From NCBI RefSeq assembly GCF_008727925.1, contig NZ_VTWT01000003.1, positions 434,001 to 498,000 of the forward strand: a stretch of 64,000 nucleotides of DNA. Reading direction: 5' to 3'. The translations under genes and the position numbers were made by a program. Below are positions 1-64,000 of this stretch, piece by piece (positions within the stretch are counted from its first letter, which is position 1; each line of letters starts with the position of its first letter). This DNA is from Adhaeribacter soli. Its GTDB lineage: Bacteria > Bacteroidota > Bacteroidia > Cytophagales > Hymenobacteraceae. The notes under the pieces are model-generated. The model saw only the letters and a program-made list of their open reading frames with translations. It did no database searches and had not been told where the DNA came from.

Positions 1-622
1 TTTCCGGAATGAAAAAGAAAAAGCTGAGCGCACAGGCAATGAAAATGGCTAAGGATAAAATTCCGGAAAAGCTCCGGCTTTTAAGCGCGCCCACCAAAAT
101 GAATGCGCCGGTAAACAGGAACACGTGTCCTAAGGTCGGCAGAAAGGCGGCGAAAGGCACCAGGTAGGTTTTATCTTCGCGCAGCAGGAAGCATAAACCT
201 AGCAGCAAGCCATAACTGATTAGCTTCATTTTCCGGCTTTGCACCAGGATCATGATCAGCCCGGCGCCAAACGCGGCCAGCACAAACGTAGGCGTTAACT
301 GGTCGGCCGCATCGGCAATGGCTTTCACCTGCGGACTGACAATAACCTGGCCCTGGCTGTCGGTTGGCAGAAACCAGCCTAAAGCAATTTTGAAGTAAAA
401 AGAGAACACCACCAGAAAGCACAATGCCAGCAACAGCATATAATCGTTTTTTCCTTTGGTGAAGTAATTGCGTTTGTGCAGCCAGTTTATTTCGGTTAAG
501 TAATGCAGCGGACCCAGTATGGCATACGAAAACAGGAAAAGCTCGAACGGCAACAGGAACGCCAAGGCGCAGGAAACCAGCATTAAGCCTACATTCAGGT
601 AATTCACTTGGGTAGTTGTCAT
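1..622 (-). CDS. partial multi-pass membrane protein, unknown function
   Basis: An open frame runs on the minus strand from an ATG at 622 to the window edge without a stop, giving at least 207 codons, so the C-terminus is missing. The start reads MTTTQVNYLNVGLMLVSCAL. Hydrophobic segments alternate with short charged loops, and I count about six membrane spans. A loop after the first two spans reads HYLTEINWLHKRNYF, rich in His and aromatic residues. I do not recognise the family. The His-rich loop faintly recalls integral-membrane carotenoid-oxygenase-like proteins, but this is only a guess. It is the upstream neighbour of the def terminator, on the same strand as def but separated by that terminator. 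Confidence 0.6.
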   Translation of the reverse strand, partial: MTTTQVNYLNVGLMLVSCALAFLLPFELFLFSYAILGPLHYLTEINWLHKRNYFTKGKNDYMLLLALCFLVVFSFYFKIALGWFLPTDSQGQVIVSPQVKAIADAADQLTPTFVLAAFGAGLIMILVQSRKMKLISYGLLLGLCFLLREDKTYLVPFAAFLPTLGHVFLFTGAFILVGALKSRSFSGILSLAIFIACALSFFFFIPE

Positions 623-736
623 GAAATTTTAGCTTTTCTTAGAATTCGCTTTGCACCAGTTTGGTAAAGTTAAGCTTTTTGCAAATAATGTTAAAGGGAA
701 TAAAGGACTGAAGTTTTGATTGGTATCGGTAAAATA

Positions 737-768
737 AAAAAGCCCAACGTTGCTGCGTTGGGCTTTTT
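737..768 (-). terminator. terminator of ruvX-def
   Basis: A 13-bp perfect stem (arms 737-749 and 756-768, 6-nt loop) has a GC-rich centre and ends in a T-run on the minus strand. It lies 20 bp beyond the def stop codon. Confidence 0.8.
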
Positions 769-787
769 AGCGAGAAAGGATAGCGTT

Positions 788-1375
788 TTAGCGGCCTTTC
801 ATGCCGAAGAACTTCATGCGGTAATCGGCATCTACATCGCCTTTGGAAATTTTGGTTAAGCGGCCTTTTATCAGGCGTTTTTTCAGCGGGCTTAAATGGT
901 CGGTAAACAGCACGCCTTCCAGGTGGTCGTACTCGTGTTGAATTACCCGAGCGGTCATGCCGTCGAATTTTTCTTCGAAAGTGTTAAAATCTTCGTCCTG
1001 GTAGCGGATGGTGATAACGGGTTTACGGTACACGTTTTCGCGGATGCCCGGAATGCTGAGGCAGCCTTCGTTAAAGCCCCATTCTTCGCCTTCTTCGGCA
1101 ATGATTTGCGGGTTAATAAATGCGCGTTTCAGGCCCGGTTTCGGCGTGATCGGGTTACCTTTTTCGTCTTCATCGTCTTCCATCGGGGCAGAATCGATCA
1201 CGAACAGGCGAATGGCTTTGCCGATCTGCGGGGCGGCCAGGCCAACACCATGCGCGTAGTACATGGTGTCGTACATGTCGGCTACCAGTTTTTTCAGGTC
1301 CGGGAAATCTCGCGGAATTTCCTGGGTTTTGGTTTTCAGCACCGGATCGCCGAAGGCAACTATCGGGAATATCAT
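788..1375 (-). CDS. def: peptide deformylase
   Basis: Removes the N-formyl group from the initiator methionine of nascent proteins in the cytoplasm. At 195 residues it is the usual size. All three metal-site motifs are present: GVGLAAPQ at 43-50, EGCLS at 103-107 (Cys is a metal ligand) and HEYDH at 147-151 (two His ligands and the catalytic Glu). An acidic insert around residues 65-75 precedes the second motif. The ATG overlaps the upstream ruvX stop as ATGA, so the two genes are very probably co-transcribed and translationally coupled. Confidence 0.97.
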   Translation of the reverse strand: MIFPIVAFGDPVLKTKTQEIPRDFPDLKKLVADMYDTMYYAHGVGLAAPQIGKAIRLFVIDSAPMEDDEDEKGNPITPKPGLKRAFINPQIIAEEGEEWGFNEGCLSIPGIRENVYRKPVITIRYQDEDFNTFEEKFDGMTARVIQHEYDHLEGVLFTDHLSPLKKRLIKGRLTKISKGDVDADYRMKFFGMKGR

Positions 1376-1788
1376 ATTGCTTTGCTTTCTAAATAACTCT
1401 GTAAAATAATAGTAGCGCTTACCATATCTACGGTGGCTTTGTTTTGCCGGTCTTTCTTTTTCAGGCCGCCGGCCAGCATGGTTTGCTGGGCAATGCGCGA
1501 AGTAAACCGTTCGTCTACCAGATGCACCGGCATATCCGGGAATTCCTTCTGGAGTTTCCGCACCAGGCCGGTTACGGCCGCAGTGGTATCGGTTGGCGTG
1601 TTGTCCAGGCGTTTGGGCATGCCTACTACAATAGCCTCTACCGGCTCCCGCAAAAAATAACTCTTCAGGTAAGCCAGCAGGGTATGGGTAGGCACCGTTT
1701 CCAGGCCGTTGGCAATGATCTGCAACGGATCGGTAACGGCCAGGCCGGTGCGTTTATTGCCGTAATCTATTGCCAGGATGCGTGCCAC
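1372..1788 (-). CDS. ruvX: Holliday junction resolvase-like protein (YqgF/RuvX)
   Basis: RNase H-fold protein of the YqgF family, implicated in pre-16S rRNA processing. The frame could begin at an ATG at 1851, but I choose a GTG at 1788. From there the protein starts VARILAIDYGNKRTG, which carries the family's first catalytic Asp near its N-terminus, and is 138 residues, the normal length. A TAATTTTG promoter box at 1816-1823 lies between the two candidate starts, which also argues against the longer form. The DERFTS and SATIILQ motifs near the end are typical. It overlaps def by 4 bp. Confidence 0.92.
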   Translation of the reverse strand: MARILAIDYGNKRTGLAVTDPLQIIANGLETVPTHTLLAYLKSYFLREPVEAIVVGMPKRLDNTPTDTTAAVTGLVRKLQKEFPDMPVHLVDERFTSRIAQQTMLAGGLKKKDRQNKATVDMVSATIILQSYLESKAI

Positions 1789-1815
1789 GTAGGTTTGGTT
1801 AAAAGCGTTAGGGTG

Positions 1816-1823
1816 CAAAATTA
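1816..1823 (-). promoter_or_regulatory. -7 box of the ruvX-def promoter
   Basis: TAATTTTG on the minus strand matches the Bacteroidota -7 consensus TAnnTTTG and lies 28 bp before the GTG start of ruvX. I see no good TTG at the -33 position, so this is only half a promoter. Confidence 0.45.
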
Positions 1824-2085
1824 CGCAATTTTTGGGAGATGCCCGAACCATCGGCTTATCCGCCTTTAGCGCTAACGTTTATTCCGGCATTTTACAGTCC
1901 TGTTCCGGTTGTTCAGGAAAGGTTTCTCTCTGGAAGGGATTTGTTTTATTTAAGTAGCTGGTTTACATACTATTCCGGTTGGGGCTGCGTTTTTGGGAAG
2001 CTCGTAATTAACTTCTTCTTGCCTGAAACTGAAACCGGGAAAACGGAGTTAAGGAGAAAAAACGGCTTTCCTGCTTTTTTATAAT

Positions 2086-2093
2086 TATATTTG
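2086..2093 (+). promoter_or_regulatory. -7 box of the ctp promoter
   Basis: TATATTTG matches TAnnTTTG 48 bp before the ctp start. No clear TTG lies 19-21 bp upstream. The rest of the 353-bp gap between the divergent ruvX and ctp starts holds nothing else I can name. Confidence 0.4.
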
Positions 2094-2141
2094 TATATTC
2101 CGGATATGTTTCCCGGAATTTAATCTTTTAGCCGCAACCCT

Positions 2142-3812
2142 ATGGCTGAACCTATACAAAATTCAAAATTCCAGATCCGGTTGCCGCTGCTGGTGGCGGG
2201 CGCCATGGCGTTCGGCATGCTCATCGGGGCTACTTCGTTCCAGCCTTCCGGCTCTAATGCCCAATCCATTTCCAAAGCTTATCTGAAGTTCCGCGATATT
2301 CTAAGCTACATCGACCGCGATTACGTGGATTCGGTGAACACGGAAGACCTTTCGGATTACGCCATCAGCAAGATGCTGGAAAAACTCGATCCGCATACGG
2401 CCTATATTCCGGCCAAGGAAATGATCGTGGCCAACTCGTACCTGGAAGGCGATTTTGACGGCATTGGCGTAGAATTCAATATTTTTCAAGATACCATTTA
2501 CGTAATTGCCCCGATCAGCGGCGGGCCTTCGGAAGCGGCTGGTTTGCAGGCCGGCGATAAAATAATAGCAGTAAACGGCAAAAAAGTGGCCGGCGTAAGC
2601 ATTACGAACCAGGGTGTTTTCGAAAAGCTGCGCGGGCCAAAAGGTACCAAAGTAAACCTGACCATTCTGCGGAAAGAATCGAAAAAACCGCTGAGCTATA
2701 CCATTACCCGTCATAAAATTCCGACCACTTCGGTGGATGTAAGCTATATGATCGATGGCCGCACCGGCTACATCAAAATAAACCGTTTCTCGGCCAATAC
2801 TTACGACGAATTTAAATCGGCCCTGGGAAAACTGAAGCAAAAAGGACTGCAGCAACTCGTGCTCGACCTCCGCGATAACCCGGGCGGCTACATGGACAAA
2901 GCCATTAAGATTGCCGATGAATTTATAAGCGGCAACAAGAAAATTGTGTACACCGAGGGCAAAGGCGACCGTTACGATACCGAAACCTACGCCCAGGCCC
3001 GCGGCGAATTCGAAGACGGACCTTTGGTGGTGCTCATCAACGAAGGCAGCGCTTCGGCTTCGGAAATTCTGGCCGGTGCGCTGCAGGACAACGACCGCGC
3101 TTTGATCGTAGGCCGTCGTTCGTTTGGTAAAGGGCTGGTGCAAATGCCGATCCCGCTGAACGATGGTTCGGAATTGCGTTTAACCATTTCCCGGTATTAT
3201 ACGCCAAGCGGGAGGTCTATCCAGAAATCGTATCAGAACGGGGTGGAAGATTACGAGGCGGATATGATGCGGCGCTTTAAACGGGGCGAAATCTTTCACC
3301 CGGATAGCATTCATTTCGATGATTCGGTGAAGTATAAAACCCGCCGGGGTCGTTTGGTTTTTGGCGGCGGCGGCATTATGCCCGACGTGTTCGTGGCACC
3401 CGATACTTCCGAAAACTCCAAATTCCTGACCGACCTTTACAGCAAGAACATTATCCGCGAATTTGCCCTGAACTACTACCGCGACCACCGGAAAGAATTC
3501 AAGAAGATGCCGCTGGCCCAGTTCCGGAGTACGTTTGTGGTAACCGATAAAATGCTGTACGATCTGGTAAAGAAAGCTACCCAGGCGAAGATCAAGTACA
3601 AGGAAAAAGATTTTCAGCGTTCGAAGCATTTAATTGCCAACAACCTGAAAGCTTCCATTGCCCGCAGCATTTACGGCCCGGTTGGTTTCTTCCCGATCTT
3701 CCAGGAAAAGGATGTGGAGTTTCAGCAGGCAATAAAACTTTTTGACCAGGCGGAGAAGATTGCGAAGGGGCAGGTACAGGTAGAGAGTAATATTGGCCGT
3801 AAGAGTAATTAA
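2142..3812 (+). CDS. C-terminal processing peptidase, S41 family, with PDZ domain
   Basis: Periplasmic serine protease of the CtpA/Prc type. An N-terminal hydrophobic segment (residues 13-32) should export or anchor it. A PDZ domain covers about 95-185 and the S41 peptidase domain about 195-375. The catalytic dyad can be read directly: Ser305 in NEGSASASEI and Lys330 in SFGKGLVQ, 25 residues apart as in E. coli Prc. About 180 residues follow the peptidase core, a C-terminal extension common in Bacteroidota members. It is transcribed alone, with a promoter box upstream and a hairpin terminator downstream. Confidence 0.93.
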   Translation: MAEPIQNSKFQIRLPLLVAGAMAFGMLIGATSFQPSGSNAQSISKAYLKFRDILSYIDRDYVDSVNTEDLSDYAISKMLEKLDPHTAYIPAKEMIVANSYLEGDFDGIGVEFNIFQDTIYVIAPISGGPSEAAGLQAGDKIIAVNGKKVAGVSITNQGVFEKLRGPKGTKVNLTILRKESKKPLSYTITRHKIPTTSVDVSYMIDGRTGYIKINRFSANTYDEFKSALGKLKQKGLQQLVLDLRDNPGGYMDKAIKIADEFISGNKKIVYTEGKGDRYDTETYAQARGEFEDGPLVVLINEGSASASEILAGALQDNDRALIVGRRSFGKGLVQMPIPLNDGSELRLTISRYYTPSGRSIQKSYQNGVEDYEADMMRRFKRGEIFHPDSIHFDDSVKYKTRRGRLVFGGGGIMPDVFVAPDTSENSKFLTDLYSKNIIREFALNYYRDHRKEFKKMPLAQFRSTFVVTDKMLYDLVKKATQAKIKYKEKDFQRSKHLIANNLKASIARSIYGPVGFFPIFQEKDVEFQQAIKLFDQAEKIAKGQVQVESNIGRKSN

Positions 3813-3850
3813 GGTTCAGGTTAGATAAAAGTATTTTTTGGTATAACTTC

Positions 3851-3890
3851 AGAAAGAGGTATTGTTATTAAATAATACCTCTTTATTTTT
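3851..3890 (+). terminator. terminator of ctp
   Basis: An 11-bp stem (3853-3863 with 3874-3884) is followed by a T-rich tail. It overlaps the promoter of the next gene. Confidence 0.65.
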
Positions 3891-3891
3891 G
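3862..3891 (+). promoter_or_regulatory. promoter of the 3908 lipoprotein gene
   Basis: TTG (3862-3864), 19 bp, then TATTTTTG (3884-3891) fits the Bacteroidota consensus closely. The start codon is 16 bp further on, so the leader is very short. The promoter is embedded in the upstream gene's terminator hairpin. Confidence 0.6.
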
Positions 3892-3907
3892 AGGCAAAAA
3901 CCTTCGT

Positions 3908-4651
3908 ATGAAAAGAAAAACTTTAATTTTTGCCTCATTGGTTGTTTCGCTGCTTTCCGTAAGCTGTAGTAAGGATGATGATCAAACTCGGGATGCTACT
4001 CCAAATACCAAAGGCACTTTAAATGTTATTGCCTCTCCTGCCGATGCTGCAACCCGTATAAATATTATTCGCGGTACAGATACCATTAAAGCAGTACCGG
4101 ATGCTTATGGGGTATTTACAGTAAAAGATTTGCCGGAAAATAACTATAATGTTGTTTTTACTCCATCGCCCCTTTATGAAAAACCTATTGATAAAACCGC
4201 GCAAATAAAGGCCGGACAAGTTACCGATTTTGGAACGATTTCCTTTACGAAGAAATCTAATGGAATATCGGCAAAAGTAGATGGTTTAATCTGGGCTCCA
4301 TATGGAATGAATAATAATTTGGATTCCCTAAATAAATTGCATATTTATGGCTTTATGTATGGCGACTATTATGTTTATTTGGGTAAAATTCCTTTTTCTA
4401 AAGGAACTTATACCCATGTCAGTAATCCAGAATTAGTTTGGGCTTATGGAGGATTTTCCCAGGGAGGACCTAATGAACATTGGGAATCTACACATGGTGG
4501 GAGTGCTTCGGTTACTATTACCAATATTGATCCTGCCGCAAAAAAGATAACAGGTTATTTCTCCTTTACAGCTAATGCGAGCCCTGGCACTAACGCTACT
4601 GGTGTAAAAAGATTAACAGAAGGTGTTTTTATTGATGTAAATTATAGATAA
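3908..4651 (+). CDS. lipoprotein with carboxypeptidase-regulatory-like domain
   Basis: 247 residues. The N-terminus has a lipoprotein signal ending LLSVSCSKDDD (lipobox Cys at about residue 21, followed by an acidic stretch). Residues 35-110 look like a small beta-sandwich of the carboxypeptidase-regulatory type (GTLNVIASPADAAT, then DAYGVFTVKDLP). The second half (about 115-247) contains VDGLIWAPYG and GYFSFTANASPG and resembles DUF6252-type lipoproteins, but I am not certain. The gene is clearly more AT-rich than its neighbours and is followed by a 42-bp palindrome, which may mean recent acquisition. Function unknown. Confidence 0.75.
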   Translation: MKRKTLIFASLVVSLLSVSCSKDDDQTRDATPNTKGTLNVIASPADAATRINIIRGTDTIKAVPDAYGVFTVKDLPENNYNVVFTPSPLYEKPIDKTAQIKAGQVTDFGTISFTKKSNGISAKVDGLIWAPYGMNNNLDSLNKLHIYGFMYGDYYVYLGKIPFSKGTYTHVSNPELVWAYGGFSQGGPNEHWESTHGGSASVTITNIDPAAKKITGYFSFTANASPGTNATGVKRLTEGVFIDVNYR

Positions 4652-4679
4652 TTTAAAATTGCCTTAAGTTCAACAGTTT

Positions 4680-4721
4680 TAAATGATAATGGCACCAATT
4701 AATTGGTGCCATTATCATTTA
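4680..4721. repeat. 42-bp perfect palindrome, probable terminator
   Basis: Every base pairs with its symmetric partner from 4680 to 4721; the centre is GGCACCAATTAATTGGTGCC. Transcribed from either strand it would make a long hairpin, so it may end the lipoprotein gene's transcript, although only three T's follow it. Confidence 0.7.
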
Positions 4722-5048
4722 GGTGCATGTTTAAAATTCATCCTTAGCGCTGCAAATTTCCATTACCAGAACCTGAGTTCGTCTTTTTCTCGCACCATTG
4801 CGCTGCTATGCTGCTCCAAAAAGCCTTCCTCAGAATCTGGTACTGAAAACTTTCGCTTGCAAAAATAAAATTTAAACATACTCTAAAACTATTGAGGGAG
4901 AAAAGAGTTGATCAAACTTAATAAGTCTTTAAAAGATGATAGTTATCATAACTTTACTTTTTGGGACTGAAATAATACCGTTTTTTGAATTTTGGTCGTA
5001 CTTTTAAGGCTGAAAACGATACTGTTCCGGAAATTAATCTGATTTAGT
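4722..5048. other. intergenic, no gene seen
   Basis: AT-rich spacer between the palindrome and the dioxygenase gene. It must hold that gene's promoter, but I find no good TTG-N20-TAnnTTTG match. The short open frames here have no recognisable content. Confidence 0.5.
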
Positions 5049-6245
5049 ATGCCATTTTATCATAAATTAGGAAATATCCCGCATAAGCGGCACACCCAGT
5101 TCCGGCAGCCCGACGGCAGCCTGTACTCGGAGCAGCTGGTGGGAACGCTGGGCTTCAGCGGAGTTTCTTCTTTGCTTTACCACACCAATCCGCCAACCAA
5201 AATAGAGCGCATTGGCGAGCCGGTACCTTTCAGCTATAAATTTGCCAAGGAAGCGAAATACGCACCAAGCCATTTGCGCACGTTGGGCGAGAAAACCACC
5301 GGTGCTGATTACCTGAATGCCCGCAAAACCATGTTGGCCAATAACGATGTGGCGATCAGCATCTGTAATCCGTCGGAGGCGGAGATGAAATACTACTACA
5401 AAAATGCCATTGCCGACGAGGTGGTTTTTGTACACGAAGGCAGCGGGGAATTGCTTTCGCAAATGGGTAAGATCGAGTTCCGGCCGGGTGATTACCTGGT
5501 TATTCCGCGGACCATTATTCATAAATTCCGTTTCAACGAGGGGCAGGTGCGTTTGCTCGTAATCGAATCGTTCAGCCCGATCGAGACGCCACGCCGCTAC
5601 CGTAACCACTTCGGGCAGCTGCTGGAGCATTCGCCTTTCTGTGAGCGCGACATGCGTCCGCCAACCGAGCTGATAAACGAAACCGAAAAAGGCGAATACT
5701 TGGTACAGATCAAGAAAGAAGGGTTTTTGCACCAGTATTACTACGATTTCAGTCCGTTCGATGTAGTGGGTTGGGATGGCTTTTTCTTCCCGTACGCTTT
5801 CTCCATTCACGATTTCGAACCAATAACCGGCCGCATTCACCAGCCACCTCCGGTACACCAGACCTTCGAGGCGCATAACTTCGTGATCTGCTCGTTCGTG
5901 CCGCGTTTATACGATTACCACCCGCTGGCTATTCCGGCGCCATACAACCACTCCAACGTAGATTCCGACGAGGTGCTGTACTACGTGGAAGGTAATTTTA
6001 TGAGCCGCAAAGGCATCGACATTGCTTCGTTTACGGTGCATCCGGGCGGCATTCCGCACGGTCCGCACCCAGGCACGGTGGAGGCCAGCATCGGCAAAAC
6101 CGGTACCGAAGAACTGGCCGTAATGATCGATACTTTCAAGCCGCTGCACCTGACCGACGAGGCCATGAAGTACATCGACGAGAAATACCCGATGAGCTGG
6201 AAAGACCACCAGGACCCGCCGCGGGCTGCCGATATGATGGATTAA
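5049..6245 (+). CDS. hmgA: homogentisate 1,2-dioxygenase-like protein
   Basis: Cytoplasmic non-haem iron dioxygenase that opens the homogentisate ring in tyrosine and phenylalanine breakdown. It has 398 residues, shorter than the roughly 440 of animal and proteobacterial enzymes but usual for Bacteroidota. The first cupin reads FVHEGSGELLSQMG around 128-140 and GDYLVIPR at 147-154. Probable iron ligands in the second cupin are His301, Glu308 (in YNHSNVDSDE) and His337 (in IPHGPHPG). No other tyrosine-pathway gene is adjacent. It is transcribed alone, with a hairpin terminator downstream. The family assignment is firm, substrate less so. Confidence 0.85.
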   Translation: MPFYHKLGNIPHKRHTQFRQPDGSLYSEQLVGTLGFSGVSSLLYHTNPPTKIERIGEPVPFSYKFAKEAKYAPSHLRTLGEKTTGADYLNARKTMLANNDVAISICNPSEAEMKYYYKNAIADEVVFVHEGSGELLSQMGKIEFRPGDYLVIPRTIIHKFRFNEGQVRLLVIESFSPIETPRRYRNHFGQLLEHSPFCERDMRPPTELINETEKGEYLVQIKKEGFLHQYYYDFSPFDVVGWDGFFFPYAFSIHDFEPITGRIHQPPPVHQTFEAHNFVICSFVPRLYDYHPLAIPAPYNHSNVDSDEVLYYVEGNFMSRKGIDIASFTVHPGGIPHGPHPGTVEASIGKTGTEELAVMIDTFKPLHLTDEAMKYIDEKYPMSWKDHQDPPRAADMMD

Positions 6246-6266
6246 GGCAACTTTTGTTTTAAATAC

Positions 6267-6297
6267 TTGTTAGCGATGCTGAATAATCTTATATTTA
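6267..6297 (+). promoter_or_regulatory. possible promoter of the 6339 lipoprotein gene
   Basis: TTG (6267-6269), 20 bp, then TATATTTA (6290-6297) is one base from consensus. Its spacer is the 5' arm and loop of the hmgA terminator hairpin. Confidence 0.4.
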
Positions 6298-6314
6298 GCA
6301 TCGCTTTTGTTTTA
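6272..6314 (+). terminator. terminator of hmgA
   Basis: A 9-bp stem AGCGATGCT (6272-6280) with AGCATCGCT (6297-6305) is followed by a T-rich tract. It overlaps a candidate promoter of the next gene. Confidence 0.7.
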
Positions 6315-6338
6315 TTCCGGAATTTAAAATTGAAAGGT

Positions 6339-6911
6339 ATGAGAAAGCTTTCCGTCGTGCTTTTGCTGGCTGCTGCCTTGTTCACTTCCTGTAAAAAAGA
6401 AGTGGAAACCGTAGAAAAGCTCTTTACATTCGAAATGCGGAACGAGCAGCATTTTGTTGCGTCTAAAAAGGAAGTAAATAAAGCCTACGCTAACGGATCT
6501 GCCTGGGGATTGACAGAGGCAGAGTACCCGATTGCCATTGCCTCCGACTCTGAAGCAGAGTTTAAGCGGAATAATACGACTACGCACCTGGTGAAAAACA
6601 TCCGAGTACAAGAATTGAAAATGGCCATGCCTGGTAATTTATCGGCAACTTTTAACTTTTTGAAAGATATTGAAGTTTATGTGGCCGATTCTTTAAACCG
6701 CAATCCGGTACTAATGGCCTATGCCAGGGATATTCAGCCAGATGGGAAGAAAACCCTAATTCTTACGCCTACCGAAAACGTAATGGATAAATATGTGAAA
6801 ACGGGTAATTACAGCCTGAGAATAAAAGGCAAGATGGTTGATACTGTTTCCAGCGACCTGAATATTAAAGTGAATATGGTGTTTAAAGTAACGGCCAGCC
6901 CATTGAACTAA
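6339..6911 (+). CDS. lipoprotein, unknown function
   Basis: 190 residues from the ATG at 6339. An upstream in-frame ATG at 6267 lies before the terminator hairpin and is unlikely. The signal peptide is MRKLSVVLLLAAALFTSCKK with the lipobox Cys at residue 18. The mature part has no motif I recognise. It looks like an all-beta or mixed domain with the phrases VKNIRVQELKMAMPG and DIEVYVADSLNRNPVLMAY, which suggest a structural or adhesion-type periplasmic domain rather than an enzyme. It stands alone between two terminators. Confidence 0.7.
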   Translation: MRKLSVVLLLAAALFTSCKKEVETVEKLFTFEMRNEQHFVASKKEVNKAYANGSAWGLTEAEYPIAIASDSEAEFKRNNTTTHLVKNIRVQELKMAMPGNLSATFNFLKDIEVYVADSLNRNPVLMAYARDIQPDGKKTLILTPTENVMDKYVKTGNYSLRIKGKMVDTVSSDLNIKVNMVFKVTASPLN

Positions 6912-6937
6912 GAAGACTGCAACATATTACAAGGGAA

Positions 6938-6979
6938 GCCTTTCCGGAAGCTGCTATGCTTTTGGAAAGGCTTTTTTGT
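6938..6979 (+). terminator. terminator of the 6339 gene
   Basis: Stem GCCTTTCC (6938-6945) with GGAAAGGC (6964-6971), then TTTTTT. Confidence 0.8.
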
Positions 6980-7029
6980 TGGGGTTTGGTACTGTTTTAA
7001 TGTTAAGACTGGTTCCATGTTCAAAATAT

Positions 7030-7072
7030 ATTGCCGTCTGCTTTCCGTCAGCTAAAGCAGACGGCAATGAAA
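7030..7072. repeat. dispersed hairpin repeat, family A
   Basis: A 15-bp perfect stem (7030-7044 with 7054-7068) encloses a 9-nt loop. The 28-bp core 7045-7072 recurs identically at 13993-14020 and 59140-59167. Size, symmetry and intergenic position are those of a REP-like element. No transposase is visible nearby. Confidence 0.75.
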
Positions 7073-7110
7073 CTCGGTAAATAATCTTTCATGCTGCAGT
7101 CTCACCTTTT

Positions 7111-7556
7111 ACACCCCGGCCTGTCCCCCGACAGGCAGAAAGCACTGCAGCAAAGCGCGTTGTGCATAAGCTTCCATAAAGCGGTTTATAAAGGTAAAAT
7201 GCCTGGTGGGTTGACCTGAATGGAGCGGCGAGTCCGGCCTGTCGGGGGACCTACGGTATATACACATCTTTAAGAACCAACATCACCTCGGTCTGTACCC
7301 CCACAGACCGAAGTAGAGGCCTTAAAATTAGCAGTGGTTTGCTATCTGAACTAAGAGAAGTTCGAAATTCCGCCATTTCCGGGCAAAGCGTTTATTATGC
7401 ATAAATGAGCAGGTAGCTTTTTAATCTTTAACTGCAGTGCTTCGGTCTGTGAGGGCACAGACCGAGGTGACAGTTTATTCGAAAATACCAAAGACCGAAC
7501 CCTTTACATTGTAAAAAGGAGATGTGTATATACCGTAGGTCGGGGGACAGGCCGGG
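7111..7556. repeat. nested inverted-repeat element
   Basis: Most of the 694-bp gap between 6911 and 7606. A 36-bp arm at 7234-7269 is repeated inverted at 7520-7555. Inside, a hairpin beginning CTCGGTCTGT (7287-7311) recurs inverted at 7442-7466. A third partial copy of the outer arm with its own hairpin lies at 7113-7136. There is no open frame of note. It could be a non-autonomous mobile element or a structured RNA. Confidence 0.7.
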
Positions 7557-7605
7557 GTGGATGCATTTATACGATTGCAAGAATTGAATAAATCTGAAAG
7601 AAAAA

Positions 7606-8433
7606 TCAATAGCTGATAAAGATAACGACTAAGGTAAAAATGGTGAAGACACCGGCCATGATGCCGAAATTCATTCGGGCGGGCCAGGTGAAGTCTTTGT
7701 ACAGACCGGCAATGCCCAAGGCTGTTTGCAGCAATAAAAGCGCAAAGAAATTGTGGTAAATGCTGATCAGGTTCACATCGAACCAGTTTTGCAGGTACTC
7801 TATCCGGAGAACCTGCCGGAGCAAAGGAGTTTGCTGAACGGCAACGACATCGCCCAGTTGCAGACCTGTTTCCAGGAACGCTTCTTCCCGCATGCGGAAA
7901 GAAGCGGTTTCAGTAAAGATGCGCATGTATTTTTCGCCGGTATGGCCTGCTCCGTTTAAATCGTAAACCAGAATAGTTTGCCCCGGAATGGTTGTGGTAA
8001 AAAGATAATCCAGGAATAATATAGCCGAAATGAGCAAGGCCAGGGTGCAAACCTGGCGGAGCAGACCTTCATACTCGCGGTAGGAATTTACCGTGTAGTT
8101 CCGGTAATGCGAGGCATAGGAAGGCGGGGGATAAGGCGGCGTGTTCCGCGGCCGGGGCGGAGTAGGGCGTGGTGACTGGCGAGGCTGTGCTGCGGTAGTA
8201 GGTTTTGGCGGCGGAGAGTATTGAAAATTCAGCCAGCGGTAGTGGTAGATCTGCCTTTTTTCTTTATCGCCTAGGATCTGGTACGCTTCATTAATGTCAA
8301 GAAAGCGCTGGTGTTGCGTCGGATCAGTAGTTTTATCGGGATGGTACTGCTGGGCGAGCTTATAATACGCCTTGCGCACCTGTTGCTGGGTGGCGGTAGC
8401 CTCTATCTGTAAAAGCTGGTAATAGTCTTTCAA
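7606..8433 (-). CDS. membrane-anchored J-domain protein
   Basis: 275 residues. The J domain occupies about 1-65 with the HPD motif at 31-33 (YHPDKTT), the element that stimulates DnaK ATPase. A proline-rich linker follows (about 72-105, many PP and TPP runs). Then come a membrane segment near 125-150, a soluble loop and two more hydrophobic segments at the C-terminus (about 220-275). It lacks the zinc fingers and C-terminal substrate-binding domains of true DnaJ, so it is a specialised type III co-chaperone that would recruit DnaK to the inner membrane. It lies 13 bp downstream of a small membrane protein gene, probably co-transcribed. Confidence 0.85.
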   Translation of the reverse strand: MKDYYQLLQIEATATQQQVRKAYYKLAQQYHPDKTTDPTQHQRFLDINEAYQILGDKEKRQIYHYRWLNFQYSPPPKPTTAAQPRQSPRPTPPRPRNTPPYPPPSYASHYRNYTVNSYREYEGLLRQVCTLALLISAILFLDYLFTTTIPGQTILVYDLNGAGHTGEKYMRIFTETASFRMREEAFLETGLQLGDVVAVQQTPLLRQVLRIEYLQNWFDVNLISIYHNFFALLLLQTALGIAGLYKDFTWPARMNFGIMAGVFTIFTLVVIFISY

Positions 8434-8446
8434 GCCGGAACCGGAA

Positions 8447-8899
8447 TTAAATTAAACGATGCGTATGGCGTTTTTCTACCGGCAGGTTGCGGTAGCGTTG
8501 CCAGGCAAGGTAGCCGCCCAGCGTGCCGGCCATTAATTTGGCCACGAGTACCAGAATGTCGATTAAGTCAAATGGTTTGTTTGCAGTTGTTTGCGATAAA
8601 ATATCTAAAAGTACGACCAGTACGCCCGTGGCAACTCCGTAGATCACCTGCCGGTTGTGGGCTTTGCGGGCTGCCCAGAAAGCCATGGCCAGCGTAGCTA
8701 GGGTGCCTGCAATCCAGCCGATCGGTTTGGCGATGCGAGTGGCAAACTCCGCGTAAACTTCCTTGTCCAGGTTCGGGGCGATCAGGTAGCTGTAAACGGT
8801 TATGGTGGCTACCAGCATAATTAGAGGAATAAGCTGGGCAAGCGTGGCGGCAATGGTCACGCGGGTAAGTCGGAAAGGCGGCTTCTTTTCTGGTTCCAT
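8447..8899 (-). CDS. small integral membrane protein
   Basis: 150 residues with about four predicted membrane helices (near 15-38, 57-75, 83-102 and 113-130) and a basic, His-containing C-terminal tail (EKRHTHRLI). No enzyme motif is visible and I do not recognise the family. It is the first gene of a probable two-gene operon with the membrane-anchored J-domain protein, so it may be a partner or client of that protein. That link is inference from spacing only. Confidence 0.75.
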   Translation of the reverse strand: MEPEKKPPFRLTRVTIAATLAQLIPLIMLVATITVYSYLIAPNLDKEVYAEFATRIAKPIGWIAGTLATLAMAFWAARKAHNRQVIYGVATGVLVVLLDILSQTTANKPFDLIDILVLVAKLMAGTLGGYLAWQRYRNLPVEKRHTHRLI

Positions 8900-9079
8900 A
8901 AAGATCGGTCAGGGCAATAAGTAAAGATAGTATATTAATTACGGCTGTCAGGTTTGTCGGTTAAAAAGTCAATTTTATCCCGGTTTCAGCCAGGTTGGTC
9001 GAATATTTCAGCAAACGGCTTGATCTGGTGTTAATTTTACAGCAGTTACATGAAAGAACAGGTTCTAAATTTTAAAGAT

Positions 9080-9400
9080 ATGAAAAAGCTCCTTTTTGCC
9101 GCTCTCTTATTTTTAAATGTACTCGCAGCTCGTGCCGGCGAACCAACCCTGGATCAGCAAGCCGCGAATTTTGCCCGTCAGGCCGCAGGCCGGCTGGAAT
9201 TGAATGAAGACCAGATTATTGCGGTGCGCAAATTAAAGCTGGCGGCTTTGCAGGCGATGCAGGAAAATAATCCGGCAGTTTCCAGAATTCAGCTGGAAGA
9301 AGAACTCAACCAAAAAGTAGCCGAATTGCTGAACCGGCGCCAGAAGGCCCTACTTAACAACCAGGCTAACCTGTTGGAATTCATTGCAACCGGTAATTAA
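9080..9400 (+). CDS. small secreted helical protein
   Basis: 106 residues from the ATG at 9080; an earlier in-frame ATG at 9050 would put ten residues before a normal signal peptide. The signal peptide MKKLLFAALLFLNVLAARAG is clear. The mature region is mostly helical and rich in Gln, Leu and Glu (EEELNQKVAELLNRRQKAL), with LNEDQIIAVRKLK, resembling small periplasmic helical-hairpin proteins of the Spy/CpxP sort only in general style. It stands alone between a divergent operon and a terminator. Function unknown. Confidence 0.7.
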   Translation: MKKLLFAALLFLNVLAARAGEPTLDQQAANFARQAAGRLELNEDQIIAVRKLKLAALQAMQENNPAVSRIQLEEELNQKVAELLNRRQKALLNNQANLLEFIATGN

Positions 9401-9555
9401 TAAAAAAACTCTCTCCCGATTCTTGCCATATTTTGTTCCCGGGTTTTCTCATGCAAGCTTTAAGGTAACCGGAAAACCAGCTTAATTTAATTTTTCCAAA
9501 AGGAAAAATATTAAGATTTGTTATTCAAGCTGCCTGAAATGAGGCGGGAAAAAAG

Positions 9556-9587
9556 AAAAAGTCAGCCTATAAAGGCTGACTTTTTTA
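9556..9587 (+). terminator. terminator hairpin
   Basis: A 13-bp stem (9556-9568 with 9573-9585) carries A's before and T's after, so it can work on both strands. It follows the 9080 gene. Confidence 0.75.
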
Positions 9588-9597
9588 TGTTAGGCAA

Positions 9598-9708
9598 AGG
9601 AATAAATTTGCTTTAAACTACTATGATTGTAATTCTGTAAGGAACTTATGGGTTTAAGGCTCAGAAATCACAAGTTTCTTTCAGAATGACAGAGAGGGAT
9701 AGAACTTA
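9598..9708. repeat. ~110-bp dispersed element, copy 1
   Basis: Aligned by eye, this stretch matches the reverse complement of about 47205-47315 over about 100 bp. Shared landmarks include AATTTGCTTTAAACTACTA at one end and TTCAGAATGACAGAG at the other. The ends of each copy are partly complementary to each other. No coding content. Confidence 0.65.
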
Positions 9709-9753
9709 ATTTTGTAAACTAAATCAGTCCACTCCCTTAATGTGATAGGGTTT

Positions 9754-10737
9754 TTAGCTGATCTTTTTCAGGTACTGGGCAAATTCCTTCGCGAAATACG
9801 TGAGAATGATGTCCGCGCCGGCGCGTTTGAAGCTTAGTAAAACTTCGGCCATCGCCTTTTCGCCGTCGATCCAGCCATTGGCAGCGGCGGCTTTTACCAT
9901 GGCGTATTCGCCCGAAATGTTGTAGGCGGCAATGGGCAGGTGGGAGTTATCGCGGAGGCTTTTGATAATGTCGAGGTACGGCAGGCCGGGTTTTACCATC
10001 AGGTAATCGGCGCCTTCCAGGGTGTCCAGTTCGGCTTCCAGTAAGGCTTCGCGGGCGTTGGCCGGGTTCATCTGGTAGGTTTTCTTATCACCGAATTTCG
10101 GGGCTGAATCCAGGGCGTCACGGAAGGGGCCGTAGAAAGCGCTGGCATATTTGGCGGTGTAGCTCATAATGGCTACGTTCTGGAAACCATTTTTATCGAG
10201 GTATTCGCGAATGAAACCAACGCGGCCATCCATCATGTCGGACGGACCGATGATGTCGGCACCGGCGCGGGCTTGTTCCAGGGCCATTTTCGCCAGGATC
10301 TCTAACGTTGCATCGTTCAGGATCTCGCCGTTGTCAACAATGCCGTCGTGGCCGTCGGAAGAATAAGGGTCCATGGCTACGTCGGTCATGAGAACTACAT
10401 CGGGGAAGTTCTTTTTCACTTCGGCAATAAAGCTTGGGAAGAGGCCTTCTTTGTTGAAGCTTTCGGTAGCAAAGCGGTCTTTTTTGTTTTCGGCAATTAC
10501 CGGGAACGGAGCAAAAGCTTTTACGCCCAGGTCTACGCAAGCAGCAATTTCGTCCAGCATGCGATCGGTGCTGTAGCGGTAAATGCCTGGCATGGAGGTT
10601 ATTTCAAGGGCTTGGTTCTGGCCTTCTAAAACAAATATCGGGTAAATGAGGTCGTTTACGGTTACAAAGTTTTCCTGAACCATGTTCCGGATCACTTCGG
10701 ATTTGCGGTTGCGGCGGGGCCGGCGGGTTAAATTCAT
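9754..10737 (-). CDS. hemB: delta-aminolevulinic acid dehydratase (porphobilinogen synthase)
   Basis: Condenses two 5-aminolevulinate molecules to porphobilinogen in haem synthesis; cytoplasmic, probably octameric. It has 327 residues, the usual length. The Schiff-base lysines are Lys196 (SYTAKYASAFYGP) and Lys249 (YLMVKPG). The metal-site region reads DVAMDPYSSDGHDG (120-133), with Asp and Ser where the zinc-dependent enzymes have three Cys, so this is the magnesium-type enzyme. It is transcribed alone with a TACCTTTG box upstream. No other haem gene is near. Confidence 0.97.
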   Translation of the reverse strand: MNLTRRPRRNRKSEVIRNMVQENFVTVNDLIYPIFVLEGQNQALEITSMPGIYRYSTDRMLDEIAACVDLGVKAFAPFPVIAENKKDRFATESFNKEGLFPSFIAEVKKNFPDVVLMTDVAMDPYSSDGHDGIVDNGEILNDATLEILAKMALEQARAGADIIGPSDMMDGRVGFIREYLDKNGFQNVAIMSYTAKYASAFYGPFRDALDSAPKFGDKKTYQMNPANAREALLEAELDTLEGADYLMVKPGLPYLDIIKSLRDNSHLPIAAYNISGEYAMVKAAAANGWIDGEKAMAEVLLSFKRAGADIILTYFAKEFAQYLKKIS

Positions 10738-10765
10738 ACTGCTATGTATTTAAGTGAAACTACCG

Positions 10766-10773
10766 CAAAGGTA
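10766..10773 (-). promoter_or_regulatory. -7 box of the hemB promoter
   Basis: TACCTTTG on the minus strand, 29 bp before the hemB start, matches TAnnTTTG. The -33 position does not hold a TTG. Confidence 0.45.
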
Positions 10774-10863
10774 CGGCTAAAGCACGGGGAATGAAATGTT
10801 TATCGGGAGTTTTTGGAGCGGGAAGGATAGGGTTTTGGTTTGAAGAACAGCAATTGAGTTTTC

Positions 10864-11784
10864 TTACTTCTGCTTTTTAACCAGCTCCGTAACCTTAGTA
10901 TTGATGAATTTTAGTGCCGGTCCATAGGTTTCTATTCCGTGGGCGACATTTTCGAAAACCTTTACTTCTTTTAAACCCGGCAGTTTTTCCTGTGCATTGG
11001 CTACTGATCTCTGAAACGGAAACAGCTGGTCTTTATCGCCTTCGAGCAAATAAACCGGCACGGTTACCTGTCGTAATTCGTTGGCCATGTCGTAAGGCTT
11101 TTGGGTGCGGTCCTGGTAACGGGTTATGGCAAAGAGCTCGTAATCTATGATCAGTTTTTCAGCCCCAGGAGATAGCGTATGGGTTGGTTTGCAGAAAACG
11201 GCTTTGTCCAGAAACTTACTAACGTTTTTTCGGGAAGGTGCCAGTAGCGGAAGCAAGTTGTAGTACAGGTTTTTGGGCGAAAGCGAAAAGGATTGCAGGC
11301 AACCGGGATTCAACAGAAATGCTGCTTTTATTTTTTCGGGGTTGGTCAGGGCTAGTTTCATGCAAATGAGGCCGCCAAAGGAAGCGCCGGCTATAAATGC
11401 TTTTTCGAGCTTCAGTTGCGTTAAAACTTCGGCTGCCCAATGGCCATAACCAACAGATTTTATATCCGGGGTGTTGCCGTCGCTTAAATTAGGAAGGCCG
11501 TTGGTTTCTACCAGGAAGATGCGGAAATGGCGGCCCAGGTTATCAAGGTTTTTATCGAAATCCCAGAAAAGCGGGGTGGTGCGGGCACCGGGAAAAATGA
11601 CCAGCGGTTCCAGGGTTTCGTTTTCGGTGTGCAGGCCCCAGATATGCGTTTTGCCCAGGCTGGTTTGAACCGGAAGGGGCTGATACGTGCGGTTATTCTG
11701 GCTTTCTAGTTGTTTTACCCAGTTTTCAAACCAAGCCAGGTCTTGAGCCGGGTCTTTAAAAGCTGATCTTTTCTTTATTTCCAC
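10864..11784 (-). CDS. alpha/beta hydrolase
   Basis: 306 residues of the alpha/beta-hydrolase fold, with no signal peptide. The oxyanion region is VIFPGARTTPLFW near residue 83 and the nucleophile elbow GASFGG near 138, with the active Ser in the middle. A late Asp (EGDKDQLFPF, near 252) and His (NVAHGIETYG, near 282) complete the triad. The Gly-Ala-Ser-Phe-Gly elbow and a middle cap region are of the esterase/lactonase sort; the substrate cannot be told. It is in the same direction as hemB but separated by about 120 bp containing the hemB promoter box. Confidence 0.85.
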   Translation of the reverse strand: MEIKKRSAFKDPAQDLAWFENWVKQLESQNNRTYQPLPVQTSLGKTHIWGLHTENETLEPLVIFPGARTTPLFWDFDKNLDNLGRHFRIFLVETNGLPNLSDGNTPDIKSVGYGHWAAEVLTQLKLEKAFIAGASFGGLICMKLALTNPEKIKAAFLLNPGCLQSFSLSPKNLYYNLLPLLAPSRKNVSKFLDKAVFCKPTHTLSPGAEKLIIDYELFAITRYQDRTQKPYDMANELRQVTVPVYLLEGDKDQLFPFQRSVANAQEKLPGLKEVKVFENVAHGIETYGPALKFINTKVTELVKKQK

Positions 11785-11884
11785 AGGAGAGGATTTGTCT
11801 TTTTACATAATGCCAAAATTAATTTAATTGTGCGCTTTTATCGTTTTTTTTCCAAGTTTTGTCCCGACAGAACTTCTATTAGGA

Positions 11885-12421
11885 TCAATACTTCAGCAAG
11901 GCCATAATGGCTATAATGGAGCCGGCCAGAAAAGCGCTTCCCCCAATCAGGGCCAGTGTGCCGGCTCCGGAAGTGCCAAGAATAAGCATTGCCAGGGCGG
12001 CCAGCAGCAAAGCCATGCCAATACCCAGGAAAATACCGGAAATCATGCTGAGCGGGCCTTTGGCTGGGCCGTCTTTAATACCTTTGATCTTTTTTAGCGC
12101 ATTTGGTTGCAGGACTTTTTTCGGGAAAAGATTTTCAGAGACAGGAATGGCTTTGGTGTTGGTTTGCGGCAGAGCCAAGGCTATTATGGGCTTTACTTTT
12201 TTGGTGTGAAATAATAGCGTTTCAGAGGATTCTTCTGTTTGAAGCTTTCCCCCTGGCTTGTTCGTTTTTGCTTCTGCTGCGGTACCGGTTTGTAGAGGAA
12301 TAACCTGCTTAGAAGGGCTTATCGGGGCGAAGGAATAGGTTGGTTTGCTTGTCTTGCAGCCGGTAAAAAAGAATGCTAAAAGTGCCAAGCTAAAGGCGTA
12401 AAAGGAAAGCGTTATTTTCAT
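11885..12421 (-). CDS. lipoprotein with C-terminal membrane segments
   Basis: 178 residues from an ATG at 12421 (an ATG six codons earlier is possible). The lipobox reads LLAFFFTGCKTSKPTYSF. A low-complexity Lys/Thr/Pro middle (about 25-115) is followed by a glycine- and alanine-rich hydrophobic C-terminus with two possible membrane spans, starting MISGIFLGIGMALLL and ending AFLAGSIIAIMALLKY. The Lys-rich region plus a helical hairpin is typical of many small Bacteroidota proteins of unknown function. Downstream of rocD, from which a terminator separates it. Confidence 0.65.
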   Translation of the reverse strand: MKITLSFYAFSLALLAFFFTGCKTSKPTYSFAPISPSKQVIPLQTGTAAEAKTNKPGGKLQTEESSETLLFHTKKVKPIIALALPQTNTKAIPVSENLFPKKVLQPNALKKIKGIKDGPAKGPLSMISGIFLGIGMALLLAALAMLILGTSGAGTLALIGGSAFLAGSIIAIMALLKY

Positions 12422-12446
12422 AAGGGGCGGTTTGTTCAAAAATAGA

Positions 12447-12480
12447 AAAAGCCGGCGAATAATCGTATCCGCCGGCTTTT
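12447..12480 (-). terminator. terminator of rocD
   Basis: An 11-bp perfect stem (12447-12457 with 12470-12480) has a GCCGGCG core with A/T runs on both sides. It lies downstream of rocD. Confidence 0.8.
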
Positions 12481-12508
12481 ATGGGTTTATGATCTATATT
12501 AATCCAGT

Positions 12509-13780
<1,272 letters not shown>

Positions 13781-13992
13781 GGGGTTCTGGTTTTAAGTTC
13801 CTGATTCCGGCATTCCGGGCAAAATACTTTTCATACGGTAAATTGCTTTTTGGGTAGGAGTGCTTCGGGGTAAATTTAAAGAAAGGTGGCGGGAGAAAAA
13901 AATGGGAGGGAAAAGGTTTGTAACATTGCCTTGGTTTTCTGGTGTCCGGGTTTTTCTTTCTTAAATGGTACTGTTTTTCATAGCAGGCCGTT

Positions 13993-14020
13993 CCGTCAGC
14001 TAAAGCAGACGGCAATGAAA
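13993..14020 (+). repeat. dispersed repeat, family A, copy 2
   Basis: Identical over 28 bp to 7045-7072 and 59140-59167. The left half of the long stem seen at 7030 is absent here. It lies in the 520-bp gap between rocD and the 14301 gene. Confidence 0.7.
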
Positions 14021-14072
14021 TTCTTCGTTGAGGCTGTAGGGCGGATTAGCTTTGAAAGGAGAAGGTGCTTTT

Positions 14073-14215
14073 TTGTCTGAACACGATTTTAGGGATTATT
14101 AAGATGGACAGGATTTTTAAAATAAGATCCTGAAATTCTGCGAATTTTGAGAATTCTGTAAATTCTGATTCTGACAATTGTCCTGTAAATCCTTAAATCC
14201 TGAAAATCCTGATTT
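14073..14215. repeat. dispersed inverted repeat, family B
   Basis: It begins TTGTCTGAACACGATTTTAG and ends with a roughly complementary AATCCTGAAAATCCTGATTT. Elements with the same ends occur at 31392-31714 and 56325-56595. The interior is a run of short degenerate TTCTGAAA-like units. Non-coding. Confidence 0.7.
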
Positions 14216-14266
14216 AAAAAGAAAGCATTTCGCGGACTGGGTGAGGCAGCCTTGGAAATGCTTTCT
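14216..14266 (-). terminator. terminator of the 14301 gene
   Basis: Stem GAAAGCATTTC (14221-14231) with GAAATGCTTTC (14255-14265), with a T-run on the minus strand. Confidence 0.65.
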
Positions 14267-14300
14267 TCTGAATTGAAAAATCTGAAAAACAAACGAGAAC

Positions 14301-14618
14301 CTATGCCTGAGCCGTTTGTGCTTTATTGATTCTGCCGAAAAGTTCGGCGAATTCGGCGGCATCGTATTCCGAATAGGTATCGAGCATGATGCCTTTTACC
14401 TGGTCGGAGGTGGTAACCGCGAACACTTCGTGGGTGTTGGCCGCGTCGGCTACCGGACCGTCTACGTGGTGCGCTTCTACCAGCGTAAGCTGTTCGGCGG
14501 GTACTTCCTGAGAGAGTTCCGGACAGTAGATTCCGTGGTTCTGCATAATGAAGGTATGGATGTAGCCGCGGTTGCGTAAATCCTGTACTACCTGGGCAAT
14601 TGGATCATTTATATTCAT
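14301..14618 (-). CDS. small conserved protein of unknown function
   Basis: 105 residues from the ATG at 14618, chosen because the family starts close to DPIAQVVQDLRNRGYIHTF; an ATG 14 codons earlier is possible. The pattern of a short helix, RGY, then FAVTTSDQVKGIMLDTYSEYDA is that of a small Bacteroidota family often labelled phosphoribosylpyrophosphate synthetase in databases. It has none of the PRPP-binding or ATP loops of a real synthetase and is a third of the size, so I do not accept that function. Cytoplasmic, transcribed alone. Confidence 0.75.
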   Translation of the reverse strand: MNINDPIAQVVQDLRNRGYIHTFIMQNHGIYCPELSQEVPAEQLTLVEAHHVDGPVADAANTHEVFAVTTSDQVKGIMLDTYSEYDAAEFAELFGRINKAQTAQA

Positions 14619-14879
14619 GGCTTTATTTAATTTTGTTATTGAAATTGCATTAACTTCCATTTTTTACGCGGTACTAAACCCAGTGTTGGCGTTTGGCCGG
14701 CCTTAAAGCTGTTGGAATAATGCAAAAATGATTTAATGCAATGTGTTTGAAAATATAGTGCAAACCAAGGCGTTAAGCTTATGATAAGATTTTTGGAAGT
14801 CTTAGCGGATTCCTGTTTTAAAAGGATATTGCACTTGCCGTAAGAAGATAAGTGTCAGGCAGGCAGTTATTTATTTTAA

Positions 14880-15098
14880 ATGGCCGGGAAATTTTATACT
14901 TTTGCAGCGGAAAAGCTACCGTTTGTGAAAAAGCCGCCGGTTTTGCCTTTAGAGCCCGATGATTATTACTTTAACGAGCAGGGATTGATGGTTTTTACGG
15001 CCAAATACCACCTGAAGCGCGGTTATTGTTGTAAAAGTGGCTGTAAGCATTGCCCCTACGGGTTTAAAAAAGAGCCGAAATTACCTCCGGAAAGCTAA
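14880..15098 (+). CDS. DUF5522 family small Cys-rich protein
   Basis: 72 residues. The signature is YYFNEQGLMVFTAKYHLKRG followed by YCCKSGCKHCPYGFKK at residues 49-64. Four Cys and one His in that tail suggest a zinc or other metal site. This matches the DUF5522 family as I know it, whose role is not established. Directly before the rpmB transcription unit, same strand. Confidence 0.85.
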   Translation: MAGKFYTFAAEKLPFVKKPPVLPLEPDDYYFNEQGLMVFTAKYHLKRGYCCKSGCKHCPYGFKKEPKLPPES

Positions 15099-15157
15099 AG
15101 TAAACTGTAAGCAGCAGGCCGTTAAACGGTGAAACTCAAATAATTTTAACGTTGAGG

Positions 15158-15188
15158 TTGACTTTCTGTTTCTTTCTTCCGATATTTG
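15158..15188 (+). promoter_or_regulatory. promoter of rpmB
   Basis: TTG (15158-15160), exactly 20 bp, then GATATTTG (15181-15188), one mismatch to TAnnTTTG. The rpmB start is 37 bp downstream. Confidence 0.6.
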
Positions 15189-15224
15189 CAACCCTTTAGA
15201 ATAAACTACTGATTTAAAAATAAG

Positions 15225-15464
15225 ATGGCACGAGTTTGTGATTTAACCGGCAAAAGACCTCAGGTTGGAAACAATGTTTCCCACGCCAACAATAAAACCA
15301 AGCGTAAGTTCTACCCGAACCTGCAGAAGAAGCGTTTCTATATCCCGGAAGAAGATGCCTGGATCACGCTGAAAGTTTCTACTTCCGCGTTACGCGCAAT
15401 TAATAAAAACGGTATTTCTGCCGAGTTAAAGAAAGCACACCGCGCTGGCTTTATCAGCTACTAG
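15225..15464 (+). CDS. rpmB: 50S ribosomal protein L28
   Basis: 79 residues, normal for Bacteroidota L28. Starts [20 protein letters not shown], with the family's CDLTGK and [12 protein letters not shown]; later [16 protein letters not shown]. Component of the large ribosomal subunit. It has its own promoter and sits just upstream of rpmG as is common, with about 190 bp between them that contain a separate promoter. Confidence 0.97.
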
Positions 15465-15598
15465 TTTTTAAAGGTTCCGGCTTCCCTGTTGCGAAAACAG
15501 TATAGAGCGGAATGAAAAGTTGAATGAACGGGAGGTGGTTGCAGCCCCGCTGCAGAAAAGCCTAATTACCTGTATTTAAACTTTTTAAAAGAACTTAG

Positions 15599-15629
15599 TT
15601 GTTATTCCCACAGGTGAATAGTATATTTG
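15599..15629 (+). promoter_or_regulatory. promoter of rpmG-DUF4295
   Basis: TTG (15599-15601), 20 bp, TATATTTG (15622-15629), a full consensus match, 28 bp before the rpmG start. Confidence 0.75.
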
Positions 15630-15657
15630 CAGTCCAAAATAAAAAAGTATAGTTGAG

Positions 15658-15840
15658 ATGGCTAAAAAAGGTAACCGAGTACAGGTAATTATGGAATGCA
15701 CCGAGCAGAAGAACTCCGGTGTGCCTGGTACTTCCCGATACATCACTACCAAGAACAGAAAAAACACGCCTGAGCGTCTGGAGATGAAGAAATTCAATCC
15801 GAATCTGAGAAAAGTAACGGTACACAAAGAAATTAAATAA
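15658..15840 (+). CDS. rpmG: 50S ribosomal protein L33
   Basis: 60 residues, [18 protein letters not shown] at the N-terminus and [18 protein letters not shown] at the C-terminus, both typical of L33. It has a single Cys (residue 14) instead of the four-Cys zinc site, so it is the zinc-independent form. It is followed after 2 bp by the DUF4295 gene, an arrangement characteristic of Bacteroidota. Confidence 0.97.
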
Positions 15841-15842
15841 CG

Positions 15843-15998
15843 ATGGCTAAGAAAGTAGTTGCGACCCTGAAAACCGCTACCGGTAAAGACTGGGCAAAAG
15901 TAATTAAAGCAGTAAAGTCTCCTAAAACCGGCGCTTATACCTTCAAAGAAGAGATGGTGCCTGTAGATAAAGTTCAGGAAACTTTAGCCGCTAAATAA
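15843..15998 (+). CDS. DUF4295 family protein
   Basis: A 51-residue basic protein read directly from the sequence: MAKKVVATLKTATGKDWAKV at the start, VPVDKVQETLAAK at the end. It starts 2 bp after rpmG. DUF4295 genes sit in this exact place (after L33, before ftsY) across Bacteroidota, and a ribosome-associated role is likely from size, charge and neighbours, though unproven as far as I know. A terminator follows. Confidence 0.9.
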   Translation: MAKKVVATLKTATGKDWAKVIKAVKSPKTGAYTFKEEMVPVDKVQETLAAK

Positions 15999-16018
15999 TT
16001 GAACTGATCTGTTCAGAC

Positions 16019-16057
16019 AAAAGAGTCCCTCACGTTTGTGTGTCGGGACTTTTTTAG
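16019..16057 (+). terminator. terminator of rpmG-DUF4295
   Basis: Stem AGTCCC (16024-16029) with GGGACT (16045-16050), then a T-run. Confidence 0.7.
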
Positions 16058-16106
16058 TTTATTTATTTTTGGGTACTTTTTACCTGAATTTCACGATACT
16101 TGCCCA

Positions 16107-17069
16107 ATGGGATTATTTGACTTCTTCAAAAAAGAGCAGAAAGAATCGCTCGACAAAGGACTTGAGAAAACGAAAACCAACTTTTTTGACCAGCTTAGCA
16201 AAGCCGTAGTCGGAAAATCGAAGGTAGACGAAGAGGTGCTCGACGATCTGGAAGAAATGCTGGTGCACTCCGACGTTGGCGTAGGCACTACCATTAAGAT
16301 CATCAAGCGCATAGAAGAACGGGTGGCCCGCGATAAATACGTGAGCACCTCGGAGCTGGATAAAATCCTTCGCGAAGAAGTGGCAGCCTTGCTGGAAGAA
16401 AATAGTTCCGGGAAAGGTACCGAACTGAGTCTGCCGGCCGGCATTAAGCCATACGTAATTATGGTGGTTGGCGTGAACGGCGTAGGCAAAACCACTACCA
16501 TCGGTAAGCTGGCCTCCCAGTTTCACAAAGCCGGTAAAAAAGTAGTGTTAGGCGCCGCCGATACCTTCCGGGCCGCTGCTGTTGACCAGCTCATTATCTG
16601 GGGCGAACGCGTAGGCGTGCCGGTAATCTCCCACGGCATGAACACCGATCCGGCTTCCGTAGCCTTCGATGCCGTGAAGAAAGGCGTGGAGATGGATGCG
16701 GATGTGGTAATTATCGATACAGCCGGCCGTTTGCACAACAAGGTTGGCCTGATGAACGAGCTATCCAAGATCAAACGGGTAATGCAGAAGTTCATCGAGG
16801 AGGCTCCGCACGAAGTGCTGTTAGTGCTGGACGGAAGTACCGGACAAAATGCCGTTTTACAGGCTACCGAGTTTACCAAAGCTACCGATGTAACGGCGCT
16901 GGCTATTACTAAATTAGATGGTACGGCAAAAGGCGGGGTGGTAATTGGTATTTCCGACGAATTTAAGATCCCGGTGAAATACATTGGCGTTGGCGAAAAG
17001 ATAGACGACCTGCAGGTTTTCAATAAATATGAATTTGTAGATTCGCTTTTCAGCCAAAATAAGAAATAA
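16107..17069 (+). CDS. ftsY: signal recognition particle receptor FtsY
   Basis: SRP-receptor GTPase that docks ribosome-nascent chains at the inner membrane. 320 residues from the ATG at 16107 (MGLFDFFKKEQKE); an upstream in-frame ATG at 16038 falls inside the terminator and is rejected. N domain about 15-100, then the GTPase domain: P-loop GVNGVGKTT at 122-130, DTFRAAAVDQL near 150-160, DTAGR near 208 and TKLDG near 270. It lacks the long acidic N-terminal A domain of E. coli FtsY, as usual in Bacteroidota. It has a terminator on both sides. Confidence 0.97.
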   Translation: MGLFDFFKKEQKESLDKGLEKTKTNFFDQLSKAVVGKSKVDEEVLDDLEEMLVHSDVGVGTTIKIIKRIEERVARDKYVSTSELDKILREEVAALLEENSSGKGTELSLPAGIKPYVIMVVGVNGVGKTTTIGKLASQFHKAGKKVVLGAADTFRAAAVDQLIIWGERVGVPVISHGMNTDPASVAFDAVKKGVEMDADVVIIDTAGRLHNKVGLMNELSKIKRVMQKFIEEAPHEVLLVLDGSTGQNAVLQATEFTKATDVTALAITKLDGTAKGGVVIGISDEFKIPVKYIGVGEKIDDLQVFNKYEFVDSLFSQNKK

Positions 17070-17088
17070 GAGATATAATAATCTCTGG

Positions 17089-17143
17089 AAAAAACCGTAG
17101 TTATACGTCGGCTTTTTGCCCGGCTTAGGCTACGGTTTTTTTG
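17089..17143 (+). terminator. terminator of ftsY
   Basis: A 10-bp stem (17091-17100 with 17130-17139) encloses a 29-nt loop and runs into seven T's. Confidence 0.75.
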
Positions 17144-17274
17144 TGCCCTGAAAGGAAATATTTCCTGGTGCTTCAAAAAGAATATTTGTCGGGAAAAAGC
17201 TGGCTGAGTTTGGTTGTTGGTGAGAACATCATAGCCGTCAGGCTAAGCTACTTTATTGCGTCAGAATGCTTGTT

Positions 17275-17454
17275 CCGAATACTTTCGGGGACCTTGTGGA
17301 GGGAACTATCGCATACCGAACCTGAACGAAAGGCATTTATTGCTACGCTCAAATGCCATAGCAGTATGTATAAGTTTCTTCTGCAAGCTCAGAATGACCT
17401 GCTTTTGTCTTTAGCCTAGCGGCTATGGTGAAAATACGCAACAACGGCGAGCGG
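17275..17454. repeat. dispersed intergenic repeat, family D, copy 1
   Basis: Within the 569-bp gap between ftsY and the receptor gene. The part 17339-17454 aligns by eye with 53021-53131 (shared GCTACGCTC, CAAGCTCAGAATGACCTGC and GGCTAnGGTGAAAA). The part 17300-17380 aligns with 63543-63660 (shared GAACTATCGCAT and GCAGTATGTAnTA). An open frame of 92 codons crosses it but has no protein-like features. Confidence 0.6.
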
Positions 17455-17638
17455 ATGTGCCCGACAGTTTATAGTTTATAACTACTAAGGGACTACGGGA
17501 AATAATTTGTCTTTTCAAAAGCAACGGGTAAGGCCGGGTTAGCGTCAGGTGATAAGAGGCCGATTAATTTTTTATATTGAACCGAATTTATAAGCCAGGA
17601 ACTGGCTCAGAAAACTACCGGCAGTTTTGCCAAAGCTT

Positions 17639-20347
17639 ATGAAACAACTATACGTTTTGCTTTTAACAGGAGGACTGTTCTTTGGCGCTGTGCCTGGGTT
17701 CGGACAGCAGGAACCTCCGAAAACGCTCACGGCAACCTACCAGCAGGCGCCGCTGCCGCAAGTGTTCTCCGGCATAGAGAAGCAATTCGGCGTTAAAATA
17801 TTCTACAAAGAAGAATGGCTTGCCGGCCAGAAACTTACTTTAAACCTGACCAATGCCACGTTAACCGAAGCCCTTCAGGCAGCTTTACTCGAAACCGACC
17901 TAACTTTCAATCAGTACGATGCGGCAAACGTGGTGATTTTGCCGGCGGGTGCGGCTTTAACGAATATGGCAGGCAATGGGGCAAATGCACAGGGATATAC
18001 TTATGATGCGAAAGCCCTGGTTATTGGCGGTAATAAAATGGCGCCCCGCGGTCAGAAACTTACCTTGTCCGGAAACCTGAAGACTGGCAAAAGCAACGAA
18101 GAAGTGATCGGGGCGCAAGTAATGGTGGAAAGCCTGGGAGTCGGTACCGCTACCGATCTGCAGGGAAATTATAAATTAAGCCTTCCGGCCGGGAAATACG
18201 AAATTACTTTTAGGGCCATTGGCCTGGAAACCATAAAGAAAGTGGTGCAGCTGAATGGTAGCGGCAAGCTGGATGTGGAGATGTTTGAAAAGGACCTGGT
18301 ACTGAACGAAGTACGGATTGAGGCTCAACGAAGCGATATAAACGTATCGGGTACGCAAATGGGCCTGAACAAACTTTCCATTAAAGAAATAAAGAAGATG
18401 CCGGCACTGCTCGGGGAAAGCGATGTGGTGAAAAGCGTGCAGATGCTGCCGGGAGTAACCTCGGTTGGCGAAGCGGCAGCCGGGTTTAACGTGCGCGGCG
18501 GCAACACCGACCAGAACCTGATATTGATGGATGAGGTGCCTATTTTTAACCCTACGCACTTATTCGGTTTCTTTTCCGTATTTAACCCCGATGCCGTGCA
18601 GGAAGCTACCTTGTACCGGGGTGCCATTCCGGCACAGTTAGGCGGCCGGCTTTCGGCTATTCTGGATGTAAAACAGAAAGAAGGCAGTTACCAGAAATGG
18701 CAGGGCACCGGCGGCATAGGCGTTGTTTCGGGCCGGTTGGCGGTAGAGGGTCCGGTAATGAATAAGCAAGGCTCCGTACTGGTAGCAGGCCGCAGCAGTT
18801 ACTCGAACTGGTTATTTAAAAAAATGCCCGATGCCCAGTTACGCGATGATAAGGCTTCTTTCTACGACGCAACCGTAAAACTAAGCGGCCTGGTTTCGGA
18901 AAAAGGAAAAGTTATTTTCTCCGGTTACCGCAGCCACGACAGTTTTCAGTTCAATGCCGATACGGTTTATTCCTGGGAAACCAACAATGCCAGCTTAACC
19001 TATAACCATATTTTCTCGGAAAAACTGCAGGCTAATTTTGTGGCGCTTTACGGCGACTACGATCTGGGGCTTGATTACCTTAAACCTTTTAGCGAAGCCA
19101 AGTACAGCAGCGGTATCCGGCAGCGGGGACTGAAAGCGGATTTTATTCACCAAAGACAAAAACAGCAGCTTCGGTTTGGCGGCAGCAGTACCTATTATAC
19201 GTTTTCTCCCGGCGCTTTAAAACCGCTTGGTGAACGTTCGAACATCAATGGAAAAGTGTTGCCTAAAGATAAAGCAATCGAATCGGCCATTTATGTGAAC
19301 GATGAGATCGAGCTGAGTCCAAGGTTTTCGGTTAACCTGGGTTTGCGCTTTTCGATGTACCAGCATTTAGGTCCGAGCCAGGTTTATACGTACGAAGCCG
19401 GCAAGCCCCGCAGTTTACTTACCTTAACCGATACGGTTTCCTACGAAAATAATGCGTTGGTGAAACCTTATGAAGGCCTGGAGCCCCGCGCAGCCATCCG
19501 GTTTAGCCTAACCGATGAAAGCGCCCTGAAAGCAGGGTATTCCCGTACCTTGCAATACCTGCACGTAGTATCTAACACGCTAACCGTTTCGCCGATCGAT
19601 ATCTGGAAGACCAGCAACCAGTACATCGAGCCGCAGATCGGGAATCAGGTTTCTTTGGGCCTGTTCCAGAACTGGCAGCAGAACACCATCGAAACTTCGG
19701 TAGAAGTATATTATAAAACCATTCAGAACCAGCTCGACTATAAGAACGGCGCCGAGCTTTTCCTGAACGAAGCCATAGAAACCGAGCTGTTGCCGGCAAA
19801 GGGCGAAGCTTACGGAATAGAATTAATGGTAAACAAGAAAGTGGGTAAAGTAACCGGCTGGGCCAGCTACGCTTTTTCCCGCACGTTCCTGCAAACCGAC
19901 GGTAAATTTCCGGAAGAGAAAATTAACGGTAATGAAAAATACCCGGCCAGCTACGACAAACCGCATAACCTGAACCTGGTAACTACTTACCAGGTTACCC
20001 GGCGGTTAAATATTACGACAAGCTTTACTTTTAATACCGGCCGGCCTTTTACGGCTTCAACCGGTTTTTATAATTTCTATGGAAATTCGGTTCCGATTTA
20101 CGGGGATCGGAACCAGTACCGGCTTTCTGATTACCACCGGCTTGATTTATCGCTTACCGTGCTGCCCAATTTAAAAAAGAATAAAAAGTATGAAGGCAGC
20201 TGGAATTTTGCAGTTTATAATTTATATGCCCGGAAGAATGCTTATTCCATATTTTACAAGCATGTAGGCGGCACCAAAACCCAGGCTTACCAGCTTTCTG
20301 TAATAGGTACAGCCATTCCTTCCATAACCTATAATTTCAAGTTTTAA
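17639..20347 (+). CDS. STN-domain TonB-dependent receptor
   Basis: Outer-membrane TonB-dependent transporter, 902 residues from the ATG at 17639 (MKQLYVLLLTGGLFFG signal peptide; an ATG four codons earlier is possible). Order: signal peptide; STN domain about 25-95 (LTLNLTNATLTEALQAALLE); a carboxypeptidase-regulatory-like domain about 140-220 (GTATDLQGNYKLSLPAGKYE); plug about 230-350 (FNVRGGNTDQNLILMDEVP); then the barrel, ending in Phe (SITYNFKF). STN receptors usually signal through a FecR-type anti-sigma factor, but none lies beside it. It is followed after 11 bp by a DUF4249 lipoprotein, as often in Bacteroidota. The imported substrate is not evident. Confidence 0.92.
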   Translation: MKQLYVLLLTGGLFFGAVPGFGQQEPPKTLTATYQQAPLPQVFSGIEKQFGVKIFYKEEWLAGQKLTLNLTNATLTEALQAALLETDLTFNQYDAANVVILPAGAALTNMAGNGANAQGYTYDAKALVIGGNKMAPRGQKLTLSGNLKTGKSNEEVIGAQVMVESLGVGTATDLQGNYKLSLPAGKYEITFRAIGLETIKKVVQLNGSGKLDVEMFEKDLVLNEVRIEAQRSDINVSGTQMGLNKLSIKEIKKMPALLGESDVVKSVQMLPGVTSVGEAAAGFNVRGGNTDQNLILMDEVPIFNPTHLFGFFSVFNPDAVQEATLYRGAIPAQLGGRLSAILDVKQKEGSYQKWQGTGGIGVVSGRLAVEGPVMNKQGSVLVAGRSSYSNWLFKKMPDAQLRDDKASFYDATVKLSGLVSEKGKVIFSGYRSHDSFQFNADTVYSWETNNASLTYNHIFSEKLQANFVALYGDYDLGLDYLKPFSEAKYSSGIRQRGLKADFIHQRQKQQLRFGGSSTYYTFSPGALKPLGERSNINGKVLPKDKAIESAIYVNDEIELSPRFSVNLGLRFSMYQHLGPSQVYTYEAGKPRSLLTLTDTVSYENNALVKPYEGLEPRAAIRFSLTDESALKAGYSRTLQYLHVVSNTLTVSPIDIWKTSNQYIEPQIGNQVSLGLFQNWQQNTIETSVEVYYKTIQNQLDYKNGAELFLNEAIETELLPAKGEAYGIELMVNKKVGKVTGWASYAFSRTFLQTDGKFPEEKINGNEKYPASYDKPHNLNLVTTYQVTRRLNITTSFTFNTGRPFTASTGFYNFYGNSVPIYGDRNQYRLSDYHRLDLSLTVLPNLKKNKKYEGSWNFAVYNLYARKNAYSIFYKHVGGTKTQAYQLSVIGTAIPSITYNFKF

Positions 20348-20358
20348 CCCGGTAAAAA

Positions 20359-21408
20359 ATGCATAAAATTTATTTAATTCTGGTACTAGTTATTCTGGGT
20401 GGCTGCATTGAGCCGGTAGATGTACCCATAGAAAAGCAGGAACGGCTACTAATGGTGGATGGGTTAATAACGGATGAGCCCGGCCCATATATTGTTAAGT
20501 TAAATAAGTCGTTTTACTATGGCGAGTATTTCGGGGATGCGCATCCGGATGTGAAAAATGCCATCGTTACAATTTTCGATGACCAGGGAACAATTGAAGT
20601 GCTTTCGGAGACTTTTCCGGGAAAATACGAAACCAATAAAAACGGGATCAGAGGAAGAATTGGTGGAAGTTACCAACTTAAAATCCGCTTAAAAAACGGG
20701 CAGGAATATATTTCAGAGCCGGAAGTACTTAAACCTGTACCCGCTATAGATAAGCTGTATACAACCTTTGCGCAGGAACATTCGCTTAATGAACAAAACG
20801 AGACTATAATTACCGATGTAGTGAGGGTACTTGTTGATGCCAAGGACCCGGCAAACGAAAAGAATTATTACCGTTGGAGCTCTGAAGGTACTTACCAAGT
20901 GTTCACCCAACCGGAAGACTATATGGAAAAGGTCAGGGATGTTTTGGTGCCCCGGCCAAAGAGTTGTTGTCCGGACTGTTGGCTGACAGATAAGAATAAC
21001 CTGATAAATGTAAACGACGACCGGCAGTTTAACGGGAAAACCCTAGTTGGGCAGCCAATTCTTCAGGTGCCGGCAACTCCCCGTTTTTTTGATATAAAAT
21101 ATCGGGTTGAAGTTGCCCAATACTCGCTGTCGGAAACTGCTTTTAACTTTTGGGAAACCATAAAATTACAAAGCAAAGGCACTGGCTCGGTACAGGATCC
21201 GGCACCGGCTAATGCAGTCTCCAATATAAAAAATATAAGTAACGGTGCAGAAAAGGTAATCGGCTATTTTGGGGCTTCGGCAGTAGCCAGGAAAGCGCTT
21301 TTTATTACTAAACAGGATATTCCGATTCAAATTCCAAAGTTTATCTATCCTGACGACTGCCGTACGATGCCATTAAGTACCACTGAAAGGCCTGCCTTCT
21401 GGCAATAA
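20359..21408 (+). CDS. DUF4249 domain-containing lipoprotein
   Basis: 349 residues. The lipobox is LVLVILGGCIEP with Cys near 16. The family opening VPIEKQERLLMVDGLITDEP and the beta-rich body (GGSYQLKIRLKNGQEYISEP) are characteristic of DUF4249, which accompanies TonB receptors in Bacteroidota and is thought to sit at the outer membrane with them. Two Cys pairs (KSCCPDCWLTDK near 199-204) may form disulphides. It lies in the middle of a three-gene unit, 11 bp after the receptor and 10 bp before the next gene. Confidence 0.9.
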   Translation: MHKIYLILVLVILGGCIEPVDVPIEKQERLLMVDGLITDEPGPYIVKLNKSFYYGEYFGDAHPDVKNAIVTIFDDQGTIEVLSETFPGKYETNKNGIRGRIGGSYQLKIRLKNGQEYISEPEVLKPVPAIDKLYTTFAQEHSLNEQNETIITDVVRVLVDAKDPANEKNYYRWSSEGTYQVFTQPEDYMEKVRDVLVPRPKSCCPDCWLTDKNNLINVNDDRQFNGKTLVGQPILQVPATPRFFDIKYRVEVAQYSLSETAFNFWETIKLQSKGTGSVQDPAPANAVSNIKNISNGAEKVIGYFGASAVARKALFITKQDIPIQIPKFIYPDDCRTMPLSTTERPAFWQ

Positions 21409-21418
21409 TTAATTTCTT

Positions 21419-23866
21419 ATGAATTCATTTTTAGGTAAAGTTTCGAAGGTAAGTTTTCTTTTTGGGTGGTTGCTTTGGGCTATCCTGCTTTGCCCGGAAA
21501 CGAAGGCGCAGGAAAAGCGAGCAGTGCAGAATGCAGGTTGGTTACAACAGTTGCCAACAAACTTTAAAGCTTTTACCGAAGCTCAAAATCCGGATAAAGT
21601 TTACCTGCACACCGATCGTGCTTTTTACGTTGCCGGCGATACTATTTGGTACAAAGCATATTTAATGGATGCTTACTCATGGAAGCCGGGGGGAGCCGAG
21701 GAGGTTATAAATGTTTCTATTCTTAATGCAGCTCAAAAGGAAATCGTTAAGCAGAAGGTACTGGCTAGAGCAGGTTATGCGGTTGCCCAGCTTATACTAC
21801 CCGATTCGCTTCCGTCTGGGAATTATACCTTGGTAGCCTACACGAATTGGATGCGGAACGCCGGGGGAAAGTCCTTCTTTCGGAAAGCAATAACTATTCT
21901 TAACACTTATGGTAGTCCTGATGAGGCTGGTGGCTTAAAGGCACAAGTTCCGGAGAATAACCCGGTAGATCTGCAGTTTTTTCCTGAGGGAGGAGGTTTA
22001 GTAAGCGGCGTAACAAGTATAGTTGGCTTTTCGGCAAAAAACGCAGCTGGTTTTGGCGTGCCGGTAGAAGGAAAAATTATGGATGGAACCGGCAAGGTGG
22101 TTACAGCTTTCAAGGCGTATCATGCTGGCATCGGCAACTTTGTTTTTAAACCTGAAGCTCATAAAACTTATTATGCTGTAATCAATGGTTTGGGCTCAGA
22201 TTCTAAAAGGTTTGATCTTCCGGTGCCACAGGAAAAAGGATTGGTACTGCACATCGATAACGCCAGCGACAATGTAACTGTTCGGGTAACGGGTACACCG
22301 GATAAGGCTAATGCTAAGCAAGTATTACTGATCCAAAGTCGGGGAGCTGTTTATTTTTCGGATGAAGTCCTGCTTAATAGTAACGCGGAAGCGGAGCTTA
22401 AAATGTTAAAAACAGGGTTCCCGGATGGTATTGCGCATGCTGCTTTATTTAACGCGGAAGGCGTAGCGGAAGCAGAAAGGCTTTTCTTTATAAATAACCG
22501 GCAACAATTAAACTTAAAGCTCACTACCAATAAACAAACTTATGGTCGCAGAGAGTTGGTTACAGTTAACCTGGAAGCAACCGATAATACCGGTAAGCCG
22601 GTCCGTTCGGAGTTCTCTATTGCTGTAACTGATATGGGCCAGAACGCTTCCTTAAGCTCTAACCCGAACCTTCCTGCATATTTGCTGCTTTCTTCCGAGT
22701 TAAAAGCATTTGTTGAAGACGCTGGCTATTATTTTAAAAATAGTAGTACGGCAACCAGCATGGCTTTGGACAACCTGCTTTTAACGCAGCGCTGGCACCG
22801 CTTTACCTGGGCACAGATTAATGGTGCTGAAACCTATAAACCGGTATTCAAGCGGGAAAATGGGCTGCATTTAAAGGGGGAGGCGTTAAATAAAGAAGGG
22901 CAGCCGTTGCAGAAAGCAGTTATCTATTTGCTGGATTTGAAATCCGGAAAAACGGATCTGGTTTCTACGAATGAAGAAGGTCTTTTTCTGGTAACCCTTT
23001 CGGAAAAAGCTTCAGAACCACAATATTTATATCAGGTTTGGCAACAGGGCATTTTTCAAAAGCAGGCACAATTAAAATTCCTTTCAGATTCTGATGCGCT
23101 GTCTGAAATTTCCCAAGGCTTTTTTGCAGCTACTACTGATACGTTGGTTTCTACCAGGCTTTTATTGCAAACCAGAATAGCGAAACAGTTTGCTTCAGCT
23201 GATAAAAAGCCTGAAACTGTAGTTTCTGATCATGCCGCCTGGATGAACATTCCGGCCGATAGAAACTACCAGCTCAGCAAGTACAATAATTTTCACGATG
23301 TGGAAGAAGCGGTTAGAGAAATTATTCCCAGCGTAAAGATTCGCAACTATAATGGCGACACCGAAACCCGGATTTTTAATGTAGCAGCAAAAAAGTACTT
23401 CCCTTATCAGCCTCTTTATTTCATAGATGGAAAGCCAACTTATAATAATGATTTAGTGCTTAGAATGAGCGCCGACCAGGTACAGGAAATAAATGTATAC
23501 TTATCTTCCAATTCGTTAAAGCAGTTCGGGTTCTTAGGTAATCAGGGCGTTATTGCTATCCGTACTAAAAAAGGGAATTTTAATTTACCGGAATCAGAAA
23601 ACCAGAATATTGTTTCTATAAACGGCGTTGTGCAGGCCCTGGAATTTAATATCCCGAAATTAGCCCCTCGCAGCACGGTCCTTCCGGATTTCAGGCCGGT
23701 ATTATATTGGAATCCGCGGGTAACGACAGATGCTAATGGCCGGGCGGTATTTACTTTCCCAACTTCCGATGCTGCAACCCGGTTCAGAATTGAAGCACAA
23801 GGTATTTCTGCTGATGGTTTACCAGGAGCAGGTACGGCAGAATTTTCTACAATGCCAGCGCAATAG
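21419..23866 (+). CDS. large MG2/plug-domain envelope protein
   Basis: 815 residues with an N-terminal hydrophobic export segment (about 10-30). DKVYLHTDRAFYVAGDTIWY near 60-80 marks a macroglobulin-type MG2 domain, repeated at lower similarity further on (TYGRRELVTVNLEATD near 375). A region near 490-540 resembles carboxypeptidase-regulatory repeats. About 650-720 looks like an isolated TonB-plug domain (YFIDGKPTYNN, GNQGVIAIRTKKG). The C-terminus (WNPRVTTDANGRAVFTFPTS) is again macroglobulin-like. Such proteins follow TonB receptor/DUF4249 pairs. It lacks the CGEQ thioester of true alpha-2-macroglobulins. Exact role unknown. Confidence 0.85.
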   Translation: MNSFLGKVSKVSFLFGWLLWAILLCPETKAQEKRAVQNAGWLQQLPTNFKAFTEAQNPDKVYLHTDRAFYVAGDTIWYKAYLMDAYSWKPGGAEEVINVSILNAAQKEIVKQKVLARAGYAVAQLILPDSLPSGNYTLVAYTNWMRNAGGKSFFRKAITILNTYGSPDEAGGLKAQVPENNPVDLQFFPEGGGLVSGVTSIVGFSAKNAAGFGVPVEGKIMDGTGKVVTAFKAYHAGIGNFVFKPEAHKTYYAVINGLGSDSKRFDLPVPQEKGLVLHIDNASDNVTVRVTGTPDKANAKQVLLIQSRGAVYFSDEVLLNSNAEAELKMLKTGFPDGIAHAALFNAEGVAEAERLFFINNRQQLNLKLTTNKQTYGRRELVTVNLEATDNTGKPVRSEFSIAVTDMGQNASLSSNPNLPAYLLLSSELKAFVEDAGYYFKNSSTATSMALDNLLLTQRWHRFTWAQINGAETYKPVFKRENGLHLKGEALNKEGQPLQKAVIYLLDLKSGKTDLVSTNEEGLFLVTLSEKASEPQYLYQVWQQGIFQKQAQLKFLSDSDALSEISQGFFAATTDTLVSTRLLLQTRIAKQFASADKKPETVVSDHAAWMNIPADRNYQLSKYNNFHDVEEAVREIIPSVKIRNYNGDTETRIFNVAAKKYFPYQPLYFIDGKPTYNNDLVLRMSADQVQEINVYLSSNSLKQFGFLGNQGVIAIRTKKGNFNLPESENQNIVSINGVVQALEFNIPKLAPRSTVLPDFRPVLYWNPRVTTDANGRAVFTFPTSDAATRFRIEAQGISADGLPGAGTAEFSTMPAQ

Positions 23867-24042
23867 TGTGGCTTTCCTTGCTCATAGCCCTGAAGCAAGA
23901 CTCCTGAATAGAAAAGGCCTAAATTAAAGCAACCGCTAAGAATTAGAAAGAAGGAGTTTCAGCCAATTTGAATTTTTGAAGTGGTTCAGTTGTTGCTTCC
24001 GGAAGCAGGGAACCGAAGCGCTTAAATGTGCTGCTTTATGCG

Positions 24043-24050
24043 TACCTTTG
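24043..24050 (+). promoter_or_regulatory. -7 box of the rimO promoter
   Basis: TACCTTTG, full match to TAnnTTTG, 30 bp before the GTG start. No TTG at the expected -33 distance. Confidence 0.45.
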
Positions 24051-24079
24051 CATAATTTTTCGGCAGTAAAAAGTAGGAA

Positions 24080-25393
24080 GTGAAAGTAAGAAGTTTAAAG
24101 AAAGACAAGGTCAACGTTATTACGCTGGGTTGTTCAAAGAATTTAGTGGATTCGGAAGTGCTCATGGGCCAGCTTCGGGGCAACGATTTCGATGTTGCCC
24201 ACGAATCGGATAAAGACGATGCCAATATCATTATTGTAAATACCTGTGGCTTTATCGACAATGCCAAGCAGGAATCCATCGATACCATTCTGCAGTACGC
24301 CGATGCCAAAGAAAGCGGCCTGATCGATAAATTATACGTTACCGGTTGCCTTTCCCAGCGTTACAAAGATTCTTTAGAAACCGAAATTCCGCAGGTGGAT
24401 GCCTTTTTCGGTACGCTGGAATTGCCGCAACTTTTAAAGACCTTAGAAGCCGATTACAAGCATGAATTAATCGGCGAACGCCTGTTAACTACCCCTAAGC
24501 ACTTTGCTTATTTCAAGATTGCCGAAGGCTGTAACCGTCCGTGTTCTTTCTGCGCCATTCCCTTAATGCGCGGCAAGCATGTAGACCGTTCTATTGATGA
24601 TCTGGTAAAAGAAGCTTCGCGTCTGGCCAAAATGGGAACCAAAGAACTGGTACTTATTGCCCAGGACTTAACTTATTATGGCCTGGAGAAATACGGCGAA
24701 CGCAAGCTGGCCGATCTGGTAAGAAACCTTTCCGACGTGCCGGGCATTGAATGGATCCGGATGCAGTACGCGTACCCAAGCCAGTTCCCGATGGAAGTTT
24801 TAGATGTGATGGCGGAACGCGAAAACGTGTGCAAATATTTAGATATGCCGCTGCAGCACATTACCGACAACATGCTGAAGACCATGCGCCGCGGTATTTC
24901 CAAAAGAAGAACTATTGAGTTGGTAGATCAGATTCGTCAGCGGGTACCGGAAATTGCCTTACGCACGACCCTTATTGCAGGCCATCCGGGCGAAACCCAG
25001 AAAGATTTCGAAGAGCTTTACGATTTCGTAGAACAGACACGCTTCGATCGTTTAGGCATTTTTACGTATTCGCACGAAGACAATACCCACGCTTATACCC
25101 TGGAAGACAACGTGCCGGACGAAGTGAAACAGGAACGGGCCGATGCCATTATGGAGCTGCAGCAGGGAATTTCCATGGAGCTGAACGAAGCAAAAGTAGG
25201 CCAGACCTATAAAGTTTTATTCGACCGGAAAGAAAGCGGCTACTTCGTAGGCCGCACCCAGTTCGATTCTCCTGAAGTAGACAACGAAGTGCTTGTGCCT
25301 GCTACCAATACCTACGTACGCATCGGCGATTTTGCCAACGTAAAGATCACTGAATCTACCGACTTCGACCTGTACGGCGATGTAGTTTTGTAA
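24080..25393 (+). CDS. rimO: ribosomal protein S12 methylthiotransferase
   Basis: Radical-SAM enzyme that adds a methylthio group to Asp88 of ribosomal protein S12. 437 residues. UPF0004 domain with cluster ligands Cys18, Cys56 and Cys90; radical-SAM CxxxCxxC at Cys151, Cys155 and Cys158 (CNRPCSFC); C-terminal TRAM domain about 370-437. The family's LGCSKNLVDSE near 16-26 is present, which separates RimO from MiaB. The start is a GTG at 24080; no ATG gives a full-length protein. It is transcribed alone, with a strong terminator downstream. Confidence 0.97.
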   Translation: MKVRSLKKDKVNVITLGCSKNLVDSEVLMGQLRGNDFDVAHESDKDDANIIIVNTCGFIDNAKQESIDTILQYADAKESGLIDKLYVTGCLSQRYKDSLETEIPQVDAFFGTLELPQLLKTLEADYKHELIGERLLTTPKHFAYFKIAEGCNRPCSFCAIPLMRGKHVDRSIDDLVKEASRLAKMGTKELVLIAQDLTYYGLEKYGERKLADLVRNLSDVPGIEWIRMQYAYPSQFPMEVLDVMAERENVCKYLDMPLQHITDNMLKTMRRGISKRRTIELVDQIRQRVPEIALRTTLIAGHPGETQKDFEELYDFVEQTRFDRLGIFTYSHEDNTHAYTLEDNVPDEVKQERADAIMELQQGISMELNEAKVGQTYKVLFDRKESGYFVGRTQFDSPEVDNEVLVPATNTYVRIGDFANVKITESTDFDLYGDVVL

Positions 25394-25415
25394 GCCATAA
25401 CGCTACCGATTTAAT

Positions 25416-25457
25416 AAAAAAACCTCACCGGAGATTAAAAGCTGGTGAGGTTTTTTT
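25416..25457 (+). terminator. terminator of rimO
   Basis: A roughly 14-bp stem (25416-25429 with 25444-25457) with core AACCTCACC and a run of seven T's. Confidence 0.85.
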
Positions 25458-25586
25458 ATGGGCAATTTTGAGTTTACTTTGCAGTAATTTCCGCCGGAAA
25501 CCGGAATTGCCGCCTTTTATTGAATGACAAATGCTTGTCTTCAGAAGCGAGGTTTCCGTACTATTTCAAATCCTTTAACGCGCCGC

Positions 25587-27149
25587 ATGAAAATATCTTA
25601 CCTGCCTTACGCTGCCACCAATGCTTTTTCCAGACTGGTTGTCGATTATACTTCTCAGGAACCGCATTTAAAGTCTTTCCTAAACCGTTTTCCGACGCTG
25701 GAAGCCTTCGAAGCTCAGATAAAAGAGAAGCAGGATTTCCCCCAAACCCAACGGGAAACGCTGGTAAACGTGCTGGAAAAACAGTATGTAAAGCTGGAAA
25801 AAAGTCCGGCGCTGGAGCTGAACCTGGCATTGTTGCGGCAGGAAAAAACCTTTACCGTTACCACCGGACATCAGCTGAATCTCTTTACCGGCCCGCTTTA
25901 CTTTGTGTATAAGATTGTAAGCACCATTAAAACCTGCCGGCTATTAAAAGAAGCTTACCCGGAATATGAGTTCGTGCCGGTGTATTGGATGGCTTCCGAA
26001 GACCACGATTTTGCCGAGATCAACCACTTTAACGTATTCGGAAAACGCTACGAATGGCAAACCGAGCAGAAGGGCGCCGTTGGCAGGTTTAGCCTGGAAG
26101 GCTTGGAAACCCTGTTGGCGGAATTACCTGAGAAATTCCCGGTTTTTGAAAGTGCGTACCGCGAAAGTGCCACCCTTTCCGAGGCTACCCGCAAAATTGT
26201 GAATGCCCTTTTCGGCGAGTATGGTCTGGTAGCTTTGGATGCCGACGAACCGGAACTGAAAAAAGTGCTCGTGCCGGTAATCCAAAAGGAACTGACCGAG
26301 GAGCTTTCTTTTCAGCTAATGAACCGTACGAACGAAACCCTGGCAGCCTATTACAAACCCCAGGTAACGGCCCGCGAAATAAACCTTTTCTACCTGGAAA
26401 ATGGCCTTCGGGAGCGGATCGTAGCCGAAGACGGAAAATTTAAAGTACTGAATACGGACCTGGTGTTTTCGGTGGAAGAAATGCAAAAGCTGGCCCAGGA
26501 ACATCCGGAAAAATTCAGCCCGAATGTGGTATTGCGGCCGCTTTACGAAGAAATGCTGTTGCCGAACCTGGCTTATATTGGCGGCGGAGCAGAGGTGGCC
26601 TATTGGCTGCAGCTTAAAAAAGTATTCGAATATTACCAGGTGCCTTTCCCGATCCTGATGCTGCGCAATTCGGCCTTATACCTGAATAAAACCAATGCAG
26701 CGCGCATGCACAAGCTCGGCCTGCCGCCTGAAGAAATGTTCCTCGATCTAAATACGCTGAAAAAGCAGGTAAGCGAACACCTGAATTTGCCAGAGGTAAG
26801 CCTGGAACAACAGCAGCAGCAGCTAGGCGAAATATTTAAGGAAGTAGAAAAGCTGGCCGTAAGCATAGAACCTACGCTCGAAAAATTGGTAGCCGCTGAA
26901 GCCCAGAAAGTTCAGAATGCCTTATCGGCGCTGGAAAAACGGATAAGCAAGGCATTGGAGAATAAACATGAAACCGTTTTCAAGCAGCTTGCCACCCTGA
27001 AAGAAAAACTATTCCCGGAGGGAAGCCTGCAGGAGCGGAGCGATAACGTCCTTTCGATCTATGCCAACAACCCGGATTTTATCGCGAACCTGATGCAGGC
27101 CTTCGATCCGTTTAATAACCAGTTCACCATTCTGGAGGAGGAAGCCTGA
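25587..27149 (+). CDS. bshC: bacillithiol biosynthesis cysteine-adding enzyme BshC
   Basis: Adds Cys to glucosaminyl-malate in the last step of bacillithiol synthesis. 520 residues from the ATG at 25587 (MKISYLPYAATNAFS); a frame open from 25524 adds 21 residues with no family match. Typical segments: TGHQLNLFTGPLYFVYKI near 112-129, PVYWMASEDHDFAEINH near 152-168 with the HD pair, and PRxxxxE-like LRPLYEEMLLPNLAYIGGGAE near 337. A coiled-coil C-terminal helix follows (about 400-470). It overlaps the next gene by one base. It shows the organism makes bacillithiol; the other bsh genes are not here. Confidence 0.95.
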   Translation: MKISYLPYAATNAFSRLVVDYTSQEPHLKSFLNRFPTLEAFEAQIKEKQDFPQTQRETLVNVLEKQYVKLEKSPALELNLALLRQEKTFTVTTGHQLNLFTGPLYFVYKIVSTIKTCRLLKEAYPEYEFVPVYWMASEDHDFAEINHFNVFGKRYEWQTEQKGAVGRFSLEGLETLLAELPEKFPVFESAYRESATLSEATRKIVNALFGEYGLVALDADEPELKKVLVPVIQKELTEELSFQLMNRTNETLAAYYKPQVTAREINLFYLENGLRERIVAEDGKFKVLNTDLVFSVEEMQKLAQEHPEKFSPNVVLRPLYEEMLLPNLAYIGGGAEVAYWLQLKKVFEYYQVPFPILMLRNSALYLNKTNAARMHKLGLPPEEMFLDLNTLKKQVSEHLNLPEVSLEQQQQQLGEIFKEVEKLAVSIEPTLEKLVAAEAQKVQNALSALEKRISKALENKHETVFKQLATLKEKLFPEGSLQERSDNVLSIYANNPDFIANLMQAFDPFNNQFTILEEEA

Positions 27150-27721
27150 TGCAAAAAGCCGTACTTCGAAAACAATACCTGGCCAAACGCCGGCAATGCA
27201 GCCTTGAGGTAGTGAAAGATGGAAGCGAAAGAATTTGCCAGCGTTACTTTGAAAGTTTCAAGCCGGAGGCGCCGCTTACCGTACACGTATTCCTGCCCAT
27301 TCTGAAGAACTGCGAAATAAATACCTGGCTAATCATTAGAAAACTGTGGCAGGATTTTCCAGAAGTACGGGTAGTAGTGCCGGTAACCAATTTTGAAACC
27401 GAAGAGCTGGATCATTACCTGCTTACGCCGCAAACCGAAGTACAGGAAAGCAGCTGGGGAATACCTGAGCCGGTAAATGCCACCCCGGTTGCAGAAACGG
27501 AAATGGATATGGTGCTGCTGCCTTTAATTGCTTTCGATCTGCAGGGACACCGGGTCGGCTACGGAAAAGGCTATTACGACCGCTTTCTGAACAGGTGCCG
27601 TCCTGATGTTGTAAAGATCGGCTTATCGCTTTTCCCGCCGGTAGATTTGATCTCTGATGTGCACGAGGCCGACATTCCGTTAAATTATTGCATCACCCCG
27701 GAAGAACAGTACCGGTTTTAA
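27149..27721 (+). CDS. 5-formyltetrahydrofolate cyclo-ligase
   Basis: ATP-dependent conversion of 5-formyl-THF to 5,10-methenyl-THF. 190 residues, usual length. N-terminal KQYLAKRRQ gives the conserved R-K motif, and the C-terminal active-site motif is VGYGKGYYDRFL near 138-149. The start ATG overlaps the bshC stop (TGATG), so translation is coupled. The pairing of folate repair with bacillithiol synthesis has no obvious biochemical logic beyond one-carbon/thiol housekeeping. Confidence 0.93.
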   Translation: MQKAVLRKQYLAKRRQCSLEVVKDGSERICQRYFESFKPEAPLTVHVFLPILKNCEINTWLIIRKLWQDFPEVRVVVPVTNFETEELDHYLLTPQTEVQESSWGIPEPVNATPVAETEMDMVLLPLIAFDLQGHRVGYGKGYYDRFLNRCRPDVVKIGLSLFPPVDLISDVHEADIPLNYCITPEEQYRF

Positions 27722-27770
27722 GCTGAAAAGTATAGAATAAGGATTTGTGTTGTTTAACCAGATGGCAATA

Positions 27771-27804
27771 AAAAAGCCCCCCGAAGATCTTCGGGGGGCT
27801 TTTT
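27771..27804. terminator. bidirectional terminator
   Basis: A 34-bp perfect palindrome with a CCCCCCGAA arm flanked by A- and T-runs lies between two convergent genes (27721 and 27827) and serves both. Confidence 0.9.
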
Positions 27805-27826
27805 GTTAAAAGTTATTGCTTAAAGC

Positions 27827-29896
27827 TTACTGCTTTACAATACGGTTGGTTACAGTAAAGTTGTCGGAAGATACAGTGTATAAATAAACGCCGTTCGCGA
27901 ATTTAGACATATCTACAGAAACTTCGTTTTTACCGGCAGCCATCTGAGAAGCAGAGATGTTAGCCACTTCCTGACCCATGATGTTCATAACGCGTACAGA
28001 AACGTTTGCGTTTTTCTTCAGGTCGATGTTGAAGGTAACTTTAGCATTGGTTGGGTTCGGATAAGCAGAGATGCTGTTTACGTTAGCAGCTACTTCTTTC
28101 TTCGTACCAGATACAATGCCAACTACATCAAGTGCGTAGTACATGATCGCATTCTCATCTTCCTGGTCAGCATCAGCACCTAAGGTCATGCCCGGCTCAT
28201 CATCGGACATAAAAGTAAAGTGCAGTTTGCCGTCGGCAGCAACTTCGTGATGTGCAGAAGGGAATACGCTTTCATAGAAGTTTTCTGCGGCACTGGTGCC
28301 ATTTCCTTCCAGATCAAGTTTGCGGGTGATGTTTACCGGGCCAACCCAGGTTCCGTTGTTTTCACGTACCATGAAGTATAAGTCGCGGAAGCCCTGGCCG
28401 GTAGGAGTAAGGTTGTTAGAAGTACCTTCTACCATAGCGGTATAAACCAGGTATAATTTATTGGCAAATGGAGTGCCCGGGGCGCCAACAGCTGCGTTCG
28501 GCATTGAAACAAGGCCAAGTGCACCATAAGGTCTGTTTGTGCCGGCAGCAGAGCTACCAGTACCAAAGAAATCGCCGGCAGAGTTATCTGGGTGAACATC
28601 TTCCAGGTCAGCGATCAGCAGGTCTTCAAATTTAGGGATGTTAGAGCCCATGCCTTCGTTCCAGTATAATAAACCGGAAGTTGCATTGGCAAACCAAGAG
28701 CTCTTGCTACGGAAATAAGTACCGCCGCCAGCAGAAAGTGGTTTTGGTTTTACCTGAATAGCAGACAGAATTAAGCCAGCCCAAACGTGAACCTGACCAT
28801 TGTTGTCGATTACGACTGCATGACCGCCATCGTTAGTAAGTGCAGCTGTATCTAAGTCAGCGTTGTTCACGTGCATGGTGTCCAGCGGAGTAATAGCGTG
28901 GATCAGGGTGCGCGTAAAGGTTGTACCGTTGTCAGTAGACTTCCACAGGGTCCAAGGATCACCCATAGAGCCAGTTACGATAGCTACAGTTTTGCCTTTA
29001 ACGGCAATAGCATAGTCATCGCCGCCAATTCCGAAAAAGCTTTCAGAAGAGTAAGAAGATGGGTCGTTGGCCTGTACGCCTTTTAAACCTGGCAGGTAAA
29101 CGTTCTGCTTATCCCAGGTAGTACCGCCATTGGTAGAACGGGCATAAGCCATAGGAACCTGAATGCCGTTAATAGTGGCGTTTGCAGGAGTTGTAGTGTT
29201 GTTTACCGCATAAATAACGTGAAGCGTATCGCGGTTGCTTGCTGCCCGTGGCCAGGTGCCTGCATTGCCGGTTACGCCGCCAATGTTTTTAGAAAAAGCA
29301 AGGTCCGTAGTGGCGCCCCAGGCAGCTAAACCGCCGGTGCCTTTGGTTGTACGGCTGGTAATGTTCAGGCCATCGTTAGAGTGGGTAATGATGGCTTCTT
29401 TGTTGTTGTTTAACAAAACAATTTCCGGCCAGCCGGTGCGCTTGGAAGCCACGCCGTACAGGTCGTTACAAGTGCCGTTAAACACATTTGGCGTGCTTGT
29501 AGGGCCTTCTACCCAGGTAGTGCCGTTGTAATAGTTGTAGCCGGCGCCGCGTGAATTGAAGCTAGGGTTCTGGCCGCCGGTACAGGTTTCGGTCCAAACG
29601 GCAGAGATCGTACCGTCTGCATGACGGAGAGTACGGTTGCCAACCGAAGAGTTAGACATCAGATCGTAATAGGTCTTTCCGATCTGCGTTCCAAGGCTAC
29701 CTGGAGCCTGGGCCTTTTTAGAATTTGAAGCATTCGCTTTAGTAGGCTTTGAGGTGCTGGTTTCACCCGGGATGTGTTTGGTTGCCGCTGCTGCTTTTAA
29801 AGCATTGCGGTCTACACGTGCTTTGAGAGCATCCTGAGCGTTTACCCCTAAGCTGGCAGAAAATGCTAAGCCTAGAAAAAGTAATTTTTTCATCAT
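27827..29896 (-). CDS. T9SS type A sorting-domain secreted protein
   Basis: 689 residues. The signal peptide MMKKLLFLGLAFSASLGVNA is followed by a low-complexity Lys/Ala/Ser region (about 30-65). The body (70-600) contains several bacterial-neuraminidase-like turns (RSTNGGTTWD, KSTDNGTTFT), suggesting a sialidase-like propeller, but no sialidase catalytic arginine triad or FRIP motif is evident. Residues 607-689 form a T9SS type A sorting domain (ISAYPNPTNAKVTFNIDL, then VMNIMGQEV and NGVYLYTV). Exported through SecYEG then T9SS to the surface or medium. Substrate or ligand unknown. It has a full-consensus promoter and a strong terminator. Confidence 0.9.
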   Translation of the reverse strand: MMKKLLFLGLAFSASLGVNAQDALKARVDRNALKAAAATKHIPGETSTSKPTKANASNSKKAQAPGSLGTQIGKTYYDLMSNSSVGNRTLRHADGTISAVWTETCTGGQNPSFNSRGAGYNYYNGTTWVEGPTSTPNVFNGTCNDLYGVASKRTGWPEIVLLNNNKEAIITHSNDGLNITSRTTKGTGGLAAWGATTDLAFSKNIGGVTGNAGTWPRAASNRDTLHVIYAVNNTTTPANATINGIQVPMAYARSTNGGTTWDKQNVYLPGLKGVQANDPSSYSSESFFGIGGDDYAIAVKGKTVAIVTGSMGDPWTLWKSTDNGTTFTRTLIHAITPLDTMHVNNADLDTAALTNDGGHAVVIDNNGQVHVWAGLILSAIQVKPKPLSAGGGTYFRSKSSWFANATSGLLYWNEGMGSNIPKFEDLLIADLEDVHPDNSAGDFFGTGSSAAGTNRPYGALGLVSMPNAAVGAPGTPFANKLYLVYTAMVEGTSNNLTPTGQGFRDLYFMVRENNGTWVGPVNITRKLDLEGNGTSAAENFYESVFPSAHHEVAADGKLHFTFMSDDEPGMTLGADADQEDENAIMYYALDVVGIVSGTKKEVAANVNSISAYPNPTNAKVTFNIDLKKNANVSVRVMNIMGQEVANISASQMAAGKNEVSVDMSKFANGVYLYTVSSDNFTVTNRIVKQ

Positions 29897-29932
29897 GTAT
29901 TAGTTTGGTTTTGAAGAATGTTTTGTCAATTT

Positions 29933-29963
29933 CAAATGTAGATATTATTTTCAAAAAAAACAA
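29933..29963 (-). promoter_or_regulatory. promoter of the T9SS type A protein gene
   Basis: On the minus strand TTG (29963-29961), 20 bp, TACATTTG (29940-29933), a full consensus match 37 bp before the start codon. Confidence 0.75.
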
Positions 29964-30027
29964 TCAGCTAAAAAAAGTCGGTTAGCCGAATAGTTGAGCA
30001 AATAAAAAACACGGAATAGCGTGAAAA

Positions 30028-30699
30028 TCATTTTCTTGCCCGGGTCATTTCCCGCTTTCCCGGTGGCCCCGGCAGGGCTTCCACTGTTAAGCCGGCGGCT
30101 TTCAAACTCCGCTTAAAACTCCCTTTGGCGCAATAGCTTACCAGTACGCCTCCGGGTTTTAAGGCTTGGCCGATCTTTGCAAATATTTCATCGGTCCAGA
30201 GTTCGGGTTGCTTTTCCGGGGCAAAAGCATCGAAATAAACCAGGTCGTACGTATTCGCAGGCAAAGCAAAGTTTTCCAGATCGGCATGCAGCTTTTGCAG
30301 CGTAAAGTTCGGCCGTATGGCAGCTTCCGTATTCCAGGGTGCAGCGTGCAGCTTTCTAAAATAAGCAAGCAGTTCCGGATTCAGAATAAAGTTCTCGAAC
30401 TGCAGCTGCGCAATTACTTCTTCCGGGAGCGGGTATTTTTCCAGCGTATCGTATAAAACACTATGCTTTTGGGTTAAAAAAGCCTGCAGCGTTAGTATCG
30501 CGTTTAAGCCGGTGCCAAAACCAATTTCCAGCAGGTTTATCGGGGTGGTAGCGTTTGCCAAAACCGGTTCCAGGCCATGTTTTATAAATACATGCAGGGC
30601 TTCCTGCAAGGCGCCATGCACCGAATGATAATGCTCATTCAGGGCCGGCACGTATAAAGTATGGGAACCGTCGTTGGTTTGTTTTACTTCTACTTTCAT
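30028..30699 (-). CDS. mnmD: tRNA (mnm5s2U34) methyltransferase MnmD
   Basis: 223 residues of a SAM-dependent methyltransferase acting at the wobble uridine, corresponding to the N-terminal half of E. coli MnmC and encoded alone here. SAM motif LLEIGFGTGLNAILT near 56-70; active-site region DLVYFDAFAPEKQPELWT near 146-163; C-terminal PGPPGKREMTRA. The start context HYHSVHGALQEALHVFI is family-typical. It is transcribed alone, minus strand. Confidence 0.93.
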   Translation of the reverse strand: MKVEVKQTNDGSHTLYVPALNEHYHSVHGALQEALHVFIKHGLEPVLANATTPINLLEIGFGTGLNAILTLQAFLTQKHSVLYDTLEKYPLPEEVIAQLQFENFILNPELLAYFRKLHAAPWNTEAAIRPNFTLQKLHADLENFALPANTYDLVYFDAFAPEKQPELWTDEIFAKIGQALKPGGVLVSYCAKGSFKRSLKAAGLTVEALPGPPGKREMTRARK

Positions 30700-30959
30700 T
30701 TCCCGAAATTACCGATATTTTTATTGACTACCCAAGTTGCGGGAATGTTGCAGGGAAATGTTCGTAATTCTTATAAAAAAATAAAACCGGATCAGAAGCA
30801 TGAAATAAATGCAGCTTAAGTTTTAGCTAAAAGCGCTTAAAGGAATGTTTCCGGGGCTAAAAACGGTAATAGTGCCTGCCTGAAAACCGTATCAATTATT
30901 TTTGTTAATTCACCGTTTTATTTTCCTTGTACTTTATTTTATGCAATTATTTATTTCAA

Positions 30960-31385
30960 ATGGCCCGTATTCAGCTTCAGCTACCTGCTAAATTTTCTTT
31001 CCAGACCGAAATTCCGGTGCGTATTACCGACCTGAACTACGGCGCGCACCTGGGCAACGACGCCCTCTTAAGCATGGTGCACGAAGCGCGGGTGCAGTAC
31101 CTTAAAAGTCTGGGCTATTCCGAACTGAACCTGGAAGGCGCAGGACTGATCATGGCCGATTCGGCCATTATATATAAAGGTGAAGGTTTTTATGGCGATG
31201 TGCTTACGGTTAAAGTGGCCGCCGCCGATCTGAACAAGTATGGCTTCGACCTGTACTACCATTTTTCGAACCAGCACGGAAAGGAAATTGCGCACGCCAA
31301 AACCGGCCTGTTGTGCTTTGATTATACCACCCGCAAACTGATGGCTTTGCCGGAAGCAGCGGCTGAAAAGCTATCTGTCAGCTAA
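30960..31385 (+). CDS. acyl-CoA thioesterase (4HBT hotdog fold)
   Basis: 141 residues from the ATG at 30960; eleven extra codons upstream look non-coding. The hotdog signature VRITDLNYGAHLGNDALLSM (18-37) carries Asp and Asn of the 4-hydroxybenzoyl-CoA thioesterase group, followed by the helix HEARVQYLKSLGY. The later strands YGFDLYYHFSNQHGKEIAHA complete the fold. Hydrolyses some acyl-CoA; chain length not deducible. Transcribed alone, followed by a large repeat block. Confidence 0.88.
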   Translation: MARIQLQLPAKFSFQTEIPVRITDLNYGAHLGNDALLSMVHEARVQYLKSLGYSELNLEGAGLIMADSAIIYKGEGFYGDVLTVKVAAADLNKYGFDLYYHFSNQHGKEIAHAKTGLLCFDYTTRKLMALPEAAAEKLSVS

Positions 31386-31391
31386 AGCAAA

Positions 31392-31714
31392 TTTGTCTGA
31401 ACACAATTTTCAGGATTTTTGGGATGGGCAGGAATTTTTGACTCTTCCTGCGCTGTAATCTCCTTTCTAAAGAGAGCGTTTCTGCATCGAAGGCAACCAC
31501 CCCCAACCCCTCCTTGAAAAAAGGAGGGAGCTTTTCGGTTCCTGTTTCAAATTGCCTTTTGAAGCTTAAAAGTATACCATTTGCTATTGGCGCTTCATTA
31601 TAAAGTAGCAATGCCCAGCTCCCCTCCTTTTTCAAGGAGGGGTTGGGGTGGTTATTTCAACTTCTGCAGAGATCCTGTAAATCAATCTAATCCTGAAAAT
31701 CGTGTTCAGACAAT
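31392..31714. repeat. composite nested inverted repeat (families B and E)
   Basis: Outer pair of family B ends: 31392-31437 and, inverted, 31671-31714 (each carrying TTGTCTGAACAC or its complement). Inner pair of family E: 31500-31532 and, inverted, 31617-31653 (ACCCCTCCTTGAAAAAAGGA and its complement). About 85 bp of unique sequence lies in the centre. There is no protein frame. It fills most of the 403-bp gap before rlmN. Confidence 0.75.
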
Positions 31715-31715
31715 T

Positions 31716-31751
31716 ATCCATTGCCGTTGACTTTAGTCAACGGCAATGGAT
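31716..31751. repeat. 17-bp inverted repeat upstream of rlmN
   Basis: ATCCATTGCCGTTGACT (31716-31732) is followed by a 2-nt loop and its exact complement (31735-31751). It shares ATTGCCGT with the family A hairpin but differs in the centre. Located 25 bp before the rlmN -7 box. Confidence 0.75.
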
Positions 31752-31776
31752 GGAAACTAAAGCGCGGCAAATTTTG

Positions 31777-31784
31777 TATCTTTG
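31777..31784 (+). promoter_or_regulatory. -7 box of the rlmN promoter
   Basis: TATCTTTG matches the consensus. The rlmN ATG begins only 5 bp after it, so the transcript would be leaderless or nearly so. Confidence 0.5.
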
Positions 31785-31788
31785 CGGT

Positions 31789-32853
31789 ATGGAACTGATT
31801 GCTGACATTGAGATTTTAAATAAAAAGGACATCCGCAAGCTGAAGTTGGACGAGCTGAAGGCTTGGATGCAGGAAAACGGCGAAAAGCCTTTCCGCGCCA
31901 AACAGGTGTACGAATGGATCTGGAAAAATTCGGCCCAGACGTTTGCGGAAATGAATAATATTGCCCTGCCCCTGCGGGAAAAGCTGGATGCGCATTTTTC
32001 CATAAATGCCGTGCAGGTGGCTACCAAACAGCTCAGCAACGACGGTACCATAAAATCGGCTTTCAAACTCTACGATAATAATATTGTGGAAGGCGTGCTC
32101 ATTCCGCATGAGCAGCGCATGACGGCCTGCGTTTCGAGCCAGGTGGGTTGTTCGCTAACCTGTAAGTTCTGCGCTACCGGCACCATGGACCGCATCCGGA
32201 ACCTGGAAGCCGCCGAAATTTACGATCAGGTGGTTCGCATAAACGAGCAATGCCAACAGCAGTACGGCACGCCGCTTACCAATATCGTGTACATGGGTAT
32301 GGGTGAACCGATGCTGAATTATGCCAACGTGATGAAGTCCATCGAGATGATAACCTCTACCGATGGCCTGAATATGGCGGCCAGAAGAATTACAGTAAGC
32401 ACCGCCGGCATTGCCAAAATGATCAAAAAGATGGCTGACGATGGCATTAAAGCAAACCTGGCTTTGAGTCTGCACGCGGCTAACGATACCAAGCGCAACG
32501 AGATTATGCCGATAAACGAAACCAATTCGCTTTCGGCCATAAAAGAAGCGCTGCTTTATTACCACGAACTAACCGGCCGCAAAGTAACCTACGAATACAT
32601 TTTACTTAACGGCTTTAACGATACCCTGGAAGATGCCAAAGAATTGCTGGCCTTTTCTAAACTTATACCTTGTAAGATCAACATTCTGGAATATAACCCG
32701 ATCGAAAGCGCCAGCTTTACCAAAGCCCAGGATGAAACGCTGGAGCCATTCCTTCGCTACTTAGCCGACCGGGGTGTGCAGGTAAACGTGCGCCGGAGCC
32801 GCGGCAAAGACATCGATGCGGCTTGCGGTCAGCTGGCGATTAAGGAGAAATAA
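31789..32853 (+). CDS. rlmN: dual-specificity rRNA/tRNA adenine-C2 methyltransferase
   Basis: Radical-SAM enzyme methylating A2503 of 23S rRNA and A37 of some tRNAs. 354 residues from the ATG at 31789; the frame is open further upstream but only through repeat DNA. CxxxCxxC at Cys121, Cys125, Cys128 (CSLTCKFC); the methyl-carrier cysteines are Cys114 (TACVSSQVGC) and Cys346 (DAACGQL), both present. VYMGMGEPMLNY near 167-178 is typical. Its 3' hairpin recurs within the tandem gene array that follows. Confidence 0.96.
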   Translation: MELIADIEILNKKDIRKLKLDELKAWMQENGEKPFRAKQVYEWIWKNSAQTFAEMNNIALPLREKLDAHFSINAVQVATKQLSNDGTIKSAFKLYDNNIVEGVLIPHEQRMTACVSSQVGCSLTCKFCATGTMDRIRNLEAAEIYDQVVRINEQCQQQYGTPLTNIVYMGMGEPMLNYANVMKSIEMITSTDGLNMAARRITVSTAGIAKMIKKMADDGIKANLALSLHAANDTKRNEIMPINETNSLSAIKEALLYYHELTGRKVTYEYILLNGFNDTLEDAKELLAFSKLIPCKINILEYNPIESASFTKAQDETLEPFLRYLADRGVQVNVRRSRGKDIDAACGQLAIKEK

Positions 32854-32889
32854 GAAACAGGGTTTTTAAGCCCTAAACCCTACCATTTT

Positions 32890-32926
32890 AAAGCACAGTT
32901 TGCAACAGCAGGCTGTGCTTTTTCTT
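32890..32926 (+). terminator. terminator of rlmN
   Basis: Stem AAAGCACAG (32890-32898) with CTGTGCTTT (32913-32921), then T-rich. Almost the same hairpin and flanks follow the genes ending at 37201, 39364 and 41591. Confidence 0.8.
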
Positions 32927-33082
32927 TTCAGTTGAAGATAAATAGCGATTAATGTGGGGGCATTTAAGCGTTTATGTTTTATTTTTATAACAGCGCAAAT
33001 TTCATTTATTTGTATTTAGAACTCTTACTACTCTAAACTTAATGTTTATTCTCTGTGGGGTTAAACTTTGAAGGAACAAAAT

Positions 33083-35008
33083 ATGAGCAGATTTCTTTCG
33101 CTTTTCCTTATTGCATTCATGCTTTTTGCCCCTTCAGACGCCTTTTCCCAGAATAAGGAAGGGGCAAACTGGCTTTTCGGCGGTAACATTCATTTAGATT
33201 TTAACAGGGCTAAACCCCGCATCGATGCATTTTCATTTATGGCAGTAGATTCCATGCTGAAAGGGGTTGCTGCAATCAGCGATAAAAATGGGGAGTTGCT
33301 TTTTTTTACGTCTAAAGGCCATGCTGTTAGTCGGCAAAAAGTAAATGGTATTTACCAGGCCATGCCTAATGGTGCGTTTCATACCGGACCTTTTCCAAAA
33401 TCTACTTTGGCTGAAATGATCATGCAAAGCCCCGCAGATTCCAATTTATACTACCTGTTTTTTGTAGGATATCAGTTCGTAAATAATATTTCTCACCAGA
33501 ACCTCTATTATTTGCAGATAGATATGCGGTTAAATAATGGGAATGGCGATGTGGTACCTAACTCTCTGCAATTACTGAAAAAGGAAGTTGCCCATTTTAA
33601 GCTTACGGCACTTTTACATTCCAATAACCGCGATACCTGGGTTGGGTGCACGAATTATGCTGGCGATAGTATCTTGGCTTATTTGGTAACTCCCGGTGGT
33701 ATTATGCCGCCAGTTGTTTCAAAACCATCAAATCGCTTTTCACCTTTCAGCCGCATGAAGGCTTCTCCCAATAGCGAAATGTTTGCAGTAGGTAATATAC
33801 TTGGTTCGGGAATAGAGGGCATGGATATTTATGACTTTAACCGGGCCACAGGGACTGCAAGCCTCAAATATTCACTCACACCTCCTGTTGTTGGTTATCC
33901 TTTGTTTTCATTTGCTTTTTCCCCAGATAATTCCAGGCTTTATGCAGGTACTATCGGCTATGCCGGTTTTCCTAACGACGCCACTGTTTTCCAATTCGAT
34001 TTAGCAGCCGGAAATAATGCACAGGTGCAGCAATCCAGGAATGTGATCTATAATACAACCAGATCGGATGGGGTTTTTGACATGCAATTAGCGATAGACG
34101 GCAAAATATACTTAGTAATAGACAGCACCTATTTAAGCCAGATTAATTGCCCTGATTTCTATGGTGCGGCATGCCGGTTCCAGACACAAGGAATAAAATT
34201 GCCAGGTCGGGTAAATGGCGGATCGTTGCCCACCTTAAACCAAACCATCTTCCGGAATGCCGGTAAACTGCAGGCACAAGCATACCGGAATTTGATCTGT
34301 GAAGGCGATTCGGTACCGTTATCCGCTTATGGAGCAGGTGCGGAGCAGTTCCGGTGGAAGCCGGCAAACGGGTTAACCTCTCCTGCCGATACATCAGCCA
34401 ATCCGGTAGTAAATCCAACGGAAACTACTACTTACATGGTAATTGGTAGCAGCGTCTGCCGCACCGATACGGCTTACGTAAAAGTAACTGTGCTGCCCAA
34501 ACCCAAGCCTCTATCAATATCAGGTCCGCTTCATGTTTATACGTATGCGGAAAAGCAGGTTTATTCAGTAAAAGACCCAGTGCCGGGAAACAAGTTCGAC
34601 TGGCAGGTAAGCGGTGGGAGTATCGGAAAAGGACAGGGAAGCAGCCGCATAGAAGTGAACTGGGGCGCAAACGGTACCGGAACCATTACCGTAACTGAAA
34701 GTAATGCTGCTGGCTGTAAATGGGGAAGTGCAAGCCTGGAAGTGGAAATCTCCGGCGAACCTGACCTGATCATCTACAACATCATCACCCCGAACGACGA
34801 TGGCAAGAATGATGCTTTTGTAATAGAAAACCTGAAGTGGTACCCGCAAAACGAGCTCCGCCTCTTTAACCGCTGGGGCATGCAAGTTTACCAGAGCAAA
34901 AATTACCTCAACAACTGGAAGGCTGGAAATGTAAGCGCCGGAATTTACTACTACCTCTTTACTGCCAACGGGAAAGCCTGGAAAGGTTGGGTGGAAGTGG
35001 TAAAGTAA
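33083..35008 (+). CDS. T9SS type B cargo, array copy 1
   Basis: 641 residues from the ATG at 33083; a TTG five codons earlier is possible. Signal peptide MSRFLSLFLIAFMLFAPSDA. Residues about 25-400 form a propeller-like module opening with GANWLFGGNIHLDFN and AAISDKNGELLFFTSKGH, repeating AFSPDNSRLYAGT near 290. Two PKD/Ig-like modules follow (about 400-475 and 475-560), then an 81-residue gliding-associated C-terminal domain (IITPNDDGKNDAFVIENL, FNRWGMQVYQSKNYLNNW, WKGWVEVVK), the type B T9SS signal. Exported and probably attached at or released from the surface. It is the first of five tandem paralogues. Its terminator differs from those after copies 2-4. Specific ligand unknown. Confidence 0.92.
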   Translation: MSRFLSLFLIAFMLFAPSDAFSQNKEGANWLFGGNIHLDFNRAKPRIDAFSFMAVDSMLKGVAAISDKNGELLFFTSKGHAVSRQKVNGIYQAMPNGAFHTGPFPKSTLAEMIMQSPADSNLYYLFFVGYQFVNNISHQNLYYLQIDMRLNNGNGDVVPNSLQLLKKEVAHFKLTALLHSNNRDTWVGCTNYAGDSILAYLVTPGGIMPPVVSKPSNRFSPFSRMKASPNSEMFAVGNILGSGIEGMDIYDFNRATGTASLKYSLTPPVVGYPLFSFAFSPDNSRLYAGTIGYAGFPNDATVFQFDLAAGNNAQVQQSRNVIYNTTRSDGVFDMQLAIDGKIYLVIDSTYLSQINCPDFYGAACRFQTQGIKLPGRVNGGSLPTLNQTIFRNAGKLQAQAYRNLICEGDSVPLSAYGAGAEQFRWKPANGLTSPADTSANPVVNPTETTTYMVIGSSVCRTDTAYVKVTVLPKPKPLSISGPLHVYTYAEKQVYSVKDPVPGNKFDWQVSGGSIGKGQGSSRIEVNWGANGTGTITVTESNAAGCKWGSASLEVEISGEPDLIIYNIITPNDDGKNDAFVIENLKWYPQNELRLFNRWGMQVYQSKNYLNNWKAGNVSAGIYYYLFTANGKAWKGWVEVVK

Positions 35009-35061
35009 AGCTTTCTTCCTGAGAACGTATTCTTATTTTTAGCTGGAAAAAGTAGCAATTT

Positions 35062-35099
35062 AAAGCGCAATTTGCTCAAAAGCAGATTGCGCTTTTTTT
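35062..35099 (+). terminator. terminator of array copy 1
   Basis: Stem AAAGCGCAAT (35062-35071) with ATTGCGCTTT (35086-35095), then T's. The bases just before it (35013-35060) resemble the 3' flank of copy 5 (43768-43816). Confidence 0.8.
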
Positions 35100-35239
35100 G
35101 TTTTACAAGCATCTGATTTCATTTTCTGCAGGATAGCATTTGGTCAGCTCTGCTTAACAAGGAAAATCTTTTACTTCTATTCAAAATTTGTTAATATTAC
35201 GAAGGTAGTTTCAGCCTCAGAAAATCTTATCCTGGAAAT

Positions 35240-37201
35240 ATGGGTGTGCGTAAATTATTCCCGGTATTTTGTATTGTTTTTTTTGGCTATTTATCGATGC
35301 CAGGCGTTTTTGCGCAAGAAAAGCAAGGTGCTAATTGGTTTTTTGCGGGCAGGGTTCATCTGGATTTTAATGTGCCGAAACCGGTAGTAACTAATTTTTC
35401 ATTTATTAAGGTAGACAGCCTGGCCACGGGCATTGCCGGGGCAGCAGCCATTAGCGATAAGAACGGGGATCCGCTTTTTTTTACCTCCGGAGGAAAAATT
35501 GCTACCCGGGAAAAGATAAACGGAGTCTATCAACCGATGGCTAACGGTAAATTTTTTTCGGGGAAAGTTCCTGACCTTCTTTATTCCGAAATGATCGTGC
35601 AAAGCCCGGGCGATTCAAACCTGTATTATTTGTTTTTTACCAAGTTTGAAAGGGCGATCAGTACAAGCGTAGATCTCTACCAATTGCAGGTAGATATGCG
35701 GTTGAATAATGGTTACGGCGATGTAGTGCCTAATTCTCTGCAACTCGTAAGGAAAAAAGTAAGTCCGTATAACCTTACTGCTTTCCTGCACCACAATAAC
35801 CGCGATACCTGGGTTAGCGCTGCTAATTCGGTTCCGGGTGCCGGGGTAAGCGATACTATTTTCAATTATTTGGTTACTCCAACGGGTATTTTGCCACCGG
35901 TTAAAACGAAAGTAACCACGCCCTTTAGTAGCTCGCGGATGAAAGCATCGCCAAATAGTGAAATGTTTGTAGTGGTCGCTTACAAATTAATTGCAGGCCA
36001 GCGAGTTCAGCACCTGGAGCTTTATGATTTTAACCGAACCACAGGCGTACCCACCCTTCGGTTTTCATTTCCAACCCCCAGCCTCGATTACCAATTATTT
36101 TCTTTCGCGTTTTCACCAGATAATTCCAAGCTTTACGCGGGAAGCTCCGGGCATACAGGCCTGCCTAAAATTGCAACCGTTTACCAATATGACCTGGCGG
36201 CCGGAAATACTGCCCAGGTGCAACAATCGCAGAACATAGTTTATAATAGTACTAATTTTTCGGGTGTTTACGATATGCAATTAGCTATTAACGGGAAGCT
36301 TTACCTGTATACCGAACCTGCATTTTTAGCGCAGATAAACTGTCCTGATTTTTATGGCCCGGCCTGTAACATTCAGGTAAACACGGTAGATCTTAACGGA
36401 AAAACCGAAGGGTATAGTTTACCAACCTTGAACCAGACCATTTTCCGGAACGCCGGTAAGTTGCAAGCGCAGGCCACCCGGCAAACGATCTGCGAAGGCG
36501 ATACGGTGCAACTATCCGCTTATGGCGCAGGCGCAGACCACTTCAAATGGAAACTGGCCAATGGCTTAATTCCCTCATCCGATACTTTAGTTAACCCGAT
36601 CGTAAATCCAACTGAAACTACTACTTACATGGTAATTGGCAGCAGCACCTGCCGCACCGATACGGCTTACGTAAAAGTAACGGTATTGCCTAAGCCCAAG
36701 CCTCTGTCAATATCAGGTCCGCTTCAGGTTCATACGTATGCCGAAAAGCAGGTTTATTCAGTAAAAGACCCAGTGCCGGGAAACAAGTTCGACTGGCAAA
36801 TAAGCGGCGGCACAATAGAAAAGGGGCAGGGAAGCAGCAGCATTGAAGTGAATTGGGGAGCAGCCGGCGCCGGAAGCATTACCGTAACGGAAAGTAATGC
36901 CGCTGGCTGTAAATGGGGAAGTACAAGCCTGGAAGTGGAAATCTCCGGCGAACCTGATCTGATTATTTACAACATTATCACGCCAAACAACGACGGAAAG
37001 AACGATGCCTTTGTAATAGAGAACCTGAAGTGGTACCCGCAAAACGAGCTCCGCATTTTTAACCGCTGGGGCATGGAGGTTTACCAGAGCAAAAATTATC
37101 GCAACAACTGGAAGGCTGAAAAGGTAAGCTCCGGAATTTATTACTACCTCTTTATTACCCAAGGAAAAACCTGGAAAGGCTGGGTGGAAGTGGTAAAATA
37201 A
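35240..37201 (+). CDS. T9SS type B cargo, array copy 2
   Basis: 653 residues from an ATG. The signal peptide (about 1-25) ends MPGVFAQ. Same order as copy 1: propeller-like N-half (GANWFFAGRVHLDFN, SRMKASPNSEMFVVV, FSFAFSPDNSKLYAGS), two PKD/Ig-like modules and a type B sorting domain ending WKGWVEVVK. The N-half differs from copy 1 in many residues and small insertions. The C-half is almost the same as copies 1 and 5. Bases 36577-36838 are identical, by my reading, to 43138-43399 in copy 5. It is the only other copy besides 1 with a usable ATG. Confidence 0.92.
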   Translation: MGVRKLFPVFCIVFFGYLSMPGVFAQEKQGANWFFAGRVHLDFNVPKPVVTNFSFIKVDSLATGIAGAAAISDKNGDPLFFTSGGKIATREKINGVYQPMANGKFFSGKVPDLLYSEMIVQSPGDSNLYYLFFTKFERAISTSVDLYQLQVDMRLNNGYGDVVPNSLQLVRKKVSPYNLTAFLHHNNRDTWVSAANSVPGAGVSDTIFNYLVTPTGILPPVKTKVTTPFSSSRMKASPNSEMFVVVAYKLIAGQRVQHLELYDFNRTTGVPTLRFSFPTPSLDYQLFSFAFSPDNSKLYAGSSGHTGLPKIATVYQYDLAAGNTAQVQQSQNIVYNSTNFSGVYDMQLAINGKLYLYTEPAFLAQINCPDFYGPACNIQVNTVDLNGKTEGYSLPTLNQTIFRNAGKLQAQATRQTICEGDTVQLSAYGAGADHFKWKLANGLIPSSDTLVNPIVNPTETTTYMVIGSSTCRTDTAYVKVTVLPKPKPLSISGPLQVHTYAEKQVYSVKDPVPGNKFDWQISGGTIEKGQGSSSIEVNWGAAGAGSITVTESNAAGCKWGSTSLEVEISGEPDLIIYNIITPNNDGKNDAFVIENLKWYPQNELRIFNRWGMEVYQSKNYRNNWKAEKVSSGIYYYLFITQGKTWKGWVEVVK

Positions 37202-37257
37202 TGCCTGCCGAGAAGCTGCATTTATGCATCTTTTAAGCCCAAAATCCTACCATTTTT

Positions 37258-37296
37258 AAAGCACAGTTTGCAACAGCAGGCTGTGCTTTTTCTTTT
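37258..37296 (+). terminator. terminator of array copy 2
   Basis: Stem AAAGCACAG (37258-37266) with CTGTGCTTT (37281-37289), the same hairpin as after rlmN, including the loop. Confidence 0.8.
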
Positions 37297-37435
37297 TGTC
37301 AGGAGATAAACGCTTTAAAGCTGCTGTCGCCAGCACAAACATTTTCTGGTTTAAACAGAACGAGTTTGCAACTTTTATCTGGTTTTTGTTATCATTACAG
37401 TTGAATAGCCTTTCTGAAATTTAATTCTGAAGAAA

Positions 37436-39364
37436 TTGATTACGCTCAACCTGCTCCGCTTACTACTTGTTTTTAGTTGCTTTATTTTTATTGTCCAGAA
37501 TTCCTATGGCCAGTTTAAAGAAGGCGCTAACTGGCTATTTGGCACTAAAATTCATCTGGATTTTAATAGCCCGAAGACAAAGGTAGATTCCTTTTTCTTT
37601 AACAGTACAGTAGCCGTAGGTGTTGCTACTATAAGCGATAAAAATGGCAACCTCCTCTTTTTTAGTTCCAATGGCCGGGTCGCTACGCGGCAAAAAGTAA
37701 ATGGCGCCTATAAAGAAATGCCGAACGGAGATTTAGTTTCCGCAACACCAAACCAAGGCACTTGGGCAGAGATGATCGTACAAAGTCCGGCAGATTCCAA
37801 TATTTACTACCTGTTTTATACTACCGGAGATTTACAGTTGCCTATTCCTTACCCGGCATTGTTTTGCGTACAGATCGATATGCGGTTGAATAATGGATAC
37901 GGCGATGTGGTGCCTGGGTCAAAGCATTTATTAAGAAGAAACGCAGGAAATTTTAAGCTTACCGCTTTATTGCATAGTAACAATCGCGATACCTGGATTC
38001 TGGCCCCCAATTACACGAACGATAGTATTTCCGCTTTTTTATTAACTTCAGGTGGCATAATGGCAGGGGTAACCACCAAATCTGCCAAACCCCTAAGTTA
38101 TATTAGCCGGATGAAAGCATCGCCCAACAGCGAAATGCTGGTAATAGGAGGCTATAACCCCCATGGGGCAGTAGAAAGCCTAGAGGTGTTTGATTTTAAC
38201 CGTACCACCGGAGTGCCAACCCATAAATATTCACTCCCTTCTCCAGATTCCAGATACCCTTTCTTTTCGTATGCTTTTTCACCCGATAATTCCAAGCTCT
38301 ATACCGGTACCATCGGAGATGCCACTAATCCCCTGAATGCGACTTTATTTCAGTACGACCTGGCAGCCGGGAGTGCTTTACAGATAGAGCAATCCAGAAA
38401 CGTTATTTTTAACAGAGCCAATTATTCAGGAATATTTGATATCCAACTGGCTATAGACGGTAAGCTGTATCTTTTAATAGATAGTGCCTACTTAAGCCAG
38501 ATTAGCTGCCCAAACTTTTATGGCGCCGCTAGCCGGTTCAAACTTAAAGGTGTAAAGCTAACTGCAGTTTCTGGAGGCGGAACCCTGCCAGCCCTAAACC
38601 AGACTATTTTCCGGAATGCCGATAAATTACAGGCCCAGGCGTACCGGAATACGATCTGCGAAGGTGATACAGTGCAGCTATCCGCTTATGGCGCAGGCGC
38701 AGAGCAGTTCCGGTGGAAACCGGCCAATGGCTTAATTTCTCCTGCCGATACATCAGCCAACCCAGTAGTAAATCCAACCTCCACCACTACTTACAAGGTA
38801 ATTGGCAGCAGCACTTGCCGCACCGATACGGCTTACGTGAAAGTAACCGTACTGCCCAAACCCAAGCCATTGGTAATGTCGGGATCGCAGCAGGTTCATA
38901 CGTTTGCAGAAAAACAGCAGTACCTGGTGCACAATCAAACTGCCGGGAATAGTTACTATTGGGAAGTTACTGGCGGAACGATAGCATCCGGGCAAGGACA
39001 AGCCAGCATTTTAGTTAATTGGGGAGATGAAGGTGCCGGAGTTGTCAGCGTAACGGAGAGCAATGCTGCCGGCTGCAAGCGAGTGACAAAGTTGCCCGTC
39101 CAGATCTCCGGCGAACCCGACCTGATCATTTACAATATCCTCACGCCCAACAACGATGGAAAGAACGATGCCTTTGTAATAGAGAACCTGAAGTGGTACC
39201 CGCAAAATGAGCTTCGCATTTTTAACCGCTGGGGCAAGGAAGTTTACCAGAGCAAGAACTACCTCAACAACTGGAAGGCGGAAAAGGTAAGCGCCGGAAT
39301 CTATTACTACCTCTTTACTGTCAACGGGAAAGCCTGGAAAGGTTGGGTAGAAGTAGTGAAGTAA
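37436..39364 (+). CDS. T9SS type B cargo, array copy 3
   Basis: 642 residues from a TTG at 37436 (ITLNLLRLLLVFSCFIFIVQ signal peptide). An in-frame stop at 37415-37417 and the lack of any ATG before the mature protein leave TTG as the best start. Propeller-like N-half opens GANWLFGTKIHLDFN with ATISDKNGNLLFFSSNGR. Two PKD/Ig-like modules follow, the second diverged from copies 1, 2 and 5 (MSGSQQVHTFAEKQQYLVHN), then the type B sorting domain. The 100-bp leader is shared with copies 4 and 5. Surface or secreted; ligand unknown. Confidence 0.9.
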   Translation: MITLNLLRLLLVFSCFIFIVQNSYGQFKEGANWLFGTKIHLDFNSPKTKVDSFFFNSTVAVGVATISDKNGNLLFFSSNGRVATRQKVNGAYKEMPNGDLVSATPNQGTWAEMIVQSPADSNIYYLFYTTGDLQLPIPYPALFCVQIDMRLNNGYGDVVPGSKHLLRRNAGNFKLTALLHSNNRDTWILAPNYTNDSISAFLLTSGGIMAGVTTKSAKPLSYISRMKASPNSEMLVIGGYNPHGAVESLEVFDFNRTTGVPTHKYSLPSPDSRYPFFSYAFSPDNSKLYTGTIGDATNPLNATLFQYDLAAGSALQIEQSRNVIFNRANYSGIFDIQLAIDGKLYLLIDSAYLSQISCPNFYGAASRFKLKGVKLTAVSGGGTLPALNQTIFRNADKLQAQAYRNTICEGDTVQLSAYGAGAEQFRWKPANGLISPADTSANPVVNPTSTTTYKVIGSSTCRTDTAYVKVTVLPKPKPLVMSGSQQVHTFAEKQQYLVHNQTAGNSYYWEVTGGTIASGQGQASILVNWGDEGAGVVSVTESNAAGCKRVTKLPVQISGEPDLIIYNILTPNNDGKNDAFVIENLKWYPQNELRIFNRWGKEVYQSKNYLNNWKAEKVSAGIYYYLFTVNGKAWKGWVEVVK

Positions 39365-39419
39365 TACCGACCAGAGAGCAGCGTTAATGCATCTTTTAAG
39401 CCCCAAACCCTACCACTAT

Positions 39420-39456
39420 AAAGCACAATTTGCAACAACAGGTTGTGCTTTTTTTT
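39420..39456 (+). terminator. terminator of array copy 3
   Basis: Stem AAAGCACAA (39420-39428) with TTGTGCTTT (39443-39451). Compared with the copy 2 hairpin one pair has changed on both sides (G-C to A-T), keeping the stem. Confidence 0.75.
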
Positions 39457-39596
39457 GCCAGGATTAATGCTTTGTAGCAGCTATCGGAAGAGCAAACATT
39501 CTTTCTTTTTTTTAACAGAATCCGTTTGACACTTTTATCTGATTTTTGTTATCATTACAGTTGAATACCTTTTCTGGAATTTAAACCTGAAGAAAA

Positions 39597-41591
39597 TTGA
39601 TTTCACCCCGACTGCTCCGGATTCTGCTTGGTTGCACCTGCTTTATTTTAATTGCTCAAAACTCTTTTGCTCAGTTTAAAGAAGGCTCAAATTGGATGTT
39701 CGGCACTAAATTTCACCTGGATTTTAATTACCCGAAGCCTACCGTAAATACCTTTTCTTATCTCGATACAAATGCAATTGGTGTGGCTTCGATCAGCGAT
39801 AAAACCGGGAACCTGCTTTTCTTTAGCTCGGGCGGGCATGTGGCTACCCGGCAAAAAGTAAACGGAACCTACCAGGAAATGCCCAATGGTGATCTAACTG
39901 CCAGTTTTTTTTACCAATCAGGTACAACGGCTGAAATGATCGTGCAAAGCCCGGCTGATTCCAATGTTTACTATCTTTTCTATACTGTGCTTGTAACTGA
40001 TTCAACGAATTATGCCTTAGATGGATGCAACCTTTATAGTGTTCAGATTAATATGCGGCTGAATAACGGCTACGGCGATGTAGTGCCTAATTCGCGGCAG
40101 TTAGTAAGAAAGAACGTAAATGGCGGGAGACTTACAGCCTTATTGCACAGCAATAACCGCGATACCTGGGTACTGTGCCAGGGTGGTTCTTTTCCCAAAA
40201 ATGATAGCCTTTCAGCTCATTTAGTAACTCCTAACGGTATTATGCCGGCTGTAAAAAGCAAACCGGCAAAGCCCTTAGGGATATTTAGCCGGATGAAAGC
40301 ATCTCCAAACAGCGAAATGTTTGTGGTACTTGGTGAAGAAACTCAGCAAGGTACCCTCATTGATCCAGCCTTAGAAGTGTTTGATTTCAATCGTAGTACC
40401 GGGGTGCCTAGCCACAAGTATTCCCTGCCACCAACTGATTTCTGGTACCCGATGGCCAGTTTTGCTTTTTCGCCCGATAATTCAAAGCTTTATGTTGGTA
40501 CAAGCTCATTTGTACAAATATCCCCTAATACCACTTTATACCAGTTCGACCTAGCTGCCGGCAATGCCGCCCAGGTGCAGCAGTCCAGGAATGTTATTTA
40601 CCATACTACCGATTATACCGGAGTACTGGATATGCAACTGGCAATTGATGGTAAGGTGTATTTATTAATCGATGGGTATAATAAAAGCAATATTGCCGGG
40701 TATAAGAATCAGTATTTAAGTAAGATCAACTGCCTCAATTCTTATGGCCCTGCCTGCCGGTTTCAATTTCAGGGCATTAACCTGAAAGCAGTGAATGGCG
40801 GCCCGGCTTTGCCTGCCCTAAACCAAACCATTTTCCGGAATGCCGGTAAATTACAGGCACAAGCTTACCGCAACGTGATCTGCGAAGGCGATTCGGTACA
40901 GCTGTCTGCCTACGGCGCAGGTGCCGAGCAGTTCAAATGGAAACCGGCTAACGGTCTAACTTCACCTGCCGATACGCTGGCCAGCCCGGTAGTAAATCCA
41001 ACTGCCACCACTACTTACATGGTAATCGGCAGCAGCGTTTGCCGCTCCGATACAGCTTACGTGAAAGTAACGGTGCTGCCGAAGCTCCCGGGCGTTTCTA
41101 TTTCCGGTCCGGTTCAGGTTCACTCGCTTTCCGAAAGGCAGGAATATTATGTGTTGAACCCGGCAGCGGGCAGTGCATTTAACTGGCAGGTAAACGGCGG
41201 CGAAATAGCAGAAGGCCAGGGAACAAACCGTATTCGGGTAAACTGGGGCGTTGCGGGCGTTGGTAGCGTGAGCGTGGCAGAGATCCCGGCAACAGGCTGC
41301 AGCGGCCAAAGAACCCGTTTAACTGTAGCGCTTTTGGATGGACCGGCCCCTGTAATCTACAACATCATCACGCCAAACAACGACGGTAAGAACGATGCCT
41401 TTGTGATCGTGAACCTGGAGTGGTACCCGCAAAACGAGCTCCGCATCTATAACCGCTGGGGCATGGAAGTTTACCATAGCAAGAATTACTTCAACAACTG
41501 GAGAGGGGAGAAGGTAAGTTCAGGAATTTACTACTACCTCTTTACGGCCAACGGAAAAACCTGGAAAGGTTGGGTGGAAGTAGTGAAGTAA
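39597..41591 (+). CDS. T9SS type B cargo, array copy 4
   Basis: 664 residues, the longest copy, from a TTG at 39597; the preceding in-frame codons include TGA at 39588. Signal peptide ISPRLLRILLGCTCFILIAQ. The N-half matches the family (GSNWMFGTKFHLDFN) with insertions near 130-145 and 355-370 (NKSNIAGYKNQYLSK). The second PKD/Ig-like module is the most divergent in the array (VSISGPVQVHSLSERQEYY, then EIPATGCSGQRTRL) and the junction to the sorting domain reads DGPAPVIYNIITPNND instead of GEPDLIIYN. The sorting domain itself is conserved. Confidence 0.9.
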   Translation: MISPRLLRILLGCTCFILIAQNSFAQFKEGSNWMFGTKFHLDFNYPKPTVNTFSYLDTNAIGVASISDKTGNLLFFSSGGHVATRQKVNGTYQEMPNGDLTASFFYQSGTTAEMIVQSPADSNVYYLFYTVLVTDSTNYALDGCNLYSVQINMRLNNGYGDVVPNSRQLVRKNVNGGRLTALLHSNNRDTWVLCQGGSFPKNDSLSAHLVTPNGIMPAVKSKPAKPLGIFSRMKASPNSEMFVVLGEETQQGTLIDPALEVFDFNRSTGVPSHKYSLPPTDFWYPMASFAFSPDNSKLYVGTSSFVQISPNTTLYQFDLAAGNAAQVQQSRNVIYHTTDYTGVLDMQLAIDGKVYLLIDGYNKSNIAGYKNQYLSKINCLNSYGPACRFQFQGINLKAVNGGPALPALNQTIFRNAGKLQAQAYRNVICEGDSVQLSAYGAGAEQFKWKPANGLTSPADTLASPVVNPTATTTYMVIGSSVCRSDTAYVKVTVLPKLPGVSISGPVQVHSLSERQEYYVLNPAAGSAFNWQVNGGEIAEGQGTNRIRVNWGVAGVGSVSVAEIPATGCSGQRTRLTVALLDGPAPVIYNIITPNNDGKNDAFVIVNLEWYPQNELRIYNRWGMEVYHSKNYFNNWRGEKVSSGIYYYLFTANGKTWKGWVEVVK

Positions 41592-41645
41592 TACCTGCCA
41601 GGAAGCGGCATTTCTGCACCTTTTAAGCCCAAAATCCTACCAATA

Positions 41646-41684
41646 TAAAACACAATTTGCAACAGCAGGCTGTGCCTTTTTTTT
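41646..41684 (+). terminator. degenerate terminator of array copy 4
   Basis: Corresponds to the copy 2 and 3 hairpins but with unpaired changes (ACACAA against CTGTGCC), leaving a weak stem before a T-run. Confidence 0.4.
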
Positions 41685-41821
41685 GCCAGGATTAATGCTT
41701 TGTAGCAGCTAGCGGCAGAACGAACATTCTTTCGGTTTAACAGAGTCAGTTTGCAACTTTTATCTGATTTTTGTTATCATTACAGTTAAATAGCCTTTCT
41801 GAAATTAAATCCTGAAGAGAA

Positions 41822-43762
41822 TTGATTACGCTCAACCTGCCCCGGATCCTGCTCGGTTTTATCTGCTTTATTTTTGCTGGTTATATTTCCTTTGCGCAGC
41901 AGAAAGAAGGAGCCAATTGGATAATGGGGAATTCACCCTACCAGTTGAGGCTTGATTTTAACGGAAAGAATCCGGCCCTTTCTTCTGTTACATTTCTGAA
42001 TAACCAGTTCCATGGTTTTGGGGTTTCAACCATAAGCGACAGGAACGGCCAATTGCTTTTTTTTAGTTACCAGGGTAACGTTGGCAGCCGGCAAATAGTA
42101 AATGGCGCTTACCTGCAGATGCCGCACGGCGATCTTTTAGCAGATTTGCCTACCAGAGCTTCTTTTGCTGATATGATTGTAAAAAGCCCTGCTGACTCGA
42201 ACATTTATTACCTTTTTTTTATAGATGGAATAAAGAATAGCTGGCCATCTGTCAGTCCCAATCTGTATCAGGTGCAGATAGATATGCGCCTGAATAATGG
42301 TTTTGGCGATGTAGTGCCAAATTCCAGGCAATTACTAAAACGGAACGTAAGCGCAATGAAGCTAACCGCTTTAATGCATAGCAATAACCGCGATACCTGG
42401 GTACTAGCTTTAACCAATAAATGTGATACTGCCATTGCTTATCAGGTAAATTCTGCAGGCATTCAGGCACCGGTGTTAACCAGAATTACAACGCCGCTCG
42501 ACACTCAGAGTAAGCTGAAGGCATCTTTAAACAGCGAAATGGTTGCCGTAAATGGACTGCAGGGAGTAAATCCAACCGTAGTGCTTTTCGATTTTAATCG
42601 AACCACCGGTGTGCCTACGTATCGATATTCCCTGGCTTCGGCAAGTGGCTTGTATCCGTTATTTTCCTTTGCCTTTTCGCCCGATAATTCAAAATTATAT
42701 GCCGGTACCGTAGGTCATAACGGCTATCCCTACAATGGAACCATATTTCAGTTCGATCTCGCATTAGGTAATGCTGCGCAGGTGCAGCAATCCCGCAATA
42801 TTGTTTTTCAAAATGATTCGGCAGCAATTGGAGATATCCAAATAGGAATAGATGGAAAGCTTTATTTTACGGGAATTGGAAAGTATTTAAGCGAGATCAG
42901 CTGTCCGAATTTTTATGGTACTGCCTCTAAGGTTAAGTATAAGGCAATACCTATAAATAGCTATGCAGGTGTTGTCTCGCTACCTACTCTAAACCAAACC
43001 ATTTTCCGGAATGCCGATAAATTGCAGGCACAGGCTTACCGCAACGTAATCTGCGAGGGTGATTCGGTGCAGCTGTCCGCCTATGGAGCGGGAGCGGAAC
43101 AGTTCAAATGGAAACCAGCCAATGGCTTAATTCCTTTATCCGATACTTTAGTTAACCCGATCGTAAATCCAACTGAAACTACTACTTACATGGTAATTGG
43201 CAGCAGCACCTGCCGCACCGATACGGCTTACGTAAAAGTAACGGTATTGCCTAAGCCCAAGCCTCTGTCAATATCAGGTCCGCTTCAGGTTCATACGTAT
43301 GCCGAAAAGCAGGTTTATTCAGTAAAAGACCCAGTGCCGGGAAACAAGTTCGACTGGCAAATAAGCGGCGGCACAATAGAAAAGGGGCAGGGAAGCAGCC
43401 GCATTGAAGTGAATTGGGGAGCAGCCGGCACCGGAAGCATTACCGTAACGGAAAGTAATGCCGCTGGCTGTAAATGGGGAAGTGCAAGCCTGGAAGTGGA
43501 AATCTCCGGCGAGCCTGATCTAATTATCTACAACATTATCACGCCAAACAACGACGGAAAGAACGATGCTTTTGTAATTGAGAACCTGAAGTGGTACCCG
43601 CAGCATGAGCTCCGCATTTTTAACCGCTGGGGCGTGGAAGTTTACCAAACTAAGAATTATCTCAACAACTGGAAGGCGGAAAATATAAGCTCCGGAATTT
43701 ATTACTACTTCTTTACTGCTCAAGGAAAAGCCTGGAAAGGTTGGGTGGAAGTAGTGAAGTAA
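41822..43762 (+). CDS. T9SS type B cargo, array copy 5
   Basis: 646 residues from a TTG at 41822 (ITLNLPRILLGFICFIFAGY signal peptide). The N-half is the most different (GANWIMGNSPYQLRLDFNGK; the DIQIGIDGKLYFTGIG region lacks the usual IDSxYLSQ). The C-half carries the same PKD/Ig-like modules and type B sorting domain as copy 2, with an identical DNA stretch of about 262 bp, a sign of sequence exchange between copies 2 and 5. It is the last gene of the array, with a strong hairpin after it. Confidence 0.9.
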   Translation: MITLNLPRILLGFICFIFAGYISFAQQKEGANWIMGNSPYQLRLDFNGKNPALSSVTFLNNQFHGFGVSTISDRNGQLLFFSYQGNVGSRQIVNGAYLQMPHGDLLADLPTRASFADMIVKSPADSNIYYLFFIDGIKNSWPSVSPNLYQVQIDMRLNNGFGDVVPNSRQLLKRNVSAMKLTALMHSNNRDTWVLALTNKCDTAIAYQVNSAGIQAPVLTRITTPLDTQSKLKASLNSEMVAVNGLQGVNPTVVLFDFNRTTGVPTYRYSLASASGLYPLFSFAFSPDNSKLYAGTVGHNGYPYNGTIFQFDLALGNAAQVQQSRNIVFQNDSAAIGDIQIGIDGKLYFTGIGKYLSEISCPNFYGTASKVKYKAIPINSYAGVVSLPTLNQTIFRNADKLQAQAYRNVICEGDSVQLSAYGAGAEQFKWKPANGLIPLSDTLVNPIVNPTETTTYMVIGSSTCRTDTAYVKVTVLPKPKPLSISGPLQVHTYAEKQVYSVKDPVPGNKFDWQISGGTIEKGQGSSRIEVNWGAAGTGSITVTESNAAGCKWGSASLEVEISGEPDLIIYNIITPNNDGKNDAFVIENLKWYPQHELRIFNRWGVEVYQTKNYLNNWKAENISSGIYYYFFTAQGKAWKGWVEVVK

Positions 43763-43830
43763 ATATTTCTTCCTGAAAACATACTCTTACTTTTTAGCTG
43801 AAAAGAGTAGCATTTTCAGGCTAAAAACCA

Positions 43831-43867
43831 AAGCCGGAAACTACGCTTGTAGTTTCCGGCTTTTTGT
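43831..43867. terminator. bidirectional terminator after the array
   Basis: A 15-bp perfect stem (43831-43845 with 43850-43864) with a 4-nt loop lies between the convergent genes ending at 43762 and 43868. Confidence 0.9.
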
Positions 43868-45118
43868 TTATTCCAGTTTGCCAATACCCTTACGGTTGCC
43901 AAGTTTAAACGTGAAGCTGTAATAAATGGGAATGAAATACGACGAAACGATCTGGCCGCTGTCGTGGCGGTTGCCGGAGTAAGCGGCGTAGAAGCCGCCC
44001 AGATCCAGGTTGGTGCGGGGCCAGATAAAGCGCAAACCGTATAAGCCAAAGCCATAGGTTCGGTCGCCGGGAACGGAAAGGATATAATTTTCGCTCATAA
44101 ATGCCAGCCGGTTCGACATGCGTTTTACCCCGCCCAGCATTACCAGCGGGGTGCTGGAAACATTGCCGTTAAAAAAGGCGAAACCGATACCGGCCGTAAT
44201 ATGGTCGCTTTTATTGCCGTAGGTTCCGGCGCTATAGAGCAAACCGAATTGCTCTTCCAGGAAATTGACAAAAAGCACGCCGCCGGCCACGTTGGTATTT
44301 TCAGTGGTCGGAAAACTGATCTTAGGCGTTAGGGCAAAAATATTATTTTCCAGCGGCAGGAAAGGCATCAGCAAAAAAGTGCTGCCTATAGAGATGTTGT
44401 CCGTTATGCCGTAGTTAATGGAATTTAAATAACCGTAAATGGTTTGAACGTAGCCTTCGCCGCGTGGAATGCCCCGGCCGGTCGGGCCGAAGTACAGGCG
44501 GCTGTCGTGCGGGTTCGGTACCCAGTAGTAACCGCTTTTAAGCCGGTTTTCCACTTCTTTCATGTAGCGGATATTCCCGAAAGTAGCCGTAATCGTTCCA
44601 AAATATTCCGTATTGAAAACGTATTCCGAAGCCCGTTTTTCGGCAACGGTGCCGAAGAACTTCATGCCGTTGCTCAGAATTACGTAATACACCTTTCCCG
44701 AAAGCGCAGTTGCGGCAGGTCTGGTGTCGGATTGGGCGGGAACGGGAACTGCCGGAGCAGGAGCAGGCGTTTTTTGCGGCGGCACAGTACTGTTTTTAGC
44801 ACGCGCTTCTATCAGCTGGCCGGTAAGTTCAAATTCGCTTTGGGTATAAGGCCGGTAATCTATTTTGCCGTTCCGTTTTACTATTTCCAAGATAATGCCG
44901 TCCGGCGTTTGCAGAAACCTTCCGATCTGGAACGTAGCCGAATCGGCGAAAGGGAAAAGATTATACCTGATCTTTTCTTCCAGGTCTATTACTTCGCCTA
45001 CGACCGGGCTTACGGGCAAAACTTTCTGATCCTGCAGGGTTTGCCCCAGTACCGGCCAGGCCGCCAACAGCAAGGTGAAAAACAGTAGCTTTTTAAGCAG
45101 AAAAACCGGGAAACGCAT
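43868..45118 (-). CDS. outer-membrane protein with C-terminal barrel, unknown function
   Basis: 416 residues. Signal peptide about 1-25 (LLFFTLLLAAWPVLGQ). Residues 30-110 form a small domain (DGIILEIVKRNGKIDYRPYT), followed by a Pro/Ala linker (112-135) and a second small beta domain near 138-190 (YYVILSNGMKFFGTVAEKRA). From about 205 onwards alternating hydrophobic and aromatic strands (GYLNSINYGITDNISIGSTF, VAGGVLFVNFLEEQFGLLYS) suggest an 8-12-strand outer-membrane barrel. It is convergent with the array and transcribed alone. Not a TonB receptor. Function unknown. Confidence 0.75.
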   Translation of the reverse strand: MRFPVFLLKKLLFFTLLLAAWPVLGQTLQDQKVLPVSPVVGEVIDLEEKIRYNLFPFADSATFQIGRFLQTPDGIILEIVKRNGKIDYRPYTQSEFELTGQLIEARAKNSTVPPQKTPAPAPAVPVPAQSDTRPAATALSGKVYYVILSNGMKFFGTVAEKRASEYVFNTEYFGTITATFGNIRYMKEVENRLKSGYYWVPNPHDSRLYFGPTGRGIPRGEGYVQTIYGYLNSINYGITDNISIGSTFLLMPFLPLENNIFALTPKISFPTTENTNVAGGVLFVNFLEEQFGLLYSAGTYGNKSDHITAGIGFAFFNGNVSSTPLVMLGGVKRMSNRLAFMSENYILSVPGDRTYGFGLYGLRFIWPRTNLDLGGFYAAYSGNRHDSGQIVSSYFIPIYYSFTFKLGNRKGIGKLE

Positions 45119-45190
45119 GGGAGTCTGAGGTCAGAATTTTTCCGAATTTAAGCAAATTAATTGCAATGCGTACTCCGGTTGTTCCGGTTT

Positions 45191-46153
45191 TTACTCCCGG
45201 AACCGTCCTTCTGCTTCCGGCCGGCCCGCTTTAGCCACATCCGGATCTACGTAAGGCTCTTCCTTAATTACGTAGTGTACCGCATAACTTTTGGGCCGGA
45301 CTTTCGCGCCGAAGCGGTTCACGTATTGCTGGGTAAATTCGGCGCCGAAGAAAACGATAAGCGAGGAGTAATAGATCCAGACCAGAATGATGATAACCGA
45401 ACCGGCCGCGCCATAAGCCGACCCCACATCCGAGAAACTCAGGTACCAGCCGATCAGGAATTTGCCGATCACAAAAAGCAAAGCCGTAAGCAGGGCGCCC
45501 GGCCACACATCCTTCCAGCGGATAATGGCATCGGGCAGGTATTTAAAGATCAGGGCAAACAAGGCGGTAATTATGCCAACCGAAATAATAAAGTCCAGTA
45601 TTTTGAATAAAACGACGGTCACATCCGGAAGCAATTCCCGCAGGTAGTCGGAAAAAAGGGTCAGGGCCGCGCTTACTACAAACGACACCAAAAGCAGCAA
45701 AGCCACGCTTAAAATAAGGCCGAAAGACAAAAAGCGGGCCTTTACCATCTGCATGATCCCGCTTTTGGGCTTGGGTTTTATGTTCCAGATGGTATTGAGC
45801 GAGTCTTGCAGGGTTATAAAGAAGGTGGTAGCCGCAAAGATCAGCATCACGATGCCGATCACGGCAGCCAGGCCGCTTTTTTTCAGCTGGCTGGCGCTGG
45901 CAATCATGGACTGAATTTCCTTGGCCGCCTCCGCGCCCAGGGCAGCCTGGGCCTGCGAATGAAGCTCGCCGCTCATGGCTTCCTCGCCAAAAATAGAACC
46001 GGCGGCAATGAGAATAATAACCAGCAGGGGTGGTAGGGAGAAGATGGTATTGTACGACAATGCGGCAGCCAGCCGGAAAGAGTTATTGTTCATGAACTCG
46101 TCGAACGCATTTTTGCTCAGCGAGAGGGCGGCTTTAGCGGTAATCTTGGGCAT
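45191..46153 (-). CDS. YihY/BrkB family inner-membrane protein
   Basis: 320 residues with about six membrane helices. The family opening FDEFMNNNSFRLAAALSYNT (18-37) is clear and is followed by SLPPLLVIILIAAGSIFGEE. A later GSAYGAAGSVIIILVWIYYS near 254-273 is also typical. The members were once called RNase BN or virulence factor BrkB; neither activity should be assumed. Cytoplasmic-membrane transporter-like protein of unknown substrate. Transcribed alone. Confidence 0.93.
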   Translation of the reverse strand: MPKITAKAALSLSKNAFDEFMNNNSFRLAAALSYNTIFSLPPLLVIILIAAGSIFGEEAMSGELHSQAQAALGAEAAKEIQSMIASASQLKKSGLAAVIGIVMLIFAATTFFITLQDSLNTIWNIKPKPKSGIMQMVKARFLSFGLILSVALLLLVSFVVSAALTLFSDYLRELLPDVTVVLFKILDFIISVGIITALFALIFKYLPDAIIRWKDVWPGALLTALLFVIGKFLIGWYLSFSDVGSAYGAAGSVIIILVWIYYSSLIVFFGAEFTQQYVNRFGAKVRPKSYAVHYVIKEEPYVDPDVAKAGRPEAEGRFRE

Positions 46154-46294
46154 ATACAGGTCGGGTAAAGTGCATGGTATTATCAGTGTCCTAGATACGA
46201 CTGCAATAATTAATTAGTTGACGCAGTTTTACAGTTACCCGACAAAGCAAGGAGAAAGAAAGGATTTCGGTAAGTGAAAAAAAAGTTATTTATT

Positions 46295-46302
46295 TATCTT
46301 TG
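46295..46302 (+). promoter_or_regulatory. -7 box of the 46380 gene
   Basis: TATCTTTG, full match to TAnnTTTG, 78 bp before the start codon; no TTG at -33. Confidence 0.35.
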
Positions 46303-46379
46303 GAAGCATACTTTTGGTCCTTTTTTCCGACCTCTATCTGAACCCCTTTACAAAACACTATTATTACGCATAACCAATC

Positions 46380-47183
46380 ATGAATAAATTCCAGGTAACG
46401 GCCCGGTTGGCAAAACCGGTGCAGCTTATTTTGCTTTTCGCGCTCTTTACTTTTTCAGGCTGCAACTCCCACGAAATTTACCCCGCGGCCGAAGGCTTCG
46501 ATGAAAAAGGATCGGATAAGAAAGCAATTAAAATTGCGGATGAAATGATGGAAAAGCTGGGCGGTTACCAGGCTTGGGAAGATGCCCGGTTTATTGCCTG
46601 GACCTTTTTCGGCCAGTACCAGATCTGGGATAAAAAAGAAAACCTGGTGCGCCATGAGAAAGATAATACGGTTTCCATTTTTCACCTGAGCCAGCCGATA
46701 GGGCAGGTTTTTGTAAACGGCCGTCGCATTCAGGATCAGAACAAGACCCTCAGCAAGCTTAACCAAGCGCATATTCAGTTTTTGAGCAGCGCTTATTTTC
46801 TGGCCATGCCTTATAAACTGAAGGATGCCGGCGTTACCCTGAAATACAAAGGCGAAGGCACTACCATGAGCGGCCGGAAGGCAGATATTCTGAACCTTAC
46901 CTTTAAAGATGCCGGCGCCACCCCGGATAATATGCACGATCTATACATCGATAAGGAAACCAAATTGCCGGCGCAATGGGCCTTTTACGGCAGTAAAGAA
47001 GATAAAGAGCCGTCCTTCGTGCGCCTTTGGGCCGACTATAAAGATTATAAAGGCATAAAGCTGGCAAGCAACCGCAATTCCAAAGACGATACCTTGTCGG
47101 TTTCCCATATTGTAGTTACCAACATGGTGCCGAAAGAACTATTCTTAAGCGCGGTTCCGATCGATAAAAGCAAGATCAAATAA
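46380..47183 (+). CDS. DUF6503-like lipoprotein
   Basis: 267 residues. Lipobox LLFALFTFSGCNSH with Cys near 29. The mature part begins after KKAIKIADEMMEKLGGYQAW, a pattern of LolA/LppX-fold lipoproteins in Bacteroidota (AWEDARFIAWTFFGQYQIWD, then DLYIDKETKLPAQWAFYG and RLWADYKDYKGIKLASNR). I believe it belongs to DUF6503 or a close relative. Probably an outer-membrane-anchored lipid- or small-ligand-binding protein; that role is inference from the fold. Transcribed alone. Confidence 0.75.
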   Translation: MNKFQVTARLAKPVQLILLFALFTFSGCNSHEIYPAAEGFDEKGSDKKAIKIADEMMEKLGGYQAWEDARFIAWTFFGQYQIWDKKENLVRHEKDNTVSIFHLSQPIGQVFVNGRRIQDQNKTLSKLNQAHIQFLSSAYFLAMPYKLKDAGVTLKYKGEGTTMSGRKADILNLTFKDAGATPDNMHDLYIDKETKLPAQWAFYGSKEDKEPSFVRLWADYKDYKGIKLASNRNSKDDTLSVSHIVVTNMVPKELFLSAVPIDKSKIK

Positions 47184-47204
47184 GTAAGGGGACAGATTTA
47201 GTAT

Positions 47205-47315
47205 TGATAATATATCATTCCCTCTGTCATTCTGGAAGCAACTTGTGAGTTCTGTGCTCCGGACTCACAGGTTTCTTCCAGAATGACAATTGTAGTAGTT
47301 TAAAGTAAATTTGTT
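47205..47315. repeat. ~110-bp dispersed element, copy 2
   Basis: Reverse complement resembles 9598-9708 over about 100 bp. The two ends (CATTCTGGAAGCAACTTGTG and CACAGGTTTCTTCCAGAATG) are near-complementary, so the element folds into one long imperfect hairpin of about 60 bp. Confidence 0.7.
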
Positions 47316-47361
47316 CACATCCTTAACGGAGTTTATATTCCCGGAAACGGTACACTGAAAC

Positions 47362-47408
47362 AAAAAAAAGTAAAGCCCGGCAAGAAGTTGCCGGGCTTTA
47401 CTTTTTTT
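47362..47408. terminator. terminator of the DUF4403 gene
   Basis: A roughly 21-bp stem with core GTAAAGCCCGGCAA (47370-47383) and a GAAG loop, with long A and T runs at its ends, lies between convergent genes. Confidence 0.9.
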
Positions 47409-47425
47409 AAAAGAATTATAGCGTT

Positions 47426-48871
47426 TTACAGCTTGTCGATACTTATTGTAAGGTTGCCTTTGGCGTTTACAATGGCTTTAATGGCCGTTGGTGTCAGGTA
47501 AATATTATCCGGCACAATGTCGGTTACTTTGCCTCGCAGCATTACGCTTTCGTGCACGCGGCCTTGTTCGTTCAGCGCTTTCTGGATCTGCTTTTTAGTG
47601 TCTTCTAACTGGCTTTTCAGCGGGAAATTGATCTGGTCCTGGATCATGGTGCGGAATTTATTTTTGGCCAGCCAGCTTGCCGAAGAAAGCAGCTTGTCGC
47701 GGGTTTCGAGGTTATAATCTACGTCGCGCACTTTTATAGAACCGGTTTCGGCATCGTAATACGGAACGGCCTGCAGGAATACTTTCCCTTTTATTTTTTT
47801 AGTAATAAATCCGGCTTTGGTTTTTCCGTCCACGTCCAGCATTACTATCAGCTTGTCGCCGCTGGGCGTAATGGCGGCGTCTTTAATGGTTACTTCGTCG
47901 GAGCCTTCAAACTTAAAGGTTTTGCCGGCAAACTGGTCTTTCAGCAATTTGGTGGCGTAATCGTAGGAAATTTCGCCGCTCAGGCCGATCTGTACATCGT
48001 CGGGAATGCGGCTGTCGGTTACCAGTTTCGGTAGGGTTGGGTTGGCTTTAAAAACAGGTTTGCCGTTGGTAAAGGTTTCGATGAAAGAATTCATGCCGAT
48101 GCGCATGCTGATCTCGCCGTTGCGGGCTACCAGCGGCGATACGCGGATGGCCGTTGGCGTGATCTTCAGCCAGGCATCGTAGGTATCGTCGATCTTGATT
48201 GGCTGCTGTACCTGCACCCAGGCCTGCTGAATGTACTGTTTTATGTTTACCCGCGCCTGAATTTCCTGGTCGAGCATTTTGGTAATTTCGCCCAGCTGGC
48301 TGCGCAAAGCCGGTTCTACAAAGCGCGCTAAACCGATCTTCATCGGACCGAGTTCAATAACGGGTTTGGTGTCGCCCCAAGCAAAATCGCCCACGGTGGT
48401 TGTTTTAATTTTATAATCTTCGGTAAAAGCCAGCGCGGTTTCGCTTTTGGCGGTAAAGTCGAATTCGGTGCTTTCCGATTTTTCGAGGGTAGGGCAAATA
48501 TCACAGGCTTTCCATTTGTACTGGCCTTTTACCCAGATGTGCAGCGGAATGGTGAAGTAGATCTTGTTGTTTTCGGCCCGGATACCCACGTCGCCTTTCT
48601 TCCAGACTTTCACGGCTACGTTGTCGTCGTTCAGGTTTTCGTCGTTGTAAAGCAAGCCTTTAAATTCCTGGTTCAGTTTGCTTTGGAGCGTGGCTACTTT
48701 AAAGGAAACCGGTACGTTAATGGTAGAGAGTTTCCGCTCAAATGCAGGCGCCGGCGCGGCCTGGGAAACCGGGGCGGCCGTATTAAGCGAAGTGGTACTC
48801 TTGCAGGCAGGTAAGCTGAAAGCTGCGCCTATAAGCAACGAAAAGCAGGCAGAATGAATAAATCGTTTCAC
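47426..48871 (-). CDS. DUF4403 family lipoprotein
   Basis: 481 residues. Lipobox FSLPACKSTTSLN with Cys near 23. From about 50 onward the protein reads NVPVSFKVATLQSKLNQEFK and continues with repeated beta-rich SYLF/BPI-like elements, matching DUF4403, a Bacteroidota family of unknown function. Two Cys in WKACDICPTLEKSE (near 118) may pair. Likely anchored in the outer or inner membrane facing the periplasm. It runs in the same direction as the thioredoxin gene upstream, with about 100 bp between them. Confidence 0.88.
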   Translation of the reverse strand: MKRFIHSACFSLLIGAAFSLPACKSTTSLNTAAPVSQAAPAPAFERKLSTINVPVSFKVATLQSKLNQEFKGLLYNDENLNDDNVAVKVWKKGDVGIRAENNKIYFTIPLHIWVKGQYKWKACDICPTLEKSESTEFDFTAKSETALAFTEDYKIKTTTVGDFAWGDTKPVIELGPMKIGLARFVEPALRSQLGEITKMLDQEIQARVNIKQYIQQAWVQVQQPIKIDDTYDAWLKITPTAIRVSPLVARNGEISMRIGMNSFIETFTNGKPVFKANPTLPKLVTDSRIPDDVQIGLSGEISYDYATKLLKDQFAGKTFKFEGSDEVTIKDAAITPSGDKLIVMLDVDGKTKAGFITKKIKGKVFLQAVPYYDAETGSIKVRDVDYNLETRDKLLSSASWLAKNKFRTMIQDQINFPLKSQLEDTKKQIQKALNEQGRVHESVMLRGKVTDIVPDNIYLTPTAIKAIVNAKGNLTISIDKL

Positions 48872-48974
48872 GAAGTTTTAGGTTTTTTGAAAAACGGCGC
48901 AAGTTACGATTTTTTTCAGCCTTATTTTTCAGAACCCTAACTTAATAACGGAACCTGTAACTTAGTAACGGAAC

Positions 48975-49298
48975 TTAAACTTTATGCAGCTCGGCGAGCA
49001 GTTCTTCCAGTTCATTTTCTTCGGCCACCAGCTTGCATTGAATTAAAATGCCGCCCAGATACACGGCAAAGAACGGCGTGCCGGAAAGGTGTACTTCCTT
49101 GCTCGATACCGGGTTTTCGGCGGCATCCATGAGCAGGAATTTTACATCCTGGTAACGGGCGTCTTCCGAGAGTTTCCGGAAAGTTTGCCCCATGCGTTCG
49201 CAAACGGGGCAATCGGTTTTGGTAAATTTTACAACGACCCGCGCATTTTCGAAAATCAGGCTGCGAAGTTCAGTATCAGTGGCTTTTTGAATGGGCAT
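48975..49298 (-). CDS. thioredoxin family protein
   Basis: 107 residues from the ATG at 49298; sixteen more codons upstream are open but outside the fold. The active site is Cys30-Pro-Val-Cys33 (TDCPVCERMG), and the cis-Pro is in GTPFFAVYLGG near 80. No signal peptide, so cytoplasmic. CPVC differs from the CGPC of housekeeping thioredoxin, which changes the redox potential. Reductant and target unknown. Confidence 0.88.
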   Translation of the reverse strand: MPIQKATDTELRSLIFENARVVVKFTKTDCPVCERMGQTFRKLSEDARYQDVKFLLMDAAENPVSSKEVHLSGTPFFAVYLGGILIQCKLVAEENELEELLAELHKV

Positions 49299-49397
49299 GG
49301 GCAATAGTTTGCTAAATTCAGGGTATTGGAATTGTGAAGTAAACAAACGGAACCCGCATAAGTTTGTTGGCCGCTTTCAGGGAATGCCGGAGGGTTA

Positions 49398-49437
49398 AAA
49401 ACAGCATCGCCGGAAAGTGCTATTTCCGGCGATGCTG
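49398..49437 (-). terminator. terminator of the 49465 beta-barrel gene
   Basis: A 15-bp perfect stem (49402-49416 with 49423-49437), followed on the minus strand by five T's. Confidence 0.85.
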
Positions 49438-49464
49438 AGAGGTGATGTATAAAAACGGTACGAT

Positions 49465-50160
49465 TTAGAACACAAAACCTACCCGGATGCCGTTACGCAC
49501 GCGCGGACCAAAGTTGAAATTGCTTTCATCGGGCGTTTTTATCGTAATGGAGCTGCCGTTATTGTAAGTGGTAGTGGTTTCTACTTCCGATAATTTGGTG
49601 CTGCTTAATTCCAGACCTAACTCATAACCAAAGTAAAGATGACGGGCAACGTAAAAATCGCAACCAGCCACGCCGGCCAGGCCGATCAGGAAAAAGCCCC
49701 GGTTATTGCCGTTGTCGATGCTGCCATCAATTTCAATGCGGTCAATGCCGCCGCCGCGGTCGTTTTCATCTTCAAAATGCACATTCTTAATACCGAAAAG
49801 CAGGTCGGCGCCTACGTACGGCGATAAGCGGTTGGTGCCGGCAAAGTGCTTCTCAATACCCGGAGCCAGGCTGAACTCAATGGTCCGGGATTCTACGTCA
49901 GGGCGTGGCGCATCGCTGTTGTAGCTGATATTCACGCCTAGGCGCACAGCCATGTTGTCGCTCAGGAAATAGCGGCCACGGAGCTGGTTCAGGGAGTTGC
50001 TCAGGCTTACGCCGCCGTTCAGCAGGCTTACGTTGGCTTCCATGGTTACTTCCCCGGCTACCGGCTTAATGCCACCTTCATCGGAAGTGGTAGTAGTCTG
50101 AGCTTTCGCGCCGAAAGCCAGGCCGGCCAGTAAAGCAGCGGATAAAATAAGTTTTTTCAT
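49465..50160 (-). CDS. outer-membrane beta-barrel protein
   Basis: 231 residues with signal peptide MKKLILSAALLAGLAFGAKA. The rest alternates strand-forming residues typical of an 8-strand OmpA/OmpX-like barrel (RGRYFLSDNMAVRLGVNISY, ENRLSPYVGADLLFGIKNV-like stretch near 115, YFGYELGLELSSTKL near 180) and ends in Phe (RVGFVF), the usual barrel signal. An acidic loop DENDRGGGIDRIEIDGSID lies near 136-154 and may bind cations. A strong promoter suggests high expression. Function unknown. Confidence 0.85.
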   Translation of the reverse strand: MKKLILSAALLAGLAFGAKAQTTTTSDEGGIKPVAGEVTMEANVSLLNGGVSLSNSLNQLRGRYFLSDNMAVRLGVNISYNSDAPRPDVESRTIEFSLAPGIEKHFAGTNRLSPYVGADLLFGIKNVHFEDENDRGGGIDRIEIDGSIDNGNNRGFFLIGLAGVAGCDFYVARHLYFGYELGLELSSTKLSEVETTTTYNNGSSITIKTPDESNFNFGPRVRNGIRVGFVF

Positions 50161-50213
50161 AGTATTTATAATGAAATTAAGGGTGAATTGTTTAGCGTAT
50201 TTCTAAACTGATG

Positions 50214-50245
50214 CAAACTTATGCCTAAAAATCCTTCCGAAGCAA
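50214..50245 (-). promoter_or_regulatory. promoter of the beta-barrel gene
   Basis: Minus strand TTG (50245-50243), 21 bp, TAAGTTTG (50221-50214), a full consensus match 54 bp before the start codon. Confidence 0.7.
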
Positions 50246-50321
50246 GCGGTAAATTGCTGATGATCGTAACCAACTGAGGGCCAGTGGAGAAAAGTGCCAG
50301 ATTGTTTAATGGGCGGAAGAA

Positions 50322-50357
50322 AACAAAAAGCCTTTCTGTTTTGGCAGGAAGGCTTTT
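50322..50357 (-). terminator. terminator of tdh
   Basis: A 13-bp stem with one mismatch (50326-50338 with 50345-50357), 29 bp past the tdh stop. Confidence 0.75.
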
Positions 50358-50385
50358 GAAAACGGTATAAAAATCAGCGGAAAAT

Positions 50386-51357
50386 CTAAGCCGGAATTTC
50401 CTGCATCTTTTTCAGGTTCACCAGCATGTCTTCGGTCATTTCGTCTAAACCAAATTGCGGTTTCCAGTTCCAGTCCTGGCGGGCGGCGCTGTCGTCGATG
50501 CTCTTTGGCCACGAATCGGCGATCTGCTGGCGCGAATCCGGTTTGTAGCTAATGGTAAAGTCCGGAATGTGTTTCTGAATGGCTTCGGTAATTTCTTTCG
50601 GAGAGAAGCTCATGGCGCTCAGGTTATAAGAAGAACGCACCTTTACCTGTTCAGCCGGCGCATGCATTAAATCTAATGTAGCTTTCAGGGCATCCGGCAT
50701 GTACATCATCGGCAGATACGTGTTTTCCGACAGGAAGCACTCATACGTTTTCTGAGCCAGCGCCTGGTGGTAAATATCGACGGCGTAATCGGTGGTGCCG
50801 CCGCCCGGTAAAGCTTTGTAACCGATCAGACCCGGATACCGGAGGCTTCTTACGTCCAGGCCGTATTTCTCGAAGTAATATTCGCACCAGCGTTCTCCCG
50901 CCTGCTTGCTGATGCCGTAAACCGTGTTCGGGTCCATTACGGTGTGCTGAGGCGTATTCTCGCGGGGCGTATTCGGGCCGAAAACGGCAATGGAGCTTGG
51001 CCAGTAAACCTTTTCAACCTTATGCTCAAGTGCGGCATCCAGCACGTGGAACAATCCGTCCATGTTCAGTTTCCAGGCGAATTTCGGGTTTTTCTCGCCG
51101 GTGGCGGAAAGCACGGCTGCCAGATGGTAAACCTGCTTGAATTTATATTTGCTGTAGAGTTCGCCCAACCGGTTTTTATCGAGCACATCCAGCGTTTCGA
51201 AGGGGCCGGATTCGCGCAATTCCTCGCTTTTCGGGGTTTGAATATCGGAAGCTACCACGTTGGCATCGCCGTAAAGTTTGCGGAGCTCCATGGTGAGTTC
51301 AGAACCCAATTGCCCGCCGGCGCCAACCACTAAAATCGTATCTTTTGTATTGCTCAT
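50386..51357 (-). CDS. tdh: L-threonine 3-dehydrogenase, epimerase (extended SDR) type
   Basis: Oxidises threonine to 2-amino-3-ketobutyrate with NAD. 323 residues from the ATG at 51357 (MSNTKDTILVVG). Rossmann motif GAGGQLG at about 12-18; catalytic YGISK near 145. The extended-SDR type of threonine dehydrogenase is known in Flavobacterium. The neighbouring divergent gene is kbl, which splits the product to glycine and acetyl-CoA; this strongly supports threonine dehydrogenase over a sugar epimerase. SSIAVFGPNTPRENTP carries the conserved Ser. The 309-bp divergent gap contains repeats. Confidence 0.88.
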   Translation of the reverse strand: MSNTKDTILVVGAGGQLGSELTMELRKLYGDANVVASDIQTPKSEELRESGPFETLDVLDKNRLGELYSKYKFKQVYHLAAVLSATGEKNPKFAWKLNMDGLFHVLDAALEHKVEKVYWPSSIAVFGPNTPRENTPQHTVMDPNTVYGISKQAGERWCEYYFEKYGLDVRSLRYPGLIGYKALPGGGTTDYAVDIYHQALAQKTYECFLSENTYLPMMYMPDALKATLDLMHAPAEQVKVRSSYNLSAMSFSPKEITEAIQKHIPDFTISYKPDSRQQIADSWPKSIDDSAARQDWNWKPQFGLDEMTEDMLVNLKKMQEIPA

Positions 51358-51438
51358 TGCTGGAGTGAAATATTTATGCAAAGTAACCAATTATGCCCGA
51401 AAGCTAAAAATTATGAACGAAAGATGCGCCCCTTTTAA

Positions 51439-51446
51439 TATCTTTG
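51439..51446 (+). promoter_or_regulatory. possible -7 box of kbl
   Basis: TATCTTTG matches the consensus. If used, the kbl leader would be about 215 nt and would contain the heptamer and dispersed repeats. Confidence 0.3.
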
Positions 51447-51463
51447 CCTTATTTAGTGAATAA

Positions 51464-51498
51464 TGATTAGTGATTAGTGATTAGTGATTAGTGATTAG
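51464..51498 (+). repeat. tandem heptamer TGATTAG x5
   Basis: Five exact head-to-tail copies of TGATTAG in the divergent tdh/kbl region. Not in a coding frame. Confidence 0.9.
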
Positions 51499-51534
51499 TA
51501 TTTTAATGATTAATACCATCTCATTAATACACCT

Positions 51535-51567
51535 GTCATCCTGAGCGCCAGCGAAGGACCTCGTCGG
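51535..51567 (+). repeat. dispersed repeat, family C, copy 1
   Basis: A 33-bp unit beginning GTCATCCTGAGCGCCAGCG, identical to 60559-60591 and, with one change, to the inverse of 60802-60834. Confidence 0.8.
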
Positions 51568-51639
51568 CTTTCAGTAGAAAAGCACGCTGCAACATGGCAA
51601 CCATTTAAGGGATGACTTCTACTACAAGCAACGCTTACC

Positions 51640-51664
51640 GAACAACGAATAACGAACAACGAAA
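51640..51664 (+). repeat. short repeat, family G, before kbl
   Basis: Units of AACGAACAACGAATAACGAA end just before the kbl ATG. Like-sequence pairs bracket 60493-60880. Confidence 0.65.
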
Positions 51665-51666
51665 AT

Positions 51667-52857
51667 ATGTACGATACCTTAAAACCCGCCTTAGAAAAAG
51701 AACTGGCCGAAATTCAGGAAGCCGGTTTATTTAAAAGAGAACGCATTATTACCACGCCGCAGGGTGCCGATATCCGCACCGACGAAGCCGGCGACGTGAT
51801 CAACTTTTGCGCCAACAACTACCTGGGCCTTTCTTCCGATCCGCGTGTAACGGAGGCTGCCAAACGCACGATAGATTCCCACGGTTACGGCATGAGCTCG
51901 GTGCGTTTTATTTGCGGCACCCAGGATATTCACAAAGAACTGGAACGTAAAATTGCGGACTTTTTAGGAACCGAAGATACCATTTTATATGCCGCCGCTT
52001 TCGATGCAAACGGGGGCGTTTTCGAACCGCTTTTAGGTGAAGATTCTGCCATTATCTCCGATGCCCTGAACCACGCTTCTATTATAGACGGCGTGCGTCT
52101 TTGCAAAGCCCAGCGCTACCGCTACGAGCACAACAACATGGCCGATCTGGAAGCCAAACTGCAGGAAAGCCAGCACCTGAAGCACCGCATTATCGTTACC
52201 GACGGTTCTTTTTCGATGGACGGAACCATTGCGCAATTAGACGTGATCTGTGACCTGGCCGATAAATACAAAGCCTTGGTAATGGTAGACGAATCGCACT
52301 CTTCGGGCTTTATCGGCAAAACTGGCCGCGGTACGCACGAATACTGCAATGTAATGGGCCGCGTAGATATTATTACCGGTACCTTGGGTAAAGCCTTAGG
52401 CGGCGCCATGGGTGGTTTTACTTCCGGCCGCAAAGAAATTATTGAAATGCTGCGCCAGCGTTCGCGTCCGTATTTGTTTTCAAACTCCCTGATGCCGGCT
52501 ATTGTAGGCGCTTCCATTGCGGTTTTAGATTTCCTTTCCGATACCACCGAACTCCGCGACCGCCTGGAAAAAAACACCATGTACTTCCGCGAGAAAATGA
52601 CCGCTGCCGGTTTCGACATTAAGCCGGGCGTGCACCCGATCGTGCCGATCATGCTCTACGATGCCAAACTGGCCCAGGATTTCGCTTCCAAACTGCTCGA
52701 TAAAGGTATTTACGTAATTGGTTTCTACTACCCGGTAGTTGCCAAAGGACAGGCCCGTATCCGCGTGCAGCTTTCCGCCGCCCACACCCAGGCACACCTG
52801 GACAAAGCCATTGCCGCCTTCACCGAAGTAGGCCGGGAACTGGGAGTTTTAAAGTAA
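51667..52857 (+). CDS. kbl: glycine C-acetyltransferase (2-amino-3-ketobutyrate CoA ligase)
   Basis: PLP enzyme that cleaves 2-amino-3-ketobutyrate with CoA to glycine and acetyl-CoA. 396 residues, usual length, alpha-oxoamine synthase family. PLP Lys is Lys242 in [13 protein letters not shown]; the cofactor Asp-His is in [11 protein letters not shown] near 208-216. [10 protein letters not shown] (50-59) and [14 protein letters not shown] (73-86) are typical of Kbl over serine palmitoyltransferase or BioF. Divergent partner of tdh; together they make glycine from threonine. Confidence 0.95.
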
Positions 52858-52861
52858 TCAG

Positions 52862-53262
52862 ACGATTTGAAGATTTGGAAATTTGAAGATTTGAAAATGT
52901 AACTGAATGTGAATTGCCGGTAAAAACACCAGCAATGGTGTGAGATTATTGGGTCATCCCGAACGAAGTTGGGGGAACTTATGGGGGCCGCATATTTTAA
53001 AATGGATAGTCAGACAAATCTTGCTACGCTCGCTTAGTGCTTGTAATCTCCATACGTTTCTTCGACAAGCTCAGAATGACCTGCTTTCTTTCTTAGTTAT
53101 GGCTACGGTGAAAACACAAATAATGGCGTGAATGAAGGCAATAACCTATGAAGTTTTAGGTTAGGAGTAAGATTGCTTTTTTGCCGCTGTTGTTTTCACT
53201 AAAAGCCTTCCTGTTGTTTAATCCTCAAATTTCCAACTCTTCAAATTTCCAAATCATTACAT
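52862..53262. repeat. nested repeat block (families F and D)
   Basis: Fills the 421-bp gap between kbl and the TPR lipoprotein gene. Outer pair: a GATTTGAAGATTTGGAAATT-type unit at 52862-52898 and its inverse at 53220-53262. Inner: GTCATCCCGAACGAAG (52954-52969), an inverse end AAGCTCAGAATGACC (53068-53082), and the family D segment 53021-53131 that matches 17339-17454. Another family F unit is at 55412-55445. Non-coding. Confidence 0.65.
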
Positions 53263-53278
53263 TCCCCTTTTAAGAAAA

Positions 53279-53851
53279 ATGAAACGCATACTTTTTTACC
53301 TTTTACCGCTACTGTTTTTGATTGCCTGCAACAAGGGTAAAGAAAAAGAGAGAGCGAACCTAAGCCCGCGCGATGCAGCTGTTAGTAAGATCGACAGCCT
53401 GGAAACCCAGATCCGGGCTTCGGTGGATAAGCAGGAAAACCCCGATGTAACGCTGGCGCTGAATGCTATTAAACATTACCGCTATTTTGCCGCCGATTTC
53501 CCGCAGGACAGCCTGAGCCCGGATTATTTGTTTCGGGCAGCCCAGATCTACGAAGGCGTGTTGCAGGATCATGCGGAAGCCGCTGAAATTTACGGCAGCG
53601 TTTATGAGAAATATCCCAAATATAAGAACCGCCCCATGATGCTTTTCCACCAGGGCAACGCTTACATCGAAGCGCAGGATACCGCTTATGCTTCTTTGTA
53701 TCTGGGAAGATTTATCCGGGAATACGGCAACCACCCCTTTGCCGACGATGCCCAAGGTTTGCTGAATATCATGCGGATGAACGATGCCCAGTTGCAGGAT
53801 TTCCTGACCAAAGCCCGGAAACAACCGGAAGGCTCCGCGCAGCATCAGTAA
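53279..53851 (+). CDS. tetratricopeptide-like lipoprotein
   Basis: 190 residues. Signal MKRILFYLLPLLFLIACNKG with lipobox Cys at 17. The mature part is all helical with TPR-like pairs (SPDYLFRAAQIYEGVLQDHA near 79-98, AAEIYGSVYEKYPKYKNRP, ASLYLGRFIREYGNHPFADD), the style of outer-membrane-assembly lipoproteins such as BamD but shorter. Likely periplasmic, inner leaflet of the outer membrane, and a protein-protein scaffold; that is inference. Transcribed alone with a terminator after it. Confidence 0.82.
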   Translation: MKRILFYLLPLLFLIACNKGKEKERANLSPRDAAVSKIDSLETQIRASVDKQENPDVTLALNAIKHYRYFAADFPQDSLSPDYLFRAAQIYEGVLQDHAEAAEIYGSVYEKYPKYKNRPMMLFHQGNAYIEAQDTAYASLYLGRFIREYGNHPFADDAQGLLNIMRMNDAQLQDFLTKARKQPEGSAQHQ

Positions 53852-53880
53852 TCTGTTTCAGCCAGTATTTCAACCTCCTG

Positions 53881-53914
53881 AACAGTGCAGCCGCTTGGGT
53901 TGCACTGTTTTTTT
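53881..53914 (+). terminator. terminator of the TPR lipoprotein gene
   Basis: Stem ACAGTGCA (53882-53889) with TGCACTGT (53901-53908), then seven T's. Confidence 0.85.
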
Positions 53915-53997
53915 ATGCCTAGACCTTAAACCTTTCGGCTGGCTGCCGGTTTCCTAAAGAAAATAGCAAGCGACAGCAGTTGCTAAACGTAGGAAAT

Positions 53998-54633
53998 ATG
54001 GTGTTACAGTTAGGAGACATGGCCCCGGATTTTACCGTGGGCTCTACCGAAGGGGTGATCGAGTTTCATAAGTGGCTGGGCGATAGCTGGGGCATGTTGT
54101 TTTCGCATCCCTCGGCGTTCCATTCGGTTTGTACCACCGAGCTGGCCGTGCTGGCCCGGCTCAAACCCGAGTTCGATAAACGCAACACCAAGCTGCTGGG
54201 CCTGAGCGTGGATACGCTGGAGTCTTATTTCGAATGGTTTAAAGATATTAAAGAACTGGAGAATGTAACCATCAATTACCCGATGATTGCGGATTCGGAC
54301 CGGAAAGTAGCCAGTATTTACGGCATGATCCACCCAAATGAATCGCAGACGTTTACCATTCGCAGCCTTTTCCTGATCAATCCCCAGAAAAAGATCAGGC
54401 TGATGCAGATATACCCCGGCTCGTTGGGGCGCAGTTTTCAGGAAATTTTGCGGGCGCTGGACTCTTTGCAACTCACCGACAAATACGAAGTGGCTACCGG
54501 AGCAGAATGGAAAAACGGCCAGGATTGCATTATCATGCCTTCGGTGCCCGACAGCGAGCTGCATGCCCGGTTCCCGAAAGGCTTTCGGGAGCTGAAACCC
54601 TACTATAAGGTTACACCCCAGCCTAATTTGTAA
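53998..54633 (+). CDS. peroxiredoxin-like protein with altered active site (copy 1)
   Basis: 211 residues from the ATG at 53998. 1-Cys peroxiredoxin (Prx6 type) in length and C-terminal arm (WKNGQDCIIMPSVPD, then FPKGFRELKPYYKVTPQPN). The peroxidatic Cys45 is present, but the motif reads P-S-A-F-H-S-V-C where the family, including the neighbouring copy, has P-A-D-F-T-P-V-C; the catalytic Thr is replaced by His42 and Asp40 by Ala. The later Arg (FTIRSLFLI) is kept. Peroxidase activity is therefore doubtful or modified. It is 142 bp before an intact paralogue, so it arose by tandem duplication and then drifted. Confidence 0.88.
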   Translation: MVLQLGDMAPDFTVGSTEGVIEFHKWLGDSWGMLFSHPSAFHSVCTTELAVLARLKPEFDKRNTKLLGLSVDTLESYFEWFKDIKELENVTINYPMIADSDRKVASIYGMIHPNESQTFTIRSLFLINPQKKIRLMQIYPGSLGRSFQEILRALDSLQLTDKYEVATGAEWKNGQDCIIMPSVPDSELHARFPKGFRELKPYYKVTPQPNL

Positions 54634-54774
54634 AAAGGTTGAAAAATATATTTTTGTTAATCCGGTTAGCAGAAAATGCCAGCCGAAACAGGTTTTTCAG
54701 GTCCGGCAGACAACCGGTTTTTTAGTAGTTTTACCCGGCGGAGAAACGGATCTCCGTGCATTAATCAGTATAAA

Positions 54775-55410
54775 ATGGCTTTACAACTAGGAGACATTGC
54801 CCCGGATTTTACGGCCGAAACCACCGAAGGCACTATCGAATTTCATAACTGGCTCGGCAACAGCTGGGGCGTTTTATTTTCGCACCCCGCCGATTTTACG
54901 CCGGTTTGTACTACCGAACTAGGGGCCGTGGCACGGCTGAAGGGCGAGTTCGATAAACGGAATACCAAAGTTATTGCCGTAAGCGTAGACGACGTAGAAT
55001 CGCATAAAAGCTGGATAAACGATATTAACGAAACCCAGCACACCACTATGAATTTCCCGATCATTGCCGATCCGGAACGCAAAGTGGCCGACCTCTACGG
55101 CATGATCCACCCGAATGCAAGTAATACGCTTACCGTGCGTTCGGTTTTCATTATTGGTCCGGACAAGAAAATAAAACTTACCTTAACGTACCCGGCTTCT
55201 ACCGGCCGTAATTTCCAGGAGATCCTCCGCGTACTTGATTCCCTGCAATTATCGGCACAATACAGCGTAGCTACCCCCGCCGACTGGAAAGACGGCGAAG
55301 ATGTGGTAATCTCCAACGCTATTAAAAACGAAGACATCCCCGCCAAATTCCCGAAAGGTCACCGCGAGATTAAACCTTACCTCCGCATGACGCCGCAGCC
55401 GAATAAGTAG
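54775..55410 (+). CDS. peroxiredoxin, 1-Cys Prx6 type (copy 2)
   Basis: 211 residues from the ATG at 54775; 33 codons of open frame upstream show no similarity to the paralogue and are not used. The active site is intact: Pro38, Thr42 and Cys45 in HPADFTPVCTTEL, with Arg in LTVRSVFII near 125. Reduces hydrogen peroxide and organic hydroperoxides in the cytoplasm, the reductant being unknown (bacillithiol is possible given bshC elsewhere in the window). The C-terminal arm DWKDGEDVVISNAIKNED is typical. Confidence 0.94.
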   Translation: MALQLGDIAPDFTAETTEGTIEFHNWLGNSWGVLFSHPADFTPVCTTELGAVARLKGEFDKRNTKVIAVSVDDVESHKSWINDINETQHTTMNFPIIADPERKVADLYGMIHPNASNTLTVRSVFIIGPDKKIKLTLTYPASTGRNFQEILRVLDSLQLSAQYSVATPADWKDGEDVVISNAIKNEDIPAKFPKGHREIKPYLRMTPQPNK

Positions 55411-55523
55411 GATCTGGCGGTTTGGAAATTTGAAGATTTGGAAATGAGGGTATGGATTTCTGAGCTTTCTCAAGTCTTCTAAAGTGTTTCTAAGTACAGT
55501 AGCGTTTAGAATAATCGCTCATT

Positions 55524-55571
55524 AAAAATCCCGGTAGCTCAGGGTTTAAACCATGCGCTACCGGGATTTTT
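55524..55571. terminator. bidirectional terminator
   Basis: A 15-bp perfect stem (55524-55538 with 55557-55571), A/T runs on both ends, between convergent genes. Confidence 0.85.
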
Positions 55572-55635
55572 AATTTTGAGCCATCTTCCTAAAAAATGCT
55601 ATGCTTTTTGTAGAAAAAGGCGTAGCGTTTTCAAT

Positions 55636-56247
55636 TTAGTTGGTAGCCATCAAATTATCGGTATTCACATACAGGAGCTGTACGTGTTGGTCTTTGGCTT
55701 TGCCGGCATTTTCCTGAACAAGTTGTATTAGGTGTTTCGTCTGCCGGTTCATCATCCGGTTCCAGAAAACCACAATGGTATAATCTGCTGAAATTTTATT
55801 TTGCGGTTTTGTGGTTGGCAGGGGTATTAAATAGCGGCTAAGCGTTTGGAGGTCTAGCAGCGAATCTAGCGGAGCTTGTGGCTTGGGCGGAAAAGAATTG
55901 AACTGTCCTTCTTTGTTCCAGGCTAAGTTTGGGAAACCACCGGCGTAGCAGTTAATGTAGAATACCTGAAGCCGGCCGTCTTTATCGAAAAATAGAGATT
56001 GTAAGGCTTGGCTGTGATTATTGATTTGTTGGAAGTAACGTTTTTGATCAAATGATTTCAGGTGTTCAAAAAAATAGGCTGTGTCCAGTTCAAAAGAGTT
56101 CTCCAGTGGGATGTTATACTTCTTGGCTTGCGAAGCAATCTCGGTTTGGTTTAATTTTTTCGGACTTTTGATACCATATATGCTGCCAGCTAAAAAAGAG
56201 CAACTGCTGCAAAACAAAATGATAAGGACGGGAACAAGGCGGAACAT
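55636..56247 (-). CDS. lipoprotein of unknown function
   Basis: 203 residues. Signal MFRLVPVLIILFCSSCSFLA with a lipobox Cys at 16. The mature protein reads like a thioredoxin-fold relative in the C-terminal half (ADYTIVVFWNRMMNRQTKHL near 155-174, then HVQLLYVNTDN), but the active CxxC is missing (WNRM in its place). The middle part has YINCYAGGFPNLAWNKEG with one Cys. I do not recognise a named family. AT-rich compared with the peroxiredoxin genes next to it. Minus strand, alone. Confidence 0.65.
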   Translation of the reverse strand: MFRLVPVLIILFCSSCSFLAGSIYGIKSPKKLNQTEIASQAKKYNIPLENSFELDTAYFFEHLKSFDQKRYFQQINNHSQALQSLFFDKDGRLQVFYINCYAGGFPNLAWNKEGQFNSFPPKPQAPLDSLLDLQTLSRYLIPLPTTKPQNKISADYTIVVFWNRMMNRQTKHLIQLVQENAGKAKDQHVQLLYVNTDNLMATN

Positions 56248-56324
56248 AGAAATAAGTTTTTAACAAATTAAAACTTATTTCCTGGGACTACAAAGGTGTT
56301 TAGCAGCGGATGTTACACAAGGTC

Positions 56325-56595
56325 GTTTGTCTGAACTAGGATTTATAGGATTAAATGATAAAAATTATTCCCGACCAAAATAATTACTACGGGCTTGGAG
56401 GGGAAGAGAAAAAAGAGCAGGTACAAGGTATTTGAAACTGCTTAAGTATTCACAATATTGGTTTTAAAGCTTTCACAGGGAGCTTATCGAAATTCCTCTT
56501 TCCTTGAGCATATCTCGCTCCTGAATTCGAATTATTCCTATTTCGGAATAAAATCCTGTCTATCTTATCAATCCTTAAAATCGTGTTCAGACAAT
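56325..56595. repeat. dispersed inverted repeat, family B
   Basis: Ends GTTTGTCTGAACTAGGATTT (56325-56344) and, inverted, AATCCTTAAAATCGTGTTCA then GACAATCC (56570-56597). The enclosed 200 bp are AT-rich with no protein frame. It occupies the centre of the 525-bp gap between 56247 and 56773. The last 70 bp of that gap are CAATCAACAATTAACAAT-type short repeats. Confidence 0.65.
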
Positions 56596-56772
56596 CCTGC
56601 TTGCCTAAAAGCAGTAAATAGTTTCCGGGCCGGAGTACAGTAGGTTTTTACACCGGAAAAGTAAAAGTAGTTAATGTTAATTCATCTGATCGCACAGCCT
56701 ACCGCCTCATGCAAATGGGGAAAAACAATCAACAATTAACAATCAGCAATCAACAATTTAACCATTAAACAA

Positions 56773-57615
56773 TTAAACCGCAGGTTGGCCTAGCTTTTCG
56801 AAAGCAGGTTTGTTCTGGCGCGAATCGAAGAGGAACTGGTTTAGTTTGGAGCGGAGGTCGGACGAGGAAAGATTGCGGTAAACGGCGCCTTCGTTCACAA
56901 TACTGATCTGGCCGGTTTCTTCCGATACTACCAGAATTACGCTATCGGTTACTTCGCTTAAGCCAATGGCGGCGCGGTGGCGCAAACCCAATGAGGCCGG
57001 CACATCTTCGCTTTCGGTAACCGGCAGAATGCAGCGGGCAGCTTTAATGCGGTTGCTCGCTACTATTACAGCACCATCGTGCAGCGGACTGGTTTTGTTG
57101 AAAATAGAAAGTAGTAAACGCTTGGAAATGGCTGCATCCAGGAAATCGCCGGAATCGGCGTAAAACTGTAATTCGGAACTTTTGGCAAAAACGATCAGGG
57201 CGCCTGTGTTTTTGCCGGCTAAGCTTTTGGCCGCTTCAATGAACGGCGTCAGGTTCATGCGGTCGGTGGTTTCTTCTTTGCGCCACGGGAAGCCCCGGAA
57301 CAGCTTGTCGTTATTGAAAGCCGTGGTTTTCCCGATTAAAAGCAGGAATTTCCGGATCTCCTGCTGAAAAAGGATGATACCCGCAATAACACCTACGCCC
57401 ATAAATTGCCCCAGAATGGCGGTAAGCAATTCCATGCCGGCCGCTTTCACAATTAAATAGGTAAGGTAAATACTCAGGAAACCGACAAAGATCTTAAGCG
57501 CGACGCTGCCGGTAAGCAGTTTGTAAAGCTGGTACAGCAAAATGGTAACCAGCAGGACGTCGAGCACGTCGATCCAGCCAATTTCCATAAAACCGATAGC
57601 AAACAGCTTAATCAC
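56773..57615 (-). CDS. cdaA: diadenylate cyclase CdaA
   Basis: Makes the second messenger c-di-AMP from two ATP. 280 residues from a GTG at 57615; the family's usual opening IGFMEIGWIDVLDVLLV is preserved only from that start (ATG at 57588 would cut it). Three N-terminal membrane helices (about 15-33, 38-57, 65-85), then the DAC domain with DGA at 180-182 (LHDGAVIV) and RHR at 212-214 (GLRHRAA), the two catalytic motifs. The GTG lies inside the end of folP (8-bp overlap), so expression is coupled to folate synthesis. Confidence 0.95.
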   Translation of the reverse strand: MIKLFAIGFMEIGWIDVLDVLLVTILLYQLYKLLTGSVALKIFVGFLSIYLTYLIVKAAGMELLTAILGQFMGVGVIAGIILFQQEIRKFLLLIGKTTAFNNDKLFRGFPWRKEETTDRMNLTPFIEAAKSLAGKNTGALIVFAKSSELQFYADSGDFLDAAISKRLLLSIFNKTSPLHDGAVIVASNRIKAARCILPVTESEDVPASLGLRHRAAIGLSEVTDSVILVVSEETGQISIVNEGAVYRNLSSSDLRSKLNQFLFDSRQNKPAFEKLGQPAV

Positions 57616-58489
57616 GTTGTGTTGTCTTTAAAAATAATTTAATGGTCTGAACAGCTTCCTTTACGTCGTGCACCCGCAGAATTTTGGCGCCTTTTGTTAA
57701 AGCCAGCATGTTTAGGGCCGTTGTTCCGTTCAGGGCTTCTTCCGGAGCAATTCCCAAAGCCTTATAGGTCATCGATTTCCGCGACATACCGGCCAGTACC
57801 GGTAAACCCAGTATTCTGAGGCTTTCCAGCTGATTCAGCACTTCGTAGTTCTGTTCCACCGTTTTGGCAAATCCGAACCCCGGATCGATGATGATGTCTT
57901 TCACTCCCAACTGTTTCAGCGCATGAACTTTTTCGGCAAAATACGCCAGCAGTTCCGGCATCAGATTTTCGTAATGCGTCAGCTTGTTCATGGTTTGCGG
58001 CGTACCGCGCATGTGCATCAGGATGTACGGCACCTGCAGCTTTGCCGCAGTAGCAAACATCGCGCCATCCAGACTTCCCCCCGAAATATCGTTTATAATC
58101 GCAGCTCCTTCCCCGATTGCAGCCTCTGCTACGGAGGCCCTAAATGTATCTACGGAAATTATGGCATCCGGGAACGCTTTCAGGATACTTTTTATGGCCG
58201 GAACGATACGATTTTTCTCTTCTTCAGTCGGAATATCGGTAGCGCCGGGCCGGCTGGAGTAACCGCCGATGTCAAGCATGGCAGCGCCTTCCTGCAACAG
58301 TTTTTCGGTTCGTTCCAGTATCGTTTTTTCGGAAAAAGTACGGCTGCCGGCAAAAAAAGAATCGGGCGTGAAATTCAGGATCCCCATGGCTATGGGATCG
58401 GCAAGTGAGAGGAGATTTCCGCCCACGTTAAGCGTACTTTTGGTTGAAAAAAATGTATCTTTCGGGTTCAAATCCGGTTTCGGGTTCAA
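57608..58489 (-). CDS. folP: dihydropteroate synthase
   Basis: Joins para-aminobenzoate to the pterin diphosphate in folate synthesis. 293 residues if the TTG at 58489 is used; no ATG lies before the first conserved segment. Signatures: AMGILNFTPDSFFAGS near 34-49, LDIGGYSSRPGATDI near 96-110, IINDISGG near 136 and PGFGFAKTVEQNY near 203. Overlaps cdaA downstream. Only 25 bp separate its start from the divergent DUF1599 gene, which also seems to start at TTG. Confidence 0.93.
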   Translation of the reverse strand: MNPKPDLNPKDTFFSTKSTLNVGGNLLSLADPIAMGILNFTPDSFFAGSRTFSEKTILERTEKLLQEGAAMLDIGGYSSRPGATDIPTEEEKNRIVPAIKSILKAFPDAIISVDTFRASVAEAAIGEGAAIINDISGGSLDGAMFATAAKLQVPYILMHMRGTPQTMNKLTHYENLMPELLAYFAEKVHALKQLGVKDIIIDPGFGFAKTVEQNYEVLNQLESLRILGLPVLAGMSRKSMTYKALGIAPEEALNGTTALNMLALTKGAKILRVHDVKEAVQTIKLFLKTTQRD

Positions 58490-58514
58490 TAGTTTTAAAA
58501 GTAAGATTAAAAAG

Positions 58515-59054
58515 TTGATTAATCAAACGCTGCAGGAATATAATAAGGTTATTGCGGTTTGCCGCGATACGTTCGTGAAGAAAACCAAGGATTACGGCAC
58601 CGCCTGGCGCGTGCTCCGGCTGCCTTCCATCACCGATCAGATCTTCATCAAAGCCCAGCGCATCCGCTCTATTCAGGAGAAAGGCGTGCAGCGGGTAGAA
58701 GAAGACATTACCTCCGAATTTGTGGGCATTATTAATTACTGCGTGATCGCGCTCATGCAGATGCACCTGCTCAACAACCCGGAAATGAACCTTTCGGCCG
58801 AAGAAGTGGAGCAGATGTACAACCGCGAAATAGAGCAGAATATCGAACTGCTGGAAAACAAAAACCACGACTACGGCGAGGCCTGGCGCGACATGCGGAT
58901 CACCTCCATTACCGACATTATTCTGATGAAGCTGCACCGCACCAAGCAAATTGAAGACAACCAGGGCCAGACCCTTATTTCGGAAGGCGTGGAAGCCAAT
59001 TACCGGGATATGATAAACTACGCCGTCTTCGTTCTGATAAAGCTGGGGTTTTGA
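58515..59054 (+). CDS. DUF1599 protein (nucleotide-modification-associated domain 1)
   Basis: 179 residues from a TTG at 58515 (INQTLQEYNKVIAVCRD); the frame is open further upstream but that part is antisense to folP. It contains two related halves: KTKDYGTAWRVLRLPSITDQ near 20-39 and NHDYGEAWRDMRITSITDII near 115-134, each followed by a helix with NY. This KxxDYGxAWR duplication is diagnostic of DUF1599. Predicted all-alpha NTP pyrophosphatase-like fold; the role is unknown in Bacteroidota, where it is widespread. Next to folP as here. Confidence 0.87.
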   Translation: MINQTLQEYNKVIAVCRDTFVKKTKDYGTAWRVLRLPSITDQIFIKAQRIRSIQEKGVQRVEEDITSEFVGIINYCVIALMQMHLLNNPEMNLSAEEVEQMYNREIEQNIELLENKNHDYGEAWRDMRITSITDIILMKLHRTKQIEDNQGQTLISEGVEANYRDMINYAVFVLIKLGF

Positions 59055-59390
59055 CCCCACCCCAACCCTCCCCTAAAAACAGGGGAGGGAGTTTTTTTGT
59101 AGGGACAGGTCGCGACCTGTCCGCACGCATATTGAATAACCGTCAGCTAAAGCAGACGGCAATGAAAATGAGGCCTGAGCGTTGATAAAATGATTTTTGA
59201 CTGGAAGCCTAACGTTTTCAGGCTACTATAAAAAAACGGAAGCTAAAACCAAACTACTGCCCCAAAAGCTCCCCTCCTAACAAAGAAGGGGCCGGGGGTG
59301 GTTGAAGACTACAACGAAAGAAAACAAACTAAAATCATCTGCCGAAAAGTCCTCCCCTGTTTTTAGGGGAGGATTTAGGTGGGGTAAAAC
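59050..59390. repeat. nested repeat block (families E and A, plus palindrome)
   Basis: Fills the 343-bp gap. Family E units at 59050-59097 and, inverted, 59268-59308 and 59340-59390 (each with AGGGGAGG-type hairpin arms). Between them are the 20-bp palindrome GGACAGGTCGCGACCTGTCC (59103-59122) and family A copy 3 (59140-59167). The last unit forms the leader of the next gene. Confidence 0.75.
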
Positions 59391-59397
59391 AAACATT

Positions 59398-60489
59398 ATG
59401 AAGTGGATTACGCGCTTTTGCTGGATCTTTGTCGGAGTGCTTTTCATCTTTTCCGGCTTAATTAAGATCAACGACCCGGCTGGTACTGCCATTAAGCTGG
59501 AAGAGTATTTCGAAGTTTTCGGCCACGATTTCGGTTCGTTCTTTCTGAGTTTCCGGCCGCTGAGTCTGTACCTGGCTATTTTTCTGAACGTACTGGAAAT
59601 TGCCCTGGGTGTAGCCCTGCTCATGCGCTGGCATTTAAAAACGGTGCTGAATGCCCTGCTCGCGCTCATTGTTTTCTTCACCTTCCTGACTTTTTATTCG
59701 GCCTACTTCAACAAAGTAACGGATTGCGGCTGCTTCGGCGACGCCATTAAACTTACCCCGTGGGAATCGTTTACAAAGGACATTGTGCTGCTGGTTATGA
59801 TTGTGATTCTGATCGCGACCAAACGCTATATTCCGGCTCAGAGAAACTACCGGATGGCCGGCATTGTAACCGGGATAGCCACCGCGTTTTCCTTCCTGGT
59901 GGGTATGTACGCCATTCTGCACGAACCAATCCTCGATTTCCGGGCATATAAAGTAGGCAACAACATTCCGGCTTTAATGAAGCCATCCGAACCGCTTCGC
60001 TACAAATACATTATGGAGAAGAACGGCCAAGAAAAGGAATTTGAAGTTTACCCGACCGATACCACTTGGGTTTACAAAGAAATGGTACCCCTGAACCCGG
60101 AAGCCGGCCCGAAGATCACCGATTTCAGCGTTTGGAACGATGAAGGCACGTTTACCGACGAAGTATTTACCGGAAACAAGCTCCTGATCCTGGTGCATAC
60201 CGTAGAGAAAACCGATAAAAGTGCTTTTGCCGAAATAAATAAACTGGTTGAAGAGCTGCAAGGTGCTCCGCTCCAGATCTGGGCCTTAACTTCCAGCGGT
60301 GGTCAGCAATTCGACGTTTTCCGCCACGAACAAAACTTAGCCGTTCCTTTCTACTTCACCGATGCTACCGTGCTCAAAACTATGATGCGCTCCAATCCGG
60401 GTATTATGCTCCTGAAAAACGGTACCGTAGTTGGCAAATGGAGCCGTAACGATGTACCGACAGCGGAAGAGGTGAAATCGAAGTTGTAA
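59398..60489 (+). CDS. BT_3928-like DoxX family membrane protein
   Basis: 363 residues from the ATG at 59398. N-terminal DoxX/MauE-like part with four to five membrane helices (VGVLFIFSGLIKINDPAG near 11-28, ending near 175) and a Cys pair motif DCGCFGDAIKLTPWE near 107-121. The C-terminal part (about 225-363) resembles a thioredoxin fold (LLILVHTVEKTDKSAFAEIN, GIMLLKNGTVVGKWSRND) without a CxxC. Matches the BT_3928 family of Bacteroidota. Probably a redox or thiol-related inner-membrane protein; role inferred, not shown. Confidence 0.88.
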   Translation: MKWITRFCWIFVGVLFIFSGLIKINDPAGTAIKLEEYFEVFGHDFGSFFLSFRPLSLYLAIFLNVLEIALGVALLMRWHLKTVLNALLALIVFFTFLTFYSAYFNKVTDCGCFGDAIKLTPWESFTKDIVLLVMIVILIATKRYIPAQRNYRMAGIVTGIATAFSFLVGMYAILHEPILDFRAYKVGNNIPALMKPSEPLRYKYIMEKNGQEKEFEVYPTDTTWVYKEMVPLNPEAGPKITDFSVWNDEGTFTDEVFTGNKLLILVHTVEKTDKSAFAEINKLVEELQGAPLQIWALTSSGGQQFDVFRHEQNLAVPFYFTDATVLKTMMRSNPGIMLLKNGTVVGKWSRNDVPTAEEVKSKL

Positions 60490-60492
60490 GGT

Positions 60493-60880
60493 CGTTGCTC
60501 GTTGTTCGTTATTCATTGTTCGGGATGCCGGATAGAGAGCAACGAGCTTGAAATTTAGGTCATCCTGAGCGCCAGCGAAGGACCTCGTCGGCGAACAGTA
60601 TGAAAATTAGCTACAACGAGAAAATGAAAGGCCTGTTTTTTTGTGTACATCATTACAAACCCTAAGAAATCCGTGCTTTACACTGGTGTAATTAACAAAA
60701 AGTTGGACGAGAGCTAAGAAGGAAGCTTTGATTGCAATTGCAAACCCGAACTGGGATTTTCTGGAAGTATAAGTGCTTTTCGTTAATTTCTCTGCAGTTC
60801 TCCAACGAGGTCCTTCGCTGGCGCTCAGGATGACAGAACCTTTAAAGCTTCGAATCAACAACGAACAACGAATAACGAAA
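60493..60880. repeat. nested repeat block (families G and C)
   Basis: Outer pair: CGTTGCTCGTTGTTCGTTA at 60493-60511 and its approximate inverse at 60855-60880. Inner pair: family C at 60559-60591 and inverted at 60802-60834 (33 bp, one difference). The central 210 bp are unique, AT-rich and without a convincing gene. The right outer unit abuts the permease start codon. Confidence 0.8.
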
Positions 60881-60881
60881 T

Positions 60882-61946
60882 TTGAAAACAGTATCCTTTT
60901 TACTTAAAAGACTCGCGCACGGCCTGCTGATCCTGCTGGGCGTGGTGGTTACGGTTTTCTTTTTGTTCAACGTGCTGCCCGGCGATCCGGTAGCTTTGCT
61001 GGCCGGTCAGCGTTCCGACCTTTCCACGCGCGAAGCCATTACGAAAGAACTGGGTTTGGATAAACCGTTGCCGGTACAGTTGCTCTACTACGTAAACGAT
61101 ATTTCCCCGCTGGGTATTCACGCTGCCGATTCTGCTACGCAAGCCAAATACGATTACAAGAAAATAGTGCCGGTTTCCGGCGAAAAAGTGCTGGCCTGGA
61201 AAACGCCTTACTTGCGGCGTTCCTTTCAGAGCAATAAAAATGTAACCGATATCCTGCTCGATCATTTTACCGGAACGCTTTGGCTGGCCGCCGCCGCTAT
61301 GCTTATTGCATCTGTAATAGGAATTACATTTGGCATATTAGCAGCGCTTAAACCGCACAGCTGGCTCGATCACACGCTCATTTCCACGTCCATTCTGGGA
61401 ATTTCGGTGCCATCTTTTGTAGCCGCCATTCTCATTGCCATGACTTTCGGTTTTTACTGGAGCCACCTTACCGGCTTAAACCTGACCGGGCAGTTATTCG
61501 AAATCGATCCGTTTGAAGGCCGGAAGCTGGAATTGCGTAATTTAATTCTGCCGGCAGTTGCCCTGGGAATCCGTCCGCTGGCCATTATTACGCAATTAAC
61601 CCGAAGCTCTATGGTAGATGTTTTGAGTCAGGATTACATCCGGACGGCACGCGCTAAAGGATTGTCAAAAAGCAACATTATCCGGAAACATGCCCTGAAA
61701 AATGCCCTGAATCCGGTAATTACGGCCGTTTCCGGCTGGCTGGCTTCGCTTATGGCGGGTGCGTTCTTCATCGAATACATTTTCAACTGGAAAGGCCTGG
61801 GTTCGGTAACCTTACGGGCGGTAGAAAACCTCGATTTTCCGGTGGTAATGGGCGCAACCCTGTTCATCGCTTTCCTGTTCATTCTCATCAACATCCTCGT
61901 CGATCTGATGTACACCGTGCTCGATCCGCGGGTGAAACTCGACTAG
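60882..61946 (+). CDS. ABC transporter permease, dipeptide/oligopeptide type
   Basis: 354 residues from a TTG at 60882 (KTVSFLLKRLAHGLLILLGV); the family always starts with such a basic segment before the first helix, and no ATG is available. DppB/OppB-like: VTVFFLFNVLPGDPVALLAG near 21-41, then about 100 periplasmic residues, then the five-helix BPD_transp_1 domain (about 120-345) with the EAA-type loop RTARAKGLSKSNIIRKHALKN near 257-277. The solute-binding protein, second permease and ATPases are not in the window, as is common in Bacteroidota. Followed after 2 bp by aroK. Confidence 0.93.
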   Translation: MKTVSFLLKRLAHGLLILLGVVVTVFFLFNVLPGDPVALLAGQRSDLSTREAITKELGLDKPLPVQLLYYVNDISPLGIHAADSATQAKYDYKKIVPVSGEKVLAWKTPYLRRSFQSNKNVTDILLDHFTGTLWLAAAAMLIASVIGITFGILAALKPHSWLDHTLISTSILGISVPSFVAAILIAMTFGFYWSHLTGLNLTGQLFEIDPFEGRKLELRNLILPAVALGIRPLAIITQLTRSSMVDVLSQDYIRTARAKGLSKSNIIRKHALKNALNPVITAVSGWLASLMAGAFFIEYIFNWKGLGSVTLRAVENLDFPVVMGATLFIAFLFILINILVDLMYTVLDPRVKLD

Positions 61947-61948
61947 CC

Positions 61949-62476
61949 ATGCACATCTATTTAATCGGTATGCCCGGCGCCGGAAAAACTACCCTCGGCC
62001 GGCAGCTTGCCGCTACTCTGAACCTTCCTTTTATTGATCTGGATGAAGCTATCGAAAAGCAGGCCGGTTTAACCATTCCACAACTATTTGAGCAAAAAGG
62101 AGAAGCTTATTTCCGGCAACTGGAATCCGAAGTTCTGAAAACCGTTTCTGATTCTGCCGAAAGACTGGTAATTGCCACCGGCGGCGGCACGCCCTGCTTT
62201 TCCGACAATATGGCTTTTATGAACAAAAATGGCACTACAGTTTATTTAAGAACCGAACCGGATGTTCTGGTGCAAAGGCTTTTAAATCAGGAGTTAAGCC
62301 AAAGACCTTTACTTAAGGGAAAATCGGAAACAGAACTGCTGGCCTATTTAACGCAAACAATAACGGCCCGGCAACCGTTTTACTTACAGGCTGGTATTAT
62401 TTTTGAAGCGCGGGATAATATGCAGGCTGTGGCACAACTGTCAGCTTTTATTAGTCGTTTCGAAAGCAGTTGCTAA
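61949..62476 (+). CDS. aroK: shikimate kinase
   Basis: Phosphorylates shikimate with ATP in aromatic amino-acid synthesis; cytoplasmic. 175 residues. Walker A GMPGAGKTT at 8-16; substrate-binding DLDEAIE at about 31-37; RQLESEVL near 56; ATGGGTPCF near 76 (the GGG loop); lid arginines in LSQRPLLKGK near 111-120. It follows the permease gene by 2 bp and is probably co-transcribed with it, an association also seen in other Bacteroidota genomes as far as I recall. Confidence 0.94.
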   Translation: MHIYLIGMPGAGKTTLGRQLAATLNLPFIDLDEAIEKQAGLTIPQLFEQKGEAYFRQLESEVLKTVSDSAERLVIATGGGTPCFSDNMAFMNKNGTTVYLRTEPDVLVQRLLNQELSQRPLLKGKSETELLAYLTQTITARQPFYLQAGIIFEARDNMQAVAQLSAFISRFESSC

Positions 62477-62547
62477 GCGATGGCAGGCTTATATAACAAA
62501 ATTAGCTACTTTTACCCTGAAGAAAACACGTACAAATTCCCATACCT

Positions 62548-63156
62548 ATGAAACCGAATCATAAAGGCAGTGCCCAATTGTTCGAGAACCCTTTTCTGGA
62601 GCGGCTCACCAAAACCCATATTGCGCTCCCGATTTCTATTTTCATTGCCATTTCTATCGGGCTTATCTATTATGGATTCATGCATGGCTTCCTCGATGTG
62701 CTTTCGGCCATTGGCTTGTTCTTTGCCGGCTGGCTGATCTTTTCTTTGATCGAGTACATGGCGCACCGGCACGTATTCCACATGGAGCCTACCAATAATT
62801 TTAAAAAGAACATTCAGTATAAATTCCACGGCAACCACCACGACTACCCGAAAGATAAAGACCGGCTGGCCATGCCGCCCATTGTGAGTTTGTTTATTTC
62901 CTCTTTCCTGTTCTTTACCTTCAGACTGGTTTTCGGACAGTTTGTATTCGGTATTGTAGCCGGTTTACTGTTTGGCTACGCGCTTTACCTGTTCGTGCAC
63001 TATGCCGTACATGCCTACGCCCCGCCTAAGAACTTTCTGAAAACGCTCTGGATCCACCACAGCATTCACCATTATAAAGATCCGAACCGTGCTTACGGCG
63101 TATCTTCTCCGCTTTGGGACTGGGTATTCGGTACCATGCCGGAACGGAAGAAATAG
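62548..63156 (+). CDS. sterol desaturase / fatty-acid hydroxylase superfamily protein
   Basis: 202 residues with four predicted membrane helices (near 27-45, 51-70, 107-125, 129-150). Di-iron His motifs can be read: HRHVFH (74-79), HGNHHDYPKD (93-102), HYAVHA near 152 and HHSIHHYKD (171-179). The pattern and spacing are of fatty acid 2-hydroxylase-like enzymes, and in Bacteroidota such proteins could hydroxylate membrane or sulphonolipid acyl chains; the substrate is inference. Start ATG 62548. Transcribed downstream of aroK with 71 bp between. Confidence 0.88.
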   Translation: MKPNHKGSAQLFENPFLERLTKTHIALPISIFIAISIGLIYYGFMHGFLDVLSAIGLFFAGWLIFSLIEYMAHRHVFHMEPTNNFKKNIQYKFHGNHHDYPKDKDRLAMPPIVSLFISSFLFFTFRLVFGQFVFGIVAGLLFGYALYLFVHYAVHAYAPPKNFLKTLWIHHSIHHYKDPNRAYGVSSPLWDWVFGTMPERKK

Positions 63157-63180
63157 ATAGTTATCTTTATCTATTGAATT

Positions 63181-63208
63181 AAAAAGGGACTTCGGCCCCT
63201 TTTTTTTA
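63181..63208 (+). terminator. terminator of the fatty-acid hydroxylase gene
   Basis: A short stem AAAAGGG (63182-63188) with CCCCTTTT and an ACTTCGGC loop, followed by eight T's. Confidence 0.7.
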
Positions 63209-64000
63209 TGCCCGGATTTTACCTAAAGCTGGTGCTCAATAGCCTATAAACTGAAGAGTAATTCCGTTCGCCGTTGTTGCATATTTTCATTATAGCTATC
63301 AGACTAAGTTGATATATTGTGTTATCGCGGCCTTGTGAAGGCAGGGCAGTTTTATCCTAAAAAAACAGCTTTTTCAGATACTTTTATCCGAAAACTTCCT
63401 GTTAGGGGTCTATTGATCCCCGGATTGTAGCCTGAAAATGGACCACGCGGGCTAATAAGCCCGCAACAGGATGCTTCCGGATCAATAGATCCGAAAGATC
63501 AAACGGAGAGGATCCGCTAGAATGAAACAGCCCTGCTTGTGAAGTGAACTATCGCATGCCGAACCCTGACGAAAAGCATTTTTTACAGCTACGCTGGATC
63601 CTTTCGACTCCCGTCTCAGGAATGCTCAAATGGCGCAGTAGTATGTAATAGTTTCTTCGGAGCTTCCCTCGCAAGTTTCGTGGTCCCGCCCTTGCTTATG
63701 CTCTGTATGGCATCATGCATTGGCTTCGTCTGATGATTATTCTGTTTTTGCCGGCCATTATCTTGCAGCCTGCTTTTACCCGATAAATAAAACTTTTTGA
63801 AGCGCCAGAGTCTTCTTTGTGCAGCACTGGGGCTTTTATGTTTCAACTGTAAGCCGGTTCCTGTCTAATACACAAGGGTATTTTTGAGACTTTTAGCAAG
63901 TGCCGTAATTACGTATCGGTATAGCGAGCCAACATATTGCCGGCCGAATTGCCGGTTCTTTTAGCGGTTTGAGCTGCATGCTTGCAATCTTCATGTTCTA
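63209..64000. other. gene-free region with repeats
   Basis: No convincing gene in about 790 bp. It holds a pair of TCTATTGATCCCCGG / GATCAATAGATCCGAAAG segments (63409-63423 and 63481-63500) around a GCGGGCTAATAAGCCCGC hairpin (63448-63465), a degenerate family D copy (63543-63660) and a terminator-like hairpin near 63797-63836 (AAGCGCCAG with CTGGGGCTT). The frames here have no family signature. Confidence 0.6.

Follow-up and report, generated by a model that had tools for sequence, protein, structure and literature searches.

Five paralogous genes of Adhaeribacter soli encode predicted type B cargo proteins of the T9SS whose front halves differ strongly and whose back halves are much alike, and the locus raises the question of whether selection has driven the fronts apart or recombination has kept the backs together. 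A sequence-only reading of the window, the 64,000-nucleotide stretch of contig NZ_VTWT01000003.1 analyzed here, had favored the former and likened the locus to a surface-antigen array. We find that the array and its asymmetry are real, but codon-level comparison points to a different cause: the back is homogenized and the front is not hypervariable.

Layout of the array and fold of its proteins

The open reading frame list places five intact, same-strand paralogues of 641-664 residues head to tail at 33083-43762 with no other gene between them, as originally described. Copy 1 (33083..35008, +; 641 aa) encodes a T9SS type B cargo protein with a signal peptide, propeller, Ig-like segment, PKD_6 module and CHU_C domain, and the same architecture is found in copy 2 (35240..37201, +; 653 aa), copy 3 (37436..39364, +; 642 aa), copy 4 (39597..41591, +; 664 aa) and copy 5 (41822..43762, +; 646 aa), the last three with a TTG start. 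All five have a signal-peptide-like start, a front of ~370 residues, the Ig-like segment, the PKD_6 module and the CHU_C type IX sorting domain. CHU_C (Pfam PF13585) matches all five above cut-off with E-values of 1e-21 to 1e-23, PKD_6 (PF19408) matches all five, and the type B C-terminal domain (CTD) model TIGR04131 (NCBIfam) does so as well, with three of the five above cut-off and two just below. By inspection, the N terminus of each protein is a hydrophobic segment that runs up to a small-x-small/Q site, and the sequences predict export and a surface location.

AlphaFold2, given an alignment of 38 relatives, confidently models the front of copy 3 (37505..38605, +) as a propeller (pLDDT 90.9, pTM 0.91) that has seven blades by strand order, and the best PDB matches of this model in Foldseek are WD40 propellers (E 2.7e-9, TM 0.4-0.5). 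A propeller profile run against PDB sequences returned nothing significant, so the fold is settled by the model and Foldseek, which upholds the propeller-like N-half, as the domain searches do the rest of the proposed architecture. The equivalent propellers of copies 1, 2, 4 and 5 lie at 33152-34249, 35315-36442, 39666-40832 and 41891-43003 (all +); the full length of copy 5 gave a model too uncertain (pLDDT 68) to be used in the analysis. These propellers may bind ligands. The domain occurs in 59 of 60 genomes drawn from the family, mostly in 1-4 copies, and two species of this genus carry 11 and 10; at a strict cut of E 1e-50, no match is found in other genomes among 194 from the order, a set that does not include the sister species. 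A stand-alone propeller of ~385-415 residues is common in the family and in several loci adjoins a gene which we take to be meaB-like. Tandem propeller cargo pairs also lie beside methylmalonyl-CoA mutase-like genes (L092, L101) and are kept in both species.

Terminator-like hairpins follow copies 1, 2, 3 and 5, with a related but imperfect sequence in the gap after copy 4, and the promoter-like region upstream of copy 3 (37340..37435, +) is homologous to those of copies 4 and 5, from which the upstream regions of copies 1 and 2 differ. Given these hairpins and promoter-like regions, the genes look separately transcribed and no copy looks silent. The signal peptide and promoter ends of copies 3, 4 and 5 are closer to each other than their propellers are. 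A class B flank with a terminator lies directly 3' of rlmN (32862..32926, +), and similar flanks follow copies 2, 3 and 4; its 39-bp terminator segment is identical to a segment at 37258, and rlmN of the sister species (G001) has a different terminator downstream. The class A 3' flank after copy 1 (35009..35060, +) resembles that after copy 5 (43763-43815). Tandem duplication of a unit of terminator B, promoter and gene would account for the class B flanks ahead of copy 1 and behind copies 2-4 and for the class A flank behind copy 5; for the class A flank after copy 1, a conversion from copy 5 extending into the flank would suffice. A lost "copy 0" ahead of copy 1, an idea that came from the class B flank upstream of copy 1, is not needed. 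A REP-like palindrome, CTGAAAAGAGTAGCATTTTCAG, follows copy 5 at 43798-43819, and similar ones are present in sister-species DNA; as a repeat class, this palindrome of the 3' flanks is too rare in the loci counted to call. Between the array and yihY lies a 416-aa gene (43868-45118) with no Pfam match and no match in the sister species.

Divergence along the genes

The N-halves are 46-62% identical in amino acid sequence among the copies, the first Ig-like segments 80-90% and the CTDs 75-91%. The PKD modules are 88-96% identical among copies 1, 2 and 5 and only 45-60% identical in pairs with copy 3 or 4, where they diverge as much as the N-halves; the uniform back described earlier thus holds for copies 1, 2 and 5 and fails for the PKD modules of copies 3 and 4. 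Copy 4 is the most divergent in its PKD module and CTD, and copy 5 joins the most divergent front to a copy 2-like back.

At the codon level, the divergence is uneven along the length of the genes, as had been anticipated. In all ten pairs the front is saturated at synonymous sites (pS 0.66-0.75), with pN of 0.24-0.34. Front dN/dS is 0.12-0.22 in the pairs where it is computable; dS is saturated in the rest, which leaves little power to detect positive selection acting on individual loops. Further back, pS falls to 0.36-0.61 in the first Ig-like segment, with very low pN, and to 0.34-0.51 in the CTD in all copy pairs, while in the PKD module it is 0.00 between copies 2 and 5 (83 codons), 0.26 for pairs 1/2 and 1/5, and 0.66-0.83 with copy 3 or 4. 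In pairs 2-5, 1-2 and 1-5, third-position identity shows a change point at residues ~428-455 (permutation p 0.003, the floor of 300 shuffles), from which a tract with a pS of 0.13-0.36 runs to the stop codon. This change point sits inside the first Ig-like segment rather than at the edge of the propeller, so the boundary is no clean domain junction. The longest identical run is an exact 262-bp repeat in copies 2 and 5 (36577..36838 = 43138..43399, +; permutation p = 0.0005, the floor of 2000 shuffles), which we read as a conversion tract. Tracts of low synonymous divergence with edges inside the genes, as in gene-converted families, are thus present, and the lowered synonymous divergence of the back is best read as homogenization by recombination, i.e., gene conversion. 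Constraint at the protein level accounts for part of the similarity of the CTDs and first Ig-like segments, and constraint on codons could bring pS down slightly.

Related cargo genes, orthologues and age

A screen for low CTD pS with low pN, which covered 31 cargo genes here and 27 in the sister species, returns the array, the pair D/E, the tandem pair S1/S2 from an unrelated front family, the pair h/j and, weakly, a/b. In D/E (this genome) and h/j (sister species) the break falls at the end of the propeller, at residues 388/293 and 387/398, with pS dropping from 0.79 to 0.37 and from 0.80 to 0.18, respectively; the two members of each pair lie on separate contigs and resemble each other no further than the stop codon, beyond which the flanks are unrelated. 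S1/S2 breaks at residue ~322, with a pS of 0.53 in front and 0.01 behind. This tandem cargo pair (L114:152-4956) has a back half identical over ~1 kb, which may be true conversion or duplication or, in a 16-contig assembly, conceivably an assembly error. In four other family genomes (G014, G042, G053 and G028) we find no pair with old fronts and homogenized backs; where low CTD pS came with high pN, as in some pairs of G014 and of other genomes, we treated it as noise. The sister species also has what is apparently a decayed cargo gene (G001:C19:314233-314463, within L142), a brief CHU_C remnant that contains an in-frame stop.

Trees of the two ends of these proteins disagree. In the propeller tree D groups with h and B1 with d, and in the CTD tree D groups with E, h with j, and d with a/b, such that fronts pair across species and CTDs within species, although support is weak for several branches of the CTD tree, which is short. 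The GC content of fourfold sites steps up at the boundary of propeller and back in D, h, j, c, e and B2 (L093, L102, L104, L097, L096, L091), e.g., from 0.27 to 0.62 in D and from 0.32 to 0.64 in h, against a window median of 0.67; the step is absent in C1, C2, f and g and only +0.04 to +0.10 in the array. GC-biased conversion is not supported as its source, because the backs only equal the window median and the unconverted C1, C2, f and g are GC-rich throughout.

The propeller tree also gives 1:1 partners with the sister species, namely B1/d, C1/g, C2/f and D/h, and the B1/d and C/fg pairs have neighbor genes in common as well. The fronts of these orthologues are 53-61% identical with pN of 0.28-0.34, compared to 48-62% and 0.24-0.34 for the array copies; the array fronts therefore evolve no faster than their single-copy relatives, and the claim of a diversified exposed front is not supported. 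With loops assigned, and propeller faces taken, from strand order rather than coordinates, the array copies differ at 0.74 of positions in the BC and DA loops, 0.20 in the AB and CD loops and 0.46 in the strands, and indels fall largely in the BC and DA loops, which by convention would form one face of the propeller. The variable residues thus concentrate on one apparent face, a pattern to be expected of copies with different ligands, but the orthologue pairs B1/d and D/h are biased in the same way, and C1/g and C2/f only a little; over the orthologues, the means are 0.61 for the BC and DA loops, 0.36 for the AB and CD loops and 0.40 for the strands. The loop pattern is compatible with ligand specificities divided among the copies and is not specific to the array.

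In the sister species rlmN is followed directly by yihY, the surrounding genes are syntenic, and the array and the 416-aa gene are absent from the site; the two markers lie 0.2-6 kb apart in eight of ten other family genomes. The array was therefore either gained in this lineage or lost from the sister species. The array is sister to B2/(a,b) in the propeller tree, which makes its lineage at least as old as the species split.

Probable origin of the asymmetry and predicted export of the array proteins

Surface-antigen arrays likewise comprise several paralogues with variable and constant parts, and combine silent cassettes with one expression site. Here, none of the five copies looks incomplete, each has a start of its own, and a search of the array for switching features finds no silent cassettes and no invertible or useful inverted repeats, only 8-bp T tracts. 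Selection for ligand or antigenic variation that drives the fronts apart, with the backs held constant for export, is accordingly an unlikely account of the locus. The concentration of differences and indels in the BC and DA loops speaks for it, but the loop bias recurs in the orthologue pairs B1/d and D/h, front dN/dS is low and front divergence is that of 1:1 orthologues; the backs, moreover, have diverged little at synonymous sites as well as in protein, and constancy fails in the PKD modules of copies 3 and 4.

We give still less credence to recent whole-gene copying followed by recombination with other, AT-richer sequences that supplied new fronts. Such replacement would fit the low fourfold GC of several cargo fronts (0.36 in B2, besides D and h) relative to backs of 0.60-0.64, but the D/E and h/j similarities that end at the stop codon between unrelated flanks are unlike a recent whole-gene copy, and the step in the array is small; since the tree makes the fronts of D and h orthologues and AT-richness is common to both, their composition step must be old. 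Least probable of all is a history of ordinary tandem duplication in which conversion played no part and the sorting domain was under stronger protein constraint. Type B CTDs do contain conserved motifs needed for export (PMC12618676), dN is very low in the first Ig-like segment, and the CTDs of copies 3 and 4 may have no other history; constraint cannot, however, give a pS of zero over the PKD modules of copies 2 and 5 or ~340 codons without a difference in another cargo pair, and a PKD pS that is low within copies 1, 2 and 5 and saturated against copies 3 and 4 contradicts this account for the former three.

We therefore consider it probable that the array is a lineage-specific tandem family of T9SS type B cargo proteins, with old propellers under purifying selection and backs kept similar by conversion. 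The signal peptide would take each protein across the inner membrane, and the CHU_C domain would direct export through the T9SS, leaving the seven-bladed propeller displayed. Duplication would have built the array at about the time of the split from the sister species or before it, after which the propellers would have diverged under purifying selection into what look like divided ligand specificities, while conversion among copies would hold stretches of the Ig/PKD/CTD half close to one another. The conversion may be maintained for the match that it preserves between rear half and shuttle, or may simply follow from recombination between sequences that are alike. A more tentative extension is modular display by T9SS type B cargo throughout the genus, in which rears made of Ig/PKD and sorting domain are repeatedly overwritten even between dispersed paralogues, many fronts are matched to few shuttles, and the fronts escape conversion.

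According to published work, PorP/SprF-like shuttles are the partners of type B CTDs, and a single shuttle can serve several CTDs that are alike (PMC12618676). This genome encodes T9SS components that include one GldL and five PorP/SprF-like genes above cut-off, as compared to ~30 type B domains; three of the five adjoin large cargo genes, and none is beside the array. CTDs that are 75-91% identical make a single shuttle for the whole array likely, and all five proteins probably have in common one PorP/SprF-like shuttle encoded elsewhere. In these respects the array resembles Flavobacterium johnsoniae SprB and the orphans Fjoh_1123, Fjoh_1720 and Fjoh_4934 (PMC12618676, PMC9143113): its proteins likewise have a signal peptide and CHU_C/TIGR04131, and its genes lack an adjacent porP/sprF, like the three orphan cargo proteins with one common shuttle. 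Unlike the orphans, the array consists of five tandem paralogues with a propeller front, and its CTDs are far more alike than those of the three orphans, for which >44% is reported.

Back-half conversion is not described in the papers we found, and on conversion or concerted evolution in T9SS cargo only work on Porphyromonas gingivalis proved relevant, an absence that is weak evidence. The gingipains and HagA of that species are likewise T9SS surface proteins with modules common to different genes and rearranged by recombination, and their diversity is reported as allelic, at the strain level (PMC5266723). In the array, by contrast, it is the rear half, with its type B CTD, that the genes have in common, and their fronts are old and show no acceleration. 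A tandem array with variable fronts and constant backs can thus arise when the back is converted, with no need for diversification of the front, which suggests a testable picture in which Bacteroidota could multiply their surface proteins without multiplying shuttles, by way of a rear maintained by recombination and a front that specializes.

Follow-up and report, generated by a model that had tools for sequence, protein, structure and literature searches.

Two non-adjacent genes of a five-gene tandem array have an identical segment of 262 bp in common, and the question raised by this locus is which process made the two segments alike. The array lies in the window, i.e. the whole 64-kb stretch of DNA that was analysed (C10:434001-498000 of a draft genome of 4.97 Mb in 16 contigs).

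A tandem array of predicted surface protein genes

The five genes of the array are located on the same strand, the gene upstream of them is rlmN (Pfam RlmN_N and Radical_SAM), and their products are 642-664 residues long. Positions are given in the numbering of the window.

33068..35008, + strand: array gene 1, predicted T9SS type-B cargo (open frame read from TTG, although translation may begin at a later ATG)
35240..37201, + strand: array gene 2, predicted T9SS type-B cargo (open frame, Pfam, NCBIfam, AlphaFold model)
37436..39364, + strand: array gene 3, with a different PKD_6 version (open frame, window identity, Pfam)
39597..41591, + strand: array gene 4, with a different PKD_6 version (open frame, window identity, Pfam)
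41822..43762, + strand: array gene 5 (open frame, Pfam)

Both PKD_6 and CHU_C were found by Pfam in 5/5 array proteins, and since CHU_C scored above cut-off in every case each protein was assigned a C-terminal type-B sorting domain; the NCBIfam T9SS type-B domain TIGR04131 was above cut-off in 3/5. In the gene 2 product PKD_6 covers residues 486-561 and CHU_C residues 575-650. A hydrophobic N-terminus is visible in the translated array proteins. The AlphaFold model of gene 2 was nearly all beta (mean pLDDT 72.8, with low confidence in the CHU_C part), and the fold comparison, which covered residues 30-402, aligned this part to beta-propellers, the top match being 1l0q (Z 23.4, rmsd 3.1, 280 aligned), a YVTN propeller from an archaeal surface-layer protein. 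The predicted layout of the array proteins is an N-terminal beta-propeller followed by an Ig-like region, PKD_6 and the CHU_C sorting domain, and the products are predicted to be secreted surface proteins with a propeller head, an Ig-like/PKD stalk and a sorting tail.

An antigenic-variation cassette system was considered and, on the sequence, rejected: it would have one expressed locus and donor copies that are silent, promoterless or truncated, and all five genes are full-length open frames, each with its own intergenic region. Terminator-like hairpins were observed after rlmN (32890-32921) and after array genes 1, 2, 3 and 5 (35062-35095, 37258-37289, 39420-39451 and 43830-43863, respectively), and the hairpins after rlmN and after gene 2 are contained in a 43-bp exact repeat.

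An identical tract in array genes 2 and 5

The segments 36577-36838 and 43138-43399 were identical over 262 bp with 0 mismatches and the adjoining base differed on either side, in agreement with the base-by-base identity claimed in an earlier sequence-only reading of this DNA. No other exact repeat in the window comes near this length, the runner-up being 56 bp. When the whole draft genome was searched with the 262-bp segment 7 matches were obtained, of which two were perfect and both within the array; the remaining ones were the three sister genes (88, 82 and 73%) and two weak sites on another contig.

36577..36838, + strand: exact tract, gene 2 copy (residues 447-533; 3' half of the Ig-like region and most of PKD_6)
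43138..43399, + strand: exact tract, gene 5 copy (exact repeat match)
36577..36951, + strand: extended near-identical tract, gene 2 (3 mismatches to gene 5 in 375 bp; third-position run to 36949)
43138..43512, + strand: extended near-identical tract, gene 5 (list of mismatches between genes 2 and 5)
36962..37189, + strand: CHU_C sorting domain of gene 2, outside the tract (Pfam residues 575-650)

Over the tract interval the identity of genes 3 and 4 to genes 2 and 5 was about 54-66% within PKD and 71-88% within the Ig half (90-column windows). The earlier statements that these two intervening copies differ across the interval and that the regions flanking the tract differ between genes 2 and 5 are both borne out, the latter by 48 mismatches in 36404-36576 and by unalike 3' flanks. 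The same reading had taken the sorting domain as the surroundings of the tract, which has to be corrected: the tract sits in the Ig/PKD stalk, and CHU_C (from residue 575, position 36962) lies outside it as a neighbour.

In the C-terminal part the 48 mismatches between genes 2 and 5 on the 5' side of the tract are followed by 3 in 36577-36951 and by 27 in the last 250 bases, and the identity falls from 99% to 89% beyond 36951. The 5' edge is sharp at 36577 and the 3' edge is soft, with the three mismatches of the 3' extension at 36839, 36869 and 36923. At all three the gene 5 residue is that of gene 1 in the alignment, so that gene 2 has probably acquired these changes since the event, or else gene 5 has been patched. 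The tract is two-sided, about 262 to 375 bp long, with unchanged flanks.

Excess identity and synonymous divergence

Pairs of array genes were about 37-79% identical in the propeller part, with a steep rise near column 1260 of the alignment (90-column windows). The sequence-only reading had suggested a conversion test of the GENECONV type, and such a test was performed by shuffling the polymorphic sites 10,000 times, which sets a floor of p = 1e-4. The excess identity between genes 2 and 5 persisted, at this floor in each case, when the C-terminal part only was used (run of 113 matching polymorphic sites), when third positions only were used (run of 87 sites, 36577-36949) and when the comparison was confined to the related trio of genes 1, 2 and 5 (run of 32 sites). 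Pairs 1-2 and 1-5 also had a significant run of 33 sites in the C-terminal part, because genes 1, 2 and 5 have a common PKD version as compared with genes 3 and 4. Pair 1-3 was marginal in the same part (global p = 0.02), and the test found no significant run in the C-terminal part of the remaining pairs.

The synonymous divergence (dS) between genes 2 and 5 was 2.84 in the propeller, 1.64 in the Ig region before the tract, 0.00 in the tract, 0.04 in the rest of PKD and 0.47 in CHU_C. Within the tract 0/61 synonymous sites differed, which is significantly fewer synonymous differences than in CHU_C (Fisher p = 2e-7), and at the mismatch rate of CHU_C a run of 262 matches would arise with a probability of about 1e-13. 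Genes 1, 2 and 5 have the PKD version in common anyway, with a dS of 0.41 for gene 1 versus genes 2 and 5, so that part of the similarity between genes 2 and 5 is older.

Probable gene conversion and alternative explanations

The excess identity, the two edges and the recency are established, and a recent two-sided ectopic gene conversion between array genes 2 and 5 is very probably what gave rise to them. Conversion was one of two processes proposed in the sequence-only reading, and it agrees both with the permutation result (p = 1e-4) and with a dS of 1.64 upstream of the tract, 0 within it and 0.47 for CHU_C; the other, a recent unequal exchange, fits worse, as the two genes diverge again 3' of the tract and gene 5 is followed by a flank like that of gene 1, not gene 2. 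The conversion would have occurred by homologous recombination between paralogues 2 and 5, presumably RecA-dependent, and one continuous segment of about 262-375 bp would have been copied, with a sharp edge at 36577 and the other near 36951, close to the PKD/CHU_C border, so that the propeller and the sorting domain would not have been involved. The functional effect is probably small: the two stalks grow alike and the exposed propellers remain distinct.

In the propeller tree gene 2 groups with gene 1 (97/98) and not with gene 5, which conflicts with the tract. The PKD and CHU_C trees were weakly supported and settle little beyond the propeller tree. The 2/5 tract is probably the youngest layer of repeated module exchange within the array, in which the saturated propellers would be old, the CHU_C ends as well as the PKD version common to genes 1, 2 and 5 of intermediate age, and the 2/5 tract new. 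Three genes of a genus-mate (G001) grouped together in the CHU_C tree (84/87), a hint that dispersed genes may exchange sequence.

A single unequal crossover of misaligned copies, by which a hybrid gene is formed and genes 2 and 5 inherit their 3' part from one parent, is an improbable explanation. The genes are in tandem on the same strand and sufficiently similar at the 3' end for such an event, and the array has clearly undergone rearrangement: genes 3, 4 and 5 resemble each other upstream, where genes 1 and 2 differ, and the 3' flanks are of two types. A single crossover predicts that the identity runs on into the 3' flank, however, and this is not seen. Beyond 36951 the identity drops from 99% to 89% (27 mismatches over the final 250 bases), and on its 3' side gene 5 has a flank like that of gene 1, whereas that of gene 2 is like those of genes 3 and 4. 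The single crossover therefore fits poorly.

Still less probable is an assembly artefact in which the two tracts were collapsed or the copies cross-joined. The genome is a draft in 16 contigs, 262 bp is longer than many short reads, and collapse of near-identical copies by the assembler could account for the last per cent of identity. Both tracts are, however, on a single 517,546-base contig, where each lies within an intact reading frame and the flanks differ, and it can be reasoned that for two direct copies on the same chromosome a single linear order keeps the intervening segment. Moreover, the flanks differ by 28% and 11%, and between such flanks collapse might remove the last differences from near-identical copies but would not produce the identity. 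Purifying selection as the sole cause of the identity is practically excluded, for although the protein sequence of all five genes is strongly conserved in places within the C-terminal half, genes 1, 3 and 4 have accommodated many changes in this segment and the lack of any difference at 61 synonymous sites rules it out unless an RNA or DNA element constrains them.

Age of the tract and comparison with a genus-mate

For six ortholog pairs around the locus the dS between the source genome and the genus-mate G001 was 0.73-1.64. Given 0/61 synonymous differences in the tract, the conversion event would be much younger than the split from G001 if rates are equal. In G001 rlmN adjoins a yihY-like gene with no array between them, and its two closest homologues lie elsewhere (50 and 48% identity); because the array is missing at this locus, G001 cannot polarise the event. 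A contig search (15 loci, best segment 48%) found no close relative with the array in a set from which the genomes nearest the source may be missing.

The propeller dS of array pairs, which ranged from 1.57 to saturated, equals or exceeds most of the ortholog values, and judged by this divergence the array genes seem to date from the species split or from before it. This suggests that the array was lost or relocated in one lineage. A convergent gene downstream of the array (43868-45118, 416 aa), for which there was no Pfam match, is missing from G001 along with the array.

Tandem CHU_C genes at other loci

At least 30 tandem CHU_C groups were present among the matches listed from 32 genomes, chosen by eye as CHU_C matches within about 8 kb on the same contig and strand. 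An exact tract of at least 100 bp was found in 4/30 of these hand-picked groups.

Window array: 262 bp, in Ig/PKD
L095: 1226 bp, whole 3' half
L110: 146 bp, internal module
L114: 400 bp, in PorP/SprF genes

The exact tracts of the other 26/30 groups were at most 92 bp, and 11 of these groups were without an exact repeat of at least 20 bp. The permutation p-values for short seeds in this survey were left aside, being biased by the choice of the best diagonal. A family-wide restriction of conversion to sorting domains was considered and rejected, as the tracts in the 4/30 groups lie in differing modules and that of L114 is not in cargo; conversion-like tracts recur with no fixed module. In L114 (G012:C11) CHU_C cargo genes alternate with PorP/SprF genes, and the exact 400-bp tract (3398-3797 and 7279-7678) lies in two PorP/SprF copies that are about 81% alike.

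L095 belongs to the same genome as the window (G000:C9:52000-64000), and like the array it consists of tandem CHU_C genes with diverged N-terminal ends and an exact common tract, 1226 bp that are identical at the 3' end (4032-5257 and 6539-7764). Unlike that of the array, the L095 tract is one-sided: it reaches the 3' end and about 20 bp beyond the open frame. The dS of the pair climbs toward the 5' end (0, 0.08, 0.45, 0.70, 0.60, 1.42, 1.18, saturated). At the syntenic place in G001 there is one such CHU_C gene. Either conversion or a recent duplication with N-terminal replacement could have generated the L095 pair. Together, the 2/5 tract and the L095 pair suggest that C-terminal similarity among T9SS cargo reflects exchange as well as descent.

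Relation to known systems

By itself the event in array genes 2 and 5 is a new example of a known and well-understood recombination process and represents ordinary molecular evolution; it is of value as a clean conversion event in T9SS cargo, with edges that can be compared with domain borders. Concerted evolution in prokaryotes and ectopic gene conversion between bacterial paralogues are described in the available part of PMC6053082. As far as that part goes, the array is similar in that paralogues of one genome have a segment far closer than both their flanks and the orthologous divergence; it differs in that its tract is short, module-sized and in a predicted secreted surface protein, and in that the array gives no sign of long-lasting concerted evolution, the genus-mate being without it.

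A second comparison is with the T9SS-exported gingipain/HagA genes of Porphyromonas gingivalis, for which the available part of PMC5266723 reports identical repeats and domain rearrangement and proposes gene conversion. On the basis of that part, the two systems, from one phylum, are alike in that surface proteins exported, or predicted to be exported, by the T9SS have reshuffled domains and repeats that are identical within and between genes, but the gingipain/HagA case concerns adhesin-domain modules in unlinked genes and variation between strains, whereas the array has one tract in tandem cargo genes of one genome. In the available part of PMC5714932 the phrase gene conversion / concerted evolution occurs only in the title of a cited work. 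Little on within-genome conversion in T9SS cargo was found in the literature searched, an absence that carries little weight given that subscription journals were mostly outside its coverage.

A broader proposal, which we regard as rather doubtful, is that recurrent module-by-module conversion in the tandem genes of this family, T9SS cargo and PorP/SprF alike, homogenises the stalk and sorting ends and that the exposed N-terminal domains diverge. If this were true, such arrays would constitute a slow mix-and-match system for surface proteins.

Other repeats in the window

Upstream of rlmN a dispersed repeat, about 165 bp long and bounded by inverted ends, was observed at 31476-31662, with 108 whole or partial BLAST matches in the genome; by its look only, it is MITE- or REP-like. 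A run of 7-base tandem repeats is present at 51464-51499, and a 34-bp intergenic repeat at 51535-51568 occurs again at 60559-60592.
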